64,000 bases of DNA from Sedimentitalea xiamensis (lineage in GTDB: Bacteria > Pseudomonadota > Alphaproteobacteria > Rhodobacterales > Rhodobacteraceae): assembly GCF_030164465.1 (NCBI RefSeq), contig NZ_JASNJE010000025.1, positions 1 to 64,000 on the forward strand, in the 5' to 3' direction. Under the pieces are notes generated by a model, which saw only the letters and a program-made list of their open reading frames with translations, was not told where the DNA came from and did not search any database. Within the stretch, counting starts at the first letter, position 1. Every line of letters starts with the position of its first letter. The translations under genes were made by a program, and so were the position numbers. Below, in pieces: positions 1 to 64,000 of the stretch.

Positions 1-19
1 GCCGGAAATACTCCGGGGT

Positions 20-36
20 TTGGGGCGGAGCCCCAA
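20..36. terminator. GC-rich intergenic hairpin
   Basis: A 7-bp perfect stem (TTGGGGC / GCCCCAA) closes on a 3-nt loop GGA. It lies just downstream of the leftward SDR gene relic, so it may be that gene's old terminator. There is no T-tract on either strand. GC-rich hairpins of this form are common between genes in Rhodobacterales, from general knowledge. Confidence 0.4.
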
Positions 37-52
37 GTCACACGGAGCCCAG

Positions 53-124
53 CTAGAGGCGCAGGCTGGGCAGGCCGATGCCTGTCGCCTCGAACCCGCC
101 ATCGGCGGCCAGGACCTGGCCAGC
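53..124 (-). pseudogene. 3' remnant of an SDR-family dehydrogenase gene
   Basis: Read leftward, positions 124-53 encode about 23 residues followed by TAG. They contain GQVLAADGGFEATGIGLP, the typical C-terminal signature of short-chain dehydrogenase/reductases (the usual form is TGQ-x-L-x-x-DGGF). Upstream of GQV the frame stops resembling an SDR, so only the last part of the gene survives. The rest was probably lost at a recombination junction near position 120. A family match is likely from the motif; substrate cannot be inferred. Confidence 0.5.
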
Positions 125-129
125 GGCGC

Positions 130-207
130 AAGGTGCGGCTGATCCCGCTGACCGGCGCCCGGAGGGTGTTCGGGTTCGAGCAGGAGGTCATGGGAAAACT
201 GGATTGA
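130..207 (+). other. possible 3' end fragment of an unidentified gene
   Basis: This open stretch of 25 codons ends in TGA at 205-207 and reads KVRLIPLTGARRVFGFEQ and onward. It has no start codon of its own and abuts the SDR remnant on the opposite strand. It looks like the C-terminal tail of a gene whose body is missing. I do not recognise the family. It could also be a chance open frame. Confidence 0.2.
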
Positions 208-282
208 GATTTTTGCGATCGTGCTAGGCTGATCCAGGGCGTCTCCGCCCGAAGCCGGAAATCCAGACCAGGGAGAAACAAG

Positions 283-1104
283 ATGTGTGACATTTGCGTG
301 ATGAATGCGGTGAAAGACAGGATGCTGTCGCGCCGGTCCTTTTTTACCGCCGGCGCAGCAGCGGCTGTGGCGGGAACGGCGGCAACGCTCGGGCGCACCA
401 GCCCCGCGATGGCCGCGGGGCATGGCGGCGTGGTGGACATGACCCACAACTATGATGCCGCTTTCCCGACCTATTTCGGGGTGCCGGGGATCGAGATGGA
501 ACAGCAGTTCAATTTCGCCGACAACGGCTTCAACCTTTTCAAGGTGATGGTGAACGAACACACGGGAACCCATGTGGACGCGCCGCTGCATTTTTCCGCC
601 GACGGGATGTCGGTGGACGAAATTCCGGTGAGCAATCTGGTCTGTCCGCTGGCGGTGATCGACATTGCCGCCCGTGCGGCAGAGGACGCCGATACCCAGG
701 TCACGCCCGACGACCTGAAGGCCTGGATCGCCACCAACGGGGACATTCCCGACGGAGCCTGCGTGGCGATGCATTCAGGCTGGGACCACAAGGCCGTCGG
801 AGAAGGGTTCCGCAACGCCGACACCGAAGGAAAGATGCATTTCCCCGGTTTCCACGTCGAGGCGGCGCAGATGCTGATCGAGGACACCGGCGCGGTCGCG
901 ATCGCCGTCGACACGCTGTCGCTGGACCATGGGCCGTCAGCCGATTTCGCCACCCATTACGCCTGGCTGCCGACAAACCGCTATGGCATCGAATGCCTGA
1001 AGGGCCTGGACCAGATGCCGGCGACCGGCGCGACACTGGTGGTGGGCGCGCCTGCCCACCGCGGCGGATCGGGCGGGCCGGCCCGCATCTTCGGGATGAT
1101 CTGA
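283..1104 (+). CDS. Tat-exported cyclase-family (kynurenine formamidase-like) metal-dependent hydrolase
   Basis: The 273-residue protein belongs to the cyclase/kynurenine formamidase family (PF04199), metal-dependent hydrolases of amides, esters or lactones. The N-terminus carries a twin-arginine signal (SRRSFFTAG, about residues 16-24) followed by an Ala-rich hydrophobic stretch to about residue 45, so the enzyme is probably exported folded. The metal-binding signature HTGTHVDAPLHF is near residues 93-104, and a second cluster, SLDHGPS, lies near residue 215. The start at 283 is preceded by GGGAGA at a suitable distance; an alternative Met is six codons further on. The stop overlaps the next gene as ATGA, so the two are translationally coupled. 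Substrate is unknown. Confidence 0.85.
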   Translation: MCDICVMNAVKDRMLSRRSFFTAGAAAAVAGTAATLGRTSPAMAAGHGGVVDMTHNYDAAFPTYFGVPGIEMEQQFNFADNGFNLFKVMVNEHTGTHVDAPLHFSADGMSVDEIPVSNLVCPLAVIDIAARAAEDADTQVTPDDLKAWIATNGDIPDGACVAMHSGWDHKAVGEGFRNADTEGKMHFPGFHVEAAQMLIEDTGAVAIAVDTLSLDHGPSADFATHYAWLPTNRYGIECLKGLDQMPATGATLVVGAPAHRGGSGGPARIFGMI

Positions 1105-1499
1105 TGGGAACGGTTCCGCTCTTGTCGGACGAGGAGGTCAGCGCCGAGGCGCTGGCCGTCTTCGAGGAAATCCGCGCGCTGCGGCGGACGGATTTCATCA
1201 ACAATTTCTGGCGTGCGCTGGCGCATGACCCAGCACTGCTGCGCGCCACTTGGGACCGTCTCAAGGTGGTGATGGCGCCCGGTGCGCTGGACCCGCTGGT
1301 CAAGGAAATGATCTATGTCGCGGTCTCGACCGCCAATGGCTGTTCCTATTGCGTGCATTCGCACACAGCGGCGGCGCGCGCCAAGGGGATGACGCCCGAG
1401 ATGCATGGCGAGTTGCTCGCCGTGATCGGCATGGCGACCCAGACCAACGCGCTGGTCACCGGTCTGCAGACGCCGGTGGACGAGGCGTTTCGGGCGTGA
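1104..1499 (+). CDS. carboxymuconolactone decarboxylase / AhpD-like protein
   Basis: The protein is 131 residues from the ATG overlapping the preceding stop. It belongs to the carboxymuconolactone decarboxylase family. The AhpD-type redox motif C-S-Y-C-V-H-S-H is at residues 80-87 (Cys80, Cys83, His87), which points to thiol redox or peroxidase-like activity rather than true CMD decarboxylation. A longer in-frame opening from 993 exists, but it would overlap the cyclase gene heavily. The ATGA overlap supports the shorter start and joint expression with the exported hydrolase. It has no signal peptide, so it is cytoplasmic. Confidence 0.85.
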   Translation: MGTVPLLSDEEVSAEALAVFEEIRALRRTDFINNFWRALAHDPALLRATWDRLKVVMAPGALDPLVKEMIYVAVSTANGCSYCVHSHTAAARAKGMTPEMHGELLAVIGMATQTNALVTGLQTPVDEAFRA

Positions 1500-1524
1500 C
1501 GACACTTTGAATGCATCACGCCGA

Positions 1525-1561
1525 GGGCAGCCCCCGCCCACGGAGCGGTCGGGGGCTGCCC
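1525..1561 (+). terminator. strong hairpin downstream of the cyclase/CMD operon
   Basis: A perfect 12-bp stem (GGGCAGCCCCCG / CGGGGGCTGCCC) with a 13-nt loop lies 25 nt past the CMD stop codon. There is no T-tract, but the stem is very GC-rich. It is probably an intrinsic or processed 3' end for the operon. Confidence 0.6.
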
Positions 1562-1630
1562 GGCGGTGCCGCCGGGCGGGGCGCCTGATTAGCGCATCGG
1601 GTTCCAAGCCGATTCTGGACGGGCGATAGC

Positions 1631-1727
1631 AAAACCAGCCCCGCATTTTGCCAATAGCCAGAACAAGCTCGATTGCAGGCGGAATGACTATTGCAATGAT
1701 GGTCAGCCAAAACTCGATAAGTGCCAT
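1631..1727 (-). other. small hydrophobic ORF start with an optimal Shine-Dalgarno
   Basis: Leftward from ATG at 1727 the frame encodes MALIEFWLTIIAIVIPPAIE, a plausible single membrane segment, then a short basic tail (GKMRGWF). It is preceded by AAAGGAGG about 7 nt upstream, a near-perfect ribosome binding site. No stop occurs before the frame runs antisense through the terminator and the CMD gene to 981. Only the first 30-35 residues look protein-like, so this is probably the 5' end of a gene whose remainder was replaced. It resembles the small membrane ORFs of prophage or integrative elements. A complete 248-residue gene is unlikely. Confidence 0.35.
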
Positions 1728-1828
1728 TGGATGTCCTCCTTTGGTTTGCCGCGAATCGGGGAGCGGCGGGACATCCTTTCCAATAGTCACATCTTTCGGT
1801 TCTTTGTGGTTCTTTTCTTCTCCGATTA

Positions 1829-1855
1829 CCCGACCTACTGATTACAAATCAGTTG
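1829..1855 (-). other. tRNA-Thr(UGU) anticodon-arm fragment, probable att-site remnant
   Basis: Read on the minus strand, these 27 nt contain CTGATTTGTAATCAG, which is the anticodon stem-loop of tRNA-Thr(UGU), followed by TAGGTC of the variable region. The E. coli thrU tRNA as I recall it differs at a single base over about 24 nt. Flanking bases on both sides depart from tRNA sequence: no D-arm, T-arm or acceptor is present, so it is not a working tRNA. Tyrosine-recombinase elements often use tRNA anticodon arms as attachment sites, so this is best read as an att core left by an integrated element. The inner 17 nt is also a perfect inverted repeat with a 3-nt centre. Confidence 0.5.
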
Positions 1856-2120
1856 TATAGCAACTACGACCTCCCGGTGAATCCGCCATCGGAAGAACTT
1901 TGTCCGCCTCCGGCTTCCGATTTTCTGAAACACTTTATGATCCAAGGACTGTCCCATCCCCCCTATCGCCCGCGCCGATGGCGAACTTCTGACCTGTCGG
2001 CCTGCGGAGGCCCTGCCAATGGCACAACGCTATTTCCTGTTCTGAAAGAAATACTCGCAATCGATGTTCAGCCAGCCTTGCACCAGACGCACAGCGGATA
2101 TTCTGCGGCCGCGCTGGTTT

Positions 2121-2138
2121 ATGCTGCACGTGCAGCAT
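2121..2138. promoter_or_regulatory. 18-bp perfect palindrome upstream of the DUF1127 gene
   Basis: ATGCTGCACGTGCAGCAT is perfectly self-complementary with no loop, which favours a dimeric regulator site over an RNA hairpin. It ends 45 nt before the DUF1127 start codon, a normal promoter-proximal operator position. The rest of the gene-free stretch (about 1730-2183) shows only the tRNA-like fragment and no convincing gene. Confidence 0.35.
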
Positions 2139-2183
2139 ACCTTGTCCATGACAGAAAACAGAATCTCATAGGCAAGGTTTCAG

Positions 2184-2408
2184 ATGGCACATACATCCAC
2201 TCATAACGACGCGCATTTCTCTATCTTCGGCGCGATTCAGAACGTCTTTTCCACCATCGGCAGTGCATTCGTGATGATGGCGCAATCGGATTCGCGGATG
2301 CGGCAGATCGAAGCGCTGAACGCGCTGAGCGATGCCGAACTGGCCGAGCGCGGCCTGCGCCGCGACGAGATCGCGCGCTACGTCTTCAACGACGTGTTCT
2401 GGGTCTGA
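2184..2408 (+). CDS. DUF1127-type small protein
   Basis: The 74-residue protein ends in LNALSDAELAERGLRRDEIA and then R-Y-V-F, the conserved DUF1127 (YjiS-like) C-terminal helix pair rich in Ser, Ala, Glu, Leu and Arg. The N-terminal part is short and mildly hydrophobic. DUF1127 proteins in alphaproteobacteria are small, abundant, often stress-induced Arg-rich proteins, some implicated in RNA metabolism and phosphate or nutrient responses. No upstream partner is in operon. The ribosome binding site is weak (AAGG). Confidence 0.8.
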   Translation: MAHTSTHNDAHFSIFGAIQNVFSTIGSAFVMMAQSDSRMRQIEALNALSDAELAERGLRRDEIARYVFNDVFWV

Positions 2409-2497
2409 ACCCCGACCGGGGGCGGCCATGACCGCTCCCGGCCTCATCGCGCGGACCTAATCATGGCTACGCGCGCCGGCCCGACGCCATCGGCGTC

Positions 2498-2755
2498 GTG
2501 CGGCTGGACCCCGAATTCCCGGTCGCGGCGATCACCAGGTCCGACCTGCCGATCATCAACAAGACCAATCTGGCCCCACATGTCGGCGCCTCGCTCCGGG
2601 TGATGGAGCGGGACGCGACGCAGATGCGCGGGGCGCGCCCCTTCGTCTTTGCCGATCTCAAGGCCAGGGATGGCGTGGCGGCCATCGTCGATCACGTCCG
2701 CGCCCTGGGCGGCCTGGCGACGCCGGAACCGAAAGTGTCCGCAAGCGCCGGCTGA
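2498..2755 (+). pseudogene. ureG: ureG C-terminal relic (urease accessory GTPase)
   Basis: About 85 codons match the C-terminal half of UreG, the GTPase that delivers Ni to urease. The string [20 protein letters not shown] corresponds to the conserved NKxD guanine-specificity segment (usually NKTDLAPYVGA; here Asp is replaced by Asn), followed by [12 protein letters not shown]. The N-terminal P-loop half is absent, and no other urease gene is nearby. The only possible start is a GTG at 2498. It is a truncated, non-functional remnant. The change of the specificity Asp to Asn fits relaxed selection. Confidence 0.75.
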
Positions 2756-2853
2756 CGGCAGCGCAGGCCCGATCGGTAACGAATATCTGACCTGTCAATT
2801 CCGTCGGCGTCGGCTATGGTGAGCCAAGAAATTAACCAGTTGGAAAGACTGAG

Positions 2854-4356
2854 ATGCGCGTTGCGGTCCGGATCCTGTTGCTGAGTATCTTCTGCCTGTG
2901 GTCGGGAGCCGTTCTGGCCGCGACGGAACGGGTCGCATTGGTGCTCGGCCTGGGCGCCTATCAGACCATCGAACAGCTCGACAATACCCGCAACGACGCC
3001 CGCGCGATCGCGGAGTCGTTGGAAGGTATCGGTTTTGACGTGACCCTGTCGCTGGATGCCACCGGTGAGGAATTGCGCCAGTTGCTTGACGATTTCTCGT
3101 TCCGTTCCGAAGTCGCAGACCTTGCGCTGATCTATTTCGCCGGACACGGGGTCGAAGCGCAGGGCGAGAATTTTCTCATTCCCATCGATGCGAAGATCAC
3201 GTCGAACCGGGATATCCAGCGGCAATCGATCTCGCTGAAACAGGTTCTCGCCTCGGTCGAACGGGCCCGCAAGATGCGGATCGTCATCCTGGACAGTTGC
3301 CGCGACAACCCGCTGGGGGATTCGATCGACCTGGCCCAATCGTTGTCCAATGGCGCCCAATCCGAGGCCGGCGGCACGCGGGGCGGCGGCGGTCTTGCCG
3401 CAGCGAAGCCCGACCGGGGCACACTGGTCGCCTTTGCCGCCAAGGATGGCCAGGTCGCGCTGGACGGCACCGGGGAAAACAGCCCCTACGCCCGCGCGCT
3501 GATCGAGAAGATGGTGGAGCCCGGACTTGAAATCAGCCTGATGTTCCGCCAGGTCCGCGACAAGGTCCTCCAGGAGACCAACAACCTTCAGGAACCGCAT
3601 ACCTACGGGTCGCTGACCGGGGTGCCGTTCTATCTGGCCGGCGCGGCCGAAGGGCAGAAGGACATTTCCGGCGGCGTCGGCCAGGCCGCCTGGGCGTCGA
3701 TCCGCCCGGACCAGGAAGAGCAGCTCCTGGCGCTGGCCGATCTGGGCGACACCCGGTCGATGCTCGGGCTGGCCTACATGCGGCTCAATCCGAACGAAGG
3801 CCGGTTCGACCCGGTGCAGGCAGTGGCCTTTCTGGAAAAGGCATCGGCGGCGGGCTCTCCGGAGGCACAGTTCGAACTGGCCAAGATCTATGAACGCGGC
3901 ACCGGCGTGCCCGTGGACGAGCCCCGCGCGCTGGAACTCTACCGGGCCGCCGCCGATCAGGATTTCGCGGATGCGATCAATGATCTCGGTTTTCTCTACT
4001 ACCAGGGCGGGCTTGGCCTGCCGTCGGATCCGGAAAAGGCGCTGGACCTGTTCGAACGCGCCGCCGACCTGCGCCATCCGCAGGCGCTGTTCAACTTCGC
4101 AGCGCTGATCGACGACGGGTTGATCGCGTCCAAGGGACCGGCGGACGCGGCGGATTACCTCTATGCGGCGCTGCGTTCCGGAAGCCGGGACGTTCTGGAC
4201 CTGCTCAGCGCCCGGCCCAAGATGTTCAGCCCGCAGACCCGCCGCGCCTTGCAGTCCACCCTGAAGAAATTCGACTTCTACGACGGCGCGATCGACGGTG
4301 AATTCGGTCCGAACACGATCAAGTCGATCCGGCTGGCTTATGGCCTGAAGGAATAG
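2854..4356 (+). CDS. secreted caspase-like (C14) protein with Sel1 repeats and peptidoglycan-binding-like C-terminus
   Basis: The 500-residue protein starts with a signal peptide (to about residue 22, ending AVLA). A caspase-like fold follows, with His98 in YFAGHGVE and Cys149 in ILDSCRDNP as the catalytic dyad. A Gly-rich segment lies near residues 165-190. Three or four Sel1-like TPR repeats span about residues 300-430 (AAGSPEAQFELAKIYERGTG is the clearest). The last 40 residues (DGAIDGEFGPNTIKSIR) resemble a peptidoglycan-binding type 1 repeat. It is therefore a periplasmic putative cysteine protease or scaffold that may bind the cell wall. It flanks the T6SS locus on the left, and a paralogue flanks it on the right at 40722-42206. 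Substrate is unknown. Confidence 0.8.
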   Translation: MRVAVRILLLSIFCLWSGAVLAATERVALVLGLGAYQTIEQLDNTRNDARAIAESLEGIGFDVTLSLDATGEELRQLLDDFSFRSEVADLALIYFAGHGVEAQGENFLIPIDAKITSNRDIQRQSISLKQVLASVERARKMRIVILDSCRDNPLGDSIDLAQSLSNGAQSEAGGTRGGGGLAAAKPDRGTLVAFAAKDGQVALDGTGENSPYARALIEKMVEPGLEISLMFRQVRDKVLQETNNLQEPHTYGSLTGVPFYLAGAAEGQKDISGGVGQAAWASIRPDQEEQLLALADLGDTRSMLGLAYMRLNPNEGRFDPVQAVAFLEKASAAGSPEAQFELAKIYERGTGVPVDEPRALELYRAAADQDFADAINDLGFLYYQGGLGLPSDPEKALDLFERAADLRHPQALFNFAALIDDGLIASKGPADAADYLYAALRSGSRDVLDLLSARPKMFSPQTRRALQSTLKKFDFYDGAIDGEFGPNTIKSIRLAYGLKE

Positions 4357-4377
4357 CCGCGCGGCCGTCCGGACCGA

Positions 4378-5220
4378 TCAGAGCAATCCCTGTTCAAGCC
4401 ATTCCTCGAGCTGGCGGCGGCTGATCTCGAAATGCATGCTGTCTTCGCGGTTGAACCCTGCGCCCCAGACCCATCCTTCGGCATGGAAGAAATCGGCGAG
4501 GATAGTCAGGCCAAGCTGGGTCTTGCCGTCGGTAAAGTTGTCGAGATGTCCGTCGATGTTGAGATCGACAGCCAGTCCGTAGGCATGGGTGGACAGGCTG
4601 TTCACAGTGCCGCGGATACGGCGCACGCAAAGCGAGCCGGACGTGGCAATCCGGTCGTAGAGATCGGGGTCCGCACTGCGCACCGCCTCGAAAACACGCT
4701 TGAGCGAGTCGACCGCAGGACGCAGCATGTTCACCCGGATCGGCCCGACGTCTTCCAGAACCAGCCTGCTCTTCAGCTCTGGATTGGTCATCGGCTCGCA
4801 ATCGTCGCTCAGGGATTCGCGCGGGCGGCCCAGCTTTTCCTCGAGATACTTTGGACCCGCGACATTCAGCCCGCGGTTCACGTTGCGCCGGTCGGCGATC
4901 AGGACCACCTGCGCGTAGGCATCGATGATATCGTTCGGACCGCTGCTGCGGAATACCGCATCCTCGTCTTCCGGGCTGGGAGGCGCCATCTGCGTCGAGC
5001 CCGCGCCGGACGACAGCCGGGCGACTTCGTTTTCCAGGGCATCGAGTCGAATTTGCAGGTCCTCGACCTGCTGGCGCAGCATCTCGATCTCGATCCGCGC
5101 CCCGGAATCCACGGCGGACCCCTGGAAATCCTCCTCCGACAGCAGGTAGTTCAGACCGACCCAGAGAACCGGGGCCAGGACCAGCGCGACGGCGATGATG
5201 ATAGCTGGAAGAAAGCGCAT
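4378..5220 (-). CDS. membrane-anchored M15-family peptidoglycan peptidase
   Basis: The 280-residue protein starts at the ATG at 5220, which is preceded by an AGGGGGG-type ribosome binding site; an upstream in-frame extension lacks one. An N-terminal transmembrane helix (about residues 5-28) is followed by a short coiled coil (MLRQQVEDLQIRLDALENEV). The C-terminal M15 zinc peptidase domain has the metal motifs STHAYGLAVDLN (His...Asp) and DSMHFE (His). Relatives cleave D-Ala-D-Ala or L-Ala-D-Glu bonds. The enzyme probably faces the periplasm and could open the wall for the T6SS or remodel it. It converges with the caspase-like gene (21 nt between stops) and is divergent from the OmpA-like gene. 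Confidence 0.75.
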   Translation of the reverse strand: MRFLPAIIIAVALVLAPVLWVGLNYLLSEEDFQGSAVDSGARIEIEMLRQQVEDLQIRLDALENEVARLSSGAGSTQMAPPSPEDEDAVFRSSGPNDIIDAYAQVVLIADRRNVNRGLNVAGPKYLEEKLGRPRESLSDDCEPMTNPELKSRLVLEDVGPIRVNMLRPAVDSLKRVFEAVRSADPDLYDRIATSGSLCVRRIRGTVNSLSTHAYGLAVDLNIDGHLDNFTDGKTQLGLTILADFFHAEGWVWGAGFNREDSMHFEISRRQLEEWLEQGLL

Positions 5221-5408
5221 CCGCCCCCCTTTTGGATTGTCCGCCAATTCAGCCTGCTTGGAGGTCACGAGTAAAGGATTTCTTAACACAAACCTACGAA
5301 GAAACAGAAGAAATCCGCCTGCGGCAAAGTTGTAAAACCGTTGTCGGCGCCCCACGCGTCGTATAACATGGCGACACAAACATCTGAACTCCTAGCAAAG
5401 GACGAACC
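5221..5408. promoter_or_regulatory. divergent promoter region, M15 peptidase / OmpA-like gene
   Basis: This 188-nt gap lies between two divergent start codons. It is AT-richer than its surroundings (for example TTTCTTAACACAAA near 5278). It must hold both promoters. I could not assign convincing -35/-10 boxes or an operator. Confidence 0.35.
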
Positions 5409-5984
5409 ATGGTCCGTCTCTCCCGATATTTTACCACGACATTGATCGCGGGACTTGCCTTTGCCGTTCCGTCGGCTATCGCGGCGCAGTCTTCGTCCGG
5501 CGAAATGAGCGCCGAGGAAATCACCGAAGCCTTTCAGAAACAGAAGACCCGTGGCCTGGTCATCGTGCCCGTTGCGCCGCAAGACAGCAGCGCCGAAACC
5601 GCCACCGTCGCCCCGACGGCGGCCAAGGAATACAGCGCCGTCGAACGCGAGGATCAGGTCAACGTCCAGATCTCGTTCGATTTCGACAGCGCCGCCTTGC
5701 GCAACGACCAGAAACCCAAGCTGGCGACGCTGTGCGAAGTGATGAAGACCGTCGATGTCGCGGTGTTCCAGATCGTCGGTCATACCGACAGTTCGGGATC
5801 CGCCGACTACAACGAACGGCTGTCGCTGCTGCGCGCAGAGGAGGTCAAGCACTTTCTCGTGTCCGATTGCGGGATCGAAGACAGCCGGCTGGAAGCGATC
5901 GGCATGGGCGAGAATGTCCCCTACGACACCGAGAACCCCCGGTCGGAAGTGAACCGGCGGGTCGAATTCCAGGCGCTGGGATAG
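5409..5984 (+). CDS. OmpA-family peptidoglycan-binding protein
   Basis: The 191-residue exported protein has a signal peptide to about residue 25 (AIAAQS). An OmpA-like domain spans about 85-190, with FDFDSAALR, VGHTDSSGSADYNERLSLLR and NRRVEF as the typical peptidoglycan-contacting segments. There is no lipobox and no beta-barrel, so it is probably a free or complex-bound periplasmic wall binder. It sits 46 nt upstream of the T6SS kinase gene on the same strand. Because the locus has no recognisable tssJ, this and the other OmpA-domain proteins are candidates for anchoring the T6SS envelope complex to the wall (inference). Confidence 0.8.
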   Translation: MVRLSRYFTTTLIAGLAFAVPSAIAAQSSSGEMSAEEITEAFQKQKTRGLVIVPVAPQDSSAETATVAPTAAKEYSAVEREDQVNVQISFDFDSAALRNDQKPKLATLCEVMKTVDVAVFQIVGHTDSSGSADYNERLSLLRAEEVKHFLVSDCGIEDSRLEAIGMGENVPYDTENPRSEVNRRVEFQALG

Positions 5985-6030
5985 GGTCGCTGTCCACCCT
6001 TTGCACAGCTGGTGACGCGAGGGGCGCGGC

Positions 6031-8220
6031 ATGATCGAATCGCGCCCCAATGATGCGTTTCAACCCGGCGACGTGTTGAACAACACCTACCGGATCGAAG
6101 CCCTGCTGGGACGGGGGGGAACGTCCGATGTCTACAAGGCCCGCAGCGAAATCTCGGGCCGGCTGGCCGCGCTGAAGGTGCTGAAATCGGAATTTTCCGG
6201 CAACGACGACTATCTCGTTCTGCTCACCCGCGAAGAGGAAATTCGCGAAATCCGGCATGACGCCGTGGTGCGCTACTCTGAAAATCACCGCACCTCCGAC
6301 GGGCTGGTCTATCTGGTCATGGACTATGTCGAGGGACCGGGACTCGACAAGAAGCTGAAACAGGGGCCGATGCCGGCGAGCGACCTGCTGACCATCTGCC
6401 GCCGCGTCACCGAAGGGCTGGACGCCGCCCATCGCCGCAACATCGTGCATCGCGATCTGAGCCCGGACAACATCATCCTGCGCGGCAACGATCCGGCGCA
6501 GGCCGTGATCATCGATTTCGGCATCGCCAAGGATACCAATCCCGGCGCCGAAACCATCGTGGGCAACGAATTCGCGGGGAAATACGCCTATGCCGCGCCC
6601 GAGCAACTGAGCGGGCAGACCGATGCGCGATCCGATATCTATTCGCTCGGGGCGCTGCTGCTGGCCAACTTCCGCGGAGCGCCGCCGGATGTCGGCAAGA
6701 ACCCGATGGAAGTGGTGCGAAAGAAAGGCGAACCGCTGGACACCGAAGACGTTCCGGAGCCGCTTAAGTCGCTGATCGACCGGATGACGGCTCCGGTTCC
6801 GGACGATCGGTTTCAGACCGCGGCCGAAGTTCTCGCCTTTCTGAGCAAGCCGACCGATGCGGCGCCCGACATCGACCCGGACGCCACGCTGATCGTTCCG
6901 CCCCCGCGCAAACCCGAAGCCAGACCGGATATCGGCCCGGAACCGACCCCCTCAAAACCGCCCGCCGCGCCCGCCCCGGTTGCGCCGCCGACGGACACCG
7001 TCGGACGGTCGCGCGGCGGCATGGTCGCGGCGCTGATCGGCCTGGTGGTCGTTCTTGGCGGAGTGGGCGGCTATTTCACGGGCGCGTTCGACAGGTTTCT
7101 GGGTCCGCGCTACCCGGTCGCCGAACCCTACAGCCTGGTGATCGAAAAGACGGCGGACTCCGCCCCCTCCGCAACCGGTAGCGTGCCGTCCGAACAGGTC
7201 GAAGCGGCTCTGAGCGGCCTGATGTCCAGCCAGTCGGGCACGTCACGGCTTACCCTGGCGTCCGGTGACATTTCCGACAGTTGGGGCGCCGACGTTCTGG
7301 CCACCCTGGACCAGCTGGCACCCTTGGAGGAATGGCGGCTCTTGCTTGACGGCAACAGCGCATGGATCACCGGCACTACCACGGACGCCGCACTTCATGA
7401 CCGCCTGAGCAGCGCCTTCGCGAGCGGCCTGCCCGGCGCGCTGGACGGCACCGCCGAGATCACGCTGCGCCAGCTTTTCCTCGCAACGGCGGAAGTCGCT
7501 CCGGTCCTGGACCGGATGGCGGATTGCGGACCGCTGGCCCTGCCCGGCGCGACGCCTGTCGGGTTCGGGCCGGACAGCGATATCGTCGTGACGGGACGCG
7601 TGGCCGACACGGTGACTCGCGTTGAACTGTTCGACGCGCTGCGGGAGATCGCCGGGCCGCGCAATGTGGTTCTGGATGTCGAGGTGCTGAACCCGACCCT
7701 GTGCCTGATCGAGACTCACTTGCCGAGCGCCCCGGCCGGCGGTATCGGTGTCGAATACACCGTCGGAGACCGGAATGAACCGAACCCCTCCGGGCGGTTC
7801 TTCGTCGGGGAAAATCCGGTCATCGACATCGTCCTGCCCGCGAATGTGGTGGACGGATATCTGACCGTCTCGATCCTTGATGTCTCCGGCAACGTGTTCC
7901 ACCTGCTGCCCAACCTAAACCGGCAGGACAATTCGGTCGCGTCCCTGCGCGCCGGACGCAGCGGCGATGTGCCGGTGCGGGTCGCCTATGATCTGCAAGA
8001 AGCTGCGCAGAACGGGTTGCTGGCCTTCCGGGTCGATGACAGCGCCCTGGGCAAGAGCAAGGTGATCGTGCTGCATTCCGCAAAGCCGTTGTTCGACGGT
8101 TTGCGCCCCACTTCGGAATCGGCGGTCGGCTACGCGCGCGCGTTGCAGGACCATGTGGAATCCGATCGCGACAGCATTCTGTCCCTGGACAGCCGGATCC
8201 TCGTCACCGCCCCCCCCTGA
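6031..8220 (+). CDS. ppkA: T6SS-associated Ser/Thr protein kinase PpkA with periplasmic DUF4384-like domain
   Basis: The 729-residue protein has an N-terminal Hanks-type kinase domain: glycine loop LLGRGGTSDVY (about 25-35), Lys49, HRDLSPDN with Asp142, and DFG Asp162. A Pro-rich linker leads to one transmembrane helix (about 334-352). The periplasmic part (about 360-729) contains a BON-like segment and ends in a DUF4384-like domain (SILDVSGNVFHLLPN near 620). It fits the PpkA role: phosphorylating FHA protein TagH to switch on T6SS assembly, opposed by PppA, whose convergent gene ends 21 nt away. The ribosome binding site is GAGGGG. The same periplasmic domain type recurs in the product of 39316-40725. 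Confidence 0.88.
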   Translation: MIESRPNDAFQPGDVLNNTYRIEALLGRGGTSDVYKARSEISGRLAALKVLKSEFSGNDDYLVLLTREEEIREIRHDAVVRYSENHRTSDGLVYLVMDYVEGPGLDKKLKQGPMPASDLLTICRRVTEGLDAAHRRNIVHRDLSPDNIILRGNDPAQAVIIDFGIAKDTNPGAETIVGNEFAGKYAYAAPEQLSGQTDARSDIYSLGALLLANFRGAPPDVGKNPMEVVRKKGEPLDTEDVPEPLKSLIDRMTAPVPDDRFQTAAEVLAFLSKPTDAAPDIDPDATLIVPPPRKPEARPDIGPEPTPSKPPAAPAPVAPPTDTVGRSRGGMVAALIGLVVVLGGVGGYFTGAFDRFLGPRYPVAEPYSLVIEKTADSAPSATGSVPSEQVEAALSGLMSSQSGTSRLTLASGDISDSWGADVLATLDQLAPLEEWRLLLDGNSAWITGTTTDAALHDRLSSAFASGLPGALDGTAEITLRQLFLATAEVAPVLDRMADCGPLALPGATPVGFGPDSDIVVTGRVADTVTRVELFDALREIAGPRNVVLDVEVLNPTLCLIETHLPSAPAGGIGVEYTVGDRNEPNPSGRFFVGENPVIDIVLPANVVDGYLTVSILDVSGNVFHLLPNLNRQDNSVASLRAGRSGDVPVRVAYDLQEAAQNGLLAFRVDDSALGKSKVIVLHSAKPLFDGLRPTSESAVGYARALQDHVESDRDSILSLDSRILVTAPP

Positions 8221-8241
8221 CGGCCCTCGGCCGCCGCCGAG

Positions 8242-8964
8242 TCAGAGCACGTCGAGCACGATCACGGTGATATTGTCGGCACCGCCGCCGGAAAGAGCCA
8301 TCTGGATCAACTGGTCGGAGACCGTTTCGATCGGAAAGGCTGTCAGCGCATCGCGCAGGATCTTGAAGGTCGCGTATTTCGTCAGCCCGTCCGAACAGAT
8401 CAGGAAACGGTCGCCGGCCCGAACATCTCCCCGCACCTTGTCCAGTTCGACGCTGTCCCCGACGCCGACCGCGCGGGTGATGGCGTTGGACTGCGGGTGT
8501 TGTTCGGCCTCGTCCCAGGTCATCTGGCCCGCCAGAACCAGTTCGGCGACGGCGGAGTGGTCCGTGGTCAGCATTTCGATCGCACCATCGCGAAGCCGGT
8601 AGATCCGGCTGTCCCCGGCCCACAGCGCGACGAAATGGCCGTTGGCAAGGATCAGCGCGGCGACCGTCGCGCCGATCACGCCGCGGCCGCGCGATTTGGC
8701 CTCTCCGAGAATGATCCGGTGCGCCGACCGGATCGCATCCCGCAATGCATGCATCCGGTCCGCCGGGTCCAGCCCCGGCGGGATCATGGCGATGGAATCG
8801 GCGATAAGGCGGCTGGCGAAATCGCCCGCCTCGTGCCCGCCCATGCCGTCCGACACCATCCAGATGGATTGATCCGGCAGCGCCAGGACAGCATCTTCGT
8901 TGACCTTGCGCTTCAGCCCGACATGGGTCTTGGCGTTGTAGCGGATATCGGGGCGCTCGGTCAT
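8242..8964 (-). CDS. pppA: PP2C-type phosphatase PppA of the T6SS
   Basis: The 240-residue cytoplasmic PP2C Ser/Thr phosphatase has the metal-binding motifs SDGMGGHEAG (about residues 36-45), WAGDSRIYRL, ICSDGLTK and GGADNITVIVL. By analogy with P. aeruginosa H1-T6SS it reverses PpkA phosphorylation of TagH. It is the last gene of the leftward T6SS operon and overlaps the tagF stop by 4 nt (ATGA). It converges with ppkA, so kinase and phosphatase genes are adjacent but on opposite strands and may be expressed separately. Confidence 0.9.
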   Translation of the reverse strand: MTERPDIRYNAKTHVGLKRKVNEDAVLALPDQSIWMVSDGMGGHEAGDFASRLIADSIAMIPPGLDPADRMHALRDAIRSAHRIILGEAKSRGRGVIGATVAALILANGHFVALWAGDSRIYRLRDGAIEMLTTDHSAVAELVLAGQMTWDEAEQHPQSNAITRAVGVGDSVELDKVRGDVRAGDRFLICSDGLTKYATFKILRDALTAFPIETVSDQLIQMALSGGGADNITVIVLDVL

Positions 8965-9644
8965 GCCGGCTGCCCGTGATGCCAGATCGACGCCTCGGGA
9001 TGAAACAGCGCCTGCATGTGCATTTCCCCCGGCAAACCGTCGCAGATCAGCAGGCGGTGGGAGTCACGGACATTGGCCGACCAGATACTGGGGCGCGCAT
9101 GACGCTCTGCCAGCAATGCCGCCGCCAGATCCGGCAGCGGACCGGCGCGACCGGCGCAGGCGAGAACCAGGCCGCCGCCGACCCGGCGGAGCGGGGCTGC
9201 CTCCCCATTTTCCGGTGGCGGAATGTCTTTCAGCCGCTGTTCCAGCATATCGCGGCTCATGCCGTCGTCGAGCGCATCCAGCACCAGATCCTCCAGCGTT
9301 TCGAAAAGCGGTTCGTTGCCGAAATGATCGCGCAGGATCGGCCCCGCCGCCGGGACCGGCGCCATCAGGGTCAGCGGAAACCGCCGCCCGACCCGGTCGA
9401 CCGACGGCATGACGACCCCGACGATCTTGGCCGGACCGGCCAGCCCGGCGGACAGGCCAAAACGCCAGATCGGCGCCGACATGTACCGGCTGTCCCAATC
9501 CGGGCCAAAAGCCGACTGCGCCACGAGCATCGCTTTCTGGATCCAGTCGTCCCAGATGGCGACGAAACCCGGCGGCGCGCCAAGGCGAAAGAAATCTCCG
9601 ACAGAGGGCATCTTGCCGAAGGCCCCGAACCCCATATCCATCAC
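8961..9644 (-). CDS. tagF: T6SS-associated protein TagF
   Basis: The 227-residue TagF-family protein has the N-terminal signature GFGAFGKMPSVGDFFRLGAP, then WDDWIQKA and a W-R-F-G-L-S-A-G core. TagF represses T6SS firing post-translationally; in some species it is fused to PppA. Here the two are separate but coupled by a 4-nt overlap. The start is GTG at 9644 or the adjacent ATG at 9641, both overlapping the tssM stop. It is cytoplasmic. Confidence 0.88.
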   Translation of the reverse strand: MMDMGFGAFGKMPSVGDFFRLGAPPGFVAIWDDWIQKAMLVAQSAFGPDWDSRYMSAPIWRFGLSAGLAGPAKIVGVVMPSVDRVGRRFPLTLMAPVPAAGPILRDHFGNEPLFETLEDLVLDALDDGMSRDMLEQRLKDIPPPENGEAAPLRRVGGGLVLACAGRAGPLPDLAAALLAERHARPSIWSANVRDSHRLLICDGLPGEMHMQALFHPEASIWHHGQPA

Positions 9645-12600
9645 ATCGACTTCGGGCAGCTGAACTTGGTCAGCGCGGGCAAGGCAAATGGGTTGATCAC
9701 CGACCCCGATTGCAGCTGGAAGATCGCGATGCGCCCGCCCACGTTGAAGATGACCCGTTTGCGGTCGGACACGTTGGTGCGGCGCACTTCCGCCGCGTCA
9801 AGCAGGCGGAACCAGCCCCAGGGGCCATCGCGCGAGAGAGTGCTTTCGGTACTCTTCCGGTCCGGTTCGAAATGGACCCGCGCCAGGCCGACGGATCCCG
9901 GCCAGGTCACGGCCACCGGATTGGTCTGGCCGCTGCGGTGTTCGAAACCGACCTGCTGGCCATCGATGTCCAGAACCACGGACTTGGCCTTGGGATCCAG
10001 CGCTTCGGGGGTGATCTGGAACTGAACCGCGGGATTGGGGCCGGATGCAAAGAAGGCATCGCGGATCTCGGCGGCGTATTGCATCTGTTCGAGCACGGCT
10101 TGGGAAATCCCCAGATCGACGTCATTGACCCGCTTCCATGTCCAGGGGCGGCTTCGGGTATCGACGTATTTCAACAGGTTTTCCGTAAAGAAGGCGTCAA
10201 CCAGTCCCCCGGGGGAGAAGAGTTTCGCGAAATCCTGCATCGCCACATCCGCGCGGGACCGGCGATTGAACGGATACCGGTCGGTCAGCGCCTGTTCGCA
10301 GAACGGCAGCACATTGGCCTGCCAGCTCGCGTTGATCGAGGCGCGCGTGCCATCTGCCGTGATGCCGGACGATCCGGTGCTGATCTGCGACGCCCAGCGC
10401 TGCACCGGTCCGTCGATCCGGCTGGCGGCCTGCTGGAACTGCAGGATCGCGGCACCGCCCTCTGCGCTGCTGGCGACGCCGCTGAAGGACATCTTGTTCA
10501 GTTCCTGATAAACTTCGGTCAGAACGCCCATCAACTGATCCAGTTGCGAAGGCTGGCCATCGGGCCGTTCGACCAAACGGTGCAGCCAGGCAAACCGCTC
10601 TTCCACATAGGCCCCCGGCGCCTTGGGCGGTTCCCCGGTGTTGGTGATGGCGGCGCTTGTCAGCGCGTTCAGCAGGATCTGCGACTGCGCCGACAGGCTG
10701 GAGCGGGCTTCGATACTGGCGACCGCGCCCGCCCCTTCGGAAAGCGAACTGGTATCCAGAACCGACCGGCTTTCGGTCAGGCGGGTTTCCCTAGAAATCT
10801 CCGTCAGGATATTGACGATGGGCGATGTCGGGCCGGACAGCACGTTGGTCACTTCGACCGCGTGGGACAGGCTTTCCATCGGGATGATGTCGATGTCGCC
10901 GAGAACCGCATCATAACGCGCGATATAGTCGTTGTAGTAAAGATCCAGCACGTCCCGGCTAAGCGCCAGAAGCGCTGCTTCGGTCTGTTCCGCCTCGCCG
11001 CGTTCGCCCAGGACCCAGCTTTCGCGGGCCACCCTTTCCGCGACGCTGACAGCTTCGGGCAGGAACACATCGTTGAACCCGGTATAGGTAAAGATGCCTT
11101 CGACACCTTCGTTGAGCGGCTTGCCGGAGGATCGGACCAGCACCCGCTGCACCGCCGGACCTCCCGCATCGGTGATCCTCCACATCGGCAAGGCGACGGC
11201 CTGCGGGCTGTTGATGATCCCGTTATAGACCCGCTGGGCGAGCGGCATTTCCGACAGCAACCCCTGAACCTGGTCCACCAGCGGACCGTTCAGCGCGATG
11301 GTTTCCATCGGCTGCGACAGCAGCGCGTCGAGATGGTCGGCCAGGTCGTTGCGCAACGGTTCGCGGGCGGGGCCGGCATAGGCCAGCGACCAGTCGATCT
11401 GCATCCATTCCCGCACAAGGTCGGCGTTCATCGGCCCCTGAAGCCCCAGCATCAGGTAAATCTTCAGCGCCTCGTAGAGCAGATCCGGGTTGTTCATGTT
11501 GGCGGACATCTGTTCTTCGAGCCGCAACAGCAGACGCGGCAGAAGCCGCTGGTTCAGGGCGGACCGGTATGTCTGGGCGGCCTGGGTGCCGATCACCTCT
11601 CCCTGGTAGAGACCGTAGGTCACACGGCGTTCCGGATCGGGATCGGACAGCACGGGGTTTCCGGGCATGTCGCGCAGGACGTTCAGCGCCTCGACGACGG
11701 GCGGCAGATCGGTATCGCCGACAGGGCTGGGCGGCAGGGCAGCGGCGGCGGTCTGGTAGGCGCTCACATGGTCCTCGGCCTGGCGAATGATTTCCACATT
11801 GCCCAGGTAGCTGCGCACCCAAAGTATGCCGGTGGTCAGGGCGATCAGGACGGTCGCGGCAACGGCGACACGCCGTGCCCAGCGATACCGGCGTTCCACC
11901 TTGTCATCGGATGACACGAGACCGGCTTCGGGGAACACCACCTGTTCGAACAGGCGGGTCAGGAAGAAGGACCGGCCCGTCCCCTGCCCGGAGCCGATGG
12001 CCTGACGCCCGATTCCGAAAGTCTGGGCCATGTTCAGCATCAGACGGTCGATCGGCGTGCCTTCCTGCGTGCCGGAGGTGAAATACACCCCACGCAGCAT
12101 GTGGCGCAATTCATACCGATTGTCCTGGAACACCTCGTTCAGGAAGTCGCGGGCCACGCCCCGCATCGACGCCACCTGTCCGGGAAACCCGGCGATCAGC
12201 GCGCGGCGCTGGTGGTCGGTTTCCGCCTGCATCCGTTCCAGCGACTGGGCGTTGATCTGCCCCAGCAGCAGCGCGAATTCATCGTCAAAGCCGGCCATCG
12301 GCGATTCTTCGGCCCGGCCCTGATCCAGCGGCAGGGTGAAGCCCCAGACCTGTTCGCGCTCTTCCTTTCCGAGGTTGTCGTGGAATTCGCTGAAACCCGC
12401 GATCAGGTCGGCCTTGGTGAACAGCACATAGACCGGAAAACGGACGCCGAGCTTGTCGCGCAATTCGTTCAGCCGCCGCCGCACGGCCTGGGCATGGCTC
12501 TTCTGGGTGATTTCATCCTGCAAGGACAGGTCCGACAGGCTGATCGCGATCATCGCCCCGTTGATCGGCTGGCGCTTGCGGTATTTCTTGAGCAACCCCA

Positions 12601-13210
12601 GGAAGCCGAGCCAGGCCGCGTTGTCCGCCGTCGCGTCGCTTTCCTGCGTCGTGTACCGCCCGGCGGTATCGATCAGGACAGCCTGGTTGGTGAACCACCA
12701 GTCGCAGTTGCGCGTGCCGCCAACGCCGCCCACCGCCGCCTTGCCGGTCTTGTCCGCGAGCGGGAATTGCAGTCCCGAATTGACGATGGCGGTGGTCTTG
12801 CCAGCCCCCGGGGGGCCGATCATCACGTACCACGGCAATTCGCTGAGATGCCGCCGACCGTTCTTGGACTTGCGCAGTTCGGCGATGGCCGACTTGAACT
12901 TGCCGCGCAATTCGCCGAGTTCCTCGCTGCTGACATCCTCGGGTCCCGTATCGACGGTTTCGGCGATCTCCTCGCCCATGTTGCGGGCCTTGCGCCGGCG
13001 CAGCCAGAAGATCAGGCCCATCAGCAAGAGGAAGAACACCCAGAGACCGGCAATGGTCAGGACGCGGCTCAGCACGCCGTCGAACGGACGCCAGGTCTCG
13101 CCGCCGATAAACGGGGCGAAATACCAGACGCAGAGCGACAGGATAATGGCCACGATCACCAGGACGGAATAGATGGTGCCGAACAGCACCCTGAAGATGC
13201 GCCGGATCAT
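9641..13210 (-). CDS. tssM: T6SS inner-membrane subunit TssM (IcmF)
   Basis: The 1189-residue protein is of normal TssM length. Two N-terminal transmembrane helices (about 8-30 and 45-68) precede a cytoplasmic NTPase-like domain with Walker A GPPGAGKTTAI (about 132-142). A third helix near 450 leads to the large periplasmic IcmF-related and C-terminal domains. TssM with TssL forms the envelope-spanning complex of the T6SS. The Walker A is intact, so ATP binding is likely. Overlaps of 4 nt with both tssL and tagF indicate tight translational coupling. Confidence 0.95.
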   Translation of the reverse strand: MIRRIFRVLFGTIYSVLVIVAIILSLCVWYFAPFIGGETWRPFDGVLSRVLTIAGLWVFFLLLMGLIFWLRRRKARNMGEEIAETVDTGPEDVSSEELGELRGKFKSAIAELRKSKNGRRHLSELPWYVMIGPPGAGKTTAIVNSGLQFPLADKTGKAAVGGVGGTRNCDWWFTNQAVLIDTAGRYTTQESDATADNAAWLGFLGLLKKYRKRQPINGAMIAISLSDLSLQDEITQKSHAQAVRRRLNELRDKLGVRFPVYVLFTKADLIAGFSEFHDNLGKEEREQVWGFTLPLDQGRAEESPMAGFDDEFALLLGQINAQSLERMQAETDHQRRALIAGFPGQVASMRGVARDFLNEVFQDNRYELRHMLRGVYFTSGTQEGTPIDRLMLNMAQTFGIGRQAIGSGQGTGRSFFLTRLFEQVVFPEAGLVSSDDKVERRYRWARRVAVAATVLIALTTGILWVRSYLGNVEIIRQAEDHVSAYQTAAAALPPSPVGDTDLPPVVEALNVLRDMPGNPVLSDPDPERRVTYGLYQGEVIGTQAAQTYRSALNQRLLPRLLLRLEEQMSANMNNPDLLYEALKIYLMLGLQGPMNADLVREWMQIDWSLAYAGPAREPLRNDLADHLDALLSQPMETIALNGPLVDQVQGLLSEMPLAQRVYNGIINSPQAVALPMWRITDAGGPAVQRVLVRSSGKPLNEGVEGIFTYTGFNDVFLPEAVSVAERVARESWVLGERGEAEQTEAALLALSRDVLDLYYNDYIARYDAVLGDIDIIPMESLSHAVEVTNVLSGPTSPIVNILTEISRETRLTESRSVLDTSSLSEGAGAVASIEARSSLSAQSQILLNALTSAAITNTGEPPKAPGAYVEERFAWLHRLVERPDGQPSQLDQLMGVLTEVYQELNKMSFSGVASSAEGGAAILQFQQAASRIDGPVQRWASQISTGSSGITADGTRASINASWQANVLPFCEQALTDRYPFNRRSRADVAMQDFAKLFSPGGLVDAFFTENLLKYVDTRSRPWTWKRVNDVDLGISQAVLEQMQYAAEIRDAFFASGPNPAVQFQITPEALDPKAKSVVLDIDGQQVGFEHRSGQTNPVAVTWPGSVGLARVHFEPDRKSTESTLSRDGPWGWFRLLDAAEVRRTNVSDRKRVIFNVGGRIAIFQLQSGSVINPFALPALTKFSCPKSM

Positions 13211-14601
13211 GTGCCGTCCTCCCGCACAAGCAGGACTTCGATCCGGCGGTTCCGGGCGCGGCCCTCGCGGGTCGCGTTGTCGGCGATCGGTTCCTTGTCG
13301 GCGCGGCCCTCGGCAGACAGACGGGACGGATCGGCAAGTGCTTCCGACATCCTGACCATGACCGATTTCGCCCGCGCCAGCGACAGCGCCATGTTGGACG
13401 GAAAGCGCGAAGACCGGATCGGCACGTTGTCGGAATGGCCGGCGATGATCACCGGCCCTTTCTCGTCGTTCAGGGCCTCGGCGACGCGGTCCACCGGTGC
13501 CCGGAACGCTTCGGACAGAGTGTCGGAGCCGGACCCGAACATGCCGGACCCCTTGATCCGAACGATCAGCGTGTTGCCCTTCTGGAAGACCTCGACGATG
13601 CCATCGTCGATTTCCTGCTGCAGGAAGCCTTCGACCTTCCGGAGCTGTTCTTCGGCGGTCGGGGCCAGCGGCGCGGGCGGCGGCGGCGGCGCGCGCCGCT
13701 GCAACTCGGCCACCGGGCCGCTGTCGATCACCGACAACTGTCCGACGACGCGTTCCGTCGCGGTGGACAAGGCCCAGGACAGGCCAACGAACTGAAGCGC
13801 CAGCAGACCTGCCGTGATGCCGATGGCGATCCAGACCACGCGCCAGACGGAACGGGGCTTGAACGGTTTCTGCACCCCCTCCCAGTGCGGCGACAGATCA
13901 TGTTCCAGCGGGCCGCGCTGCGCCCGGATGATCCGCGCCAGCGCGCCCCTGATCTTGTGGTGCTTCTCGGGACCGCCCTGTTCGACCCGCAGGCGACCTT
14001 CAAACCCGAGCGACATGCACATGTAGAGGAATTCAAGCATGTCGATATTGGCGCCGGGTTCCTTTTCCAGCCGCGCCAACAGGTCGTAGAACCGGTCGCC
14101 GCCAACGGTTTCGCGGTGAAAGGTACCGACCATGGATTGCAGGCCCCAGCTGGACTGCCCGCCCCAGGGGGTGTTCAGCACCACGTCGTCCAGCGTCGCG
14201 CAAAGCGCATAGCGGGCGACCTTCACGTTCTGGGCCGAAATGCCGGACTGGAGGGCGCGGTTCTCGAATTCACGCACCTCGGCGACGACGCTCTGGCGCA
14301 GCTTGTCCGGGTCCATGTGCTGCGCCCGGTTGCGGATCCGACTGATCAGCGAAAACAGCGTGCTGGCGCAGGCGATCAGCGGGTTCATCCCGGTCAGGAC
14401 CGGACCCTGCCGGGCCGAACCGGTTCTGGCCGGTTCGGGTGTCGCGGCACGGGTCGGCACCCCGAAGGCGTCGGCGGGCGCTGTGCCCGCCGTGGGCTGG
14501 GCCGGGGCCGCCTGCGCTTGCGTCCGCCGACCGCCGGGATTGGGCCGGATCACCGTCTTGTCGGTGTCGTCGGGTTCTGCAAAGGGGTCTTCGTCGGACA
14601 T
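13207..14601 (-). CDS. tssL: T6SS inner-membrane subunit TssL (DotU) with C-terminal OmpA domain
   Basis: The 464-residue 'evolved' TssL has a disordered N-terminus of about 95 residues. The cytoplasmic DotU domain follows (about 75-250, PLIACASTLFSLISRIRN then TPWGGQSSW). One transmembrane helix lies near residues 262-285, and the periplasmic OmpA-like domain spans about 345-460 (IAGHSDNVPIRSSRFPSN, ARNRRIEVLL). The OmpA part should bind peptidoglycan and anchor the membrane complex, which matters because no tssJ is visible. It is the partner of TssM (4-nt overlap). Confidence 0.93.
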   Translation of the reverse strand: MSDEDPFAEPDDTDKTVIRPNPGGRRTQAQAAPAQPTAGTAPADAFGVPTRAATPEPARTGSARQGPVLTGMNPLIACASTLFSLISRIRNRAQHMDPDKLRQSVVAEVREFENRALQSGISAQNVKVARYALCATLDDVVLNTPWGGQSSWGLQSMVGTFHRETVGGDRFYDLLARLEKEPGANIDMLEFLYMCMSLGFEGRLRVEQGGPEKHHKIRGALARIIRAQRGPLEHDLSPHWEGVQKPFKPRSVWRVVWIAIGITAGLLALQFVGLSWALSTATERVVGQLSVIDSGPVAELQRRAPPPPPAPLAPTAEEQLRKVEGFLQQEIDDGIVEVFQKGNTLIVRIKGSGMFGSGSDTLSEAFRAPVDRVAEALNDEKGPVIIAGHSDNVPIRSSRFPSNMALSLARAKSVMVRMSEALADPSRLSAEGRADKEPIADNATREGRARNRRIEVLLVREDGT

Positions 14602-14633
14602 CTGTGTTTCCAGTTATCGCCGCTTCGCGGTCA

Positions 14634-15974
14634 TCAGTTGTTACGGATCGCCCAAAGTTCCATCTTGAGGCCCGGATACTGCCCGGACACATGCACCGCG
14701 ATGCCGCCCGATGTGGTCATCTTGGACCAGTAGGGGCTGGCCGCGTCCAGTTCGAAATAGACCACGCCGGAATGATAGGGGATCTGGCGCGGCGCGACCG
14801 GCATCGGGCGCAGCGTGATGCCGGGCAGTGCCGAGTTCACCAGCTGGCGGATCTCTTCCACCGGACCGATCTTGGCCTGCCCCGCGAAATGCCGCCGCAC
14901 ATCTTCGGCGGGAATGTCCGCATTCACGGCGAGCACGAAACCGGCATTGCCAAGCAACTTGCGGTCGGCGATGACCCCGACGCTGATCCCGTATTTGCGT
15001 TCCTCGAGCCTGATCGGAATCGCGGTCTGTTCCAGCACGGAACTGAGATACTGGCGCAGGGTCCGGATCACCGGGGCAAAACTTCCGGTCAGCGCGTCAT
15101 GCTTGTAGGGCGGGAAATCCGGAGGAACCTTTTCGGTGGTCATGAACACCGACAGTTCCCCCGCCAACCCGGCGCAGACGCGGTAAAAATCCTCCGGGTG
15201 GAGGTTCTCGATCTGCGCAAGATGACGGATCACCGGGATGGCGCGGTTGATGACCGTCAGCAGCAGGAAATCGGACACCTCTGCCACGCCGCGCGCGGCG
15301 CCGCCTTCGGACAGGCGGCCGGCCAGCGCCTGCATGCGATGCGACAGCAGCCCTTCGAGTTCACGCACGAAGGCGTTCAGCGGACCGGCGGCGCGCACGT
15401 CGAGACAGCTGGGGATGAACGCCTGATCGAGAATGATTTCCTTGTCCGGGCGGACTTCGATGATGCGGGCGACCGGAATCGCCAGCCGGTCGGCCATGTC
15501 ATCGACCGCCAGCGCGAACTGCAACCGCAGCTTGCCAACCCCCAGCATCACCGGCTTTTTCTGCTGCCCCATCGTGTCTGTCACTTCGACCTCGCCGGGA
15601 CGCAGGCGGCTGGCGGACATCTCGGCCCCGGACAGGTCGACCTCTGTCGCGCCTTGCCGCCTCTGGGGAACCGTCAGGTAAACGACGCAATCCTTGATCG
15701 TCGTCGGCACTTCCAAAGCGGGCGGGTGATCTTCGGCCATCGGAACGCGGAACACGGTGCCGTCCTGTGTCAGGCCGGCACAGGACTTGAGGGCGAACTG
15801 TCCGACCTTGAGAACCTCGTGGTCGATTTCAAGCGCGCTGACACCCCATCCGTAGGGGCGCAGCCGGCGGGCCAGCCCGCTGACCAGCGCCTCTGTGTAC
15901 CTGTCTGATTGCTGGAAATGGTGGGGTTGCAGGAACAATCCCTCCGTCCAAAGCACCTTGCTGTCCCAGGACAC
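14634..15974 (-). CDS. tssK: T6SS baseplate subunit TssK
   Basis: The 446-residue TssK has the family-typical N-terminus MSWDSKVLWTEGLFLQPHHF and later P-V-E-E-I-R-Q-L near the C-terminal third. TssK trimers link the baseplate (TssEFG) to the membrane complex TssL/TssM, and its gene sits next to tssL here. It is cytoplasmic and of normal length. The gene lies 14 nt after tagH and 32 nt before tssL. Confidence 0.95.
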   Translation of the reverse strand: MSWDSKVLWTEGLFLQPHHFQQSDRYTEALVSGLARRLRPYGWGVSALEIDHEVLKVGQFALKSCAGLTQDGTVFRVPMAEDHPPALEVPTTIKDCVVYLTVPQRRQGATEVDLSGAEMSASRLRPGEVEVTDTMGQQKKPVMLGVGKLRLQFALAVDDMADRLAIPVARIIEVRPDKEIILDQAFIPSCLDVRAAGPLNAFVRELEGLLSHRMQALAGRLSEGGAARGVAEVSDFLLLTVINRAIPVIRHLAQIENLHPEDFYRVCAGLAGELSVFMTTEKVPPDFPPYKHDALTGSFAPVIRTLRQYLSSVLEQTAIPIRLEERKYGISVGVIADRKLLGNAGFVLAVNADIPAEDVRRHFAGQAKIGPVEEIRQLVNSALPGITLRPMPVAPRQIPYHSGVVYFELDAASPYWSKMTTSGGIAVHVSGQYPGLKMELWAIRNN

Positions 15975-15988
15975 GTAGTTCTCCCCTT

Positions 15989-17437
15989 TCAGTCGGACCC
16001 GTCTTTCAGCTTGTCCAGCTGTTGCTTGTAGGCCCGCGCAAATTCGCGGCTGAACAGGTCGTGAAAATCGTTCTCGGCCTGGTCGGATATGTCGGAATAG
16101 AGTTTTTCATAGACTTCCCAGTATCGCGCCTTCTTGCCCTTCAGCAGGCCACCGATACCGCCGCTGGTTTCGATCTGGCTGGCCAATACCTTCGGATCGA
16201 GCCGGGACAGCACGCCCTTGAGCGCCGCCTCCATCCCGGTCACCATAGCCACCTCATGCGCCTTGATGTCACTCAGCGCCTGTTCGGCGGCGGATTCCGC
16301 GCTGAGATAGCCGCGCGCGCCGGGCTTCACCATCGCCTCGATCGCCTGTTCGGGGCTGATCGAGAACTTCAGGGGATTGTTGCCGCCGGCGCTGATCATG
16401 GTCTGTTCGATGCGGAATTCGCTCTTGATCGAGGTGCGGGTCATCAGGATTTCACGCAACCCCGTCACCAGCGTCTTCATCACCCGGCCCATGCGCGCCA
16501 TCGTCACCGGCAGATCAGCGTCCGCAATCGCGACCTCGTCCGCGCCGACCGCCGCGAGAAAGGCCCGCGCGGCGTCGCCCTGGCTTTCCGGCGGCCCGGC
16601 ACCGCCGTCCGAACCGGTGTCCATGTCCGGCCTTGCCGCGACAGGTTGGGATACCGCCATCGGCGCGGGCTCTTCGGCTTTTGCGGGCGGAGCAGGTTCC
16701 GCCTCCGGAGGATCGGGCTGCCTGGCCGGCGCCGGTGGTTCAGGGGACAGGAAATCGTCGTCCCAGTCGTCGGGGATCAGCGGCACGCCCGAAGAATCCT
16801 GTGGACGGAAACTGTCCTGCGCGGATGGGCTGTGCATGGGCTGGCTGGCACCCTCGCCCTCCCGTCCGTCGGATGGCTTGTGAAAAAACGGATCCTCGTC
16901 TTCGCCCAGAGGCGGCAGAAGATCGTCGATCGGGTCCACCGGGTTCAGTTGCGACGGGCCGGTCGGACCGGCTTCGGCCCCGAGAAGATCGTCGAGAAAA
17001 TCGCCGCCTGGCTCCGGATCGTTCAACAGGTCCAGCGGATCCGGCGCCTTGTCCGCATTGCCATGCGACAGCGGGTCCTGCGCCATCGGCGGCGCGATCC
17101 GGTCGTCGAGTTCCGGCAGATCCGATCCGATCTCGACAACCAGTTCATAGGACCCAAGGGCCAGCACGTCGCCATTGTTCAGAGGCGTCGGGGTCTTTCC
17201 CAGCGGGATCTTGCTGTAGTTCAGGAAGGTTCCGTTGGTCGACAGGTCCACGATGACCACGTTTCCGTTGTGATCTTCGATCACGCAGTGGTTCTTCGAC
17301 AACAGCCGGTCAGGGTCGGGCAGCACCACGTCGTTGGATGGCCCGCGCCCGAGGGTCAGACTGCCGCCCTGCATCCGGACCGGACCGGCGTTTCCCGGCA
17401 CGGTTCCGGACGACTGGTATCTGATCGTAACCGGCAT
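15989..17437 (-). CDS. tagH: FHA-domain T6SS regulator TagH
   Basis: The 482-residue protein starts at ATG 17437, with AGGAGG upstream. The N-terminal FHA domain (about 1-100) has the phosphothreonine-binding motifs LGRGPSNDVVLPD, SKNHCVI and STNGTFLN. The middle (about 110-290) is disordered, acidic and Pro-rich, with DPLDLLND, DFLDDLLGAE and DPIDDLLPPL. The C-terminal domain (about 310-480) is the conserved T6SS-FHA region. TagH is the expected substrate or sensor of PpkA/PppA. The D-D-L-L motifs resemble those in the sheath fusion protein at 20609-24187. Confidence 0.92.
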   Translation of the reverse strand: MPVTIRYQSSGTVPGNAGPVRMQGGSLTLGRGPSNDVVLPDPDRLLSKNHCVIEDHNGNVVIVDLSTNGTFLNYSKIPLGKTPTPLNNGDVLALGSYELVVEIGSDLPELDDRIAPPMAQDPLSHGNADKAPDPLDLLNDPEPGGDFLDDLLGAEAGPTGPSQLNPVDPIDDLLPPLGEDEDPFFHKPSDGREGEGASQPMHSPSAQDSFRPQDSSGVPLIPDDWDDDFLSPEPPAPARQPDPPEAEPAPPAKAEEPAPMAVSQPVAARPDMDTGSDGGAGPPESQGDAARAFLAAVGADEVAIADADLPVTMARMGRVMKTLVTGLREILMTRTSIKSEFRIEQTMISAGGNNPLKFSISPEQAIEAMVKPGARGYLSAESAAEQALSDIKAHEVAMVTGMEAALKGVLSRLDPKVLASQIETSGGIGGLLKGKKARYWEVYEKLYSDISDQAENDFHDLFSREFARAYKQQLDKLKDGSD

Positions 17438-17445
17438 CGGGCGCC

Positions 17446-17748
17446 CTATCCTCCTACCAATACCGTGAACTCGCCCTTGAGGATCATCCCGCCGCAACCC
17501 GTGGCATCGCCCAGCCGGGATGCCGGCATCCCCGAGATGATCACCGTGGCCGACCCCATCGCGTTGGGATGCGGACCAAGGCCCGACGGATGCAGATCAC
17601 CGATCCGTGCAGCCGGCAGCTTTCCGACCAGAACGGTCGGCGCGCAAGGCGGAATGATCATGGACGTTCCCGGAACCGGGCCGGCGGGAGACGGCGCGAA
17701 CAGGGCGCACAGCACATTGTCGGTGATCCGGGCCTGCGGTTTGGTCAT
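17446..17748 (-). CDS. PAAR-domain T6SS spike-tip protein
   Basis: The 100-residue PAAR protein is made of short repeats ending in VLVGKLPAARIGD and VIISGMPASRLGD, the hallmark Pro-Ala-Ala-Arg type motifs, with a Cys/His set typical of the Zn-bound cone. It caps the VgrG trimer. There is no C-terminal extension, so it carries no fused toxin. The start overlaps the preceding gene by 4 nt. It is 8 nt upstream of tagH. Confidence 0.92.
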   Translation of the reverse strand: MTKPQARITDNVLCALFAPSPAGPVPGTSMIIPPCAPTVLVGKLPAARIGDLHPSGLGPHPNAMGSATVIISGMPASRLGDATGCGGMILKGEFTVLVGG

Positions 17749-18359
17749 GTGCTTGCCTCCTTTTCCGGCCCGGACACGGACACCCGGCCGTTTCCGCCTT
17801 TTGCGATATCCAGAGCCCGATCGATCAGCAACTGCAAGTGTTCGTCAAACTTATCAGATAGTTCCCCCAGTGCTACCACATTCATCGCGAAAGCCGCCGC
17901 CTCCGACGCTCCGGCGGGCGCCGGATATTGCGCCAGATCCCCCGGCCCGAGCGTGCCGTCCGCGTAGAGCACGGAAATGGCGCAATTCACCGTATCGTCA
18001 TCGACATAGGCATGGTCCAGGGATGCCCGCGCCGCTTCGCGGTTCTCGTCCGTGGGCTTGAAGACCCAGGCCTCGGAGGTGGTCAGGGACAGAGGATCGC
18101 GGTCCGATTTCGGCCCGATGTAGTCCCGCGCGGCCAGACAGGCCCACCACACCCGTTCGCGTGGCGGCAAAAGCACCGCCAGGAGGTGCAGCATGTCGAG
18201 CCAGGCGGATTTGGCATGCAGTTCCGCAAGCACTTCGCTGGCCGGAGCGCTGGCCGGCGCATCCAGCGGAGTCTTCAGCAGGACATTGGCCTGCGCCAGC
18301 AACTTGGCGGCCGGATCGGGCGGCAGTTTGACCAGATCTTTGAATTTCTCAGTCATCAT
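17745..18359 (-). CDS. T6SS-linked protein of unknown function (possibly DUF6931)
   Basis: The 204-residue cytoplasmic-looking protein lacks signal or membrane segments. It is alpha-helical, with conserved-looking LPPRERVWWACLAARDY and a following acidic Trp-containing stretch (TTSEAWVFKPTDENREAA). From memory it resembles the DUF6931 proteins seen beside vgrG/PAAR genes, but I cannot confirm this. Position between vgrG (5 nt) and PAAR (4-nt overlap) suggests an adaptor or chaperone for loading VgrG/PAAR or cargo, as with DUF1795 or DUF4123 proteins elsewhere (inference). Confidence 0.75.
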   Translation of the reverse strand: MMTEKFKDLVKLPPDPAAKLLAQANVLLKTPLDAPASAPASEVLAELHAKSAWLDMLHLLAVLLPPRERVWWACLAARDYIGPKSDRDPLSLTTSEAWVFKPTDENREAARASLDHAYVDDDTVNCAISVLYADGTLGPGDLAQYPAPAGASEAAAFAMNVVALGELSDKFDEHLQLLIDRALDIAKGGNGRVSVSGPEKEAST

Positions 18360-18364
18360 TTCAC

Positions 18365-20545
18365 CTAGTTGATCATGGTCAACCCACCCTTGAGGGTGAG
18401 CATGGCATCGCCCTTGACCGTGGTCATCGCCGCCTTGACCTCGGCCATCGCCTTGGCCTCGAACTTCAGCATCGTGGTCTTGATGGTGACGCTGACAGGG
18501 TCGATCGTGACGGTCGATCCACCGACCTTGAGTTCGATCTTTTGTGCCGCGGTCATGGTGATCTTGCCGGCGCTGACATCCACCGACATGTTTCCGGTCT
18601 TGACGGTCGTCGTCATGTTGCCGGTCTTCACCGTCGTCGCGTCGTTTCCGGTGATCGTCTTGGTGTGTTTGCCCTCGATGGTTTGGGTCTTGTCCTTCTT
18701 GATCTCGAGCGTCTGACTGCCGGTCTCGATCTTGACCGTTTCGTCGCCCTTCTTGATCGAGAAGTCGTGGTCGCCTTCCTTGATGACACGGGTGACGTTC
18801 TGCTTGATGACTTCGCTCAGGCTGCCGTCCTTGACGTCGGCCTTGATCTTTCCCTCAGCGTCCACAAGCTCGTGCTTGTCCAGACCGATGGTCACGGCGG
18901 ACTTGTTCTTGATCAGTTCCTGGTGGTCCTTCTGCGCCTGGATGCGCATCAGTTCCGATCCCTTGAGATCGTCGAACATCAGTTCGTTATATTCATTCTC
19001 CTTGCCCTTTTTTGACGACTTGGTGCGAATGCCAAGCTGCGTCTGATGCGCCGGGAATTCATAGGCCGGTTTCTTCGGCTCGTTATACAGCATGCCAGTG
19101 CAGATCGGCCGGTCTGGATTGCCCTCCTCGAACTGGATCACGACCTCCTGCCCCATCCGGGGCAAGGCGACCATGCCATAGCCGTTGCCGGACCAGGGCG
19201 TCACGACCCGGACCCAGCAGGACGAATTCTCATCCTGCTTGCCCTTGCGGTCCCAATGGAACTGAACCTTGATACGGCCTTGGGCGTCGGTCCAGATTTC
19301 CTCGCCCTTCTTGCCGACCACGGTCGCCGTGTGCAGGCCGGAAATTTCGGGCCATTTCGTGACCTGTGGCGCGCGAAACTCGATGTCCGAAGGAATCGCC
19401 GACAGCATGCACCCATAGGCATCGTCGCTCATCCGACTTGGAAAATCCCGCCGCAAGGCGGTGGTATCCGTCACTTTGCTTCCATCCCGGACGATGTTGT
19501 CCTCCTGCACGAAATGCGTTGCCGTCACCACCAGGTATTTCTTGTTGAAAGACGCGGTTTCATGCCCCTTCAGCGCGAAAGTGTGCCCTGCGGCCAGCGC
19601 CCGGATGTTGCTGTCCCCCATGTAGACCTCGCGTTCGACCGCCAGGGACTGCAACCGGACCTTGGCGAATTGATCGCCCTGCATCTTGGAACCCTCGTAG
19701 TCGTTCTCGATGCGATGGTGGGCCGGGTAATCATAGACCTCGGATTTGGCATGGGCGTGCGTCTTGTGGGGATTGTCGAAATCCCGAAGCATGTTCGCGT
19801 CCGGTTTCATGAAGTCGAAATCCGTCAGGGACACCTTCCCGCTGGTCAGTTTCTCCATCCTCATCCAGTTTTCGGCATGTTCCTCTCCGGCAAAATATTC
19901 GCCTTCGTTCCGGAAGACGATTTCCGCGTGGCCGGGAATCGCCGAATGCGCAGAGCTTGCATCGCCGAGCACCAGTTTCTCCGCCGTCGTCGCATCGGTC
20001 GCATATTGAAAGAAGAAGTAGATGCCTTCCTCTTCCATCAGCCGGCAAAGGAAATCGTAGTCCGTTTCGCGATACTGCACGCAGTAGTTGCGTTTCTTGT
20101 AGTTCTTGTAGGTCAGCTTCTTGGTGTCGAAATCGGAAAATCCGCCATCCCGCAGAACATCCTCGATGATCTCGACCGTCGTCTTGTCCTGAAAGACGCG
20201 GTTATTCTGCCGGCGCGTGAACACCCAGAACCACGGGCGGATCTCGAGAATGTAGTTGTGCCACCCGTTCCAGAACCCGGCCGCCTCCGCGGAAACGCAG
20301 ATCCCCGTGAACATGCGCTGCTTCTTGTTTTCATCCTCCATGTGGATATTCGTCCGCTGACCGACAAGCTTGCCGAGATCGACATCGTCAGCCTTCGAGA
20401 AGACAAGCACTTCGGTTTCGGTGAGTTGACTCAGCCCTTCATGGATCGAAGCCTTGCGCAGAAAGGTTTCGTCTTTCTTGAAACCGGCGCCGGTGAAATC
20501 GCCGGACAGCCAGGTTCGGGCGTTCGGGAAAGTATATTCAGCCAT
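18365..20545 (-). CDS. vgrG: T6SS spike protein VgrG (TssI)
   Basis: The 726-residue protein starts at ATG 20545, with AAAGGA 7 nt upstream; an alternative Met is five codons earlier. It contains the gp27-like and gp5-like OB modules (WVRVVTPWSGNGYGM, PRMGQEVVIQFEEGNPDRP) and a C-terminal beta-helix spine with near-repeats such as VKTGNMTTTVKTGNM. There is no catalytic C-terminal extension. It pierces the target membrane together with PAAR and Hcp. This is the only vgrG in the window. No clear effector/immunity pair follows it. Confidence 0.94.
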   Translation of the reverse strand: MAEYTFPNARTWLSGDFTGAGFKKDETFLRKASIHEGLSQLTETEVLVFSKADDVDLGKLVGQRTNIHMEDENKKQRMFTGICVSAEAAGFWNGWHNYILEIRPWFWVFTRRQNNRVFQDKTTVEIIEDVLRDGGFSDFDTKKLTYKNYKKRNYCVQYRETDYDFLCRLMEEEGIYFFFQYATDATTAEKLVLGDASSAHSAIPGHAEIVFRNEGEYFAGEEHAENWMRMEKLTSGKVSLTDFDFMKPDANMLRDFDNPHKTHAHAKSEVYDYPAHHRIENDYEGSKMQGDQFAKVRLQSLAVEREVYMGDSNIRALAAGHTFALKGHETASFNKKYLVVTATHFVQEDNIVRDGSKVTDTTALRRDFPSRMSDDAYGCMLSAIPSDIEFRAPQVTKWPEISGLHTATVVGKKGEEIWTDAQGRIKVQFHWDRKGKQDENSSCWVRVVTPWSGNGYGMVALPRMGQEVVIQFEEGNPDRPICTGMLYNEPKKPAYEFPAHQTQLGIRTKSSKKGKENEYNELMFDDLKGSELMRIQAQKDHQELIKNKSAVTIGLDKHELVDAEGKIKADVKDGSLSEVIKQNVTRVIKEGDHDFSIKKGDETVKIETGSQTLEIKKDKTQTIEGKHTKTITGNDATTVKTGNMTTTVKTGNMSVDVSAGKITMTAAQKIELKVGGSTVTIDPVSVTIKTTMLKFEAKAMAEVKAAMTTVKGDAMLTLKGGLTMIN

Positions 20546-20608
20546 GAACTGTCCTTTCAAAGCGGACCGGACGGTTGCGCCGGGTGGAAATCGAAAATCT
20601 ATCGGTCA

Positions 20609-23600
20609 TCATAAATCCTCCAGCAACGCCGCCAGATCGGCATCGATATCGCCCGGTGCCGCATCGTCCGGACCCGAGGTATCGGAGTCGTCGAACCCCG
20701 CCAGAAGGTCGTCCAGACCGAGATCGTCCTCCGGCGCTGCCGCGGGTTGCGGCTTGGGTGCCGATGGCGGCGGCGGTTCGACCCCGGACCATGGCCCGAG
20801 AATGTCGCCGCCGGCAAGCGATTGGAAGGACGCGAGCCGGATCTCGTCGCGCCCCTTGATCGACACGACCGGCATCACGCCGCGGGTCATGACCTTTTCC
20901 ACCTTCTCCAGCGTCAGGTTGCGTTCGGTGCAGGGCAAGGCAACCTGATCGCCATGCCGGTCGGTGACGAAATGATAGGGCATGCCCCCAAGCGACATGA
21001 CCGAACCAAGCCCCATGCTGGCGCCGTTCTTGCGGAACGACCGCGCCAGCAGGATGGCGACGAGAACACAGGGGTTGGCCCAAAGCATGCCGCCCAGCCC
21101 CTCCGCCATCGTGAATTCCTCGAACTTGAAGGCATAGATCGGTTCGGATTTTGCGCCGTAGGGGCGGCGCAGCAGGAACCGCGGCGACACCAGGCCCAGA
21201 TACCCGGCTTCCGGCAGGGCGCGCAGGCCGTCCCAGGACGCCGCGACGAGCGGATGGCGATCCTCTTTCGCGATGTCCAGGAACCCCGGCGACAACCCGG
21301 AAACGAACGGTGCATCCACATGCGCCGCGACGCGCGCGATCCGGCCCAGGATCTCCGCATGGGGCGGCGTTTCCTCGAACGTGTAAAGGCCGATCAGGGC
21401 CGAATACCCGCCGCGCCCGGTTTCTTCGTCCAGCGGCGCGCCGGTCAGCATCCGGGCCAGACCGCTCTGTCCAAGATCGGCGGCGGACGCGAGATCGGCG
21501 GCGATTTCTTCGGCCGAAACGTCATAGAGCATGACCTCGAGCGTATCGTCGGTTTCGACGCTGCGCGCGATCAGGTCGATGGACCGCCATTGCGACTCGA
21601 TCGACTGGAATTCCGGATGGTGCAGTATCATCCGCATCGCCGATGACAGCGCGGCGTCCACCGCCGATTGCATCGCGACCGCATCCGCGTCCGGAACCGC
21701 GCGCACATGGGGTCCGACGATCCGCGCCAGCATGTCGTCCAGCGGCGAAGCCTGGGTCAGTTTCGCGGTCGTGTCGCCGATGAGTTTCTGGAAGTCGGTC
21801 AGCTTCAGCCCCGCGGGAACGGCATTGCCCGACGAGGTCCGGCGCGGGGACGACACCGGCGTCCCATGGGCTTCGCCCCAGGCCCGCAGGTCGCGCATCG
21901 CGTTTTCAGCGGTGCCGCCGCTGCCAAGCCGCGCGCGCAGACCGGCGAGTTCGGCGAAGATCTCGACATTCTCGTAAAGCTCGTCCGGGTGAAGATCGTC
22001 CAGCCCGTTCAGCGCGATCTCGACCCCGGCGCCGTCCTGCCCGATGGGCAGCACCAAGCGGGTGGCGAAACCTTCGATCACGTCCTCGACCGTATCGGGA
22101 TCGAGCAGGATGGCCCTGCGGTTGGCCAGGGCATCGCCGGTTTCCAGCACACCGCGCGCCGCACGACCGGAGAAATCACCGAGAATGGCAAGGCGGAATC
22201 GCTTGCGTTTCAAAGCTTCACGGCCTGGACGTTCGGCGGATAAGGTTCCAAAAGCGATCTCCGCATCGCCCGACAGATGCGCTTCGCCTTGTCCGGCGAC
22301 CGGTTCAGGTTCACCGGCACCCAGGTCTCCCAGAAGATCATCCAGATCGTCGCTGGCGGAAGGCGTGTCCTGCTCCGGTTCCGAAAGAAGATCATCAAGG
22401 TCGAAATCGTCGAGGTTGAAATCGTCGGACGCAGGTTCTGTCGCAGCTTCTTGGGCCGGCGCGGGCTCCGGCTCCAGCGCGTCGGATTCAGTCAGCAGGT
22501 CATCCAGATCGAAATCGTCGGATGGGTCAGCCACCACGGACCCGGAAACAGGAACTGGATCCGGCGAATCCGGGTCTGACAAAAGATCATCAAGATCGAA
22601 CTGGTCGGACACAGGTTCCACCGCGGAGTCGGTAGCCGCAACAGGTTCCGGCTTCGATGCATCTGGTTCGTTCTGCAGGCCGTCGAGATCGAAATCGTCG
22701 AGCGCAGGCTCTGTTGAAGCCTCGGGAGCCTGTGCCGGTTCCGCTTCCGGCACGTCGGGTTCCGACAATAGGTCGTCGAGATCGAAATCGTCGGACGCTG
22801 GTTCTGGCGCAGCTTCGGGGGCCGGAGCGGGCTCCGGCTCCGGTTCTTCCGGTTCCGGCAGCAGGTCGTCCAGATCGAAATCGCCATCGGAAAGCTTATC
22901 GGCGGCTTCGGCATTCAGACCAGTGGTCACCCCCTGGTCCCCATCCGGGGCGTCTCGGGAGGCATCGGCCAGATCGGAAAGAATGGCATCCGCCGGGTCC
23001 GTCTTCGTGTCGTCCGCATCGAATTCCGCGAGTCCTGCGAGAATATCCTCTGAATCGTCCGTGGCCGGCTGGTCCTCGACTGGTCTCGCCGCGAGGTCCG
23101 ACAGCACTGTTTCGGCAGACGTTTCGGAGTCCGGGGCAGATTCGGGTTCGGTATTGGCCAGCGTGTCGAGCACAGAGGCCACGGACTCCGGCGACTGCGG
23201 CGCGACGTCCGCGCCGGATGCGGCAAGGTCCGCCAGGACAGAGTCGGGTGTTTCATCAGGACGTTCGGGCGTTTGCGCACCGGCGAGCGCGGACAGGACC
23301 GCATCGCGGTCATCGGTCTCGGGCAGGTCGGTCTCGGGCGCGGCCAGCCCGGCCAGCGTATCGGCGACATCGGTATCGGGCGTGTCATCGTCGGGCGGGG
23401 CGGCCGCACGCAAGCCGTCCAGAACATCGGATTGCGGGTCCGTCTCCGGCGCGGCTGACGTATCCTGTAAGCGCATCTGGTTCAGGATGTCCGCAGTGTC
23501 ATTCTCTGGTTCCGGGTCGGGCGTGCCCCCCCTGGGCAGGGACGCCAGAACGTCATCCGCTGTGGTGTCTGCCTTGGCGGTCGCCTCGGGAGACGCAGAC

Positions 23601-24187
23601 CTCAGGGCAGCCAGAACGTCTCCGGTGGTGTCAGGCGGCGCATTGTCATCCACTTCCAGCGCCCGAAGACTGTCCAGGGCCGCATCGGCGGTGCGCCTTT
23701 CGGTTTGCATCCCCGAAATCGCGCCGAGCAAGGAGGGGTCGGCAAGGATCTTTTCGATCAGCGCCTCTGCTCCCGCTTTGCCGTCCATATAGGCCATCAG
23801 GTCGGAAAGCTGGCTGCGGGCCTCCAGCAGGACGCGTAACGGTTCGATTCTGGCCGCGATCGCGCCGGGCGAAAAATCGTCCATCTTCTCGAACGTCAGA
23901 TCGACGTTCAGGTTGCCTTCGCCGGTGAGCGTGTTCGGCACCGAGAACGCCACCCGCGGCTGCATCGCCTTCATCCGGTCATCGAACGTATCCACGTCGA
24001 TTTCCAGGAAGCGGCGGTCGTCGATCGCTGGCTGTGCAGCATTGGACTTGCCCGAAAGGTCGGACAGGACGCCCATCACGAACGGCAGCTGAACCTTCTT
24101 TTCGGAACCGTAGAGTTCTACATCGTATTCGATCTGGACCCGTGGCGCGCGGTTCCTCGCGATGAATTTCTGCGATTCTCCGGTCAT
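20609..24187 (-). CDS. TssB - acidic repeat linker - TssB/TssC-like sheath fusion protein
   Basis: The protein is 1192 residues. Residues 1-160 are a TssB/VipA sheath subunit very close to the canonical TssB at 34198-34710 (shared ARNRAPRVQIEYDVELYG, VPNTLTGEGNL, EARSQLS). About 185-620 is a disordered acidic region with about 18 short D-x-L-x-x-L motifs (a separate entry lists them). From about 660 comes a second small-subunit-like segment (FRLAILGDFSGR), then a TssC/VipB-like domain (HPEFQSIESQWRSIDLIA near 860 aligns with HAEFQQMESAWRG of canonical TssC). It ends in an acidic tail with DDLGLDDLLAGF. The start overlaps the ion-channel stop as ATGA. The role is not established; a sheath cap, regulator or alternative sheath are possible. 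Both canonical tssB and tssC also exist in the operon. Confidence 0.88.
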   Translation of the reverse strand: MTGESQKFIARNRAPRVQIEYDVELYGSEKKVQLPFVMGVLSDLSGKSNAAQPAIDDRRFLEIDVDTFDDRMKAMQPRVAFSVPNTLTGEGNLNVDLTFEKMDDFSPGAIAARIEPLRVLLEARSQLSDLMAYMDGKAGAEALIEKILADPSLLGAISGMQTERRTADAALDSLRALEVDDNAPPDTTGDVLAALRSASPEATAKADTTADDVLASLPRGGTPDPEPENDTADILNQMRLQDTSAAPETDPQSDVLDGLRAAAPPDDDTPDTDVADTLAGLAAPETDLPETDDRDAVLSALAGAQTPERPDETPDSVLADLAASGADVAPQSPESVASVLDTLANTEPESAPDSETSAETVLSDLAARPVEDQPATDDSEDILAGLAEFDADDTKTDPADAILSDLADASRDAPDGDQGVTTGLNAEAADKLSDGDFDLDDLLPEPEEPEPEPAPAPEAAPEPASDDFDLDDLLSEPDVPEAEPAQAPEASTEPALDDFDLDGLQNEPDASKPEPVAATDSAVEPVSDQFDLDDLLSDPDSPDPVPVSGSVVADPSDDFDLDDLLTESDALEPEPAPAQEAATEPASDDFNLDDFDLDDLLSEPEQDTPSASDDLDDLLGDLGAGEPEPVAGQGEAHLSGDAEIAFGTLSAERPGREALKRKRFRLAILGDFSGRAARGVLETGDALANRRAILLDPDTVEDVIEGFATRLVLPIGQDGAGVEIALNGLDDLHPDELYENVEIFAELAGLRARLGSGGTAENAMRDLRAWGEAHGTPVSSPRRTSSGNAVPAGLKLTDFQKLIGDTTAKLTQASPLDDMLARIVGPHVRAVPDADAVAMQSAVDAALSSAMRMILHHPEFQSIESQWRSIDLIARSVETDDTLEVMLYDVSAEEIAADLASAADLGQSGLARMLTGAPLDEETGRGGYSALIGLYTFEETPPHAEILGRIARVAAHVDAPFVSGLSPGFLDIAKEDRHPLVAASWDGLRALPEAGYLGLVSPRFLLRRPYGAKSEPIYAFKFEEFTMAEGLGGMLWANPCVLVAILLARSFRKNGASMGLGSVMSLGGMPYHFVTDRHGDQVALPCTERNLTLEKVEKVMTRGVMPVVSIKGRDEIRLASFQSLAGGDILGPWSGVEPPPPSAPKPQPAAAPEDDLGLDDLLAGFDDSDTSGPDDAAPGDIDADLAALLEDL
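22320..23640 (-). repeat. protein-level array of D-x-L-x-x-L motifs in the sheath fusion
   Basis: Two tandem classes occur. About residues 190-420 carry 11 copies of the form D-[VI]-L-x-x-L spaced 20-30 residues apart (DVLAALRSA, DVLASLPR, DILNQMRL, DVLDGLRAA, and so on to DAILSDLADA). About residues 434-615 carry 6-7 copies of DFDLDDLLSEP followed by Pro/Glu-rich spacers. Similar motifs appear at the very C-terminus. The regular amphipathic motif in an otherwise acidic, disordered chain suggests multivalent docking sites or short helices. Confidence 0.8.
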
Positions 24188-25047
24188 TTGACCAGACCTT
24201 TCAGTTCAGCGATTTCGCGGCGCATCGCCTTGATCTCGGCGGTCATTTCGATGACCCGCTGATCCACGATGTCGGTCTCGCTCTTGACGAGACTGCGCAG
24301 GTTCTCGAATTCGGCCTGTTCGTCCGCTTCCACCGCCGCCTGCATCGTGTTGACCAGAAGGCCGATGAACAGGTTCAGGACCGAGAAGGCAGTGATAACG
24401 ATGAAGGGCACGAAGAAGGCCCAGGCGTAGGGGTAAACCTTCATCACCGGCCGCACGATGCCCATCGACCAGCTTTCCAGGGTCATGATCTGGAACAGCG
24501 AATAGAGCGACCGCCCGAGCGTGCCGAACCATTCGTCAAAGTTGGGGCCGTACATCAGCGTCGCCATGACGGCGAAGACGTAATAGACGATAGACAACAT
24601 GATGATGACCGCGCCCATGCCCGGCAAGGCATCGAGCAAGGCCTGCACGACGGCCCGCATCTGCGGCACCACCGACAGGAGCCGCATGGCCCGGATGACG
24701 CGCAGCCCCCGCAGAGCCGACAATCCGCCCCTGTCCGGCAGCAGGCCGAGGCAAACCACGACGAGGTCAAAGATATTCCAGGCGTTGGAAAAGAACCCCC
24801 TCAGACCGTAGGCAAAGAACTTCAGCGCCAGTTCCGCGACGAAGATGGCCAGGACCACCTCGTCTATGACTTTCAGCGCTGGCCCTATCTGCGCCGTGAT
24901 CGTATCGGAGGTGGACATGCCCAGCGTCACCGCGTTGAAGATGATCACCCCCAGGATGGTGTTCTTGACAGTCTCGCGTTCCACGAACTCGCGCGCCTTG
25001 TCCTGGAGCGTCGGTTGGCCGGCGTCAAAGTTTGGATCCACGTTCAC
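24184..25047 (-). CDS. voltage-gated sodium channel (BacNav-type, single 6-TM repeat)
   Basis: The 287-residue protein has S1-S4 voltage-sensor helices (about 30-50, 58-80, 91-105, 110-132). The S4 arginines fall in LSALRGLRVIRAMRLLSVVP. S5 and a pore helix lead to the selectivity filter TLESWSM (residues 189-195), which as I recall is identical to NavAb and has the Na+-selective Glu191. S6 (about 210-235) is followed by a C-terminal coiled coil (MTAEIKAMRREIAELKGLV) that tetramerises BacNav channels. The start is GTG 25047 with GAGGGG upstream. The gene lies 29 nt after clpV and overlaps the sheath-fusion gene by 4 nt, so it is part of the T6SS operon. A link between Na+ flux and the T6SS is unproven. 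Confidence 0.9.
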   Translation of the reverse strand: MNVDPNFDAGQPTLQDKAREFVERETVKNTILGVIIFNAVTLGMSTSDTITAQIGPALKVIDEVVLAIFVAELALKFFAYGLRGFFSNAWNIFDLVVVCLGLLPDRGGLSALRGLRVIRAMRLLSVVPQMRAVVQALLDALPGMGAVIIMLSIVYYVFAVMATLMYGPNFDEWFGTLGRSLYSLFQIMTLESWSMGIVRPVMKVYPYAWAFFVPFIVITAFSVLNLFIGLLVNTMQAAVEADEQAEFENLRSLVKSETDIVDQRVIEMTAEIKAMRREIAELKGLVK

Positions 25048-25076
25048 CTCTTGTCACCCCTCTTTCCGTTCCCGTC

Positions 25077-27779
25077 TCAGTCGAACGTATAGGAAAACGA
25101 AGCTCCGTCAGAGTCGATCGCCACCCTGTTGACGGCGCCGCCTTCCATCATCCGGCGCAGGAACTCTGCCGAGATTTCCGGCAGCATGGTGTTGGTCACG
25201 ATGGCGTCGATCATGCGCCCGCCGCTTTCCAGTTCCTGGCACCGTTCGACAATCGTATCCACGACCGCCTGCGAATATTCGAACGGCACCCCGTGGCTGC
25301 TTTCCACGCGTTTCTTGATCCGTCCCAATTGCAGCTTTGTGATCTCGGCGATCATGTGCTGGGACAGCGGATAATACGGGATCGTCACCAACCGCCCCAG
25401 TAGCGCCGCCGGGAATATCTTGAGCAACGGATCACGCAGCGCCTTGGCGATGCCTTCGGGTTCGGGCATGAGGTCCGGATCGGAACACAGGTCCATGATC
25501 AGGTCGCTGCCGGCGTTGGACGTCAGCAGGATCAGCGTGTTCTTGAAATCAATCACCCGGCCTTCGCCGTCTTCCATCACGCCCTTGTCGAAGACCTGAA
25601 AGAAGATCTCGTGCACGTCCGGGTGGGCCTTTTCCACTTCGTCCAGAAGCACCACCGAATAGGGCTTGCGCCGCACCGCCTCGGTCAGCACACCGCCTTC
25701 GCCATAGCCCACGTATCCCGGCGGTGCGCCTTTCAGGCTGCTGACGGTGTGCGCCTCCTGGTATTCGCTCATGTTGATGGTGATGACGTTCTGTTCGCCC
25801 CCATAGAGCACCTCGGCCAGCGCCAGCGCGGTTTCGGTCTTGCCGACACCTGATGTCCCGGCCAACAGGAACACGCCGATGGGTTTTGACGGGTTGTCGA
25901 GCCCCGCGCGGCTTGTCTGGATGCGCTTGGCGATCATCTTCATCGCGTGATCCTGGCCGATCACCCGCTTGGCGAGGTGGTCCTCCAGATGCAGGATGGT
26001 GTCGATTTCGTCCTTGACCATGCGGCCGACCGGAATGCCGGTCCAGTCGCCGACGACGCTGGCGACGGCCTGGTGATCGACGATGGGCAGGATCAGCGGG
26101 CTTTCCCCCTGGAGCGCGGTCAGTTCCGCATTCTTGACCTTGAGATCGGACAGAAGCCGGGCCCGATCCTCGTCCGACAGCGGGCTGGCTTCGGCCTCTT
26201 CGCTGCCGGGTTCGGCTTCGACCGGCGCGCCGCCTTCGCGCAGTTTCTCGCGCAGGTCGAGGATCTCCTGCACCACGGTCTTCTCTGCCTCCCAGCGGGA
26301 TTCCAACCCGGCAAGGCGTTCCTCCTCGGCGGTCTTGGCCGCCATCACGGCCTCGCGCCGGTCGCCGACGTCATACCCCGCCGTCTCGTCGCGCTCGATG
26401 ATCTCGAGTTCGGTGCCCAGCGCCTCGATCCGGCGGCGGCTGTCATCGACCTCGGCGGGCACGGCGTGCTGGCTGACCGCCACGCGGGCGCAGGCGGTAT
26501 CGAGCAGGCTGACCGACTTGTCCGGCAACTGACGCGCCGGGATGTAGCGGGCCGAGAGCGACACCGCCGCCTCTATGCCTTCGTCCAGAACCTGCACCCG
26601 GTGGTGCTTTTCCAGCATAGACGCGATGCCGCGCATCATCAGGATGGCCTTGTCGATGCCAGGCTCATCTACCTGCACCACCTGGAAGCGGCGGGTCAGG
26701 GCCGGATCCTTCTCGATGTATTTCTTGTATTCCGCCCAGGTCGTCGCGCCGATGGTGCGCAGGGTGCCGCGCGCCAGCGCCGGTTTCAGCAGGTTGGCCG
26801 CATCGCCGGTGCCGGCAGCGCCCCCCGCCCCGACCAGCGTATGGGTTTCATCGACGAACATCACGATCGGCGTCGGGCTGGCCTGCACCTCGTCGATGAC
26901 CTGGCGCAAGCGGTTCTCGAATTCGCCCTTCATGCTGGCCCCGGCTTGCAACAGCCCCACGTCCAGCGCCAGTAGGCGCACGTTCTGCAACGCGGGTGGC
27001 ACGTCGCCGCGCGCAATCCTGAGCGCGAAGCCTTCGACCACCGCGGTCTTGCCGACACCGGCCTCGCCGGTCAGGATCGGGTTGTTCTGACGCCGCCGCA
27101 TCAGCACGTCGACGATCTGGCGGATTTCCTCGTCGCGCCCCACGATCGGGTCGATTTCCCCGTTGCGGGCCTGTTCCGTCAGATCGGTGCAGAACTGGTC
27201 GAGCGCCTCGGTCCCGCCAAGCTGCGCGGATCGCGCGCCGCTGGCTTCGCCCGGCTCCACCCCGCCCCCTGTCCTGCTGCCATCCTGCGGCGCCATCCGC
27301 TCTTCCGGCGATCCCGCCGTGGCCTTGTCGAACTGGTCGGCAAGATCATCTGCCTTGACGCGGGCCAGTTCGGGCGAGATACCGGCCAGGATATTGCGCA
27401 GGGCCGGGGTCTTGAGCATCCCCAGCAACAGATGCCCGGTGCGGACCTGGCTGGAACTGAACAGCAGCGAGCCCCAGACCCAGCCGCGCTCCATCGCGTC
27501 TTCGACGTGATCCGAGATGTCGGAAATCGACGATGCTCCGCGCGGCAGGGCGTCCAGGGCCCGGGTCATCTCGGCCGCGATCCTGCCCGCGTCCAGATCG
27601 AAATGATCGACGATCCGGTGCAGGTCGCTGTCCTGACCCTGCAGGATCTGGTGCAGCCAGTGCACCAGTTCTACGTAGGGGTTGCCTCGCATCTTGCAGA
27701 ACACCGTGGCGCTTTCCACCGCCTGGTATCCCAGCTTGTTGAGCTTTCCAAATAACGCTACGCGGCTGATTTCGCTCAT
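25077..27779 (-). CDS. clpV: T6SS sheath-recycling AAA+ ATPase ClpV (TssH)
   Basis: The 900-residue ClpV has an N-terminal domain with double Clp-N repeats (about 1-160), AAA-1 with Walker A GEAGVGKTAVVE (near 238), a ClpB/V middle coiled coil (about 430-530), and AAA-2 with Walker A GTSGVGKTETALALAE (near 640). It ends in the ClpB-type C-terminal domain. It disassembles contracted TssBC sheaths by recognising the TssC N-terminus. It is 25 nt downstream of tssG and 29 nt upstream of the Na+-channel gene. Length and motifs are normal. Confidence 0.95.
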   Translation of the reverse strand: MSEISRVALFGKLNKLGYQAVESATVFCKMRGNPYVELVHWLHQILQGQDSDLHRIVDHFDLDAGRIAAEMTRALDALPRGASSISDISDHVEDAMERGWVWGSLLFSSSQVRTGHLLLGMLKTPALRNILAGISPELARVKADDLADQFDKATAGSPEERMAPQDGSRTGGGVEPGEASGARSAQLGGTEALDQFCTDLTEQARNGEIDPIVGRDEEIRQIVDVLMRRRQNNPILTGEAGVGKTAVVEGFALRIARGDVPPALQNVRLLALDVGLLQAGASMKGEFENRLRQVIDEVQASPTPIVMFVDETHTLVGAGGAAGTGDAANLLKPALARGTLRTIGATTWAEYKKYIEKDPALTRRFQVVQVDEPGIDKAILMMRGIASMLEKHHRVQVLDEGIEAAVSLSARYIPARQLPDKSVSLLDTACARVAVSQHAVPAEVDDSRRRIEALGTELEIIERDETAGYDVGDRREAVMAAKTAEEERLAGLESRWEAEKTVVQEILDLREKLREGGAPVEAEPGSEEAEASPLSDEDRARLLSDLKVKNAELTALQGESPLILPIVDHQAVASVVGDWTGIPVGRMVKDEIDTILHLEDHLAKRVIGQDHAMKMIAKRIQTSRAGLDNPSKPIGVFLLAGTSGVGKTETALALAEVLYGGEQNVITINMSEYQEAHTVSSLKGAPPGYVGYGEGGVLTEAVRRKPYSVVLLDEVEKAHPDVHEIFFQVFDKGVMEDGEGRVIDFKNTLILLTSNAGSDLIMDLCSDPDLMPEPEGIAKALRDPLLKIFPAALLGRLVTIPYYPLSQHMIAEITKLQLGRIKKRVESSHGVPFEYSQAVVDTIVERCQELESGGRMIDAIVTNTMLPEISAEFLRRMMEGGAVNRVAIDSDGASFSYTFD

Positions 27780-27804
27780 TGTGTGTCCTTCCCTGTTCTT
27801 TTGG

Positions 27805-28851
27805 TCATCCCGGCGTCACGGGCACCGAGTTTGTCTCCGGATATAAAAAGAGATCGTCCACGTCGTTCCTGGCGTCATCCGGTTCCGGACGGGACCGGAT
27901 CCAGCTGGTGTGGCCCAGACGCGTTGTGCCACCGAGGCTGGAGCGCGGCACCTCGTCCCCGGCCAGAACCAGGTTGACGTCCCAGTCGAGGCTGTCGCCG
28001 ATGTAGTTGCGCACGATCGATTGCAGGCGCGCGAGGGACTCTCCTCCGGGCAGCAGCCTTTCGTAATCCGCAAGCGACAGCGGGCCGATGCGCAGGCGGA
28101 ACTTCGCGCCACGGGTCCAGACCTTCTGGCCGATGCTGGTGCTGCGGCCCAGCCCCGCAGGTGCGCCCAGCCGCCACCGGTCGTCCGGTTCGAGTTCCAG
28201 CCAGCTGCCGACGAATTGCTGAAGCCGAACGGGCACGGTGAAGAACGCGGAGAGGATCGAAACCAGCCCCTCCGGGTTGCGCGACGCCTGCGACAGGTGC
28301 CCGGCGAAATGCAGCTTGGCCAGATCGGGCATCGCATCGCGATCCCGAAGATGGGCGCCGTGATACCCGGACAAGGCCGCCACCCGGCGGGCCATCGGGT
28401 CATCCGTCCGGTCAAAACTCGGCGCGGGTTGGCCGGTGACCCAGGCCCGGTAAAGCAGGCTCAGCATCCGGTGCGTGATCATGTCGGCAAAGGCCAGAAT
28501 GGTCGTATCCCGGTGATTGCGCAGCCTGTCGCGGACATATTCCGTCATGTGCAGCGGCAACGGCCCCTGCGGGCCGAACAATCCGAAGAACCGATTGGTC
28601 AGACGCGCGGGCTTGCCGCCGGCCGCCGCCCTGAAACCGGAAATGGTCGATGGCGGGAATGCCAGTTCCGCCTCCTGTCCAAGGCGCACCCTGTCTTCCC
28701 GCGGTCGCCGGCTTTCCCCGAGACGGGGCGCATCCGAATAGGCGGCCTCGATGATCCGGAGCGCATGAAAAACATGGTGTTTCTCCGGTTCCCGCGTGAG
28801 CCGTTCAAGATGGCTCAAATCATCCGGCCCAGACCGGTTTCCGGTCGCCAT
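27805..28851 (-). CDS. tssG: T6SS baseplate subunit TssG
   Basis: The 348-residue TssG has the typical FHALRIIEAA motif near the N-terminus and FFGLFGPQGPLPLHMTEYV at about 90-110. It is part of the TssKFGE baseplate wedge. The start overlaps the end of tssF by 37 nt, which fixes its expression to tssF. It is cytoplasmic and of normal length. Confidence 0.94.
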   Translation of the reverse strand: MATGNRSGPDDLSHLERLTREPEKHHVFHALRIIEAAYSDAPRLGESRRPREDRVRLGQEAELAFPPSTISGFRAAAGGKPARLTNRFFGLFGPQGPLPLHMTEYVRDRLRNHRDTTILAFADMITHRMLSLLYRAWVTGQPAPSFDRTDDPMARRVAALSGYHGAHLRDRDAMPDLAKLHFAGHLSQASRNPEGLVSILSAFFTVPVRLQQFVGSWLELEPDDRWRLGAPAGLGRSTSIGQKVWTRGAKFRLRIGPLSLADYERLLPGGESLARLQSIVRNYIGDSLDWDVNLVLAGDEVPRSSLGGTTRLGHTSWIRSRPEPDDARNDVDDLFLYPETNSVPVTPG

Positions 28852-30692
28852 CTGGCAATTTCCCCGCGTTTCTGCGTTTTCAAAACGGTTTCGGTAAAAC
28901 TGTTGATCGTGGTGTAGCGGCGCATGAAGCGTTCCAGCACCGCCCCCAGCACATAGGCGCTGGTGCCTTCGAAAAAGCTCTCGTCAAAACCGATTGTCAC
29001 TTCGATCCCGCGCACGGCGGTGGACAGCACCTCGTCGCTCATCCGCCGCACGATGGGGCGGCTCGACACAGACACCAGGCCTTCGAGTTGCTTTTCCGTG
29101 ACCCGGTCCCCGAGCGGCGCATAAAGACCGACCAGTTCGCGCAGCGCAGCGGCGGAATCGCCCTGCCCCGACTCCGCGATCGACAGGTAGTTGAGGCTGA
29201 GGTGGCTGATCAGCCGCCAGGCGGTATCGCCCTGCGCCAGCGTCGGATGCGGTCGGGTCGGGGAAACCGGCAGCCGGATCGACTTGACCGGCCCGCCTTC
29301 GGGCATCTGGAATACATCCGCGTCGCCGGTCGCCAGCAGCATCGGAAGATCCCGGTTGGAGCACAGGGCGGTGACAGCCAGCTGCCCCAGATCGGCGCCA
29401 TAGGGCGCCTGCGCCCGATCCACGAGACTGACATAGACTTCGGACCCCAGGTAGGAGGTGCGAACGCCGCGCAGCCGTTCTTTTTCCGATCTCTGCCGCA
29501 TCCGCCGGCGCAGCGTGTAATAGGCGGGATGGGTTTCGCCGGCGGCGGTGAAATCGGTCGCCGAATAGAACGGCCGGAAGACCACGTCATCCGCCCCCGT
29601 TCCGCTGATGCCGACGACGCTTTCCAGTGAATAGATCTCGAAATCCAGAGCCGCCGTGCGACTGGGGATGACATGCTGTTCCGTATCGCGGGCCGTTACC
29701 TGCACCCGGTCGCATCGCTTTGGAAACAGGTTGACCGCCGGCACGGCATTGGGCGTGAACGCTTCGGGTATCACGATGGGCGCGACGTCGCGGCGTCCTT
29801 CCTTCAGCAGGATGTAGATATCGACGTCGACCCCGGTGGCACTGGCGAGCGCCGGGCGCAATCCGCGAAGTTCCACGAACAGGAACCGTTCCGGCATGGC
29901 AAAATATTCCTGCAACAGCCGGTAGCCGTCAAAGGACCGCTTGGGCGTCGGCAGCAATGCTTCGTCGCGATCGAACCCGCGCTGCACGACCGCGCCGCCG
30001 GGCAGCAGTTCGGCCCAGTCGTCGCGCCGGTCGGTCGAACGGCCGGACAGCCCTTCGACCTGCGTGCAGAGCAGTTCCAGCAACGCCCAGCTGTTGCCGC
30101 CGCCGCTGTCGAGATAGAGGGTCAGGTTGTCCATCGGCAAGGCGGCGATCGCTTCGCCATCGGTGCGGCGCAGGCGCAGGCGAATGCCCGCGCGGGCTTC
30201 GCCGTCGCCGGCCACGCCCGCCGCCACCAGCTCGCCGCGTCCGTCGATATATTCCGCCTCTGCGATCTCGATCGGCCAGAGGGTCATTTCGTTTGCCGTC
30301 AGGAATTCGCAAGGCGTGCTTTCGCCTTCCATGAACCGGCTGCGCAGCGCCGTGTGGCGATGCAGCTTGTAGCCGTTCTTGATCGCCGAATTGGTGACAT
30401 CCGGTTCAAACGCCGCGACCATCATCGACGGGGTCGGGGCCAGGTAATGCGGGTAGACGATTTCGAGAAGATTGCTGGTGAAGGCGGGATACTGCAGTTC
30501 CAGTTCAAGCTGGACCCGAGCGGACAGAAAGGCCACGCCTTCCAGCAGGCGTTCGACATAGGGGTCGAGCACTTCGACACCTTCCATGCCCAGACGGCCG
30601 GCGATCTTGGGATAGGCCGCGGCGAATTCCGCCCCCATGTCCCGCAGGTAGATCAGTTCTGCCTCATAATGTTTCATCAGCCGCGTATCCAT
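28815..30692 (-). CDS. tssF: T6SS baseplate subunit TssF
   Basis: The 625-residue TssF has the N-terminal signature YEAELIYLRDMGAEFAAAYP and then RLGMEGVEVLDPYVERLLEG. With TssG, TssE and TssK it forms the baseplate. It starts 5 nt after the tssE stop and overlaps tssG. Length is normal, with no lesion seen. Confidence 0.95.
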   Translation of the reverse strand: MDTRLMKHYEAELIYLRDMGAEFAAAYPKIAGRLGMEGVEVLDPYVERLLEGVAFLSARVQLELELQYPAFTSNLLEIVYPHYLAPTPSMMVAAFEPDVTNSAIKNGYKLHRHTALRSRFMEGESTPCEFLTANEMTLWPIEIAEAEYIDGRGELVAAGVAGDGEARAGIRLRLRRTDGEAIAALPMDNLTLYLDSGGGNSWALLELLCTQVEGLSGRSTDRRDDWAELLPGGAVVQRGFDRDEALLPTPKRSFDGYRLLQEYFAMPERFLFVELRGLRPALASATGVDVDIYILLKEGRRDVAPIVIPEAFTPNAVPAVNLFPKRCDRVQVTARDTEQHVIPSRTAALDFEIYSLESVVGISGTGADDVVFRPFYSATDFTAAGETHPAYYTLRRRMRQRSEKERLRGVRTSYLGSEVYVSLVDRAQAPYGADLGQLAVTALCSNRDLPMLLATGDADVFQMPEGGPVKSIRLPVSPTRPHPTLAQGDTAWRLISHLSLNYLSIAESGQGDSAAALRELVGLYAPLGDRVTEKQLEGLVSVSSRPIVRRMSDEVLSTAVRGIEVTIGFDESFFEGTSAYVLGAVLERFMRRYTTINSFTETVLKTQKRGEIARWRPETGLGRMI

Positions 30693-30697
30693 GGCGA

Positions 30698-31195
30698 CTA
30701 CCGGCTCCTTTCCACGGAAACTTCACCCGTGATCACATCGACCTGGCTGCGAAGATACAGTTCCAGCGGCATCGGCTGCGCCCACATGTCCGCCCTGATG
30801 ATCAGGGCCACCGTCATGCCCCCGCTCTTGTCGTCCGGGCTGAGGCTCACGTCGACGGATCCCTTGATGATCCGTGGCTCGTGGGTCGCGATCGCCTGTT
30901 CGATCGATTTCCGGATCATTTCCGAACGCATGGCGGTGGAATATTCACCGGACACCTCGCGCAGCCCGTAGTTCACGACGGATCGCGCGACATTCGGCAT
31001 GGCTTCGGCATCGAAGGACCGTTCGATGTTGTGCGTGTTCAGCAGCCAGGACAGGTCGCGCTGGATGATGTCACGCAATCGCCCGATGTCGATGACACGG
31101 GATTCCCGTGTTTCTTTCAGATCGCCGGGCGCATTGTCCGTCAACCTGTCCAGCAAGGACGGCTGCAAGCGTTCGGCAATGGTCTTGTCAGCCAT
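30698..31195 (-). CDS. tssE: T6SS baseplate gp25-like subunit TssE
   Basis: The 165-residue gp25/TssE lysozyme-like-fold protein has LLDRLTDNAPGD and RLRDIIQRDLSWLLNTHN, followed by YGLREVSGEYS. It is the baseplate component contacting the first sheath ring. The gene overlaps tagJ by 8 nt. It is cytoplasmic and of normal length. Confidence 0.93.
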   Translation of the reverse strand: MADKTIAERLQPSLLDRLTDNAPGDLKETRESRVIDIGRLRDIIQRDLSWLLNTHNIERSFDAEAMPNVARSVVNYGLREVSGEYSTAMRSEMIRKSIEQAIATHEPRIIKGSVDVSLSPDDKSGGMTVALIIRADMWAQPMPLELYLRSQVDVITGEVSVERSR

Positions 31196-32009
31196 TGCCG
31201 GGCGCCCCTCCGTCCATGGCGGCGCCCTCCATCGACAGGCTTCGGATGTCCAGAATGGCGTAGTCCGCCTGATCCGTCGTCAGAAGCCGCTGACCACCGC
31301 CGACAAATGTCTCGCCGCCCAGGTCGGTCCAGGTCGTCGCGCGGGCCAGTTTGGCGGCTGCGTCGCCATTGACCGTCGTGCCGACGTAGCGGGTGGGAAT
31401 CAGGGCCGCGACCTCGCCGCCGTTCTGCAGCGAAAGGGTCGCCGCCGTCCAGACCGCATCGCGAAGATCGGAAGGCGGGTCCATCGTCAAGGAGCCGATC
31501 GACGTGAACGGCAGCCAGAAATAGCGGCCATTGACGATGATCTCGAGAACCGGACCAAGGCGCATATCGGCATCGGCGACCCATTCGAACGGATCATCGT
31601 TGATATGGCCCGAACAGGACGGGGCGGCGTCAAAGGCCCGCGCCCGCAAATCCGCCGCCTTGTCCGGAGCACCGGAAGCCAGGGTTTTCTGGGCTTCGAC
31701 GAGAAGCGCCAACCATTCTGCGGGTTCGCCGAAGATCAGCGGGTCCTTCTCGCCGAGGAAGACCTTTTCGCGATAGACTTCACAGATGATCGCCTCGCGG
31801 TAGGTCTTGGCCATCATCGTGGCGGATTCGTCCATTTCCGCGCTCAGCTTCAGCTGATTGATCGCGCGTTTCCAGTCCCCCAGAACGCAAAGGAGCTGGA
31901 ACAGGAATATCCTGAGCTTCGGGTTCGCCGGATCGGCGCGCACCTTGTCCTGCAGGGCCGCAAGCGCCGCATCCGGATCGCCGGATTTCAGAAGGTCTTC
32001 TGGGGTCAT
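31188..32009 (-). CDS. tagJ: T6SS accessory protein TagJ (ImpE)
   Basis: The 273-residue protein starts at ATG 32009 (MTPEDLLKSGDPDAALAALQ). A longer in-frame opening would run back into the hairpin behind hcp. TPR-like helices fill the N-terminal half, followed by the ImpE domain (PSDLRDAVWTAATLSLQNGG, LIPTRYVGT). TagJ binds the TssB N-terminal helix and modulates ClpV-dependent sheath recycling in P. aeruginosa. Its presence may relate to the two TssB-type proteins encoded here. The gene overlaps tssE by 8 nt. Confidence 0.92.
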   Translation of the reverse strand: MTPEDLLKSGDPDAALAALQDKVRADPANPKLRIFLFQLLCVLGDWKRAINQLKLSAEMDESATMMAKTYREAIICEVYREKVFLGEKDPLIFGEPAEWLALLVEAQKTLASGAPDKAADLRARAFDAAPSCSGHINDDPFEWVADADMRLGPVLEIIVNGRYFWLPFTSIGSLTMDPPSDLRDAVWTAATLSLQNGGEVAALIPTRYVGTTVNGDAAAKLARATTWTDLGGETFVGGGQRLLTTDQADYAILDIRSLSMEGAAMDGGAPGNG

Positions 32010-32040
32010 CAGCTGTATCCGAATTTCAGGGGGCTGACAT

Positions 32041-32069
32041 GACACCCCGACGCGGAACGTCGGGGTGTC
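32041..32069 (-). terminator. hairpin between hcp and tagJ (attenuator or 3' stabiliser)
   Basis: A perfect 12-bp inverted repeat (GACACCCCGACG / CGTCGGGGTGTC) with a 5-nt loop begins 19 nt past the hcp stop. No U-tract follows on the minus strand, so full termination is not expected. It could cause partial termination, or block 3' exonucleases, so that hcp and upstream mRNA exceed the downstream T6SS mRNA. Confidence 0.6.
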
Positions 32070-32087
32070 GCGCCATGGACTTGCCAA

Positions 32088-32627
32088 TTATGACTTCGAG
32101 ACACCGGCCTCGTTCGACATGATGTCCCAGGCAAAGTCGGATTTCTTGCCATCCTTGCCCAATTCGCCGGTCTTCGGATCACCGGCCAGGTAGGCGACTT
32201 CGATCTGACGATAGGCCAGTTCCCAGTTTTCTTCCGGGATCTGCTCTTCGCCGCCCGACACTTCGTATTTGTCGATGACTGAATGGTGCAGGGTGAAGGT
32301 CAGATAGGGTTCCATCCCCGTCGAACCCGATCCCGACCGGCACAGGTGGATGACGGTCTTGGTTCTGACGGTTCCGTCCGCCACAGACAGCATCAGCTTG
32401 GGCGACGCCAGGCTCAGTTCGGACGTCACCGCGATCTTGCCGAAGTTCGCGTTGGCATAGCCGCGCTGAGTTGTTCCGAGGTCGGACATGTCGAGTGTGC
32501 GTTCGACGTTGAACGACACCGACTTGAGCGGAATCCAACCGCTCTTGCCTTTTTCCCCGGCCTTTTCCGGGAGCTTGACAAGACTTTCACCGGAGGCCCC
32601 GGTGATCATGATAAATGCGTTTTCCAT
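32088..32627 (-). CDS. hcp: T6SS tube protein Hcp (TssD)
   Basis: The 179-residue Hcp has conserved patches including SWxPLKS-like GWIPLKSVSFNVERTLDMSD near 30-50 and VEVAYL-type EVAYLAG near 150. It forms the hexameric inner tube rings expelled by sheath contraction. There is no C-terminal toxin extension. The upstream gap to tssC (67 nt) and the downstream hairpin suggest that its mRNA level is set separately. Confidence 0.92.
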   Translation of the reverse strand: MENAFIMITGASGESLVKLPEKAGEKGKSGWIPLKSVSFNVERTLDMSDLGTTQRGYANANFGKIAVTSELSLASPKLMLSVADGTVRTKTVIHLCRSGSGSTGMEPYLTFTLHHSVIDKYEVSGGEEQIPEENWELAYRQIEVAYLAGDPKTGELGKDGKKSDFAWDIMSNEAGVSKS

Positions 32628-32694
32628 CTTTTTTCCTTTTTACGTTTTGGCGCCACGCGCCTGTCTTGAAAAATTGTTCCGGCGGGTCAGAGTA

Positions 32695-34188
32695 TTAACC
32701 CTTTTCCGAAGGCAGTTTGGACACCAGCCGCAAGGACACGGTAAGCCCTTCCAGCTGATAGTGGGGGCGGAGGTAGAATTTCGACGAGTAGTAGCCGGGA
32801 TTGCCCTCCACTTCTTCGACAACGACTTCGGCGGACGCGAGTGGTTTTTGCGCCTTCACCTTTTCGTTGGACACGTCTGCATTGGTGTCCACGTAGTTGC
32901 TGATCCAGGTCTGCAACCAGGACTGCATGTCGTTGCGGCTCTTGAACGACCCGATCTTGTCGCGGACCATGCATTTCATGTAATGCGCGAAGCGGCAGGT
33001 CGCGAACAGATACGGCAGGCGGGCCGCCAAGTTGGCGTTGGCCGTCGCATCCGGGTCGTCATATTCGGCTGGCTTGTGCAGCGATTGCGCGCCGATGAAG
33101 GCCGCCAGGTCCGAATTCTTGCGGTGAATCAGAGGCATCATCCCGTTCTTGGCCAGTTCCGCCTCGCGACGGTCCGAGATCGCGATCTCGGTCGGGCATT
33201 TCTGATCCACGCCACCGTCGTCGGTGGGAAAGGTGTGACTGGGCAGGTTTTCCAGCGCGCCGCCGCTTTCAACGCCGCGAATGCGCGAACACCAGCCGTA
33301 TTCCTTGAAGGACCGGTTGATGTTTACCGCCATGCCATAGGCCGCGTTGACCCAGCCGTACTTGCTGCTGTCCGCGCCCTCGGTGTCTTCCTCGAAGGCG
33401 AAGGCCTCGACCGGGTCGGTCTTTGACCCGTAGGGCAGACGGCCCAGGAACCGTGGCATCGCAAGGCCGACGTATTTGGAATCCTCGCTTTCGCGCAGCG
33501 ACCGCCAGGAGGCGTATTCCGGCGTCTGGAAGATCTTTGTCAGATCGCGCGGGTTCGCCAGTTCGCTCCAGCTGTCCATCTGGAAGAGGCTGGGCTGCGC
33601 GCCGGTGATCAGCGGCGCATGGGCGGCGGCAGCGATCTTCGACATCTCCGTCAGCAACTCTACATCCGGCGGACTGTGATCGAAGTGATAATCGGCGACC
33701 AGCGTGCCATAGGGTTCACCGCCGAACTGGCCGAATTCCTCTTCGTAGATCTTCTTGAAGATCGGCGACTGGTCCCAGGCGGTGCCTTTGAACTTGCGCA
33801 GGGTCTTGTGCATGTCCTTCTTGCTGATGTTCATCACCCGGATTTTCAGCATTTCATCCGTTTCGGTGTTGTTCACCAGGTAGTGCAGGCCACGCCAGGC
33901 GCTTTCCATCTGCTGGAATTCGGCGTGGTGCAGGATCAGGTTGACCTGTTCCGTCAGTTTCTTGTCGAGTTCCGCCACGATGCTTTCGATCGACCGCAAC
34001 GCATCGTCCGAAACGAGTGCCGTGTTGGCGAGCGCCTGCTGGGCCAGGGTCTTGACCGCGGTTTCGACCGCTGTCTTGGCCTGGTCCGATTTGGGACGGA
34101 ATTCCTTTTGCAGCAGATCGGCGAATTCGGAGGATCCGAAGGCGGTGGCTGCACCGCCGGCTTCTGCCTGGGCTTGTTCTTCGGCCAT
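32695..34188 (-). CDS. tssC: T6SS sheath large subunit TssC (VipB)
   Basis: The 497-residue TssC has HHAEFQQMESAWRGLHYLVN, then FGQFGGEPYGTLVADYHFDH and the C-terminal region FYLRPHYQLEGLTVSLRLVS. It pairs with TssB to form the contractile sheath, and its N-terminal helix is the usual ClpV target. The gene lies 9 nt after tssB. A TssC-like module also forms the C-terminal half of the fusion protein at 20609-24187. Confidence 0.96.
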   Translation of the reverse strand: MAEEQAQAEAGGAATAFGSSEFADLLQKEFRPKSDQAKTAVETAVKTLAQQALANTALVSDDALRSIESIVAELDKKLTEQVNLILHHAEFQQMESAWRGLHYLVNNTETDEMLKIRVMNISKKDMHKTLRKFKGTAWDQSPIFKKIYEEEFGQFGGEPYGTLVADYHFDHSPPDVELLTEMSKIAAAAHAPLITGAQPSLFQMDSWSELANPRDLTKIFQTPEYASWRSLRESEDSKYVGLAMPRFLGRLPYGSKTDPVEAFAFEEDTEGADSSKYGWVNAAYGMAVNINRSFKEYGWCSRIRGVESGGALENLPSHTFPTDDGGVDQKCPTEIAISDRREAELAKNGMMPLIHRKNSDLAAFIGAQSLHKPAEYDDPDATANANLAARLPYLFATCRFAHYMKCMVRDKIGSFKSRNDMQSWLQTWISNYVDTNADVSNEKVKAQKPLASAEVVVEEVEGNPGYYSSKFYLRPHYQLEGLTVSLRLVSKLPSEKG

Positions 34189-34197
34189 CTGTCTCTC

Positions 34198-34710
34198 CTA
34201 TTCTTCGTCGCTGTCGGCTTTGGGGGCCGGCTGGGCGGCAAGGGTCTTCAGCAGGGCCGGGTCGGTGATGATCTTGCTGATCAGGTCCTCGGCGCCGGTC
34301 TTCCCGTCCATGTAGGTCATCAGGTTGGAAAGCTGGCTGCGCGCCTCGAGCAGTTCCCGCAGCGGTTCGACCTTGGCCGCAATCGCGGCGGGCGAAAAAT
34401 CGTCCATGCTTTCGAAGGTGATATCCACCGCGAGATTGCCTTCGCCGGTGAGCGTATTCGGCACCGTGAACGCGGCGCGCGGCTTCATCGATTTCATCCG
34501 GTCATCGAAATTGTCCACGTCGATTTCAAGAAACTTCCGGTCAGCGACGCTTGGCTGAGGAACTTCGGACTTGCCGGCCAGATCGCTCATCACGCCCATG
34601 ACGAAGGGCAACTGGACTTTCTTCTCGGCCCCGTAGAGTTCGACGTCATATTCGATCTGAACCCTCGGCGCGCGATTTCGCGCTATGAATTTCTGTGAAC
34701 TATCGGCCAT
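34198..34710 (-). CDS. tssB: T6SS sheath small subunit TssB (VipA)
   Basis: The 170-residue TssB shares SQKFIARNRAPRVQIEYDVE, LPFVMGV and VPNTLTGEGNL with the N-terminus of the fusion protein, showing a recent within-locus duplication. Length is normal. It forms the sheath with TssC and is the partner of TagJ. It starts 70 nt downstream of tssA. Confidence 0.95.
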   Translation of the reverse strand: MADSSQKFIARNRAPRVQIEYDVELYGAEKKVQLPFVMGVMSDLAGKSEVPQPSVADRKFLEIDVDNFDDRMKSMKPRAAFTVPNTLTGEGNLAVDITFESMDDFSPAAIAAKVEPLRELLEARSQLSNLMTYMDGKTGAEDLISKIITDPALLKTLAAQPAPKADSDEE

Positions 34711-34780
34711 TGAGTGCTCCTTCGTATCCCTGTTTTTACACTTCTAACGTCCCGGTCGGACAAGATGCCGGCCAGTCCGA

Positions 34781-35848
34781 TCAATCATCTTCGTCGTCGT
34801 CGTCATCGTCATCGCGGCCCAGCCCGCCCACCAGTCGCACATTGTCGAGCCCTTCGGGCGCCATGTCCCGCATGATCGTGAGAAAGTCCGCGTGAACAAG
34901 CCGCTTGGCGCGTTCAAGCAGGATCGGGAGCGGACTGGAGGGCTCATTCTGCTTGTAGTAGGTCACAATCCTTTCCAAAGCATTCGTGACGTCCGTGCGG
35001 GAACTGATCGCTCCCGGAACCGTTCCGGGCGCCGATTTTGCACGGGGTTCTTCCGGCGCATCTTCGCCGCTATCTTCCACGTCCTCCTGCGCACCTTCCT
35101 CACCTGCGTGTTCGGCCAGCCGCTTTGACATCTGACCGAGCAGCTTGAGCAGCGGATCGAGTTCCGGCCCCTGTCCCGGCGTCTGTTCATCAAAAACCGC
35201 GGCAATGGCGCGGACGTTTTCGGCCGCAGTCCGGACAGCGGCCAGGGACGCGGTCAAGGTGGCGGGGTCCGTATCCTTGAACGCCGCCGCGATGGTGGCC
35301 GTGTCGGGGCCGGTTTCACCGTCCGGCAGCGTGATCTGACCCTCGGACACGTCAATATCCCGGATCGAGAACCGGCCGAAGCCACGGCTGTTCGTCATCG
35401 CCGCCCGACGCAGCGACCGGTAGACCGGCGACGGACCCGCCAGCCCGCCAGGCTGCCCGCACAGACCCTGGACCGCATTGACCCGCATGGTCGGGTCGTT
35501 GTCGTCGTCTTCGTCGAGTTCCGGGTGACAGCTGTCCCAATAATTCTCCAGAACGCCCCGGATGACGGTCGTGGCATCCGCAAAACCGGTCAGACCTTCG
35601 GTGTGAAGGATCGCATCGGCCAGATAGACGGCGGCGCGCAGATCATGGCTCTGTTCCAGCACGGCAAGTGCCTTTTCAACCACGTCGGAATAGTCCGGAT
35701 CATGACCCTGGGTGACGGACTCTCCGATCTGCTGTTCCGCGACGGGCTGGGCTGCCAGTTCCATCTCGGTAAAGAGCGGTTCGTATTCCATGTTCTCGCC
35801 ACTGGGCGAGTCGTCGCTCTTTGTCTGCAACAGGACTTGCGGGTCCAT
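34781..35848 (-). CDS. tssA: T6SS assembly factor TssA
   Basis: The 355-residue protein starts at ATG 35848, preceded by GGGAGA; an upstream extension lacks a ribosome binding site. The ImpA_N domain is N-terminal (SGENMEYEPLFTEMELAA; GLTGFADATTVIRGVLENYWDSCHP at about 80-110, family typical). An acidic middle and a C-terminal domain (ERIVTYYKQNEPSSPLPILLERA) follow. It ends in a very acidic Asp-rich tail. TssA primes and coordinates baseplate and tail polymerisation. It is the first gene of the leftward T6SS operon, divergent from the gene at 36022. Confidence 0.93.
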   Translation of the reverse strand: MDPQVLLQTKSDDSPSGENMEYEPLFTEMELAAQPVAEQQIGESVTQGHDPDYSDVVEKALAVLEQSHDLRAAVYLADAILHTEGLTGFADATTVIRGVLENYWDSCHPELDEDDDNDPTMRVNAVQGLCGQPGGLAGPSPVYRSLRRAAMTNSRGFGRFSIRDIDVSEGQITLPDGETGPDTATIAAAFKDTDPATLTASLAAVRTAAENVRAIAAVFDEQTPGQGPELDPLLKLLGQMSKRLAEHAGEEGAQEDVEDSGEDAPEEPRAKSAPGTVPGAISSRTDVTNALERIVTYYKQNEPSSPLPILLERAKRLVHADFLTIMRDMAPEGLDNVRLVGGLGRDDDDDDDEDD

Positions 35849-36021
35849 CGTGTCTCCCTTCGTAGCGGCTTTTTTGCACCGCAAACACACTTGAACCCAA
35901 CTTCCGCGGCATATGCTGTAACGCAGTTCACACAACGCAAAAAAACAACTTCTTGACCGTAAGTCAGCCTTATCGTCATGTTAAAGTCAAATAAATTCCC
36001 GTGGACGAGAGAGTGGCAGAC
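35849..36021. promoter_or_regulatory. divergent promoter region at the head of the T6SS operons
   Basis: This 173-nt AT-rich gap lies between tssA (leftward) and the gene at 36022 (rightward). It must carry the main promoter of the 20-gene T6SS run and that of the ExbBD run. A TTGACC at about 35953 could be a rightward -35, but I see no convincing -10 at the right distance and no clear operator or sigma-54 -24/-12 pair. Confidence 0.4.
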
Positions 36022-37374
36022 ATGGCTGATTTGAAAGTTGAAGGCGCCGAACTCAAGCAGTTGGTGAAGCTGGGCAAGAAACGCAGCCTGTCGTTCGGAT
36101 TCTGTCCCGGACCGAAGGCCGACCACACCCTGCTGATCGATCGCCGCAAGAGCCCGGAGATGCTTGGAAAATTGGCGCGGCAGGAAGGATCGTCGCCGAA
36201 AGTCGCGTTCGGGACCTTCGAGGTCAAGGGCCGCACGATGGAGATGACCTGCGGGCGGACCGTGCCGCAAATGGCCAAGGTTCTGAAAAAATACCTAAAA
36301 ACCCAGAAGATCACGATCAATGTGGTGGTGCTGGATGCCGAGGGAAACACGGTGGACAGCGATGTCGAGGATCTGGCACCCGATCCCAGCATGGAGGATG
36401 ATGCCGACACTGCGGCCATCCAGGACGATGCTGACGACGAAGTCGAGGCACCCGCTCCCGCCGCCGCTGACGATCAGGCCGCGGAAGCTGCGGACGACGA
36501 CGCGAAGGACGGAACACTGGACGCGGCTTCGCTCGCGGCACGGCTGAAGGCGCTGAAACCCGCCGTTACCGAGGCAGCGCCGGACGTAGCCGCGAAGCTG
36601 GGAAAGGTCATGGCCGCCGCTGTAGCTCAGATCAAGGCCGCCACGCTGGAGCAGGCCGATGCGACGGTCACAGCCCTTGAAAACGCGGTGGCGCGGCTCG
36701 GCGAAGGCGCGAAATCCGCCGAACCGGCGACGCCGGCGGACGACGAAGCGGATTTCAAGGCGCTGGCGGTTCGCGCCCAGGCTCTGAAAGGCGCGATCGA
36801 AGGCATCGCGGCCCCCGCCAAAGACAAGCTGATGGCGGCGCTGACCGACGCGGTCAAACAGATCCGCGAACGCAACCATGACACAGCCGCAACGATCCTC
36901 GGCAAGATTGAAACCGCTGTCGGCAAGCTGACAGCAGCCACACCGGCAGCCTCCGCCGACGACGGAAAGGCGACACCTGCAGATGTCGCGCCCTTTGTCC
37001 AATCCCGCGACGCCTGGATCGAAACCCGGAAGAACCTGCGCCAGGAAATGACGGACCTGAAATCCGCCATCGACACGGCAACAGCCAACGTCGACGGTTT
37101 CGAAGACGTTCCCAAGAAATCCGGCATCTTGCTGGACCATATCGACGACATCGATTCCGGTCTCGAAACCACGCTTGATCAGATCGTGAAAACGCCCGAC
37201 GAAGCCAAGCGCGAGGAATTGAAAGCCGGCGCCCGCAAGATCATCGAAACCTACCGAGGCGTACTGGATACGGACTTCTTCAAGGCGGTCGACAACAACG
37301 GGTTCATCAAGACCAACATCCGCGGGTCGGCGCTGGACTCGCTGCAAAAAGTCAGCGCCGCGCTTTCAGCGTGA
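36022..37374 (+). CDS. T6SS-linked helical protein of unknown function
   Basis: The 450-residue protein starts at ATG 36022; a GTG seven codons earlier is possible. The N-terminal globular domain (about 1-100; GKKRSLSFGFCPGPKADHTL, GTFEVKGRTMEMTCGRTVP) leads to an acidic Ala-rich stretch. Two or three related helical repeats of about 90 residues follow (LAARLKALKPAVTEAAPDVA and ALAVRAQALKGAIEGIAAPA are parallel). The end is a long coiled coil (about 320-450). There is no signal peptide or TM helix, so it is cytoplasmic. I do not recognise the family. It is divergent from tssA and heads the ExbBD run, so a structural or regulatory T6SS role is plausible. Confidence 0.85.
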   Translation: MADLKVEGAELKQLVKLGKKRSLSFGFCPGPKADHTLLIDRRKSPEMLGKLARQEGSSPKVAFGTFEVKGRTMEMTCGRTVPQMAKVLKKYLKTQKITINVVVLDAEGNTVDSDVEDLAPDPSMEDDADTAAIQDDADDEVEAPAPAAADDQAAEAADDDAKDGTLDAASLAARLKALKPAVTEAAPDVAAKLGKVMAAAVAQIKAATLEQADATVTALENAVARLGEGAKSAEPATPADDEADFKALAVRAQALKGAIEGIAAPAKDKLMAALTDAVKQIRERNHDTAATILGKIETAVGKLTAATPAASADDGKATPADVAPFVQSRDAWIETRKNLRQEMTDLKSAIDTATANVDGFEDVPKKSGILLDHIDDIDSGLETTLDQIVKTPDEAKREELKAGARKIIETYRGVLDTDFFKAVDNNGFIKTNIRGSALDSLQKVSAALSA

Positions 37375-37413
37375 TCCGGCGGGGAAATTCCCTCACATGA
37401 ATCGGAGATGGAC

Positions 37414-37833
37414 ATGATCGCGCTGAAACATGCCCTTGCGGCGATGGCACTTTTCGTTGCTGGCGCCGCCGCGGCGGAAACCGGCCGCCTGACCGTCGAA
37501 TTGAACAAGGTGGAGGAAATGGACAGCGGGGACTGCCGCGCCTTTTTCCTGTTTCGCAATGACACGGGCATGAGTTTTGAGGGCTTCGAGATGTCGCTGG
37601 CGATCCTTGATTCCAACGGCGTCATCGACCGGCTGCTGTCGGTGGACGCCGCGCCCTTGCCGGTGGCCCGCACAACGCTGAAACTGTTCGAGATCCCTGG
37701 CATGCAGTGTTCCCGTATCTCGGAGATCCTGCTGCACGAGCTGACCTCGTGCAAACCCCAGAACGCCGACGAGATGGATTGTTTCGCCATCCTGACTCTG
37801 ACCAGCAGAGCTTCTGCTCAGCTGGTCAAATAG
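37414..37833 (+). CDS. small exported protein of unknown function
   Basis: The 139-residue protein starts at ATG 37414, six nt after GGAG; the ATG at 37408 is too close to it. The signal peptide runs to about residue 20 (AGAAAAE). The mature part is beta-rich with four Cys (DSGDCRAFF, MQCSRIS, TSCKP, MDCFAI), suggesting two disulphides in the periplasm. I do not recognise the family. It is 3 nt before exbB and so is probably a periplasmic partner of the ExbBD-type motor. Confidence 0.75.
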   Translation: MIALKHALAAMALFVAGAAAAETGRLTVELNKVEEMDSGDCRAFFLFRNDTGMSFEGFEMSLAILDSNGVIDRLLSVDAAPLPVARTTLKLFEIPGMQCSRISEILLHELTSCKPQNADEMDCFAILTLTSRASAQLVK

Positions 37834-37836
37834 CGG

Positions 37837-38460
37837 ATGCCGGTCACTTTCCAGGACCTTGGCGCGGGGGCAACTATCATTGCGGTGCTGGCCCTGCTTT
37901 CCCTTCTTTCCTGGGTCCTGATCGTGGTCAAGATCCTTCAACTCTGGCGCTGCCGGTCCGGGGGCAAACTTCGAACGGAGGCATTCGGGCTATGGCGGAA
38001 GGGCGAGAAGGATGCCGCCAGGGCAGCTCTGGAAAAGGGAAGATCGCCGGCCGACCGGACAACGTCCTATGCGATGGGCGCTCTGCAACGCGGTCTTGGC
38101 GGACCAGCTCTTGAGGCCGAACTTGCCCGACGCGGGAACGAAGAGATCGCCCGGCTGACCGGTATGATCCGGATCCTGGAACTGATCGCCATGGTGTCGC
38201 CCCTGCTGGGCCTGCTCGGGACGGTTCTGGGCATGATACAGTCGTTCCAGGAACTGGAGATGGCGCAGGGCGCAGCCAATGCGTCGGTTCTCGCCGGGGG
38301 GATCTGGCAGGCGTTGCTGACGACCGCGGCGGGGCTGCTGGTCGCCATTCCGGCGGCCGTCGCGGCGGGTCTGTTTTCCGCCCGCATCGACAATGCCGCG
38401 CAGACGATCGAGAGCGCCGTGGGCCGGTTGTTGCTGATCGAGGACCACCCGAACGCCTGA
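37837..38460 (+). CDS. exbB: MotA/TolQ/ExbB-family proton-channel subunit
   Basis: The 207-residue protein has three transmembrane helices (about 10-30, 110-135, 155-180). The ExbB/TolQ core is ELIAMVSPLLGLLGTVLGMI followed by GIWQALLTTAAGLLVAIPA. It forms the pentameric stator that, with ExbD dimers, uses the proton-motive force. Here its partners are two tandem ExbD genes and a TonB-like-positioned protein. The placement beside the T6SS suggests a dedicated energiser rather than general TonB function (inference). Confidence 0.9.
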   Translation: MPVTFQDLGAGATIIAVLALLSLLSWVLIVVKILQLWRCRSGGKLRTEAFGLWRKGEKDAARAALEKGRSPADRTTSYAMGALQRGLGGPALEAELARRGNEEIARLTGMIRILELIAMVSPLLGLLGTVLGMIQSFQELEMAQGAANASVLAGGIWQALLTTAAGLLVAIPAAVAAGLFSARIDNAAQTIESAVGRLLLIEDHPNA

Positions 38461-38483
38461 ACCTGGACGGGAGACAGGGCCAA

Positions 38484-38906
38484 ATGGCCGGATATCCGAC
38501 ACTTCGAAGACCGCGCGCGCAGGGACAGCTGATTTCGCTGGTTCCGATGATCGACGTGATGCTGATCCTGCTCGTGTTCTTCATGGTGACTTCGACCTAT
38601 CTCGACCTCGACATGATCCCCGCCGTGCGCCAGCGGGACGCGACGTCCGGCGCATCGGACGCGACCGCCGGGACGGTGCTGATCAGATTGGCCTCTGATG
38701 GCGTGCCCGTGGTGAGGGGCGTTGCACAGACCGACGGTGCCCTCGCCGCTTTTCTGGCGGCGGAACTGGCGGAGACGCCGCTGACACAGGTTCTGATCCT
38801 GCCGTCCGGCGCGGCCACGACGCAATCCCTGATTTCCGTCATGGATACGGCCACCCGCGCCGGTGCGACCCGACTGCGTGTCATCCGGCTGGAGGCGCGC
38901 CCATGA
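38484..38906 (+). CDS. exbD: ExbD/TolR-family protein, first copy
   Basis: The 140-residue protein has a short cytoplasmic N-terminus, then a TM helix with the essential Asp: VPMIDVMLILLVFFMVTS (about 20-38). A periplasmic domain follows, with the typical LPSGAATTQSLISVMD. It partners ExbB in proton-driven work. It overlaps the second exbD gene by 4 nt. Confidence 0.9.
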   Translation: MAGYPTLRRPRAQGQLISLVPMIDVMLILLVFFMVTSTYLDLDMIPAVRQRDATSGASDATAGTVLIRLASDGVPVVRGVAQTDGALAAFLAAELAETPLTQVLILPSGAATTQSLISVMDTATRAGATRLRVIRLEARP

Positions 38907-39319
38907 AGCTGAACAGGATCAGGCGCAATCCACATTCCGAAACGATTATTGCCCTGATCGATGTCGTCTTTTTCCTGCTGGTCTTTTTCATGCTGATCGG
39001 ACGCATGGATGCGACCGCGCCGTTCGATGTGACGCCGCCGCTGGCTGTCAGCGGGCGTGACATGCCCGCGGGCGGCGCGACCCTGTCCATCTCGCGCGAT
39101 GGCGCCCTGGCTCTGGACGGCACGGAAATCGCCGGGTCCGATCTGGAGGCTGCGCTGTCCCGGGCGCTCGACCGGGACGCCAACCTGCGCCTGCGTATCA
39201 ATGCGCACAAGGATGCGGAGTTGCGGCACGTTCTGCCCTTGGTCGGGATGGCGGAAGCGATTGGCATTGCGGATGTCGTTCTGGTGGTCACGCCCGCCGC
39301 CGGGCCGGATGCCGGATGA
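38903..39319 (+). CDS. exbD: ExbD/TolR-family protein, second copy
   Basis: The 138-residue protein has TM helix IALIDVVFFLLVFFMLIG (about 16-33) with the conserved Asp, and a periplasmic domain ending LVGMAEAIGIADVVLVV. Two tandem ExbDs probably form a heterodimer in the ExbB pore. It overlaps both neighbours by 4 nt. Confidence 0.9.
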   Translation: MKLNRIRRNPHSETIIALIDVVFFLLVFFMLIGRMDATAPFDVTPPLAVSGRDMPAGGATLSISRDGALALDGTEIAGSDLEAALSRALDRDANLRLRINAHKDAELRHVLPLVGMAEAIGIADVVLVVTPAAGPDAG

Positions 39320-40725
39320 CGGGACGCACCGCCATATGGATTGCGGGGCTGGGTGCATCCGTGACCCTCCATGTCGCGGCCATAGGCGCGTTGCCGGTTC
39401 TTCTGAAACCTGACCCGATCACGCAGCAACAACCGCCCCGCAGCGAACTTGACGTGCAGGCCTATCAACTGGACCGCAGTCAGGCCCGCCGGCACCAGCC
39501 CGACGCGGAGGCCGCCGCCCGCGTGGACGCGGAAACGACGGCTGCGGCGTCAAGCGGGATACCGGCCACGCGGGCGGAGCCTGCGGCCATCGCGCCTGTC
39601 CCGACGGCATTGACGAAGCCGGTCAATCCGGATGTCGCCAAGGCCGCCAGGCCACAAACCGCCTTGCAACGGCCCTTGGGGCTGGACCCCATGAACGTCG
39701 GGGCAAGCGATCGCGCGGGAGAGCGGCTGACCTTGGCACAGCCGGAAATCCGGCCGGCGCGCGTGGCGGTCGCGGACGCCGCCACGGTCGAACAGACCAC
39801 ACCGGAGACCTCGCGCACCGAGGCAGCACCGCCGCCGGGTCAGACCGTTTCGCTGTCCGATCCCGACCTGACGCCAGCCGTCTCACTGGAACAGGATGCT
39901 GTTTCCCTCACCGCTGCCCTGGCGTTTTCCGGCGAAGGATCGGACCAGATCGATCCGAAATCGCTGGCGGCCTTCCAGAGTTTCACGCGCCCCGAGGACA
40001 GCGGCCTTCAGGGCGACACGCTGCGCGACGGGGTCGGCGCCCTGCTGTCGCAGGTTCCGTGTTCACGGCTCCAGGTTTCGTTCGATCCAGATTCCGCGAC
40101 CCTGCAAGTGAACGGGCATGTTCCGGACGCTGACCTGCGTGGCCCCGTTCTGGCAGCCCTGCAAACGCAGATGGGAACGGACATCGCCCTGTCGGACAGT
40201 ATCCGGATCCTTCCGAGGCCGCAATGTGGCGCACTCGCGGGTATTTCGAACGTGGGGCTGGCCCAGTCCACGGATCAGAACACCAACCCGCTGGTCATCG
40301 GCGCGGACGCGCAGGCCAGGGTGCTGACATTCGTCAAGGACGACCGACTGTTCTTCGACCTGACAGCGCCGGACTACGACGCCTATGTGTATGTGGACTA
40401 TTTCGACGCCGGCGGAAATGTCCTGCACCTCGTACCAAACGAACAGTCCTCCATCAGCCTCGTGCCAGCGGAAACGCCTTTTCGGGTGGGTGCCAGAGAC
40501 GAAAACGATACGGGGTTGCAGATCTTCGTGGGGCCGCCCTATGGGCAGGAGATCGTTGTCGCCTTTGCGGCATCGAGCCTACTTTATGACGAAACACGCC
40601 CCCTGGTGGAACCTGCCGCGGATTATCTGGCATGGCTCAAAGATCGCGTCGCCCGCGCCCGCCGGAGCGACCCCGGCTTCAAGGGCGAATGGGTCTACTT
40701 CCTTGTTGTAACGACAGCGACCTAG
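39316..40725 (+). CDS. membrane-anchored periplasmic protein with DUF4384-like C-terminus
   Basis: The 469-residue protein has an N-terminal TM anchor (about 5-32), then a long Pro/Ala/Thr-rich periplasmic linker (about 35-200), as in TonB/TolA. A BON-like segment (about 235-310; VNGHVPDADLRGPVL) is followed by a DUF4384-like domain (about 340-469; VYVDYFDAGGNVLHLVPN, PYGQEIVVAFAAS). Position directly after exbB-exbD-exbD (4-nt overlap) suggests it is the TonB-like transducer of that motor. The same C-terminal domain forms the periplasmic part of PpkA. Its stop overlaps the convergent caspase gene's stop at CTAG. Confidence 0.8.
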   Translation: MTGRTAIWIAGLGASVTLHVAAIGALPVLLKPDPITQQQPPRSELDVQAYQLDRSQARRHQPDAEAAARVDAETTAAASSGIPATRAEPAAIAPVPTALTKPVNPDVAKAARPQTALQRPLGLDPMNVGASDRAGERLTLAQPEIRPARVAVADAATVEQTTPETSRTEAAPPPGQTVSLSDPDLTPAVSLEQDAVSLTAALAFSGEGSDQIDPKSLAAFQSFTRPEDSGLQGDTLRDGVGALLSQVPCSRLQVSFDPDSATLQVNGHVPDADLRGPVLAALQTQMGTDIALSDSIRILPRPQCGALAGISNVGLAQSTDQNTNPLVIGADAQARVLTFVKDDRLFFDLTAPDYDAYVYVDYFDAGGNVLHLVPNEQSSISLVPAETPFRVGARDENDTGLQIFVGPPYGQEIVVAFAASSLLYDETRPLVEPAADYLAWLKDRVARARRSDPGFKGEWVYFLVVTTAT

Positions 40726-42206
40726 GGGCAGCCACCGGCGGCCCAGATTTTCAGGTTGCGCTTCAGAGCGCCACCGAAGGGGTGTTTCTTGTCCAGCGAT
40801 CGCTGCATGTTGAGACTGAGATAGGAGTTGGCCTGGGTGCACAGGCGATCCTGCGTCCATTGATGGCAGTTTGAACAGGACTTGTCTTTCCAGTATTCGT
40901 CCGGAAGCCCATCGACCGGGGGAAAAAGCGGTGACATCTTGATGATATCCGCGATGGATTTGCCGGATAGATCGGAGAGTTCCGAAGAAATGGCCGAAGT
41001 GAAAGTGACGGTTTCTGCCGGTTGCACGGTGAGTGGCGGCGTTGCGGCAAGCGCGGTGTCCGGCGCGGGCGTTACGCCTTCTCCGATCGGGTCGGTTCCG
41101 TTCTTCTTGCGCAGCGCGACGATTTCCCCGGCCGCGAATTCCGCGAACACGCCGTCGGGAAACGCCTTCAGAAAACTTTCGTATCCTGCGATGCTGGCCT
41201 CTGCCTGCGCCGTTTCGAACATCTTCCGTTCTGCTTCTGACGGGCCCTTGGCCACTGGCACAGGTTTCGGAGCAGATGGATCCGTCAGTTCCTTTTCCAT
41301 CAGCACCGCCAGCAAGGCGCGGGCGTCCTGCGCATAGGCGCCTTCTGGATACCCGCGCAGAAACAACATGATCTGAACCGGATCTCCCGAGGCCTGCACC
41401 GATTTCCAAAGCTGGAGTTCCTGCAATTGTTCCGGCGACATGGGTTCTTCTTCTGCAAAGACAAAGTCGCTGGTCAGGGACGATGCATCCCAGGGTGTCT
41501 GTTGTCCTTTCGTTTTCTCGATCACCTCGACCCTGACATTCTTGAACATCTGCTCGATCCGCAAACCGGGCGTGGTCATCTGCGTTGCCATGGAACGGGT
41601 GAACGGGCTGTTTCCTTCGGTGCCGTCCAACGCGACGCCGCCCGGTGCGGTCGCGTAGGCCAGGAACGTACCCGTTGGGGCCTGCATCTCGGCCAGGCCA
41701 TTGTCATTGAATTCGAGGATGTCGCTGAAGGGGTTGTTGCGGCACGCATCGAGGATCACGATATTGGTCTTGTTGCGCGCAGAAAACATCTGTCGCAAGA
41801 CAGACTGGGCTTCGACCGCGACGAGATCGAGATCCGCCGCGTTGCTCAGGGCGACATCGACGGGCAACAGGTAGTTGGTTCCAAAAGACTGCACCCCATG
41901 CCCGGCATAGTAGAACAACCCCGTCGCATCCGGGCCGGCATCACGCAGGTCGCGGCCGAATTGTGAAATGCTGCGTTTCATGTCATTTTGTGTGCCGTCC
42001 AGCAGCAACATGACCGTGAAGCCCAGATCTTCGAGCGTGCCGGCGATCAGACGCGCATCGTGAGACGGGTTATCCAGTGGCGACACGGTTCCGTAGCCGG
42101 AGTTTCCGATCACCAGCGCCAACCTGTCCTGAGCAGAGACCGGAGCAGCCACCAAAAGAAGAAAACACCAAAGCCGGAGAATAAGTTTCACACGAAATAC
42201 CTGCAT
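40722..42206 (-). CDS. secreted caspase-like (C14) protein with C-terminal CxxCH motif
   Basis: The 494-residue protein has a signal peptide to about residue 25 (APVSAQD). The caspase-like domain has His103 (YYAGHGVQ) and Cys155 (ILDACRNNP). A Pro/Ala-rich middle carries short helical segments (about 250-350). The last 55 residues contain CSNCHQW, a c-type-heme-like CxxCH, plus two or three more Cys (RLCTQ, AAGGCP). The start at 42206 lacks a strong ribosome binding site; a GTG five codons later is possible. It is paralogous to the protein of 2854-4356 in the protease part only. Heme attachment is unproven; the Cys set could instead bind metal or form disulphides. Confidence 0.8.
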   Translation of the reverse strand: MQVFRVKLILRLWCFLLLVAAPVSAQDRLALVIGNSGYGTVSPLDNPSHDARLIAGTLEDLGFTVMLLLDGTQNDMKRSISQFGRDLRDAGPDATGLFYYAGHGVQSFGTNYLLPVDVALSNAADLDLVAVEAQSVLRQMFSARNKTNIVILDACRNNPFSDILEFNDNGLAEMQAPTGTFLAYATAPGGVALDGTEGNSPFTRSMATQMTTPGLRIEQMFKNVRVEVIEKTKGQQTPWDASSLTSDFVFAEEEPMSPEQLQELQLWKSVQASGDPVQIMLFLRGYPEGAYAQDARALLAVLMEKELTDPSAPKPVPVAKGPSEAERKMFETAQAEASIAGYESFLKAFPDGVFAEFAAGEIVALRKKNGTDPIGEGVTPAPDTALAATPPLTVQPAETVTFTSAISSELSDLSGKSIADIIKMSPLFPPVDGLPDEYWKDKSCSNCHQWTQDRLCTQANSYLSLNMQRSLDKKHPFGGALKRNLKIWAAGGCP

Positions 42207-42422
42207 TCATTGTGCCGTTCAGCCATTTTTTTGCTGCGTCCGCCATCCTCAAGGAACGGTGGCAAAGTCCTTTGGCCCCAATTCGGCATTTCCGATGCAA
42301 CTATCGCTTTTCTTCTTCATTGGCGCAAGTTTCCTGTTAGTGTCGGACCATCATGATGCTCTTTCATTTACAAAAAATTTCTTTGTGACCTTTAGCGTCA
42401 TGAACAAACGAGGATCGTTCTG
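42207..42422. promoter_or_regulatory. divergent promoter region, caspase-like / YceI-OmpA genes
   Basis: This 216-nt gap lies between divergent starts and has an AT-rich core around 42355-42395. TTTACAAAAAATTT at 42367-42380 partly resembles the TTTACAA-type element upstream of the VPLPA-CTERM and sugar-transferase genes. No other operator was recognised. Confidence 0.3.
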
Positions 42423-43496
42423 ATGAAACACATGACCCGCAACCTTCTTGTTTCGGCCATCGCAGGTGTCTGGATGGCGATGTCCGCCGTATCCGGGGCC
42501 CGGGCACAAACCATCGACCCGTTCGAAAACGGATGGACCCTGGACCCGGCGACGTCCGAATTGCGGTTCATGTCAATCAAGAAAGGCAACGTGGCCGAAA
42601 CCAACAGGTTCGCAACGATCAGCGGTCTCATCACCGAGGACGGCAAGGCGCAGATCAGGATTCTGATGGATTCCGTGGATACGAAGGTCGACCTTCGGAA
42701 CGTCAGGATGCGGTTTCTGTTCTTTGAAACCTTTCTGCACCCGGAAGCCACCATCACGGTGCAGCTTGACCCCGAACAGTTGACCGACCTGCATCAGACG
42801 CGACACAAAATGGTCACTGTGGACTATACGTTGAGCCTGCATGGCGTGACGGTGAACAAGTCTGCGGAAGTCGCCGTCACACTGATCAGCAACGATCGCA
42901 TCACGGTATCCGCGACGACCCCGATTGCCGTGACCCTGGCGGAACACAACCTGGAAGAGGGACGCGGCAAACTGCAGGAAGCCGCGAATGTGGATATAGC
43001 TCCGCTCGGCATCGTGAGCTTCGACTTCACCTTCGACCGATCCAGTCCGGGCACGCCGCCGGACGTCTCGATGCTGACCGCCGTCGCCGCGGCGGGCGAT
43101 GCGGCCCTTGAAACCAAGGGCAACATGGATCGTGAAGCCTGCGTCGGGCGGTTCGAGATCCTGTCGCGCACCGGCAACATCTATTTCAATACCGGCAGTG
43201 CCCGGCTGGATGCGAAGAGCATGCCGCTGCTGGACAAGCTTCACGATGTCGTCGATCGCTGTCCCGACCTGGATATCGAAATCGGTGGTCACACTGATTC
43301 CGACGGTAGCGATGTCGCCAACCAGCGCCTGAGTGAACGCCGCGCCGCCTCTGTCGCGGAGTATCTGCAATCCAAGGGGATCCCGCCGGCACGCATGAAA
43401 GTCGTCGGATACGGCGAAGCGCAGCCGCTCGTCGCCAACACGTCCGGCGACAACAAGGCCAGGAACCGGCGGATCGAGTTCTCGGTGATCAACTGA
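42423..43496 (+). CDS. exported YceI-like / OmpA fusion protein
   Basis: The 357-residue protein has a signal peptide to about residue 28 (GARAQ). A YceI-like beta domain spans about 35-205 (WTLDPATSELRFMSIKKGN, KVDLRNVRMRFLFFETFLHP). The OmpA-like domain spans about 235-357 (GNIYFNTGSARLD, IGGHTDSDGSDVANQRLSERR, NRRIEFSV). YceI folds bind lipids or polyisoprenoids, while OmpA domains bind peptidoglycan. The combination suggests an envelope protein bridging membrane or lipid and wall. AGGA precedes the start. It is the rightmost gene of the T6SS superlocus. Confidence 0.82.
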   Translation: MKHMTRNLLVSAIAGVWMAMSAVSGARAQTIDPFENGWTLDPATSELRFMSIKKGNVAETNRFATISGLITEDGKAQIRILMDSVDTKVDLRNVRMRFLFFETFLHPEATITVQLDPEQLTDLHQTRHKMVTVDYTLSLHGVTVNKSAEVAVTLISNDRITVSATTPIAVTLAEHNLEEGRGKLQEAANVDIAPLGIVSFDFTFDRSSPGTPPDVSMLTAVAAAGDAALETKGNMDREACVGRFEILSRTGNIYFNTGSARLDAKSMPLLDKLHDVVDRCPDLDIEIGGHTDSDGSDVANQRLSERRAASVAEYLQSKGIPPARMKVVGYGEAQPLVANTSGDNKARNRRIEFSVIN

Positions 43497-43712
43497 CGCG
43501 GCACGATCCGCCCGAAAAGACCCGACGGTGACCGAAAGGGAGTGGCACCGGCAATACATCCGGGTTTGGCCGCATGCTGCATCAATGAAACGTAGAAGAC
43601 CGGGATATCTGGACAATGACCAGCCTCGTTATTCTTCCTTTCGCAATCTCGCGCCTGTAGGCGAAGCCTGGTATCCAAGACCCTCAAATACAAAACCCGA
43701 AAGTTCTTTGCC

Positions 43713-44744
43713 ATGACTCCTGAACCTGCGAGACGCCGCGTCCTGATCACGGGCACTGCCGGTTTCATCGGGTTTCATCTTGCACGGCTCTTGCTGAAGC
43801 AAGGTTTCGAGGTTCACGGATATGACGGGATGACCGACTATTACGACGTCACCCTGAAACAGCGTCGGCACCAGATCCTGTTGCAAACACAGGGTTTTGC
43901 GGCGACAGAGGGCATGCTGGAGGATGAAAACAAACTTTGGGCCGTCGCTGAGCGGTTTCAGCCGGATGTGATTGTGCATCTGGCCGGGCAGGCCGGCGTC
44001 CGGTATTCGCTGGAGAACCCGCGATCCTACCTCGACAGCAACGTGATCGGCACTTTCAACGTGATGGAGGCCGCGCGACGCTTGCAGGTCGACCACCTGT
44101 TGATGGCATCGACCTCTTCGATCTACGGCGCAAATGAGGACATGCCCTTCCGGGAAACCGACAAAGCCGACGCGCAGCTGACAATTTACGCCGCGACCAA
44201 GAAAGCCAACGAAAGCATGGGACATTCCTATGCACATTTGTGGGGTCTGCCGACCACCATGTTCCGGTTCTTCACCGTCTACGGACCCTGGGGACGGCCG
44301 GATCTGGCCTTTTTCAAATTTACGGACGCAATTCTGAATGGTCGGCCGATCGACGTTTACAATCATGGCGACATGTATCGGGATTTTACCTATGTGGGCG
44401 ACCTGGTCCGGGGTATCCGGCTTCTGATCGACGTCGTTCCGGAGCGTCCGGCAACCGCCAAGGACATCCTGCCAGGTGACAGCCTGTCCCCGGTCGCCCC
44501 TTACCGCGTCGTCAACATCGGCAACTCCGAGAAGGTCCGCCTTCTCGATTTCATCGAAGCCATAGAAGACGCACTGGGCATGAAAGCCGAACGCAACTAC
44601 CTCGGGATGCAGAAGGGCGATGTGCCCGCGACCTGGGCCAATGCAGACCTGCTGAAACGGCTGACAGGCTATGCTCCGCAGACCGATTTTCGCGAAGGTA
44701 TTCGTGAATTTGTCGCCTGGTACAGGGATTACTACCGTAGATAG
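43713..44744 (+). CDS. UDP-glucuronate 4-epimerase-like NAD-dependent epimerase
   Basis: The 343-residue extended SDR has the NAD-binding motif [11 protein letters not shown] (about 14-24) and catalytic YAATK (Tyr-x-x-x-Lys, near 161). [11 protein letters not shown] is the loop typical of UDP-glucuronate 4-epimerases, which make UDP-galacturonate for capsule, EPS or LPS. It is cytoplasmic. It lies alone between the T6SS locus and the broken surface-protein gene, and it probably serves the polysaccharide genes further right. Confidence 0.85.
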
Positions 44745-44811
44745 CGGGTTCGCCTGATTTCGGCCCGCCGCGTCGAGATCTTGCAATATTGTTTGAAAAC
44801 AAAACCGCAGG

Positions 44812-44829
44812 ATGCACCGTACGGTGCAT
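44812..44829. promoter_or_regulatory. 18-bp perfect palindrome between epimerase and broken surface-protein gene
   Basis: ATGCACCGTACGGTGCAT is perfectly self-complementary without a loop and has ATGC/GCAT ends like the palindrome at 2121-2138. It could be an operator for the gene starting at 45081 (252 nt downstream) or a terminator-like element for the epimerase (67 nt past its stop). The operator reading is favoured because no T-tract follows. Nothing else was recognised in the 336-nt gap 44745-45080. Confidence 0.35.
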
Positions 44830-45080
44830 TTACCTCAGCTTCTTTTCGTTGGCGGTATCTGGTGGGCTGATCCTGATCTGAAATCAGGCATGCCACCCGA
44901 AAAGGAGCCAGAAATGGCAAATGCCTCGAATTCCAAAGCGACGGAACCCGAAACCTCGCCCCATGTCGGGGGGCGGCGACCTTCGGTCCCTGTCGCATTT
45001 TCTCCGCGCCATCGGGTAGAGGCCGATGCGGTTTCGATCTGCACGACGTCTGCTTCGCTTGCAGTCGGAGGTATTTGATC

Positions 45081-45698
45081 ATGAAGGATGACACACGTTT
45101 CAATGCAGGACGATTTAGCGACGGGCGGTTCAGCGGCAAGAAGCCGAAGGATCGGACCGGCCATTTCGAGGTTTCGGTTTCCGGGTTGACCGAAAATCCG
45201 GATTTCGGACTGACGGCCCAGATCGGTGTGCCCTTGACTGCAACGGCTGTGAACTGGTCGGGGGACGCGCCGGGATCGGTTGCCTGGCAGTGGCTCGACA
45301 GTTCCGGTCCGATCGGCACTGGTGCGACCTACACGCCACAGGCGAGCGACGACCTGGAAAGCATCTATGCCGTCGCGGTGCCTTCGGAGATCTATGCCCA
45401 GCAGAACAGCACGTCCTATACCGTTCGCCATGCCCCGCCCATTCCTGGGTCGGGTATTTCCAGCAAGAACCTGACGTATCTCGGCGACGAGAAAACGATC
45501 ATTCAGAACGCCCGCAATCGTTTCACGGGCGACGGATTGACCTTCAGCGTTTCCGGATACGCCGGTGCCCGGCTGGATGGGAAGTCTTTGATCATCGATC
45601 CGACGGATCTTACCGCGGGCACCACCGTCCGGCTGACCGCGACCAACAGCGGCGGATCCGTGTCGCATGCATTCAACCTTGTGGTCGAAGCGCTATAA
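45081..45698 (+). pseudogene. large surface-protein gene, N-terminal fragment (ends at premature TAA)
   Basis: This segment is 205 codons from ATG 45081, with GGAGG 9 nt upstream. It encodes beta-rich Ig/cadherin-like modules (GDGLTFSVSGYAGARLDGKS, TVRLTATNSGGSVSHAFNLV). There is no signal peptide; the start MKDDTRFNAGRFSDGRFSG resembles phage-tail or T1SS-type proteins. It stops at TAA 45696-45698, but the same frame continues with a matching next module (SVALTGSGSKPIDA...). So this is a nonsense mutation inside one gene spanning 45081-49202. A functional short protein is possible but unlikely. The family is not recognised. Confidence 0.65.
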
Positions 45699-46500
45699 TT
45701 CGTTTCAGTCGCGCTGACGGGTTCCGGCAGCAAGCCCATCGATGCGACGTCGGATTGCACCGGTGCGGGCATTTCCTACAGCGTCAGTGCGCCGGGCATC
45801 CCGGGTGTCTCGATCGACACGGCGACCGGCGTCGTCACCATCCCGACCGGTTCGAGCGCCAGTGGCACCATCACGGTCACGGGCGCCAACAGCAGCGGCA
45901 GCGCCAGCACGAATTTCAACGCGACTGTCGAAACCGCAGCCCCCCCTGCCACGATACCGACCGTCCGGACCAACGTGATCGACTTTGGTGACGGGGACAC
46001 CATTTCCCTGAGCGAACCCCGCGAGGTATTCCAGTATGCCGATGGTTCGTTCGGCGTGATTTCGGTAGGAGGCGACGTGATCATCACGGCGGACTCCCCC
46101 GCGTCCGTGGCACAGCCCGGCGATGGATATGTCGCCCATGGCATGATGCATACGGACGATATCCGGATCATCGAAGATACCAGCGCCATCCATCAGGGCT
46201 GGGACGAAATGATGAGCGATCAGCCCAAGCTCATAAAGCCGACATTCAGCACCGGCTACAGTGCGGCCCTGAACAAGGCCCCGTCCAGCACCGGTGCCAG
46301 CCTGTTGATGGCCACCGCCGGCGGGACTGGCAGCGTGGTCAAGGTGAAGCGGCGCGCCAGCCTTCCGGTGAGCAATGGGAAATACGAAAACGCCGCCGTT
46401 CTGGAAAAGGTCATGATCGTTCACGCGGTTCCAGCGGCTCCGCCGATCGGAAGCGTCAGACCGCCGATCATGGGCGTCGACCTGGGCCTGAGCGCCGAGG
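45699..46500 (+). pseudogene. large surface-protein gene, middle fragment
   Basis: This is the same reading frame as the preceding fragment, after its TAA. It begins with another Ig-like module (GTITVTGANSSGSASTNF) and continues to VIDFGDGDTISLSEPREVFQ and HAVPAAPPIGSVRPPIMG. At about 46490-46505 the sensible protein sequence moves to another frame (+1), where RDFVLPSGLTDISTCKSYLA follows. No ribosome binding site or start codon opens this part on its own, so it is not an independent gene. Confidence 0.6.
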
Positions 46501-49202
46501 ATGCGGCTGTCGGGCGTTCGAGACTTTGTCCTGCCGAGCGGGCTGACAGATATTTCCACCTGCAAGAGCTACCTGGCGAGCGACCAGCTTTTCAACATCT
46601 ACGAAGGCGAACGCCGTCGCGGCCTGTGCGTCGGACCTTCGGACTACGCGCGCAACATTCTGTCGACCTACATGGCGCCTGCGGCCTTGTATCTGTATCA
46701 TCCGAGCATCAGCGAAGCCGATCGCAAGGCTCTGATCGCAGGGTTCCTGCGCAAGGCGACTGATGCCTACGGCACCCAAAGCGCAGGCGCCGCCCCCGGT
46801 GGCGGTGCCGGGCAAACTGGCGTGGACCAGTTCGCCATGGCCGTGGTTTCGACCATCTTCCCGTCCAATGCAGCGCTGCGCACGGCGTCACATCAACGTT
46901 TGAGCAACCTCAATGACCTGGCGCTTTGGCCGAATGCGGCCGATGTCGGGCATGACAGCGATTTTCCGAACCTGGCGACCAGTGTCGGCCCCGGCAAACA
47001 CAACCATCAACCGCTTCTGCCAGAAATGGTCGGTTATCCGCATTGGGTCGTCGAAAGCAATGCCGCGAAGAACGGACGGCTATCGCCGATCAACAACAGC
47101 GACATACTGGCGCGGTACCGTTCCTCGATCTATCAGATGGCCCTGATCGGCGCGGTTGTCACCGGCCTCGCGGAGGGTGGCTGGGAAGCGCTTTGGGGGC
47201 CTCAGAGCACCTGGGATCAGACCAACAACAAATTCGCGACACTGGGCGTCATCGAACAGGGCTACACGATCAACGGGTCGAAGATCCGCCCTGTCGATGA
47301 CGCTCCGGACTGGGTCCGGCAATTGTGGGACGCGCATCGTCCGACCATGCCCGAAGGCGGAATGCCGGTGCCTGTAGCACCGCAACCTCCCATGCAATTC
47401 GCCGGTGAGTTCAGCAATCGGGTTGCGGCCTATCAGGAAGATTTCGGGCTTGCCGGTGTCAACGCCATCGCGAATTCCGCAACCGGGGTGGATTTTGACT
47501 TCACCAGGATCATGAACGATGGATCGCCCTTCACAGGCTCGATTTTGCCGCTCAGCGGTCGACAGATTTCCCTGTCGCACGACGGAATTCAATGGGCCGC
47601 GCCCGTCGATATCGGAGTAACCGGATCGCTGACCTTTTCCTGCAAGCGCTGGCTACGCGAGCGACGCCGGAACAGCGAAGGCTGGTCGCCCTGGTCCGGA
47701 AACTGGCCGCAACTCAACGGTCGCGACCTGGTGCCGGCCGATCTGCGCAACATCTTCACCGGCGGGACAATTCCAGTCGGAGCACCGATCAACGCAGAGG
47801 CACCCAAAGTCTACAAATACCGCTATGGACAAGGCCGCGACAATGCCACGCCCGGATTCTGGCTCTTTGACGAACAGCCTTCCGCGATGGTTCCGGAACA
47901 GACGAAACTGATCGCGGGTTCCGGTCTGTGGGTCGACGGGATCGTCGGGATATCCTATCAATGGCAGGTTCGGACCAATGCCGGCGCACCGACCGACATT
48001 CCGGGCGCAACGAAACAGGAATACATCCGCACACACGAAGTCTTGTCGAGCATCACCGCGACGCGCGAGATCTGCTGCGTCGTGACCGCGGATGACGGCA
48101 ACGGCAACGCCACGTCCATAGCGACGAACTGGATCACGATGCCGATCCCCTCCGCTGTCATCAATGACTATTCCAATGACCCCAGCCCGATTGTCGGATT
48201 GAGGGGCGGAGCAGCGGAATGGCGTCAAACCGAAGGCGTGCTGCGGATCTATCCCAACCAGGCGGATACCTTTGCAGGTGCATTGAACCGCATCGACGGC
48301 CTGATCATCGGTCAGGAATACACCTTCCAGGCGGTCATTTCAGCGCGCGACGTGGGTGTCGGCACGATTGACGGGCAATTGGGCGATACAACGACGCTGA
48401 CCGGGGCGAATCCGACCACGGAGAACGAACTTGGGGGGCAACTCACCGGAACGCTCACGATCACCGGAGTGGCGGCCGCGCCCACGATGTATCTGTCCGT
48501 CCGGTTCCGCGGGATGCCGCCCTTGGGATCGTGGATCGACGTGACCGAAGTCCGCGCCATTCCGCGGTTCGCGGACGCGCAAAGCATTCCCTCCGCGATG
48601 AGCGCGCCGATCGTCACCACAAGCGGCGAAACCTCGATCAGCGTCGATCGGGCAGCGGCACCGGATGATGGTGGTTCGGCCATCACATCCTACGATCTGC
48701 GCTGGCAGCCAAATGGCGGTGCATGGACTACAATATCCGGTATCGGCGACCCCCAAAGCATCGGAGGGCTCGTGCGGTCAACGCTGCATCATGTGCAAAC
48801 GCGGGCCGTCAACGCGGTGGGGCAAGGCGCATGGTCGGCAAGCGGATTCGCGATTACCGCCGATGCCGCTTCGCCCTCCGGCGAATGGCGCGACGATTTC
48901 GCCACCGATACGACTGCCGGCTACACTCAGCAGGATGCAACCAAAGGCTACGACGGGGCTTCCAGGACCATGACGATCACACCGACGGCCGCATGGGGCG
49001 GGGTGGTCTCTCCGGCAATCGCGTTGGAAACAGGACATTCGTATCAGATCAACGTGTACATAGAGAACACCCTGTCTTCCGGTGTCGCGGACTTTTCCAT
49101 GGGGTCGATGCTGGCGGGAAATGCCGACGACAAGGGCGGGTCCGGGGCACCGGGGTCGGCAGTTTCAAGGTTCGATACATCGAAGTCATTGATGTCACCT
49201 GA
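46501..49202 (+). pseudogene. large surface-protein gene, C-terminal fragment
   Basis: This is about 900 codons after the first frameshift. It begins with an unknown globular region (CKSYLASDQLFNIYEGE; SNLNDLALWPNAADVGHDSD), then a beta-rich region with QWQVRTNAGAPTDIPGATKQ. A fibronectin type III domain follows near the end (AITSYDLRWQPNGGAWTTIS). Near 49130-49155 the frame shifts again: the original frame ends soon after (stop 49222-49224), while the neighbouring frame gives a natural jelly-roll-type ending GSFKVRYIEVIDVT and stops at 49202. A terminator hairpin follows at once. It may represent a carbohydrate-binding adhesin or enzyme; no catalytic motif was recognised. Confidence 0.6.
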
Positions 49203-49230
49203 CCTGTTGACCGCCGCCGCGTGAGACATG

Positions 49231-49262
49231 AGCGCCCTTGCCTTTCGACAGGCAAGGGCGCT
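49231..49262 (+). terminator. intrinsic-type terminator after the broken surface-protein gene
   Basis: A perfect 12-bp stem (AGCGCCCTTGCC / GGCAAGGGCGCT) with an 8-nt loop TTTCGACA lies 28 nt past the stop at 49202 and is followed by TTGT. It is a good terminator candidate. Confidence 0.75.
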
Positions 49263-49271
49263 TGTCGCCAA

Positions 49272-49298
49272 CCGCCGATCTCGCTGTTCGATCGGCGG
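49272..49298 (-). terminator. hairpin between convergent genes
   Basis: A perfect 9-bp stem (CCGCCGATC / GATCGGCGG) with a 9-nt loop lies 23 nt past the end of the leftward gene at 49321. It probably terminates that gene; the adjacent hairpin at 49231-49262 serves the other strand. Confidence 0.5.
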
Positions 49299-49320
49299 AG
49301 CACGTCGACCCGGCTGCCCT

Positions 49321-50934
49321 CTAATCTGTTGGGTCGGCCGGGGCCGCCTGAAGGACCGGCTTTCCGCCATCCGATTCGAGAAGCTGATAGCTTACTTTCA
49401 TACCGTCACTCCGCAGCCCATCCGTAGAGAATTGACTGCGTCCACCGTCCGCGATCCTTTCCCAACCTGACAATCGCCCTGCCTCGGAATAGGTAAAATG
49501 ATCGCTCCACCCGGCGGACCAATGCAGAAGCGGGTCGAATTCAGCACCTCGTTTTTCGGCGTCATAATCCACGGACACAAGACGCCGGATCCCGTCGTGG
49601 TCCGGCGCATAGTCGCGTTTCTGGTGTGTCGGAAAACTGATCGACACCATCGCCGGGGCGCTGTCGGTGCGCCCGTTCCACGCGAAAACGCCGATATCTA
49701 CGCGCGAAGAACTGCGCAGGATGTCGCTTTCCGGATCGCGCGGCCGCACCGCGAATGCATCGTGCCAATTGACGGTGATGCGCGCGGACCGCCCGGATGC
49801 GTCCAATGGTTCGATACGGACGCGCGCGGGGTCGCCGCACAGCAGAACCCAGTCGAAGGTCAGATCCCGCCCATTCGGATCGCTGGTCGGTTCGGTGGAG
49901 ATGACCATCTGCCGTTCCCAGGCGAAGTCTCGCCAGATCCGGGCAATCGATGACGGTGTCGTGAACAGATGTTCGTCACGATTTGCCAGTCCGGCTCTTC
50001 GAAGAAATCCGTCCTCGATCACCCGAAGCCGCACCAAAGGCGGTATATCCTCGGGACGCAGAGCGGCGGCCTGGCCGATCATACGGCCCACCTGAAGCCA
50101 TTTCGATGAAAATACAGTCGGATGGGCCGCGGCGGACAAGTAATGCTCGCGGGTGCGCACCATGGTGAGGTTTCGCCTCAGGATCATCTGGATGGTCGGC
50201 GCGATCAGCCCCGCTTCAAGCAGTGCGTCTCTCGTGTCCTGCGGAAACGCCGCCAAGGTCAGCGCCACCGCCTTCATGAACGGCATGTCGGTGTAGGACG
50301 ATCCCTGGCTGACGATCATGTATGGCCAATTCGCCGGATAGAGATCGACTTCGTCGTGATCCTTGTGTTCGGGATAGATATAGATGCTGTTCGCGGCATA
50401 ATCCCGGTAGGCTCGCGCGGCGCCCCCTGGCGTGGTCATGGCGATGCGGGCAAGGCTCCTGGGCGCCTTGCCGTGCTTCTGCGCGGTGGATGAATTGCCG
50501 AACACCAGTTCCGGATAGAGGATCGGGCCAGCCAGACCGTAGTCGAGCCACTGGTTCTTCAGGGCTTCATCGTATTTCAGGAAAGTCAGGTTCGGGAACA
50601 GCGTTTCCGGAAGGATCGAGTGGCCGCGATCCCGGTTCTCGTAGAGTATGCCGCCAAAGCCCTGGGAAATGCCGCGCGCCACGAGGCCCTGCAACTGCCG
50701 CGTAGCCGGATCCGTTTCGGCCGGATCGACGGTCGGCAGGTCGGGGTTGGCGGGCAAACCCTTGACGTCCCGTCCGATCAACGGGCCGTTTCCGATCCGG
50801 CGGAGATCCTTCTCCCCGATCGTCAACTCCCTGGCCCAAACGGAAAGGGGCAACAGCGTCAAGGCTGCGGCGATGGTTGCGCAACGCCGCCACGATCCTC
50901 CGCCGCTCGGAAATTTGCCCCCTGCCCCGATCAC
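49321..50934 (-). CDS. secreted protein of unknown function
   Basis: The 537-residue protein starts at GTG 50934 with AGGA about 9 nt upstream. That GTG follows directly on the TGA of the decayed gene before it, which supports coupling; an ATG at 50976 is the alternative. The signal peptide follows an Arg pair (RRCATIAAALTLLPLSVWA). The mature protein has no membrane segment. Notable parts are RGISQGFGGILYENRDRGHS, YAANSIYIYPEHKDHDEVDL, QGSSYTDMPFMKA and LLCGDPARVRIEPLDASG. I do not recognise the family. Its location among polysaccharide and surface genes suggests an exported enzyme or binding protein. Confidence 0.75.
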   Translation of the reverse strand: MIGAGGKFPSGGGSWRRCATIAAALTLLPLSVWARELTIGEKDLRRIGNGPLIGRDVKGLPANPDLPTVDPAETDPATRQLQGLVARGISQGFGGILYENRDRGHSILPETLFPNLTFLKYDEALKNQWLDYGLAGPILYPELVFGNSSTAQKHGKAPRSLARIAMTTPGGAARAYRDYAANSIYIYPEHKDHDEVDLYPANWPYMIVSQGSSYTDMPFMKAVALTLAAFPQDTRDALLEAGLIAPTIQMILRRNLTMVRTREHYLSAAAHPTVFSSKWLQVGRMIGQAAALRPEDIPPLVRLRVIEDGFLRRAGLANRDEHLFTTPSSIARIWRDFAWERQMVISTEPTSDPNGRDLTFDWVLLCGDPARVRIEPLDASGRSARITVNWHDAFAVRPRDPESDILRSSSRVDIGVFAWNGRTDSAPAMVSISFPTHQKRDYAPDHDGIRRLVSVDYDAEKRGAEFDPLLHWSAGWSDHFTYSEAGRLSGWERIADGGRSQFSTDGLRSDGMKVSYQLLESDGGKPVLQAAPADPTD

Positions 50935-50935
50935 A

Positions 50936-51822
50936 TCAGCCAATCCTGCCCTGCACGACCCGGCGCACCATGCCAAGGAAATTGATCGCGTTGCTTTTCA
51001 CACTGTTTTGCCGCGCGACCTGCAAAATATGCAAACCCGAATACCGCGGGATCGGGAGACCGCACAGCGCCAAACCGGCCAGCCGCGCCAGAAGCGACTT
51101 TCGGCGGTTCGACTGACCGGGTCGAACCGTCCGAAAGGGTCGCAGTCGCCGCGCCCGGCCATCCGTGACCACGGTATCGAAAAGCCGCCGTCTCCGGGAC
51201 GCGTTCCGCCACGCGATCATCCAGCTTGGACAAAGTGCGCAGCGCGGCCACGTCGCAAGGTTTTCCCACAAAGACGAACCGGGTTTCCGAGTCCAGGTGC
51301 GGCGCGAGCGCTTCCATCGGCGCGGATGGCGCGTATCTCGATCCCGCTCCGGCCCTGATCCCGGATACGGTCCGGGACAGGACCGCGACATTTCCGATCG
51401 GCAAGCCCGGATCAGCCCCGGTGTGCAGAACCGCATCAATCCGCCCACTGTCCAGAAGGCTTGTCAAAATGGCCGACAAGGCCCCACCCGAGGACGCAGC
51501 GAAACGCAGGCCCGCGTCCGTCGCGTGGCCCGTTCGCATAGCAACAAAGGCCCCCCACATCGGATGATCCTCGCCCTCGCCCGCGGCCGCGCTCTGTCCC
51601 AATCCGGGGCAGATCGAGGCGATCCGGTTCTCTTCGGCATCGTTCAGAGGGCCGGATTGCACCGGTCGCAGATACCCCGGCGGCTGCACCGACATCGCAA
51701 TCCTTTCCGGAGCGACCAGGGCGCAGCCGCCGCATCCAGCGCACTATGCGCCGCGCGCCACCCTGGACAGCGCCGGGCTGGAATAGGTCGGGATGCCCTT
51801 GATCTTGCCCGCCCCCGGTCAT
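50936..51822 (-). pseudogene. decayed FrhB-like gene (F420 hydrogenase/dehydrogenase beta family, EPS type)
   Basis: Homologues in EPS loci are about 400 residues. Here CAGCGGCALVAPERIAM (iron-sulphur Cys cluster), PPGYLRPVQ, RTGHATDAGLRFAASSGGAL and FVFVGKPCDVAALRTLSKLD are clear. However, an in-frame TAG (51744-51746) precedes CAGCGGC, and the upstream N-terminus lies in another frame. The middle after RVPE is missing (it resumes at FRYRGHGWPG). The C-terminus (LALCGLPIPRYSG ... FLGMVRRVVQGRIG, stop 50936) lies in a third frame. It is clearly inactive. Such genes sit beside pyruvyltransferases and glycosyltransferases for exopolysaccharide. Confidence 0.7.
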
Positions 51823-51960
51823 ATTCGCCCCTGCCCTCTTCATCGCCGTTTCTGACTTGCCACATCTCTGCGGGGCGGAACAAGCCGGGACAGCATTTCC
51901 GTCTTTCGCTTTTCAATCCAACCCCTTGTTGTTTGTGCGACCGCGCGGCAAACAAATGCG

Positions 51961-52638
51961 ATGGACAGGCAGGACCAGAACACGATTCGCCCCGAGGCCC
52001 AGCCTGAACGGAGTTGGCGGCCAGCGCCGGTCGTGGCGATCGTCATACTTCTGACCTGCGGCGTGGAACTGGCCCTATGGGCCGCGGACCACGGGATGAT
52101 CGGAACCCCGAGACTGCGCGCGCTCGCCTATCAGAACGGTGCCTTCTGGACCGGGTTGCTGGACAACTGGCGGCCCAACTATCCGGCGCAGCCCTGGACG
52201 ATGTTCCTGACCTACCAGTTCCTGCACGCCAGCATCACGCATCTTTTTGGCAACATGGTCGTCCTCTACCTGGTCGCGCGCATACTCGTTGTGCGGGTCG
52301 GACAGGGCTGGTTCCTGTTTCTCTATGTAGTTTCCGGAATCGGCGGCGGGATCGGCTTCGCCCTTCTTTCGGACAGTGCGCAGCCCATGGTGGGTGCGTC
52401 CGGTGCCCTGTTCGGGCTGGTCGGGGCCTGGAAATGGCAGGACTGGTTCTTCAATTCCGCTCAGGGCGTCAGCCGCAGGGCGCTGATCCTCGACGTTCTT
52501 GGCCTGATCGTCCTGAATGCCCTGATGTGGGCGGCGCAGGATGGGCAACTGGCATGGGAGGCGCATCTGGGCGGCTTTCTGACCGGCTGGCTCGCCGCAA
52601 CGTTGATTGTTCCGCGCCACGATTCACCTGCTGGATGA
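51961..52638 (+). CDS. rhomboid-family intramembrane serine protease
   Basis: The 225-residue protein has about six TM helices. The hallmarks are HASITHLFGNMVVLYLVAR, the catalytic Ser motif GASGALFG and catalytic His in EAHLGGFLTGW. It cleaves transmembrane helices of client proteins. It lies next to the VPLPA-CTERM substrate gene, and rhomboid-type proteases (rhombosortases) act on other C-terminal sorting tails, so a processing role on surface proteins is possible. It could equally be a general housekeeping rhomboid. Confidence 0.88.
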   Translation: MDRQDQNTIRPEAQPERSWRPAPVVAIVILLTCGVELALWAADHGMIGTPRLRALAYQNGAFWTGLLDNWRPNYPAQPWTMFLTYQFLHASITHLFGNMVVLYLVARILVVRVGQGWFLFLYVVSGIGGGIGFALLSDSAQPMVGASGALFGLVGAWKWQDWFFNSAQGVSRRALILDVLGLIVLNALMWAAQDGQLAWEAHLGGFLTGWLAATLIVPRHDSPAG

Positions 52639-52739
52639 ACCGCCCGGACCGATTGTGCACGTTTTCTGAGCAATCCCGAATGCAGCCGGAAACCGTTCGC
52701 CAAACACCCGTCCGAAACCTGTATCATCCGGGGTAATTC

Positions 52740-52753
52740 TTTACAAACTATGA
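52740..52753 (+). promoter_or_regulatory. TTTACAA-type element upstream of the VPLPA-CTERM gene
   Basis: TTTACAAACTATGA lies 105 nt before the VPLPA-CTERM start. A 12-of-14 match, TTTACAATTTATGA, is at 58271-58284, 95 nt before the sugar-transferase start. The shared sequence and spacing suggest a common promoter or regulator site for exosortase-linked genes. No other feature was seen in the 219-nt gap 52639-52857. Confidence 0.3.
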
Positions 52754-52857
52754 ACAAACACTTGAAAATTTCTCGTTTCCGGGTATCGTTTCGATTGAGG
52801 ACTCGCAAATGTGGATTCGGAGTTCGCGGTGAAACAAGGTAACAGTAGGATTATATC

Positions 52858-53544
52858 ATGATGAATATGAAGAAATTTGCGATGGTCGCTGCGACGGCGG
52901 CGTTTTCCGTCGCCGCCTTTGGCGCCAACGCCCTGACGTTCAAGCTGACGGACAACATCAACGGCGGCGGGACGATTACTCAATCCGACGGGGATAACAA
53001 CGGGATCGAGAGCTTTATCGGTGCGTTCGGCGGGTTTAATGTGACCTTGGTGCTGGCGACAGAAACCTCTGTCGGTGATCCGGGGCCCAACGCCAAGGAC
53101 CGCCTGAATGCGTCGCTTTCCGCTGCCTTCCTGACGGAAGCCGCGGGCAACATCACGCTTGAGGTTTCGCATGTGTTCGACAACACCGTGACTCAGCCCG
53201 GACAGATGGCGGCATCCCTGACTCAGACGCTCAATACGCTGGAAGGTCTGGGCCACGTTACTTCCTATGCCGCTATCGGAGCGGGCGCCCAGGAATTCGA
53301 CAAGGATATCCTGCTCTCCGACCTTACGTCGTTGAACGAGTCGACGTCGAAAAACACAGGCGGGAATGTGAACGCGACCATCTATTCCATCACGCATGTG
53401 ATCAACCTGCAAACCACAAGCCCTTCCCAGATCGACGGGAATGCGCGTTATATCGCGCCGGTCCCGGTTCCGGCGGCGGGTATCCTGCTGCTGACAGCGC
53501 TGGGGGGTTTGGGCATTGCCCGCCGCCGCCGCAAGGCAGCCTGA
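52858..53544 (+). CDS. VPLPA-CTERM sorting-domain surface protein
   Basis: The 228-residue protein has an N-terminal signal peptide (cleavage near GANALTF, about 26). The mature part is beta-rich and Thr/Asn/Gly-rich. The C-terminal tripartite sorting signal is VPVPAAG, a hydrophobic helix (ILLLTALGGLGIA) and the basic end RRRRKAA. That is the VPLPA-CTERM signal, processed by exosortase D-type enzymes such as the one at 61668-63266. The signal is cut in the inner membrane and the protein is exported with the matching polysaccharide. The ribosome binding site is AGGA. It is the only such substrate in the window. Confidence 0.9.
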   Translation: MMNMKKFAMVAATAAFSVAAFGANALTFKLTDNINGGGTITQSDGDNNGIESFIGAFGGFNVTLVLATETSVGDPGPNAKDRLNASLSAAFLTEAAGNITLEVSHVFDNTVTQPGQMAASLTQTLNTLEGLGHVTSYAAIGAGAQEFDKDILLSDLTSLNESTSKNTGGNVNATIYSITHVINLQTTSPSQIDGNARYIAPVPVPAAGILLLTALGGLGIARRRRKAA

Positions 53545-53568
53545 ATTCAGGACATGAGACTTTGATTT

Positions 53569-53588
53569 GGGGCCTTCGGGCCCCTTTT
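53569..53588 (+). terminator. intrinsic terminator of the VPLPA-CTERM gene
   Basis: A 6-bp stem GGGGCC / GGCCCC closes on a TTCG tetraloop and is followed by TTTT. It lies 25 nt past the stop codon. This is a textbook rho-independent terminator, consistent with strong monocistronic expression of the surface protein. Confidence 0.85.
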
Positions 53589-53621
53589 CATTTCCGGGTG
53601 CTTGACCGGATTCATCGCCAG

Positions 53622-54512
53622 TCAGATGCTCAAGCCGGCAGCCTGCTTCAGCATCCAGACCATCCGGAGCAATCTGATCCGGAACAGGGTTCCGATCGCG
53701 CGCAGATGTTCGCCGGGACCGTTCAGCCGCCCGCTCCGCAACACCTTGGGAACATGCACGACGGCACTGATCGGCATGGCGAGCGCTTTTGCGATCCAGC
53801 GCGCCCTGGCCCGGAAATCGGTCCCGTTCAACTGATACATCTCGTTTGTCATCCGGCGCCACTTCTGGCGTAGCGCGGGCCAATCCTGTCGTGACGGATG
53901 ACTGACCCGCAACCGATCCTCGTAGGCAAGGCTGTAGCCGCGCGCCACCGCCCGCATTGTCCATTCCCGATCTTCGGATACACCGTTCGTGAATCCTCCG
54001 ATCGCGTCGAACACATCGCGGCGCGTCACCAGGTTTCCGGCACCGGAAAACCCGCCCTTTTCGACATAGGTCTTGAAGTCAAAGGCGAAAACGGCTTCGA
54101 AGGCTTCCGCCCCGCTGCGGGGGGGCGGGGTTTCGTCGAACACCGACACCCGCCCGCCGGTCAGATCCGCTTTCGGTGCGATTTCGCGGGCCACGCTGAC
54201 CCAGTCCTGATCGGGAACGCAATCCGCGTCGATGAACAGCAACAGGGGTGCTGCGGTTTCCGCTATCCCGCGGTTGCGCGCCGCCGCCGCCCCCTTTTCC
54301 GGTTCGGTGACAAAGCGGAAATCCGGAAACCTTGCCTGGATTCCATTCAAGGGCACCGTCGATCCGTTGTCGACAATCAGGACGTCCACGTCGGCCAGGT
54401 CGTTGCGGGTCAGTTCCTCGAGACACCGGCCAAGCCGGGTCACATCGTTGTAATGCGGAATGATGACCGCAGCCGCCAAACGGGATTCAATAGTATTCGT
54501 TTTCATATCCAT
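53622..54512 (-). CDS. family 2 glycosyltransferase
   Basis: The 296-residue GT-A fold enzyme has AAAVIIPHYNDVTRLGRCLE (about 13-32), the nucleotide-sugar DxD-type FIDADCVPD (about 93-101) and SEDREWTMRAVARGY (the ED acceptor/base motif, about 180). There is no clear TM helix; it acts at the inner face of the membrane. It probably adds a sugar to the lipid-linked EPS repeat unit. It starts inside the end of the autokinase gene (26-nt overlap) and is last in the leftward EPS run. Confidence 0.88.
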   Translation of the reverse strand: MDMKTNTIESRLAAAVIIPHYNDVTRLGRCLEELTRNDLADVDVLIVDNGSTVPLNGIQARFPDFRFVTEPEKGAAAARNRGIAETAAPLLLFIDADCVPDQDWVSVAREIAPKADLTGGRVSVFDETPPPRSGAEAFEAVFAFDFKTYVEKGGFSGAGNLVTRRDVFDAIGGFTNGVSEDREWTMRAVARGYSLAYEDRLRVSHPSRQDWPALRQKWRRMTNEMYQLNGTDFRARARWIAKALAMPISAVVHVPKVLRSGRLNGPGEHLRAIGTLFRIRLLRMVWMLKQAAGLSI

Positions 54513-55335
54513 GCGCGCCGGTGGTGTATCGGCATCGGTTCAGGACGATCCCCATGACGTTCGTCAGTTCCGCCAAAGTCCGCTCGGCAACGTCGATCTG
54601 GTCCATCGGGGTTTGTTCTGCGACGACGATCAGCAAGGCGCAGTCCACCGACCGCAAGAAGCCGTGGCTGTCGTCGTTCGCCATGAGCGGCGGCATGTCA
54701 AAGATCATCACGTTCGGTTGATAGGTGGCTTCGATCTCGTCCAGAACCTGGGCCGTTTGCTGGCTTTGCAGAATTTCCGAAGGGTTCTGACCGGACCGGG
54801 CATTGAGGCCGAATGCGACATTTCCGTTGAGACAGACCGCTGCCTCCGCAAAGCTGACCTCGCGCCGCAGGACATCGGGCATGCCTTTCTCGCGCTTCTG
54901 ACCCAGGACCCGTCCCAGCCCCATGCGGCGCAGATCGAAATCCATGACAATGGTGCGCATTTCGTTCATCCGGCTGAAACTGAACCCGAGATTGGCCGCG
55001 ATCGTGGACTTTCCGCATCCGCTGCGGGGAGATACCAGGGCAATCCTGCGCCAGTTGTTCTTCTTGGCCTGTTGCAGGACTTTCGTGCGAAGCATGTCGA
55101 AGGGAATCGCGGTTTCGCCGCTGGATTGCGCCACCAGACGGTTGCGCACCACTGCTTTCGGATCGACCGTCAAGGGCGGAAGCGCGCTCCACGCCGCCTG
55201 AACCTTTCCGGGAACGGGGGCCGCGTTCTTCACCCGTTCCGGAACCGTGCCAGGCGCTTCTCCTGCGGACACCATTTGCCGGCCAAGCCGTTCGGACCGG
55301 GCTTTCCTGATTGCCTGTTGCAGCCGATCGGTCAC
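54487..55335 (-). CDS. CpsD/CapB-type tyrosine autokinase (XrtA-associated type)
   Basis: The 282-residue BY-kinase cytoplasmic domain starts at GTG 55335, preceded by GAGGG. Walker A is VSPRSGCGKST (about 102-112), Walker A' is VMDFDLRR (about 132), and Walker B is VMIFDMPPLMAND (about 215). The C-terminal tyrosine cluster GYENEYY is the likely autophosphorylation site. Exosortase loci carry this kinase split from its chain-length partner, as here (gene at 55373). It controls polymer length and export. Confidence 0.9.
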   Translation of the reverse strand: MTDRLQQAIRKARSERLGRQMVSAGEAPGTVPERVKNAAPVPGKVQAAWSALPPLTVDPKAVVRNRLVAQSSGETAIPFDMLRTKVLQQAKKNNWRRIALVSPRSGCGKSTIAANLGFSFSRMNEMRTIVMDFDLRRMGLGRVLGQKREKGMPDVLRREVSFAEAAVCLNGNVAFGLNARSGQNPSEILQSQQTAQVLDEIEATYQPNVMIFDMPPLMANDDSHGFLRSVDCALLIVVAEQTPMDQIDVAERTLAELTNVMGIVLNRCRYTTGAHGYENEYY

Positions 55336-55372
55336 CGCGCCCTCACAAGATTTCTGTTTCTCATCACGTCTG

Positions 55373-56902
55373 TCACCATCTTACGCCCAGTTTGTTCATG
55401 ACACGATCGGCGATCAGATCCAGCGGCTGATAGTATGTGTGGACGAGCCACACCACCACCGGCACGCCGACCAGGATCACGACGATCATGGCGATCTTGA
55501 TACCGCGCTGGATGATCATTTCTCGCCGGGTCCGAATATAGGGAAGCGTCGCGATGGGCCAGACATCGAGCTTCTTGATCAGATCCTCGGGACGCCTGGG
55601 CGCTCCGCTCGAAAAAACCATGAGGAAAACGAGGGCGGCCCCGAGACCGATGCCGAGCGCAGTCCCGCCCCCCGCGATCATGATACGATTGGGTTTCGTA
55701 GGCTCGCTTGGCACCGCAGGCTGTTCGATGACCGAAATGCGTTCGCCCCGCGACAGCAGCTCGATCCGTTCGCCGGTATCCGCGTCCGCGAGGCGCTGCA
55801 CCGCAGGCATGTACTGGCTCAGCGTGTTGTCGTAATCGCGCTGCAGATCTTCGAGAATATTCGCGTTGTTCGCCGTCTTGAGAATGCCCTCTTCCAGCCG
55901 TTCCACCTCCTGCGTCAGCTTCTCTTCCTGGCGTTCCAGCGCGATGATCCGGTTATCTATACCCGCCAGTTGAAAGTCCAAGGCGAGGTTTCCGGTGCCT
56001 GTCTGCGGCTCATCATTCTCTTGCGGCACTTCCGCTTCAGCAATTTGCCGCAACTGGTCGACGCGCCCCTGCAGCACCTTCACGCGCGGATTGTTCGGCG
56101 AATAGACGATGAGGGCGTTTTCCAGTTCCTTCTCTGCGTCGGCCAGATCCTGCTGGGCGGGACTCAGGCTTCCTCCCACGCCGCCCGTGGCTTCGAACAT
56201 CGCCATCAACTGCTGCCGCTGGGACTTGAGCGAGAAAATCTCGCGTCCGACCTCTTCCAGCCGCAGCTGGCGCTCCGCCTGCTGCTGCTGGCGGAATGCC
56301 AGCGTATCCGGCAAGGCCCCGGCGTTGGCATTCTTGAATTCCAGAATAAGCCCGGCGCGTTCTTCCAGTTCGGCGTTCAGGCGGGCGACCTCCTGCTCGA
56401 AGAAGTCGAGCGTCTGGCCGGCCCTGCCCTTGCGGAACGTCGCATCGTCCGCCTGGATCAGCGTCAGGTATTCGTTCAGGACACCGGCGGCCAGCCGCGG
56501 CGTCCGCGCCTCGAAGGTCACGGTCATGATACTGGCTTCGGTCGTTCTGCGCGTCGATTCGACCCTTGTCCTGGCCTGCATGCCAAGCACGATTTCATCG
56601 GGGTTCATTTTGCTCTGGTCTTCCAACACGTCAAGGCGGCGCGCGATATCCAGCAGATTCGCGCGTGTCAGAAGCCTTTGCTCTATGATCTGCAGCCGCT
56701 GCGGCCCCGGCATTCTCACCGTGCTCGGGGCGAGGGCATCCGGGATCTGCGGCGCCTCGACGATCAGGACCATCCGGGATTCATAGGCTGGCGGCAGGGT
56801 GAAGGCGACGACGATGGAAACCGTCGCGACGCTTGCCGCGACCAGCAGGAATGCCGGCAGCCGCCGAATGAACAGGGACAGGTAATAACCGACGTTGGGC
56901 AT
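55373..56902 (-). CDS. Wzz/GumC-type polysaccharide chain-length determinant (exosortase-locus type)
   Basis: The 509-residue inner-membrane protein has TM1 at about 15-37 and TM2 near 415-435. A large periplasmic coiled-coil domain lies between them (LEEVGREIFSLKSQRQQLMA, EKLTQEVERLEEGIL). A third hydrophobic segment lies near the C-terminus. There is no kinase domain; the autokinase is the next gene, 37 nt on. Its ATG abuts the stop of the ExeA-like gene (TAGATG). Confidence 0.9.
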   Translation of the reverse strand: MPNVGYYLSLFIRRLPAFLLVAASVATVSIVVAFTLPPAYESRMVLIVEAPQIPDALAPSTVRMPGPQRLQIIEQRLLTRANLLDIARRLDVLEDQSKMNPDEIVLGMQARTRVESTRRTTEASIMTVTFEARTPRLAAGVLNEYLTLIQADDATFRKGRAGQTLDFFEQEVARLNAELEERAGLILEFKNANAGALPDTLAFRQQQQAERQLRLEEVGREIFSLKSQRQQLMAMFEATGGVGGSLSPAQQDLADAEKELENALIVYSPNNPRVKVLQGRVDQLRQIAEAEVPQENDEPQTGTGNLALDFQLAGIDNRIIALERQEEKLTQEVERLEEGILKTANNANILEDLQRDYDNTLSQYMPAVQRLADADTGERIELLSRGERISVIEQPAVPSEPTKPNRIMIAGGGTALGIGLGAALVFLMVFSSGAPRRPEDLIKKLDVWPIATLPYIRTRREMIIQRGIKIAMIVVILVGVPVVVWLVHTYYQPLDLIADRVMNKLGVRW

Positions 56903-57760
56903 CTAGGCTTGCGCCTCCTTCTCGATTCTCTGCTGATAGAAGAAAACTCCGTCGTCGACCACGGATTGAACCATGCAGGCGGTTACCGTTTTGCCGGATT
57001 CCTCGGACCAGCAATAGAGGAGCGCGAAGTCGCAAATCTGATTGACCAGACGGGGAACGCCGCCCGTTACGTCGTGGATCAGATGGCATGCTTCCGGAGT
57101 AAACTCTTCCCCCGTTCCGCCGGCCAGTTTCATTCTGTGCCCGATGTAGCCCTGCGTGGTTTCCAGGTCCATGCGGTTCAGATGAAAGCTCGCAGAGACC
57201 CGTTGTGCGATCTGGCTCATGCTGGGGTGGCGAACCATGTCCCGCAGCTCCGGCTGCCCGACGAGTATCAACTGCACCAGCTCGTCCTTATTGGAATTGA
57301 TATTGGTGAGCATCCGGAGTTCTTCCAGCCCTTCGCGCGAAATGTTCTGCGCTTCGTCAAAGACGAGAACGACCCGCCGTCCTTGCGCATATTCCGTGAT
57401 CAGGAAATCCTGTAGTTTCTGAAAGCCCTGAACGTAGGTGGCATCGGCATCGATGGGAACATCCAGGGCATTCAGAACCCATTGCAGCAACTCGCCCCGG
57501 TTTCCCTGTGCGTTGGACACGAGGCCGATCGTCACGTCCTCGTCGATCTGGGCCAGAAGATTCTGCAGCAAGGTGGTCTTGCCGGACCCGATCTCGCCCG
57601 TCAGCAATGTTATCGGCGCGCGTGACAGCACCCCGAATTCAAGAACGGCATAGGCACGCCGATGCTGCGGAGACCAATACAGGAACTCGGGATCCGGCAC
57701 CAAGGTGAACGGCCGTTCATTCAGACCGAAATAGTCCAGATAGAATGATGACTGTGTCAT
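56903..57760 (-). CDS. ExeA/GspA-like AAA ATPase of exosortase loci
   Basis: The 285-residue protein begins YLDYFGLNERPFTLVPDPEF, the family-typical start. Walker A is TGEIGSGKTTLLQNLL (about 54-70) and Walker B is VVLVFDEAQN (about 128-138). Sensor/arginine regions include QLILVGQPELRD. XrtA-associated ATPases of this kind are encoded with EPS export and exosortase genes. It is first in the leftward EPS run, opening onto the 618-nt divergent region. Confidence 0.9.
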   Translation of the reverse strand: MTQSSFYLDYFGLNERPFTLVPDPEFLYWSPQHRRAYAVLEFGVLSRAPITLLTGEIGSGKTTLLQNLLAQIDEDVTIGLVSNAQGNRGELLQWVLNALDVPIDADATYVQGFQKLQDFLITEYAQGRRVVLVFDEAQNISREGLEELRMLTNINSNKDELVQLILVGQPELRDMVRHPSMSQIAQRVSASFHLNRMDLETTQGYIGHRMKLAGGTGEEFTPEACHLIHDVTGGVPRLVNQICDFALLYCWSEESGKTVTACMVQSVVDDGVFFYQQRIEKEAQA

Positions 57761-58378
57761 GCCGCGTCAGATACCAGAAAACCAGTTGATAATCATATAA
57801 TAGCTGATGACACATGTAGAACCGCCTCAGCAGCGCTTTAAATCTATTGATTTTCGTCCGTTTACAAGGGGAAGATCGCCAGGATAGCCGCATTTTGCAA
57901 CGTCGCGCGTTCGCCGCAGGGTCGCCCGCCGGCCGGAAACAGACGATCATCCCCCTCCGAACCCGGCTTTCCAATGCCGCTGCGGTCCGACCTCGACTCC
58001 ATTGTTGAAGACCTGGCCAAGACGGCCGGGGCCTGCGCCGCATCCGCCGAAGAACCTCGCAATCCTGGCGCGAAGACGCTTTCCCGGCGGGATCGCCTGT
58101 CGATTCCCTTGCGGGATCACCTCCCAAAGACTGAGCCGTGGGTCTTCGTGACAATGAGCCTCAGAGCCTCACATCTTAACCCCGTTCGCCCGCGAAATCC
58201 GCAAACATCAAATTTTTCAAAGCCTTAATGGTTCTCGACACAGTCACGAGGTTAAGAAAACGGTTGTTTGTTTACAATTTATGAGTAATTATGCCGCGTG
58301 TCGGGCCGTGACAGAGCAGCCGTTTGAGAGCTGCGTAGTTTTCTAAGATGTGTCTTTGTGTGAGTGAGCAAGTGGAAT
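57761..58378. promoter_or_regulatory. long divergent regulatory region of the EPS/exosortase operons
   Basis: The 618-nt gene-free stretch between divergent EPS operons is AT-rich at both ends (57780-57860 and 58200-58300). It contains TTTACAATTTATGA at 58271-58284, matching the element upstream of the VPLPA-CTERM gene. Short open frames in it look like noise. Its length suggests several promoters or a leader RNA, but no riboswitch fold was recognised. Confidence 0.4.
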
Positions 58379-59068
58379 ATGACTTTTCAGATTAACGATC
58401 CGACGCGGCTCGAGGCCGTGTCAGTTTCAGATATTGTTTCGACCCATAGTCTGGGCAGGCAAAGCGGCTACGCCGGTATCGGGAAACGGGCGCTCGACCT
58501 GCTTGTTGTCCTGCTGACGGCTCCCATCACCTTGCCGCTTTTGGCTCTGACCGCCTTCATCGTGGCTCTCGACGGGCACTCGCCGGTGTATGTGCAGAAT
58601 CGAGTCGGGCGCGGCGGGCGAATCTTCAGGATGTTCAAGTTCCGGAGCATGGTTCCCAACGCGGATCACATTCTGGAGGCGCATCTGGATGCGAACCCGG
58701 AAGCGCGCGCCGAATGGGATCACAGCCAGAAATTGCGCCACGACCCTCGCGTCACCCGGTTCGGCGCCCTGATGCGCAAGTGTTCATTGGACGAATTGCC
58801 TCAGATTCTCAATGTATTGATCGGGGACATGTCGCTGATCGGACCACGCCCGATGATGGTAGGGCAAACAAAACTCTACCCCGGCAGTTCCTACTACAGC
58901 ATGCGTCCGGGCATTTCCGGCCTGTGGCAGGTGACGGACCGCAATGACACCGCGTTTACGGCACGCGCGCAGTATGACGATCAATACTTTCACAACCTTT
59001 CTCTGGCTAGTGATTGCCTGATCATAGCCAAAACGTTTGTTGTCGTATTCCGCGGGACAGGCTACTGA
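58379..59068 (+). CDS. undecaprenyl-phosphate sugar-1-phosphate transferase (ExoY/WbaP-like)
   Basis: The 229-residue enzyme starts at ATG 58379; a GTG five codons earlier is possible and neither has a strong ribosome binding site. It has an N-terminal TM hairpin (LDLLVVLLTAPITLPLLAL), then VQNRVGRGGRIFRMFKFRSM. The catalytic LRKCSLDELPQ-type stretch is MRKCSLDELPQILNVLIGDM, and RPGISGLWQV closes the domain. It starts EPS repeat-unit synthesis on the lipid carrier at the inner membrane. It heads the rightward EPS/exosortase run. Confidence 0.92.
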   Translation: MTFQINDPTRLEAVSVSDIVSTHSLGRQSGYAGIGKRALDLLVVLLTAPITLPLLALTAFIVALDGHSPVYVQNRVGRGGRIFRMFKFRSMVPNADHILEAHLDANPEARAEWDHSQKLRHDPRVTRFGALMRKCSLDELPQILNVLIGDMSLIGPRPMMVGQTKLYPGSSYYSMRPGISGLWQVTDRNDTAFTARAQYDDQYFHNLSLASDCLIIAKTFVVVFRGTGY

Positions 59069-59119
59069 TCCTGCTGTAGCGGCAAAATGTATGGGATCGG
59101 CATGGTGGAGAGTAGTCCA

Positions 59120-61585
59120 GTGAACCGTTTGCAATCGCAACTCGGGCGAATATCGCTCGCAATCGTTCTTGTCGTCGGGCTCGGCCTGACCGCAGCCTGC
59201 GATACTGCGGAAGAGCGCGCGGAAAATCATTACCAGACCGGATTGCAGCTCCTGGAAGAAGGCGAGATCGATCGCGCCCTGGTCGAATTCCGGAACGTGT
59301 TCAAGCTGAACGGGGAACATGAAGGCGCACGCGCCACCTATGCGCGCGTCCAGCGCGAACGCGGTCAGTCCCAGGAAGCCTACGGGCAGTATCTCCGGCT
59401 GGTCGAACAATACCCGGACAATCTTGAAGGTCGCCGCGCGCTTGCGGAAATGGCCGTTCAGGCGCGCGACTGGGACGAGGCGGAACGGCATGTGTCCAAA
59501 GCCATCGAACTGGACCCGGATGACGTTCTGATCCAGTCCATCGACAATGCGGTCAACTATTTCCATGCCGTAAGGGACAAGGATGAACCGGCGCAGGAAG
59601 CGGCCATTATCAAGGCGCAAGCTCTGGTTGAGCAAGACAAAGGCCTGACCAGTGCGCGCGAGATACTGCTGGATGACCTGCTCAGAAAACAGGACTGGTA
59701 TGCCGCGCTCGACGTGATCGACGAAGGTCTGGCCGCCGATCCAGCGAACCGGGAACTCCATCGCCTGCGCCTGGGCATCTTGCAGCAAACCGGCGACTTC
59801 GACGCCGTGCAGAAGCAATTGCGCGACTTGATGGAACAATTTCCGGAAGAGCGCCGGGATTACAAGCAGGCCCTAGTTCGCGTTTTCGTCGCCCAGGGCG
59901 AGATAGACGAAGCCGAAGAGTTCCTGCGGGAAGAAGCCCGCCGCGACGATGCGAAAACGGAAGACAAGGCTCTTCTGATCGGTTTTCTCGAACAGGTGCG
60001 CGGCCGCGAAGCCGCGCTCGAAGAAGTCGACAACCAGATCCAGGCCGGCGGCGACGATCTCGCGCGGTTCCGGGCCATGCGGGCAAAGCTCAACTTCGAA
60101 CTCGGCAATACTGAGATTGCCATCGAAGAGATGGAAGGTTTGACCAAGGGCGCCGAGCGGAACGCAGAAACACGCGCTTTCGAAGTGGACCTGGCCAGAA
60201 TGCTTTTCAGGGACAAGAATGCCGTTGGCGCGCGCGCCCTGATCGAACAGGTTCTCGCCGAAGACGGCTCCCAGCCTGATGCAATCAAGCTCAAGGCCAA
60301 CTGGCTGATCGAAGATGACGAGACCGGTGATGCAATCGTAATGCTGCGGGCCGCGCTGAACCAGTCCCCGGAAGATTCCGAGCTGATGGCCCTGATGGCC
60401 AAGGCCTACGAACGCGAGGGAAACAAGGACCTCAGGGTCGAGATGCTGTCCCTGGCGGCACAGGCTTCGGGCAACGCGCCTGCCGATTCCATGCGCTATG
60501 CCAGTGCCTTGGTGGCGGATGAAAAACTGGTGGCCGCCGAAGGCGTCCTGATCGATTCTTTGCGGCTCAACCCGCAGAATGTCGCCCTGCTGAGCATGTT
60601 GGGCAACATCTACGCCCAGATGGAAGATTGGGGCAGAACCGAAAGCGTCATTGACGCGCTGAACAAGCTTCAGGGCCCCGAAGCGGCGGCGCAGGCGGCG
60701 GCTTTGACGACAAGAAAGCTGGCGCAACAGGACCGCGGCGAAGACCTTGCCGCCATGCTGGAAGGGATGACTGACGACCCGACCATGGGCAGGAACGCGG
60801 AAATCGCACTGCTCCGCACCCGGCTTGCGAATGACGGACCGGAAGCCGCGAACGCCTATCTGGACGAGCTGCTGGCGGAATCTCCAGACGATCCCGCCCT
60901 GCGCTTCATAAAGGCGGGTTTCTTGACCGATCTGAACAAACCCGATGAAGCCGAAGCCATCTTTCGCGATCTGATCTCCGAAGATCCGAACCGGTCGAAT
61001 GTCTGGATCGCCTATTACCGTCTCAAGCTGCAAAGCGGTGATATCCAAGGCGCGCGCGACGTACTGAAGGAAAGCCTGAAAGCCCTGCCCGAAAACGCCA
61101 CCCTGCTTTGGGCGAAGGCCGGCGAACTGGAACGGGATGGCGACGTGGAAGGCGCTATCGCCATATACGAAGACATGTACACGCGAAACTCCAACTCCCT
61201 TGTGATCGCCAACAATCTCGCCAGTCTCTTGGCGACCCACCGAACGGATGCTGAAAGCCTGCAACGGGCCTACACTGTTTCCCGCAGATTGCGGGACAGC
61301 GAGGTTCCCGCGTTTCAGGACACATTCGGCTGGATCCTGTTCCGGCGCGGCAGCCATGAGTCGGCTCTGGACTACCTGACCGCTGCGGCGCTCGGCCTGC
61401 CCAACGATGTAACGGTTCAGTATCACCTGGCGGTCAATCTCGCCGCCCTGGCGCGGAACAAGGAAGCCCTGGCCCAGTTCAACAAGGTCGCAGACATGAT
61501 CGATCAGGCCAACCCGCCGGAATTCGCGGACGAAGTAGCAGCGGAGATCGCACGCCTGGGAGGCGCGGCGCCGGCAAATGACTGA
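59120..61585 (+). CDS. prsT: TPR lipoprotein, PrsT-like (exosortase-system)
   Basis: The 821-residue protein starts at GTG 59120, with GGAGAG 7 nt upstream, giving a normal 26-residue lipoprotein signal ending L-T-A-A-C (mature Cys27, Asp at +2). Earlier ATGs at 59087 and 59102 give a longer N-terminus and poorer ribosome sites. The rest is a long array of TPR/tetratricopeptide-like helices (YQTGLQLLEEGEIDRALVEF; LFRRGSHESALDYLTAAALG). PrsT-type proteins occur only with exosortase/EPS loci and probably scaffold polymer export at the outer membrane. It is 82 nt before the exosortase gene. Confidence 0.85.
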   Translation: MNRLQSQLGRISLAIVLVVGLGLTAACDTAEERAENHYQTGLQLLEEGEIDRALVEFRNVFKLNGEHEGARATYARVQRERGQSQEAYGQYLRLVEQYPDNLEGRRALAEMAVQARDWDEAERHVSKAIELDPDDVLIQSIDNAVNYFHAVRDKDEPAQEAAIIKAQALVEQDKGLTSAREILLDDLLRKQDWYAALDVIDEGLAADPANRELHRLRLGILQQTGDFDAVQKQLRDLMEQFPEERRDYKQALVRVFVAQGEIDEAEEFLREEARRDDAKTEDKALLIGFLEQVRGREAALEEVDNQIQAGGDDLARFRAMRAKLNFELGNTEIAIEEMEGLTKGAERNAETRAFEVDLARMLFRDKNAVGARALIEQVLAEDGSQPDAIKLKANWLIEDDETGDAIVMLRAALNQSPEDSELMALMAKAYEREGNKDLRVEMLSLAAQASGNAPADSMRYASALVADEKLVAAEGVLIDSLRLNPQNVALLSMLGNIYAQMEDWGRTESVIDALNKLQGPEAAAQAAALTTRKLAQQDRGEDLAAMLEGMTDDPTMGRNAEIALLRTRLANDGPEAANAYLDELLAESPDDPALRFIKAGFLTDLNKPDEAEAIFRDLISEDPNRSNVWIAYYRLKLQSGDIQGARDVLKESLKALPENATLLWAKAGELERDGDVEGAIAIYEDMYTRNSNSLVIANNLASLLATHRTDAESLQRAYTVSRRLRDSEVPAFQDTFGWILFRRGSHESALDYLTAAALGLPNDVTVQYHLAVNLAALARNKEALAQFNKVADMIDQANPPEFADEVAAEIARLGGAAPAND

Positions 61586-61667
61586 CCGTTCATCCATTTC
61601 ATGGATATCGAACTGCCGGATACAACCGACTGCCGCGATCCGGGGCACCTGACCTGAAGGACCAGAC

Positions 61668-63266
61668 ATGTCGATCGAAGACACGTACAAGACCCCCACT
61701 GCGGCCCTCCCGGCATTCAATGCAACGGGACTGACCTTGTTCGTGCTGCTTTTGGCGGCTTCGGTTCCGATCTTCTGGATCGGTTTCGTTTCCCTCGCCG
61801 CGGCATGGTCGACACCGGAATACAGTCACGGCCCTCTCATCCCATTGATTTCACTGTATCTGTTCCTCAGGGAACTGCGTCAGGCCGCGCTCCCGGATCC
61901 GAATGTGACGGACAGGTGGCCGGGCGTTCTGGTCATTGTCTTTGCGCTGCTGATAGCGGTTCTCGGAAACCTGACCCGCATCCCGGACATCGTCACCTAC
62001 GCGATGATCATCTGGGTCGGCGGAGTGGTTCTGACGATCTTTGGGTGGAAACGCGGTATCACGCATCAATTGGGCGTGGTTCACCTGGTTTTCATGCTGC
62101 CTTTGCCGCAGTTTATTTATTGGAAGCTGACGATTTTCCTGCAGGGCGTCTCTTCGGAAATCGGTGTCTGGTTTGTCAGCTTGGCAGGTGTTTCCGTCTA
62201 TCTCGAAGGCAACGTGATCGACCTGGGAGTCTACAAGCTTCAGGTGGCCGAAGCCTGTTCCGGGCTGCGGTATCTCTTCCCGATCCTGTCCTTTTCCTAT
62301 CTGTTCGCCATCCTGTATCGCGGGCCGATGTGGCACAAAGCTGTCTTGTTGCTATCCGCGGCGCCGTTGACCGTGTTCATGAACTCGGTCCGCATCGGCA
62401 TCATCGGTATTCTCGTGGACAGATACGGCATCGAACAGGCCGAAGGATTCCTGCATTTTTTCGAAGGCTGGGTCATCTTCCTGTCCTGTATCGGCATTCT
62501 TTTCATCATGGCCATTACCCTGCAGAGGCTGACGCCGAACCCGATGCCCCTGCGGGAGGTGATCGATCTGGATTTTGAAGGGTTCGGAAAGATTTTCGCG
62601 CGCATTCTGACCATCCACCCCTCGGTTGCGATGGCAGCCGGCGTTGCAGTCACTGGGGCGGTGTCGGCCGCCTGGCTCTGGGCCGGAGATCCCGAAACAC
62701 AGAAAATGGATCGCGAGCCTTTTGCCTTGTTCCCGTCGAGAATCGAACAGTGGTCGGGTTCGACCCACAGGCTCGACGCCGACATCGAGGCGGTCCTTGG
62801 GGCCACCGACTATCTAAATGCCACCTATGTGAAACCCGGTGTCATCGAGACCGTCAACGTTTTCGTTGCCTATTACGACAAGCAAACCGAAGGCAGCGGG
62901 ATTCATTCGCCGGAAATCTGTCTGCCGGTTGGGGGATGGGAGGTCTTCAGCCTCGAACCCCATAAGGTCGATATGACCGATGCCGGCTACGGGGTGTTCG
63001 AACTGAACCGGGCGGTCATCCAGAAGGGCCTGTCCAAGCAACTGGTCTACTACTGGTTCGAACAACGCAACAAGCGCATAATCAACGATTTCAAGGCGAA
63101 GGCGACGGTTGTCATGGACAGTCTTACCATGGGCCGAAGCGACGGCGCACTGGTCCGCTTCGTCACCCCCATAAACTTCGAGGAATCCGAAGCAGATGCG
63201 GACGCCCGCCTGACGCGATTCATGGAATTGAGCCTGCCGCAGATGCCACGGTTCGTTCCATTTTGA
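61668..63266 (+). CDS. xrtD: exosortase (XrtD-like, VPLPA-CTERM type) fused to EpsI domain
   Basis: The 532-residue protein has an N-terminal polytopic exosortase domain (about 1-290, eight or so TM helices). The catalytic triad is Cys197 ([10 protein letters not shown]), Arg242 (FMNSVRIGI) and His263 (FLHFFEGW). A further TM helix near 315 leads to the periplasmic EpsI domain (about 330-532; [20 protein letters not shown]). It removes the C-terminal anchor of VPLPA-CTERM proteins at the inner membrane. The match with the VPLPA substrate at 52858-53544 supports the D-type assignment. Confidence 0.92.
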
Positions 63267-63559
63267 TCCAACGGGCTTGCATTGAAACAGGTTCAGCACC
63301 GTATCCCCCAGAAGGCCCGATTGTCCGGAACGACGTTGCGCAGCGATGCGTCCGCCCGCGGGGCCTGTCCGGTTCGGTTCGGCCGTGCCGGAACGCGATC
63401 CGGGACTGCGTTCAACAGGCGCTGTCAGCGTTTCAAGCGGTCGCGGAAGGATCGGTCACGTTCCATGGTTCTGTTTCGATCCGGGCTGTTCTTCCATCCG
63501 ATTGATCTTCACATCAAGCAACCGGATCCGACCGCATTCCCGACCATCGAGGCCTTCAC

Positions 63560-64000
63560 TTGAGCAGCGATCTTCATGTCCTGGCTGTCGCTTCCGCTGG
63601 CGGGCACTGGATTCAACTTATGCGCCTGCGACCGTCCTGGGCGGGTTTGAAAGTCACATATGTGACCACGGACGCCGGGCTGAAATCCGTGCTTGAACAG
63701 GATGCCAAGGACACGGGTGACGAAGTTGCCGGATTTCATGCCGTGGTGGACGCCAATCTGAACGCCAAGTTCCAGTTGCTGCGACAACTCCTCCAACTTG
63801 TTGCTGTCTTCCGGCGAAGCAGGCCCGATGTGGTCATAACCACTGGTGCCGCTCCGGGGTATTTCGCGGTTCGGCTCGGCCGCCTGTTCGGTGCCCGCAC
63901 CATATGGATCGACAGCATTGCCAATGCCGACGAACTGTCCCTGTCCGGCAAACGGCTGAAAAACCACGCAGATGTCTGGCTGACCCAGTGGGAACACCTG
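63560..64000 (+). CDS. Alg14/PssD-like EPS glycosyltransferase subunit (partial, runs off the window)
   Basis: There are 147 codons to the window edge. The best start is TTG 63560 (LSSDLHVLAVASAGGHWIQL), with GAGG 7 nt upstream; no ATG fits. The AGGHWIQL segment and VITTGAAPGYFAVRLGRLFG are typical of the Alg14/PssD/EpsE N-terminal half that anchors the catalytic PssE/Alg13-like partner at the membrane. The partner gene is expected beyond 64000. In the 293-nt gap 63267-63559 nothing else was recognised. Confidence 0.8.
   Translation, partial: MSSDLHVLAVASAGGHWIQLMRLRPSWAGLKVTYVTTDAGLKSVLEQDAKDTGDEVAGFHAVVDANLNAKFQLLRQLLQLVAVFRRSRPDVVITTGAAPGYFAVRLGRLFGARTIWIDSIANADELSLSGKRLKNHADVWLTQWEHL

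Follow-up and report, generated by a model that had tools for sequence, protein, structure and literature searches.

The protein encoded at positions 20609 to 24187 (minus strand) of the window, i.e., the whole 64,000-nucleotide stretch of Sedimentitalea xiamensis DNA that was analysed, is almost certainly TssCL, an accessory sheath-like protein. We tentatively propose, from its sequence, that TssCL may present many peptides resembling the N-terminus of TssC and may thereby tune sheath turnover, a reading that we regard as possible rather than probable. The parts of the gene are as follows:

20609..24187, minus strand: TssCL-type fusion gene, 1192 aa in one open frame (Pfam/NCBIfam domains)
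23711..24187, minus strand: N-terminal TssB domain, residues 1-159, with the TagJ-docking epitope SQKFIARNRAPRVQ (76% identity to the separate TssB)
22895..23710, minus strand: linker zone 1, approximately residues 160-431, D-x-[VA]-L-x-x-L repeats (border set by eye)
22268..22894, minus strand: linker zone 2, approximately residues 432-640, DFDLDDLL-type repeats (motif counts and DNA tandem repeat)
21926..22201, minus strand: second, weak TssB-like stretch of the C-module, residues 663-754 (PF05591 positions 27-120, E 7e-7)
20816..21667, minus strand: TssC N-terminal-domain-like stretch, residues 841-1124 (PF05943, no PF18945 behind it)
20693..20716, minus strand: tail motif 1, LDDLLAGF, residues 1158-1165 (65/65 tail-bearing proteins)
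20612..20644, minus strand: tail motif 2, DADLAALLEDL, residues 1182-1192, the very C-terminus (63/65 tail-bearing proteins)

The domain search confirmed the build given in the original prediction, with TssB, a long acidic linker and then a TssB-like/TssC-like core in a single frame. PF05591 was found at residues 10-157 and in the second stretch (whole-protein E 1.2e-62), and the homology claimed for the second half was recovered both in this TssB-like stretch (E 7e-7) and at residues 841-1124 with PF05943 (E 3.3e-45); PF18945, the gpW/gp25-like handshake domain, gave no match in the fusion protein at E values up to 1. The protein passes the NCBIfam model of canonical TssB (TIGR03358, 198 bits vs a cut-off of 97.25) and stays below that of canonical TssC (TIGR03355, 140.9 bits vs 271.5). 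Sequence and a predicted fold show the core to be a single-chain TssB/TssC-like protomer that lacks both the TssC C-terminal domain and the N-terminal TssB strand, the two elements through which adjacent subunits of the TssB1C1 sheath are knitted together. The predicted fold of the core matches that sheath in structure comparison (5n8n; PMC5807055); the sheath shares the core fold and the TssB end with the window protein, whereas the latter is a single chain with no TssC C-terminal domain, a long repeat linker and a tail. The full-length AlphaFold2 model (17 sequences) reached a pLDDT of 52 and a pTM of 0.41, too low for docking, with short low-confidence helices in linker zone 1.

The genes of the neighbourhood to which the argument refers are:

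34198..34710, minus strand: separate tssB, complete
32695..34188, minus strand: separate tssC, complete, PF18945 present, EFADLL at residues 21-26 (nt 34111-34128)
31188..32087, minus strand: tagJ/impE (PF07024)
25077..27779, minus strand: tssH/clpV (domains; Arg6, Phe10, Ile85 and Asp87 as in P. aeruginosa ClpV1)
24184..25047, minus strand: bacterial voltage-gated sodium-channel-like gene (PF00520), 4-nt overlap with the start of the fusion gene
18365..20560, minus strand: vgrG, directly downstream of the fusion gene (domain search)

The cluster is of the roseobacter T6SS type with impE and FHA genes, and its nearest rows are Rhodobacterales. Separate tssB and tssC are still present and complete, as had been stated; the first TssB of the fusion, which had been called nearly identical to the separate one, shares 121 of 159 residues with it (76%).

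The original prediction knew of no described component with this build, yet the same domain order was published in 2022 as TssCL (PMC9515649, Front Microbiol). According to the available parts of that paper, TssCL of Leisingera, Ruegeria and Tateyamaria has two VipA domains and one VipB, the first VipA being near the cluster's own TssB (86% identity in ANG-M7) and the second distant; the roseobacter clusters with TssCL retain tssB and tssC, their T6SS resembles H1-T6SS, and TssCL is treated as a TssB-TssC fusion confined to Alphaproteobacteria. The window protein likewise carries two PF05591 stretches and one PF05943 in a single protein, the first TssB near the cluster TssB (76% over 159 aa) and the second distant (E 7e-7), and its cluster also has separate tssB and tssC as well as impE and FHA genes. 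The name “TssCL” occurred in only one open-licence PMC paper. The words “linker”, “repeat” and “disordered” have zero occurrences in the main text of PMC9515649, and the missing PF18945, the unfused basal cores, the betaproteobacterial core, the loss of TssB, the repeat linker and the tail motifs are not found in its available parts.

The C-module is present in 37 of the 390 genomes of the window's order (its own genome included); 32 of the 37 carry an intact extra TssB, and G036 a degenerate one. TssB and C-module share one open frame in 27 of these 32, and in the remaining five (G360, G038, G265, G186 and G153) the fusion is only presumed because the two parts are on different contigs or far apart at the two ends of the same contig. 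An assembly error joining two genes was ruled out, as 32 of the 37 C-module genomes have the intact extra TssB. Residues 1 to 1136 of the window protein also match a complete plasmid record (NZ_CP127249.1), in two pieces.

Unfused cores were basal in the core trees and one of them comes from a betaproteobacterium, for which reasons the core is probably older than the fusion; both trees were rooted on distant unfused rows chosen by us. They were built without ten loci, mostly Leisingera (L025, L028, L030, L031, L032, L034, L035, L036, L039 and L048), and without G274, one of them also without L104 and L105, which the other includes; in the tree lacking these two, G153 (L109) was labelled fused although its TssB sits on another contig. 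These trees indicate that the core first stood alone beside clpV and vgrG, that TssB joined it later via the acidic linker, and that TssB was apparently lost or decayed again in places. Locus L009 has core and tail with neither linker nor TssB. In the 84-row TssB tree, all fused copies came together in 0 of 200 bootstrap replicates, and a single clade of fused copies was not rejected by the AU test (p 0.169). This tree omits six rows that were long or distant (G708_C, L016_F, G186x_C, G036x_C, L062_C and G507_C), all of which are in a quick TssB tree.

Of 37 fused loci, 35 carry the TagJ-binding epitope published for HsiB1 (PMC4239648, section 20); the other two are L008, whose sequence is cut before the epitope, and the degenerate L016. 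Of 97 near-invariant TssB sites, 76 are conserved in 90% or more of 41 fused copies and 16 in fewer than 80%, in a site table from which L060_C was dropped besides the six rows above; the degenerate TssB of G036 is in neither tree nor table. Because the epitope and most of these sites are kept, co-polymerisation of the TssB end with the sheath is plausible. However, TssB is decayed in G036 and L016 and absent in G274 while linker, core and tail are kept in all three, which suggests that the essential function of the fusion protein is probably something other than tethering through TssB.

Linker and tail hold many short motifs of the [DE]-[L/F]-x-x-L-L type. The whole window linker has 12 matches of the D-x-[VA]-L-x-x-L type (0.7 in shuffles) and 6 of DLDDLL (0.0 in shuffles), and it contains a DNA tandem repeat at 22676-22883 with a period of 93. 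Acidic leucine repeats can arise cheaply through tandem expansion. Linker length ranges from 83 to 1007 residues (36 linkers, near relatives included); the linkers of L044, L045 and L055 are almost without motifs and that of L024 has few. Among 70 proteins examined, 5 lacked a tail; the remaining 65, the window protein included, all have tail motif 1, and 63 have the tail motif 2 pattern, the other two having near variants. The motif scan covered the T6SS proteins of the window and a portion of the other loci. Within this scope, the only other T6SS protein of the window with the [DE]-[L/F]-x-x-L-L pattern is TssC, near its N-terminus, and in other loci the class was found in 8 of 17 TssC rows (the rows include truncated ones and one ImpD), 2 of 9 TssM and 1 of 8 TssA. 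Both the motif class and the patterns for the tail were defined after viewing TssC/HsiC1 and the tails, and allowing F/I/M as alternatives was a post hoc choice.

In the proposed mechanism, TssCL would associate with the sheath or with free sheath subunits via its TssB end and/or its core, the TssB end appearing suited to this as most TssC- and TagJ-contacting residues are retained. The motif array would bind the reader of the TssC N-terminus or compete for it. This reader would most likely be the disassembly machinery (ClpV, possibly together with TagJ), and by engaging it the array would tune the timing and speed of sheath disassembly and reuse. Taking the motifs for classical ligands of the ClpV groove is not supported, because the window ClpV, with Arg6 and Asp87 (compared with the P. 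aeruginosa residues of PMC4239648, section 16), belongs to the ClpV1 class, in which, as reported in sections 16, 18 and 22 of that paper, the groove is blocked and the TssC1 N-terminus is dispensable for ClpV1 binding. The proposal is further weakened by the retrospective definition of the motifs, by the ease with which acidic leucine repeats expand, by the linkers with few or almost no motifs and by L009. We consider it rather unlikely that TssCL mimics the TssC N-terminus in multivalent fashion, as a non-knitting core whose tail and expanded, lineage-specific motif array gather or distract the sheath-recycling machinery and which was tied to the sheath by capturing copies of the cell's own TssB, probably repeatedly. 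A turnover regulator of this kind was not found described in open-licence PMC papers, and if the mimic reading were true, TssCL would be new relative to that literature. The question shifts from the reason for a TssB-TssC fusion to the role of the armless core and of the reader of the tail motifs. TssCL, rich in TssC-like motifs, would be a handle on sheath recognition and recycling in ClpV1-class systems, since TssC of this class has a conserved N-terminal motif whose reader is in question (PMC4239648).

Minor sheath paralogues in other contractile systems may stop polymerisation. TssCL might likewise be a cap or terminator whose armless core docks at the sheath end or baseplate and halts polymerisation, with TssB end and linker as anchor; the core lacks both knitting elements yet retains the rest of the fold, it aligns at approximately model residues 20 to 498 with the single-chain sheaths of AFP, PVC and R-pyocin, and the gene adjoins vgrG. 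We find this doubtful, since the motif array and a linker of 83 to 1007 residues are superfluous for capping, no structure match of the core points to a cap protein specifically, and the unfused cores L104 and L106-L108 lie in stretches without other T6SS matches. Single-chain sheath proteins of AFP, PVC, R-pyocin and phages are among the closest known systems. TssC40/ImpD of Agrobacterium and Rhizobium is likewise a second TssC-like protein next to a normal TssC (in PMC3702570, TssC40 is listed as required for Hcp secretion in Agrobacterium). Identity of the fusion with it was ruled out by one Rhizobium ImpD (L062 7351-8736, named by gene order), which has PF18945 and no PF05591 match, the reverse of the C-module.

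A cytoplasmic chaperone or sink, in which the TssB end holds TssC (and TagJ) while core and array prevent subunits from coming together before assembly is wanted, would fit the conservation of most TssB residues contacting TssC and TagJ and the mutual stabilisation of TssB and TssC41 in Agrobacterium (PMC3702570), but it is improbable given that the TssB end is absent in G274 and in the unfused forms and decayed in G036 and L016.

It is very unlikely that TssCL ties the state of the sheath to the sodium-channel-like protein (best PDB sequence match 5hvx_A, E 6.8e-82), with depolarisation altering firing. The co-occurrence of fusion and channel, raised in the original prediction, proved usual (the channel gene immediately precedes the C-module gene in 32 of the 37 genomes and in 34 of 39 readable loci, with the 4-nt overlap in the window) but not obligatory: five of the 37 C-module genomes, three of them fused, have no adjacent channel, which rules it out as an obligate partner, and the channel also accompanies the unfused cores L009, L046, L047 and L102 (of G227). 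DUF6931 was ruled out as a specific partner, being present in 92 of the 390 genomes vs 37 with the C-module.

That the protein is a functionless relic of gene duplication is very unlikely: the linker diverges fast (36-44% identity of the window linker to those of four relatives) and the TssB end is degenerate in L016 and G036 and missing from G274, but dN/dS is well under 1 (0.01-0.15 for the TssB part and 0.03-0.20 for the C-module in eleven pairs, several with saturated dS) and tail motif 1 is retained in every tail-bearing protein.

The fusion is, as the original prediction held, a single protein with an N-terminal TssB, a second TssB-like stretch and a TssC-like part (Pfam), and the genes discussed below are these:

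20609-24187, minus strand, fusion gene (one protein, 1192 residues)
24184-25047, minus strand, bacterial voltage-gated sodium-channel-like gene inside the T6SS operon (match 5hvx_A, E 6.8e-82)
17745-18359, minus strand, DUF6931 gene downstream of vgrG

PF05591 (TssB) was found at residues 10-157 of the fusion and in a second stretch, and PF05943 (TssC N-terminal domain) at residues 841-1124; PF18945 (TssC C-terminal gpW/gp25-like domain), present in the separate TssC of the cluster, was not found in the fusion by Pfam. The NCBIfam TssB model scored 198 bits, above its cut-off of 97.25, and the TssC model 140.9 bits, below its cut-off of 271.5. The N-terminal TssB had been called nearly identical to the separate TssB, but the two share only 76% identity (159 residues); the TssC-like part is 31% identical to the separate TssC (305 columns). 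PF05591 occurs in three places of the genome and PF05943 in two, every one inside this T6SS cluster. The fusion belongs to the TssCL family, which was published in 2022 (PMC9515649), so the earlier view that no component of this build had been described does not hold. The likeliest role of TssCL would be an accessory one in sheath turnover or assembly, for which several mechanisms are possible.

Linker length ranged from 83 to 1007 residues in 36 linkers (near relatives among them), with a D plus E share of 27-38%. The linkers consist mainly of leucine repeats, D-x-V-L-x-x-L in zone 1 (about residues 160-431 of the fusion) and DLDDLL in zone 2 (about 432-640). Compared with composition-keeping shuffles of the 36 linkers, LDxLL occurred 342 times (22.5 shuffled), DLDDLL 172 times (2.3) and DxVLxxL 763 times (61); almost no motifs were present in the linkers of loci L044, L045 and L055, and few in L024, L041 and L042. 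The C-terminal tail carries LDDLLAGF, then DxxLAALLxxL at the C-terminus, patterns composed after the tails were seen. Five of the 70 proteins examined, distant ones, have no tail; the first motif is present in all 65 tail-bearing proteins and the second in 63 (a close variant in the other two). By eye, the linker repeats of Roseibium L041 resemble the second tail motif, and the unfused L046 repeats the first within its tail. In eleven pairs (four including the window, seven among relatives), dN/dS was 0.01-0.15 for the TssB part, 0.03-0.20 for the core, 0.15-0.31 for the linker (8 of the 11 pairs, where computable) and 0.08-0.53 for the tail, values that are rough because dS exceeds 1 in several pairs.

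PMC9515649 proposes that sheath genes fused recently in certain Alphaproteobacteria, whereas our core tree suggests that the core preceded the fusion. In core trees rooted on distant unfused rows, unfused cores were basal; at least four fused/unfused changes are needed on 56 rows (7 unlabelled) and three on 53 rows. The fork with L046, L102, the L047 group and the rest was unresolved in the 56-row tree and resolved in the 53-row tree (91/81 and 91/82). The fused clade of G064 and G153 sits with the unfused L047, and the unfused L009 and L100/L101 are nested in fused clades. Six unfused cores (L009, L046, L047, L100, L101, L102) occupy the position of the fusion, flanked by vgrG on one side and by clpV, in some cases also the channel, on the other; the betaproteobacterium Eleftheria terrae has an unfused core (39% identity to that of the window) beside tssK in a T6SS cluster. 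The core is thus probably older than the fusion. The TssB tree unites 29 fused TssBs from the main roseobacter clade (98/89) but places others, G073 (100/97) and Roseibium (94/83) among them, with canonical copies. Repeated capture of the fused TssB is likely, but not firmer, because the AU test allows a single origin (p 0.169). Single-chain sheath-core proteins without a tail were also seen (L104 7855-9414, L106 6858-8345, L107 7808-9280, L108 8155-9663), with no other match to the window's T6SS proteins within their 16-18 kb stretches.

The TssB end appears kept yet dispensable. Canonical TssB (42 rows) has 97 near-invariant sites. Across 41 fused copies, conservation of 76 of these sites reaches 90% or more, and that of 16 falls below 80%. 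In the C-terminal helix region, L117, L120, A123, R124, L127, L130 and YMDGK are kept in every fused copy; P116, N129 and T132 are not kept in all. The TagJ-binding stretch known from HsiB1 (PMC4239648) occurs in 35 of the 37 fused loci. TssB is decayed in L016 and G036, and the G274 protein (L183 2840-7066, 1409 aa) starts straight with linker repeats and has no TssB part; its core begins at about residue 852, which leaves an initial linker of about 850 residues. In the P. psychrophila plasmid record (L061 20001-23750), the annotation lets the sheath gene begin only at 20502, which is 501 bases past the match to fusion residue 1, and so omits the TssB part.

A scan of the window's kinase and 19 T6SS cluster proteins for the pattern [DE][LFIM][DASEGN][DASEN]LL gave seven matches in the fusion, one in TssC (EFADLL, residue 21) and none in any other; the shuffled mean was 0.12 for the fusion and at most 0.06 for the other 18 proteins (kinase left out of shuffling). 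Elsewhere it was found in 8 of 17 TssC, 2 of 9 TssM and 1 of 8 TssA rows, and was absent from the remaining protein families scanned in the other loci (C-module rows excluded). Among the 17 complete TssC N-termini from relatives, 14 have [DE]F[AS]xLL (of the other three, L006 and L056 have near forms and L058 apparently a wrong start codon). According to PMC4239648, P. aeruginosa HsiC1 has EFASLL at 21-26 and V. cholerae VipB the ClpV-binding LLDEIM at 19-24. The likeness is only a lead, because the pattern was chosen after the motifs were seen. Against a simple ClpV reading of the motifs speak Arg6 and Asp87 of the window ClpV, as in ClpV1, the groove of which is reported to be blocked, and the binding of ClpV1 by HsiC1 lacking its first 33 residues (PMC4239648).

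Searching genome contigs with the whole fusion protein gave 54 loci, 49 of them with the C-module; L052 and L053 are cut before it and L056-L058 hold ordinary tssB and tssC only. TssB is in the same frame in 37 of the 49 (among them L008, which a contig end truncates, and the degenerate L016), the contig ends before the TssB place in 9, and 3 are complete and unfused (L009, L046, L047). Among 390 genomes of the Rhodobacterales (own genome counted), 37 contain a full C-module (E < 1e-200) and three more a distant relative (E 1e-61 to 1e-69); the phylum-level sample (398 genomes) added two distant relatives, G708 and G507. An extra TssB is intact in 32 of the 37, degenerate in G036 and absent in four (G042, G066, G227, G274). 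In 5 of the 32 the fusion is only inferred, since its two parts were found on different contigs or at the two ends of a single contig, perhaps because the linker repeats (window 22268-23710, and in relatives) break assemblies.

On the minus strand the cluster runs tssA, tssB, tssC, hcp, tagJ, tssE, tssF, tssG, tssH/clpV, ion channel, fusion, vgrG, DUF6931 gene, FHA gene, tssK, tssL, tssM, tagF and PP2C, with a protein kinase gene further on, on the plus strand. The channel gene (match 5hvx_A, NavMs) shares 4 nt with the start of the fusion gene. In the survey of co-occurrence that the original prediction proposed, 32 of the 37 genomes carry the channel next to the C-module gene and five do not, and among loci with a readable upstream side 34 of 39 have it. 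A further channel match elsewhere is present in the majority of genomes in the set, including that of the window (C33:79738-80469, 53% identity), and the Limibaculum channel gene (L046 8480-9787, 436 aa) contains two Ion_trans stretches. The DUF6931 gene occurs in 92 of the 390 genomes of the order. Beyond tssA (window 37837-42206) lie MotA/TolQ/ExbB-like, DUF4384 and caspase-like genes, and similar genes adjoin the cluster in Parasedimentitalea psychrophila (L061).
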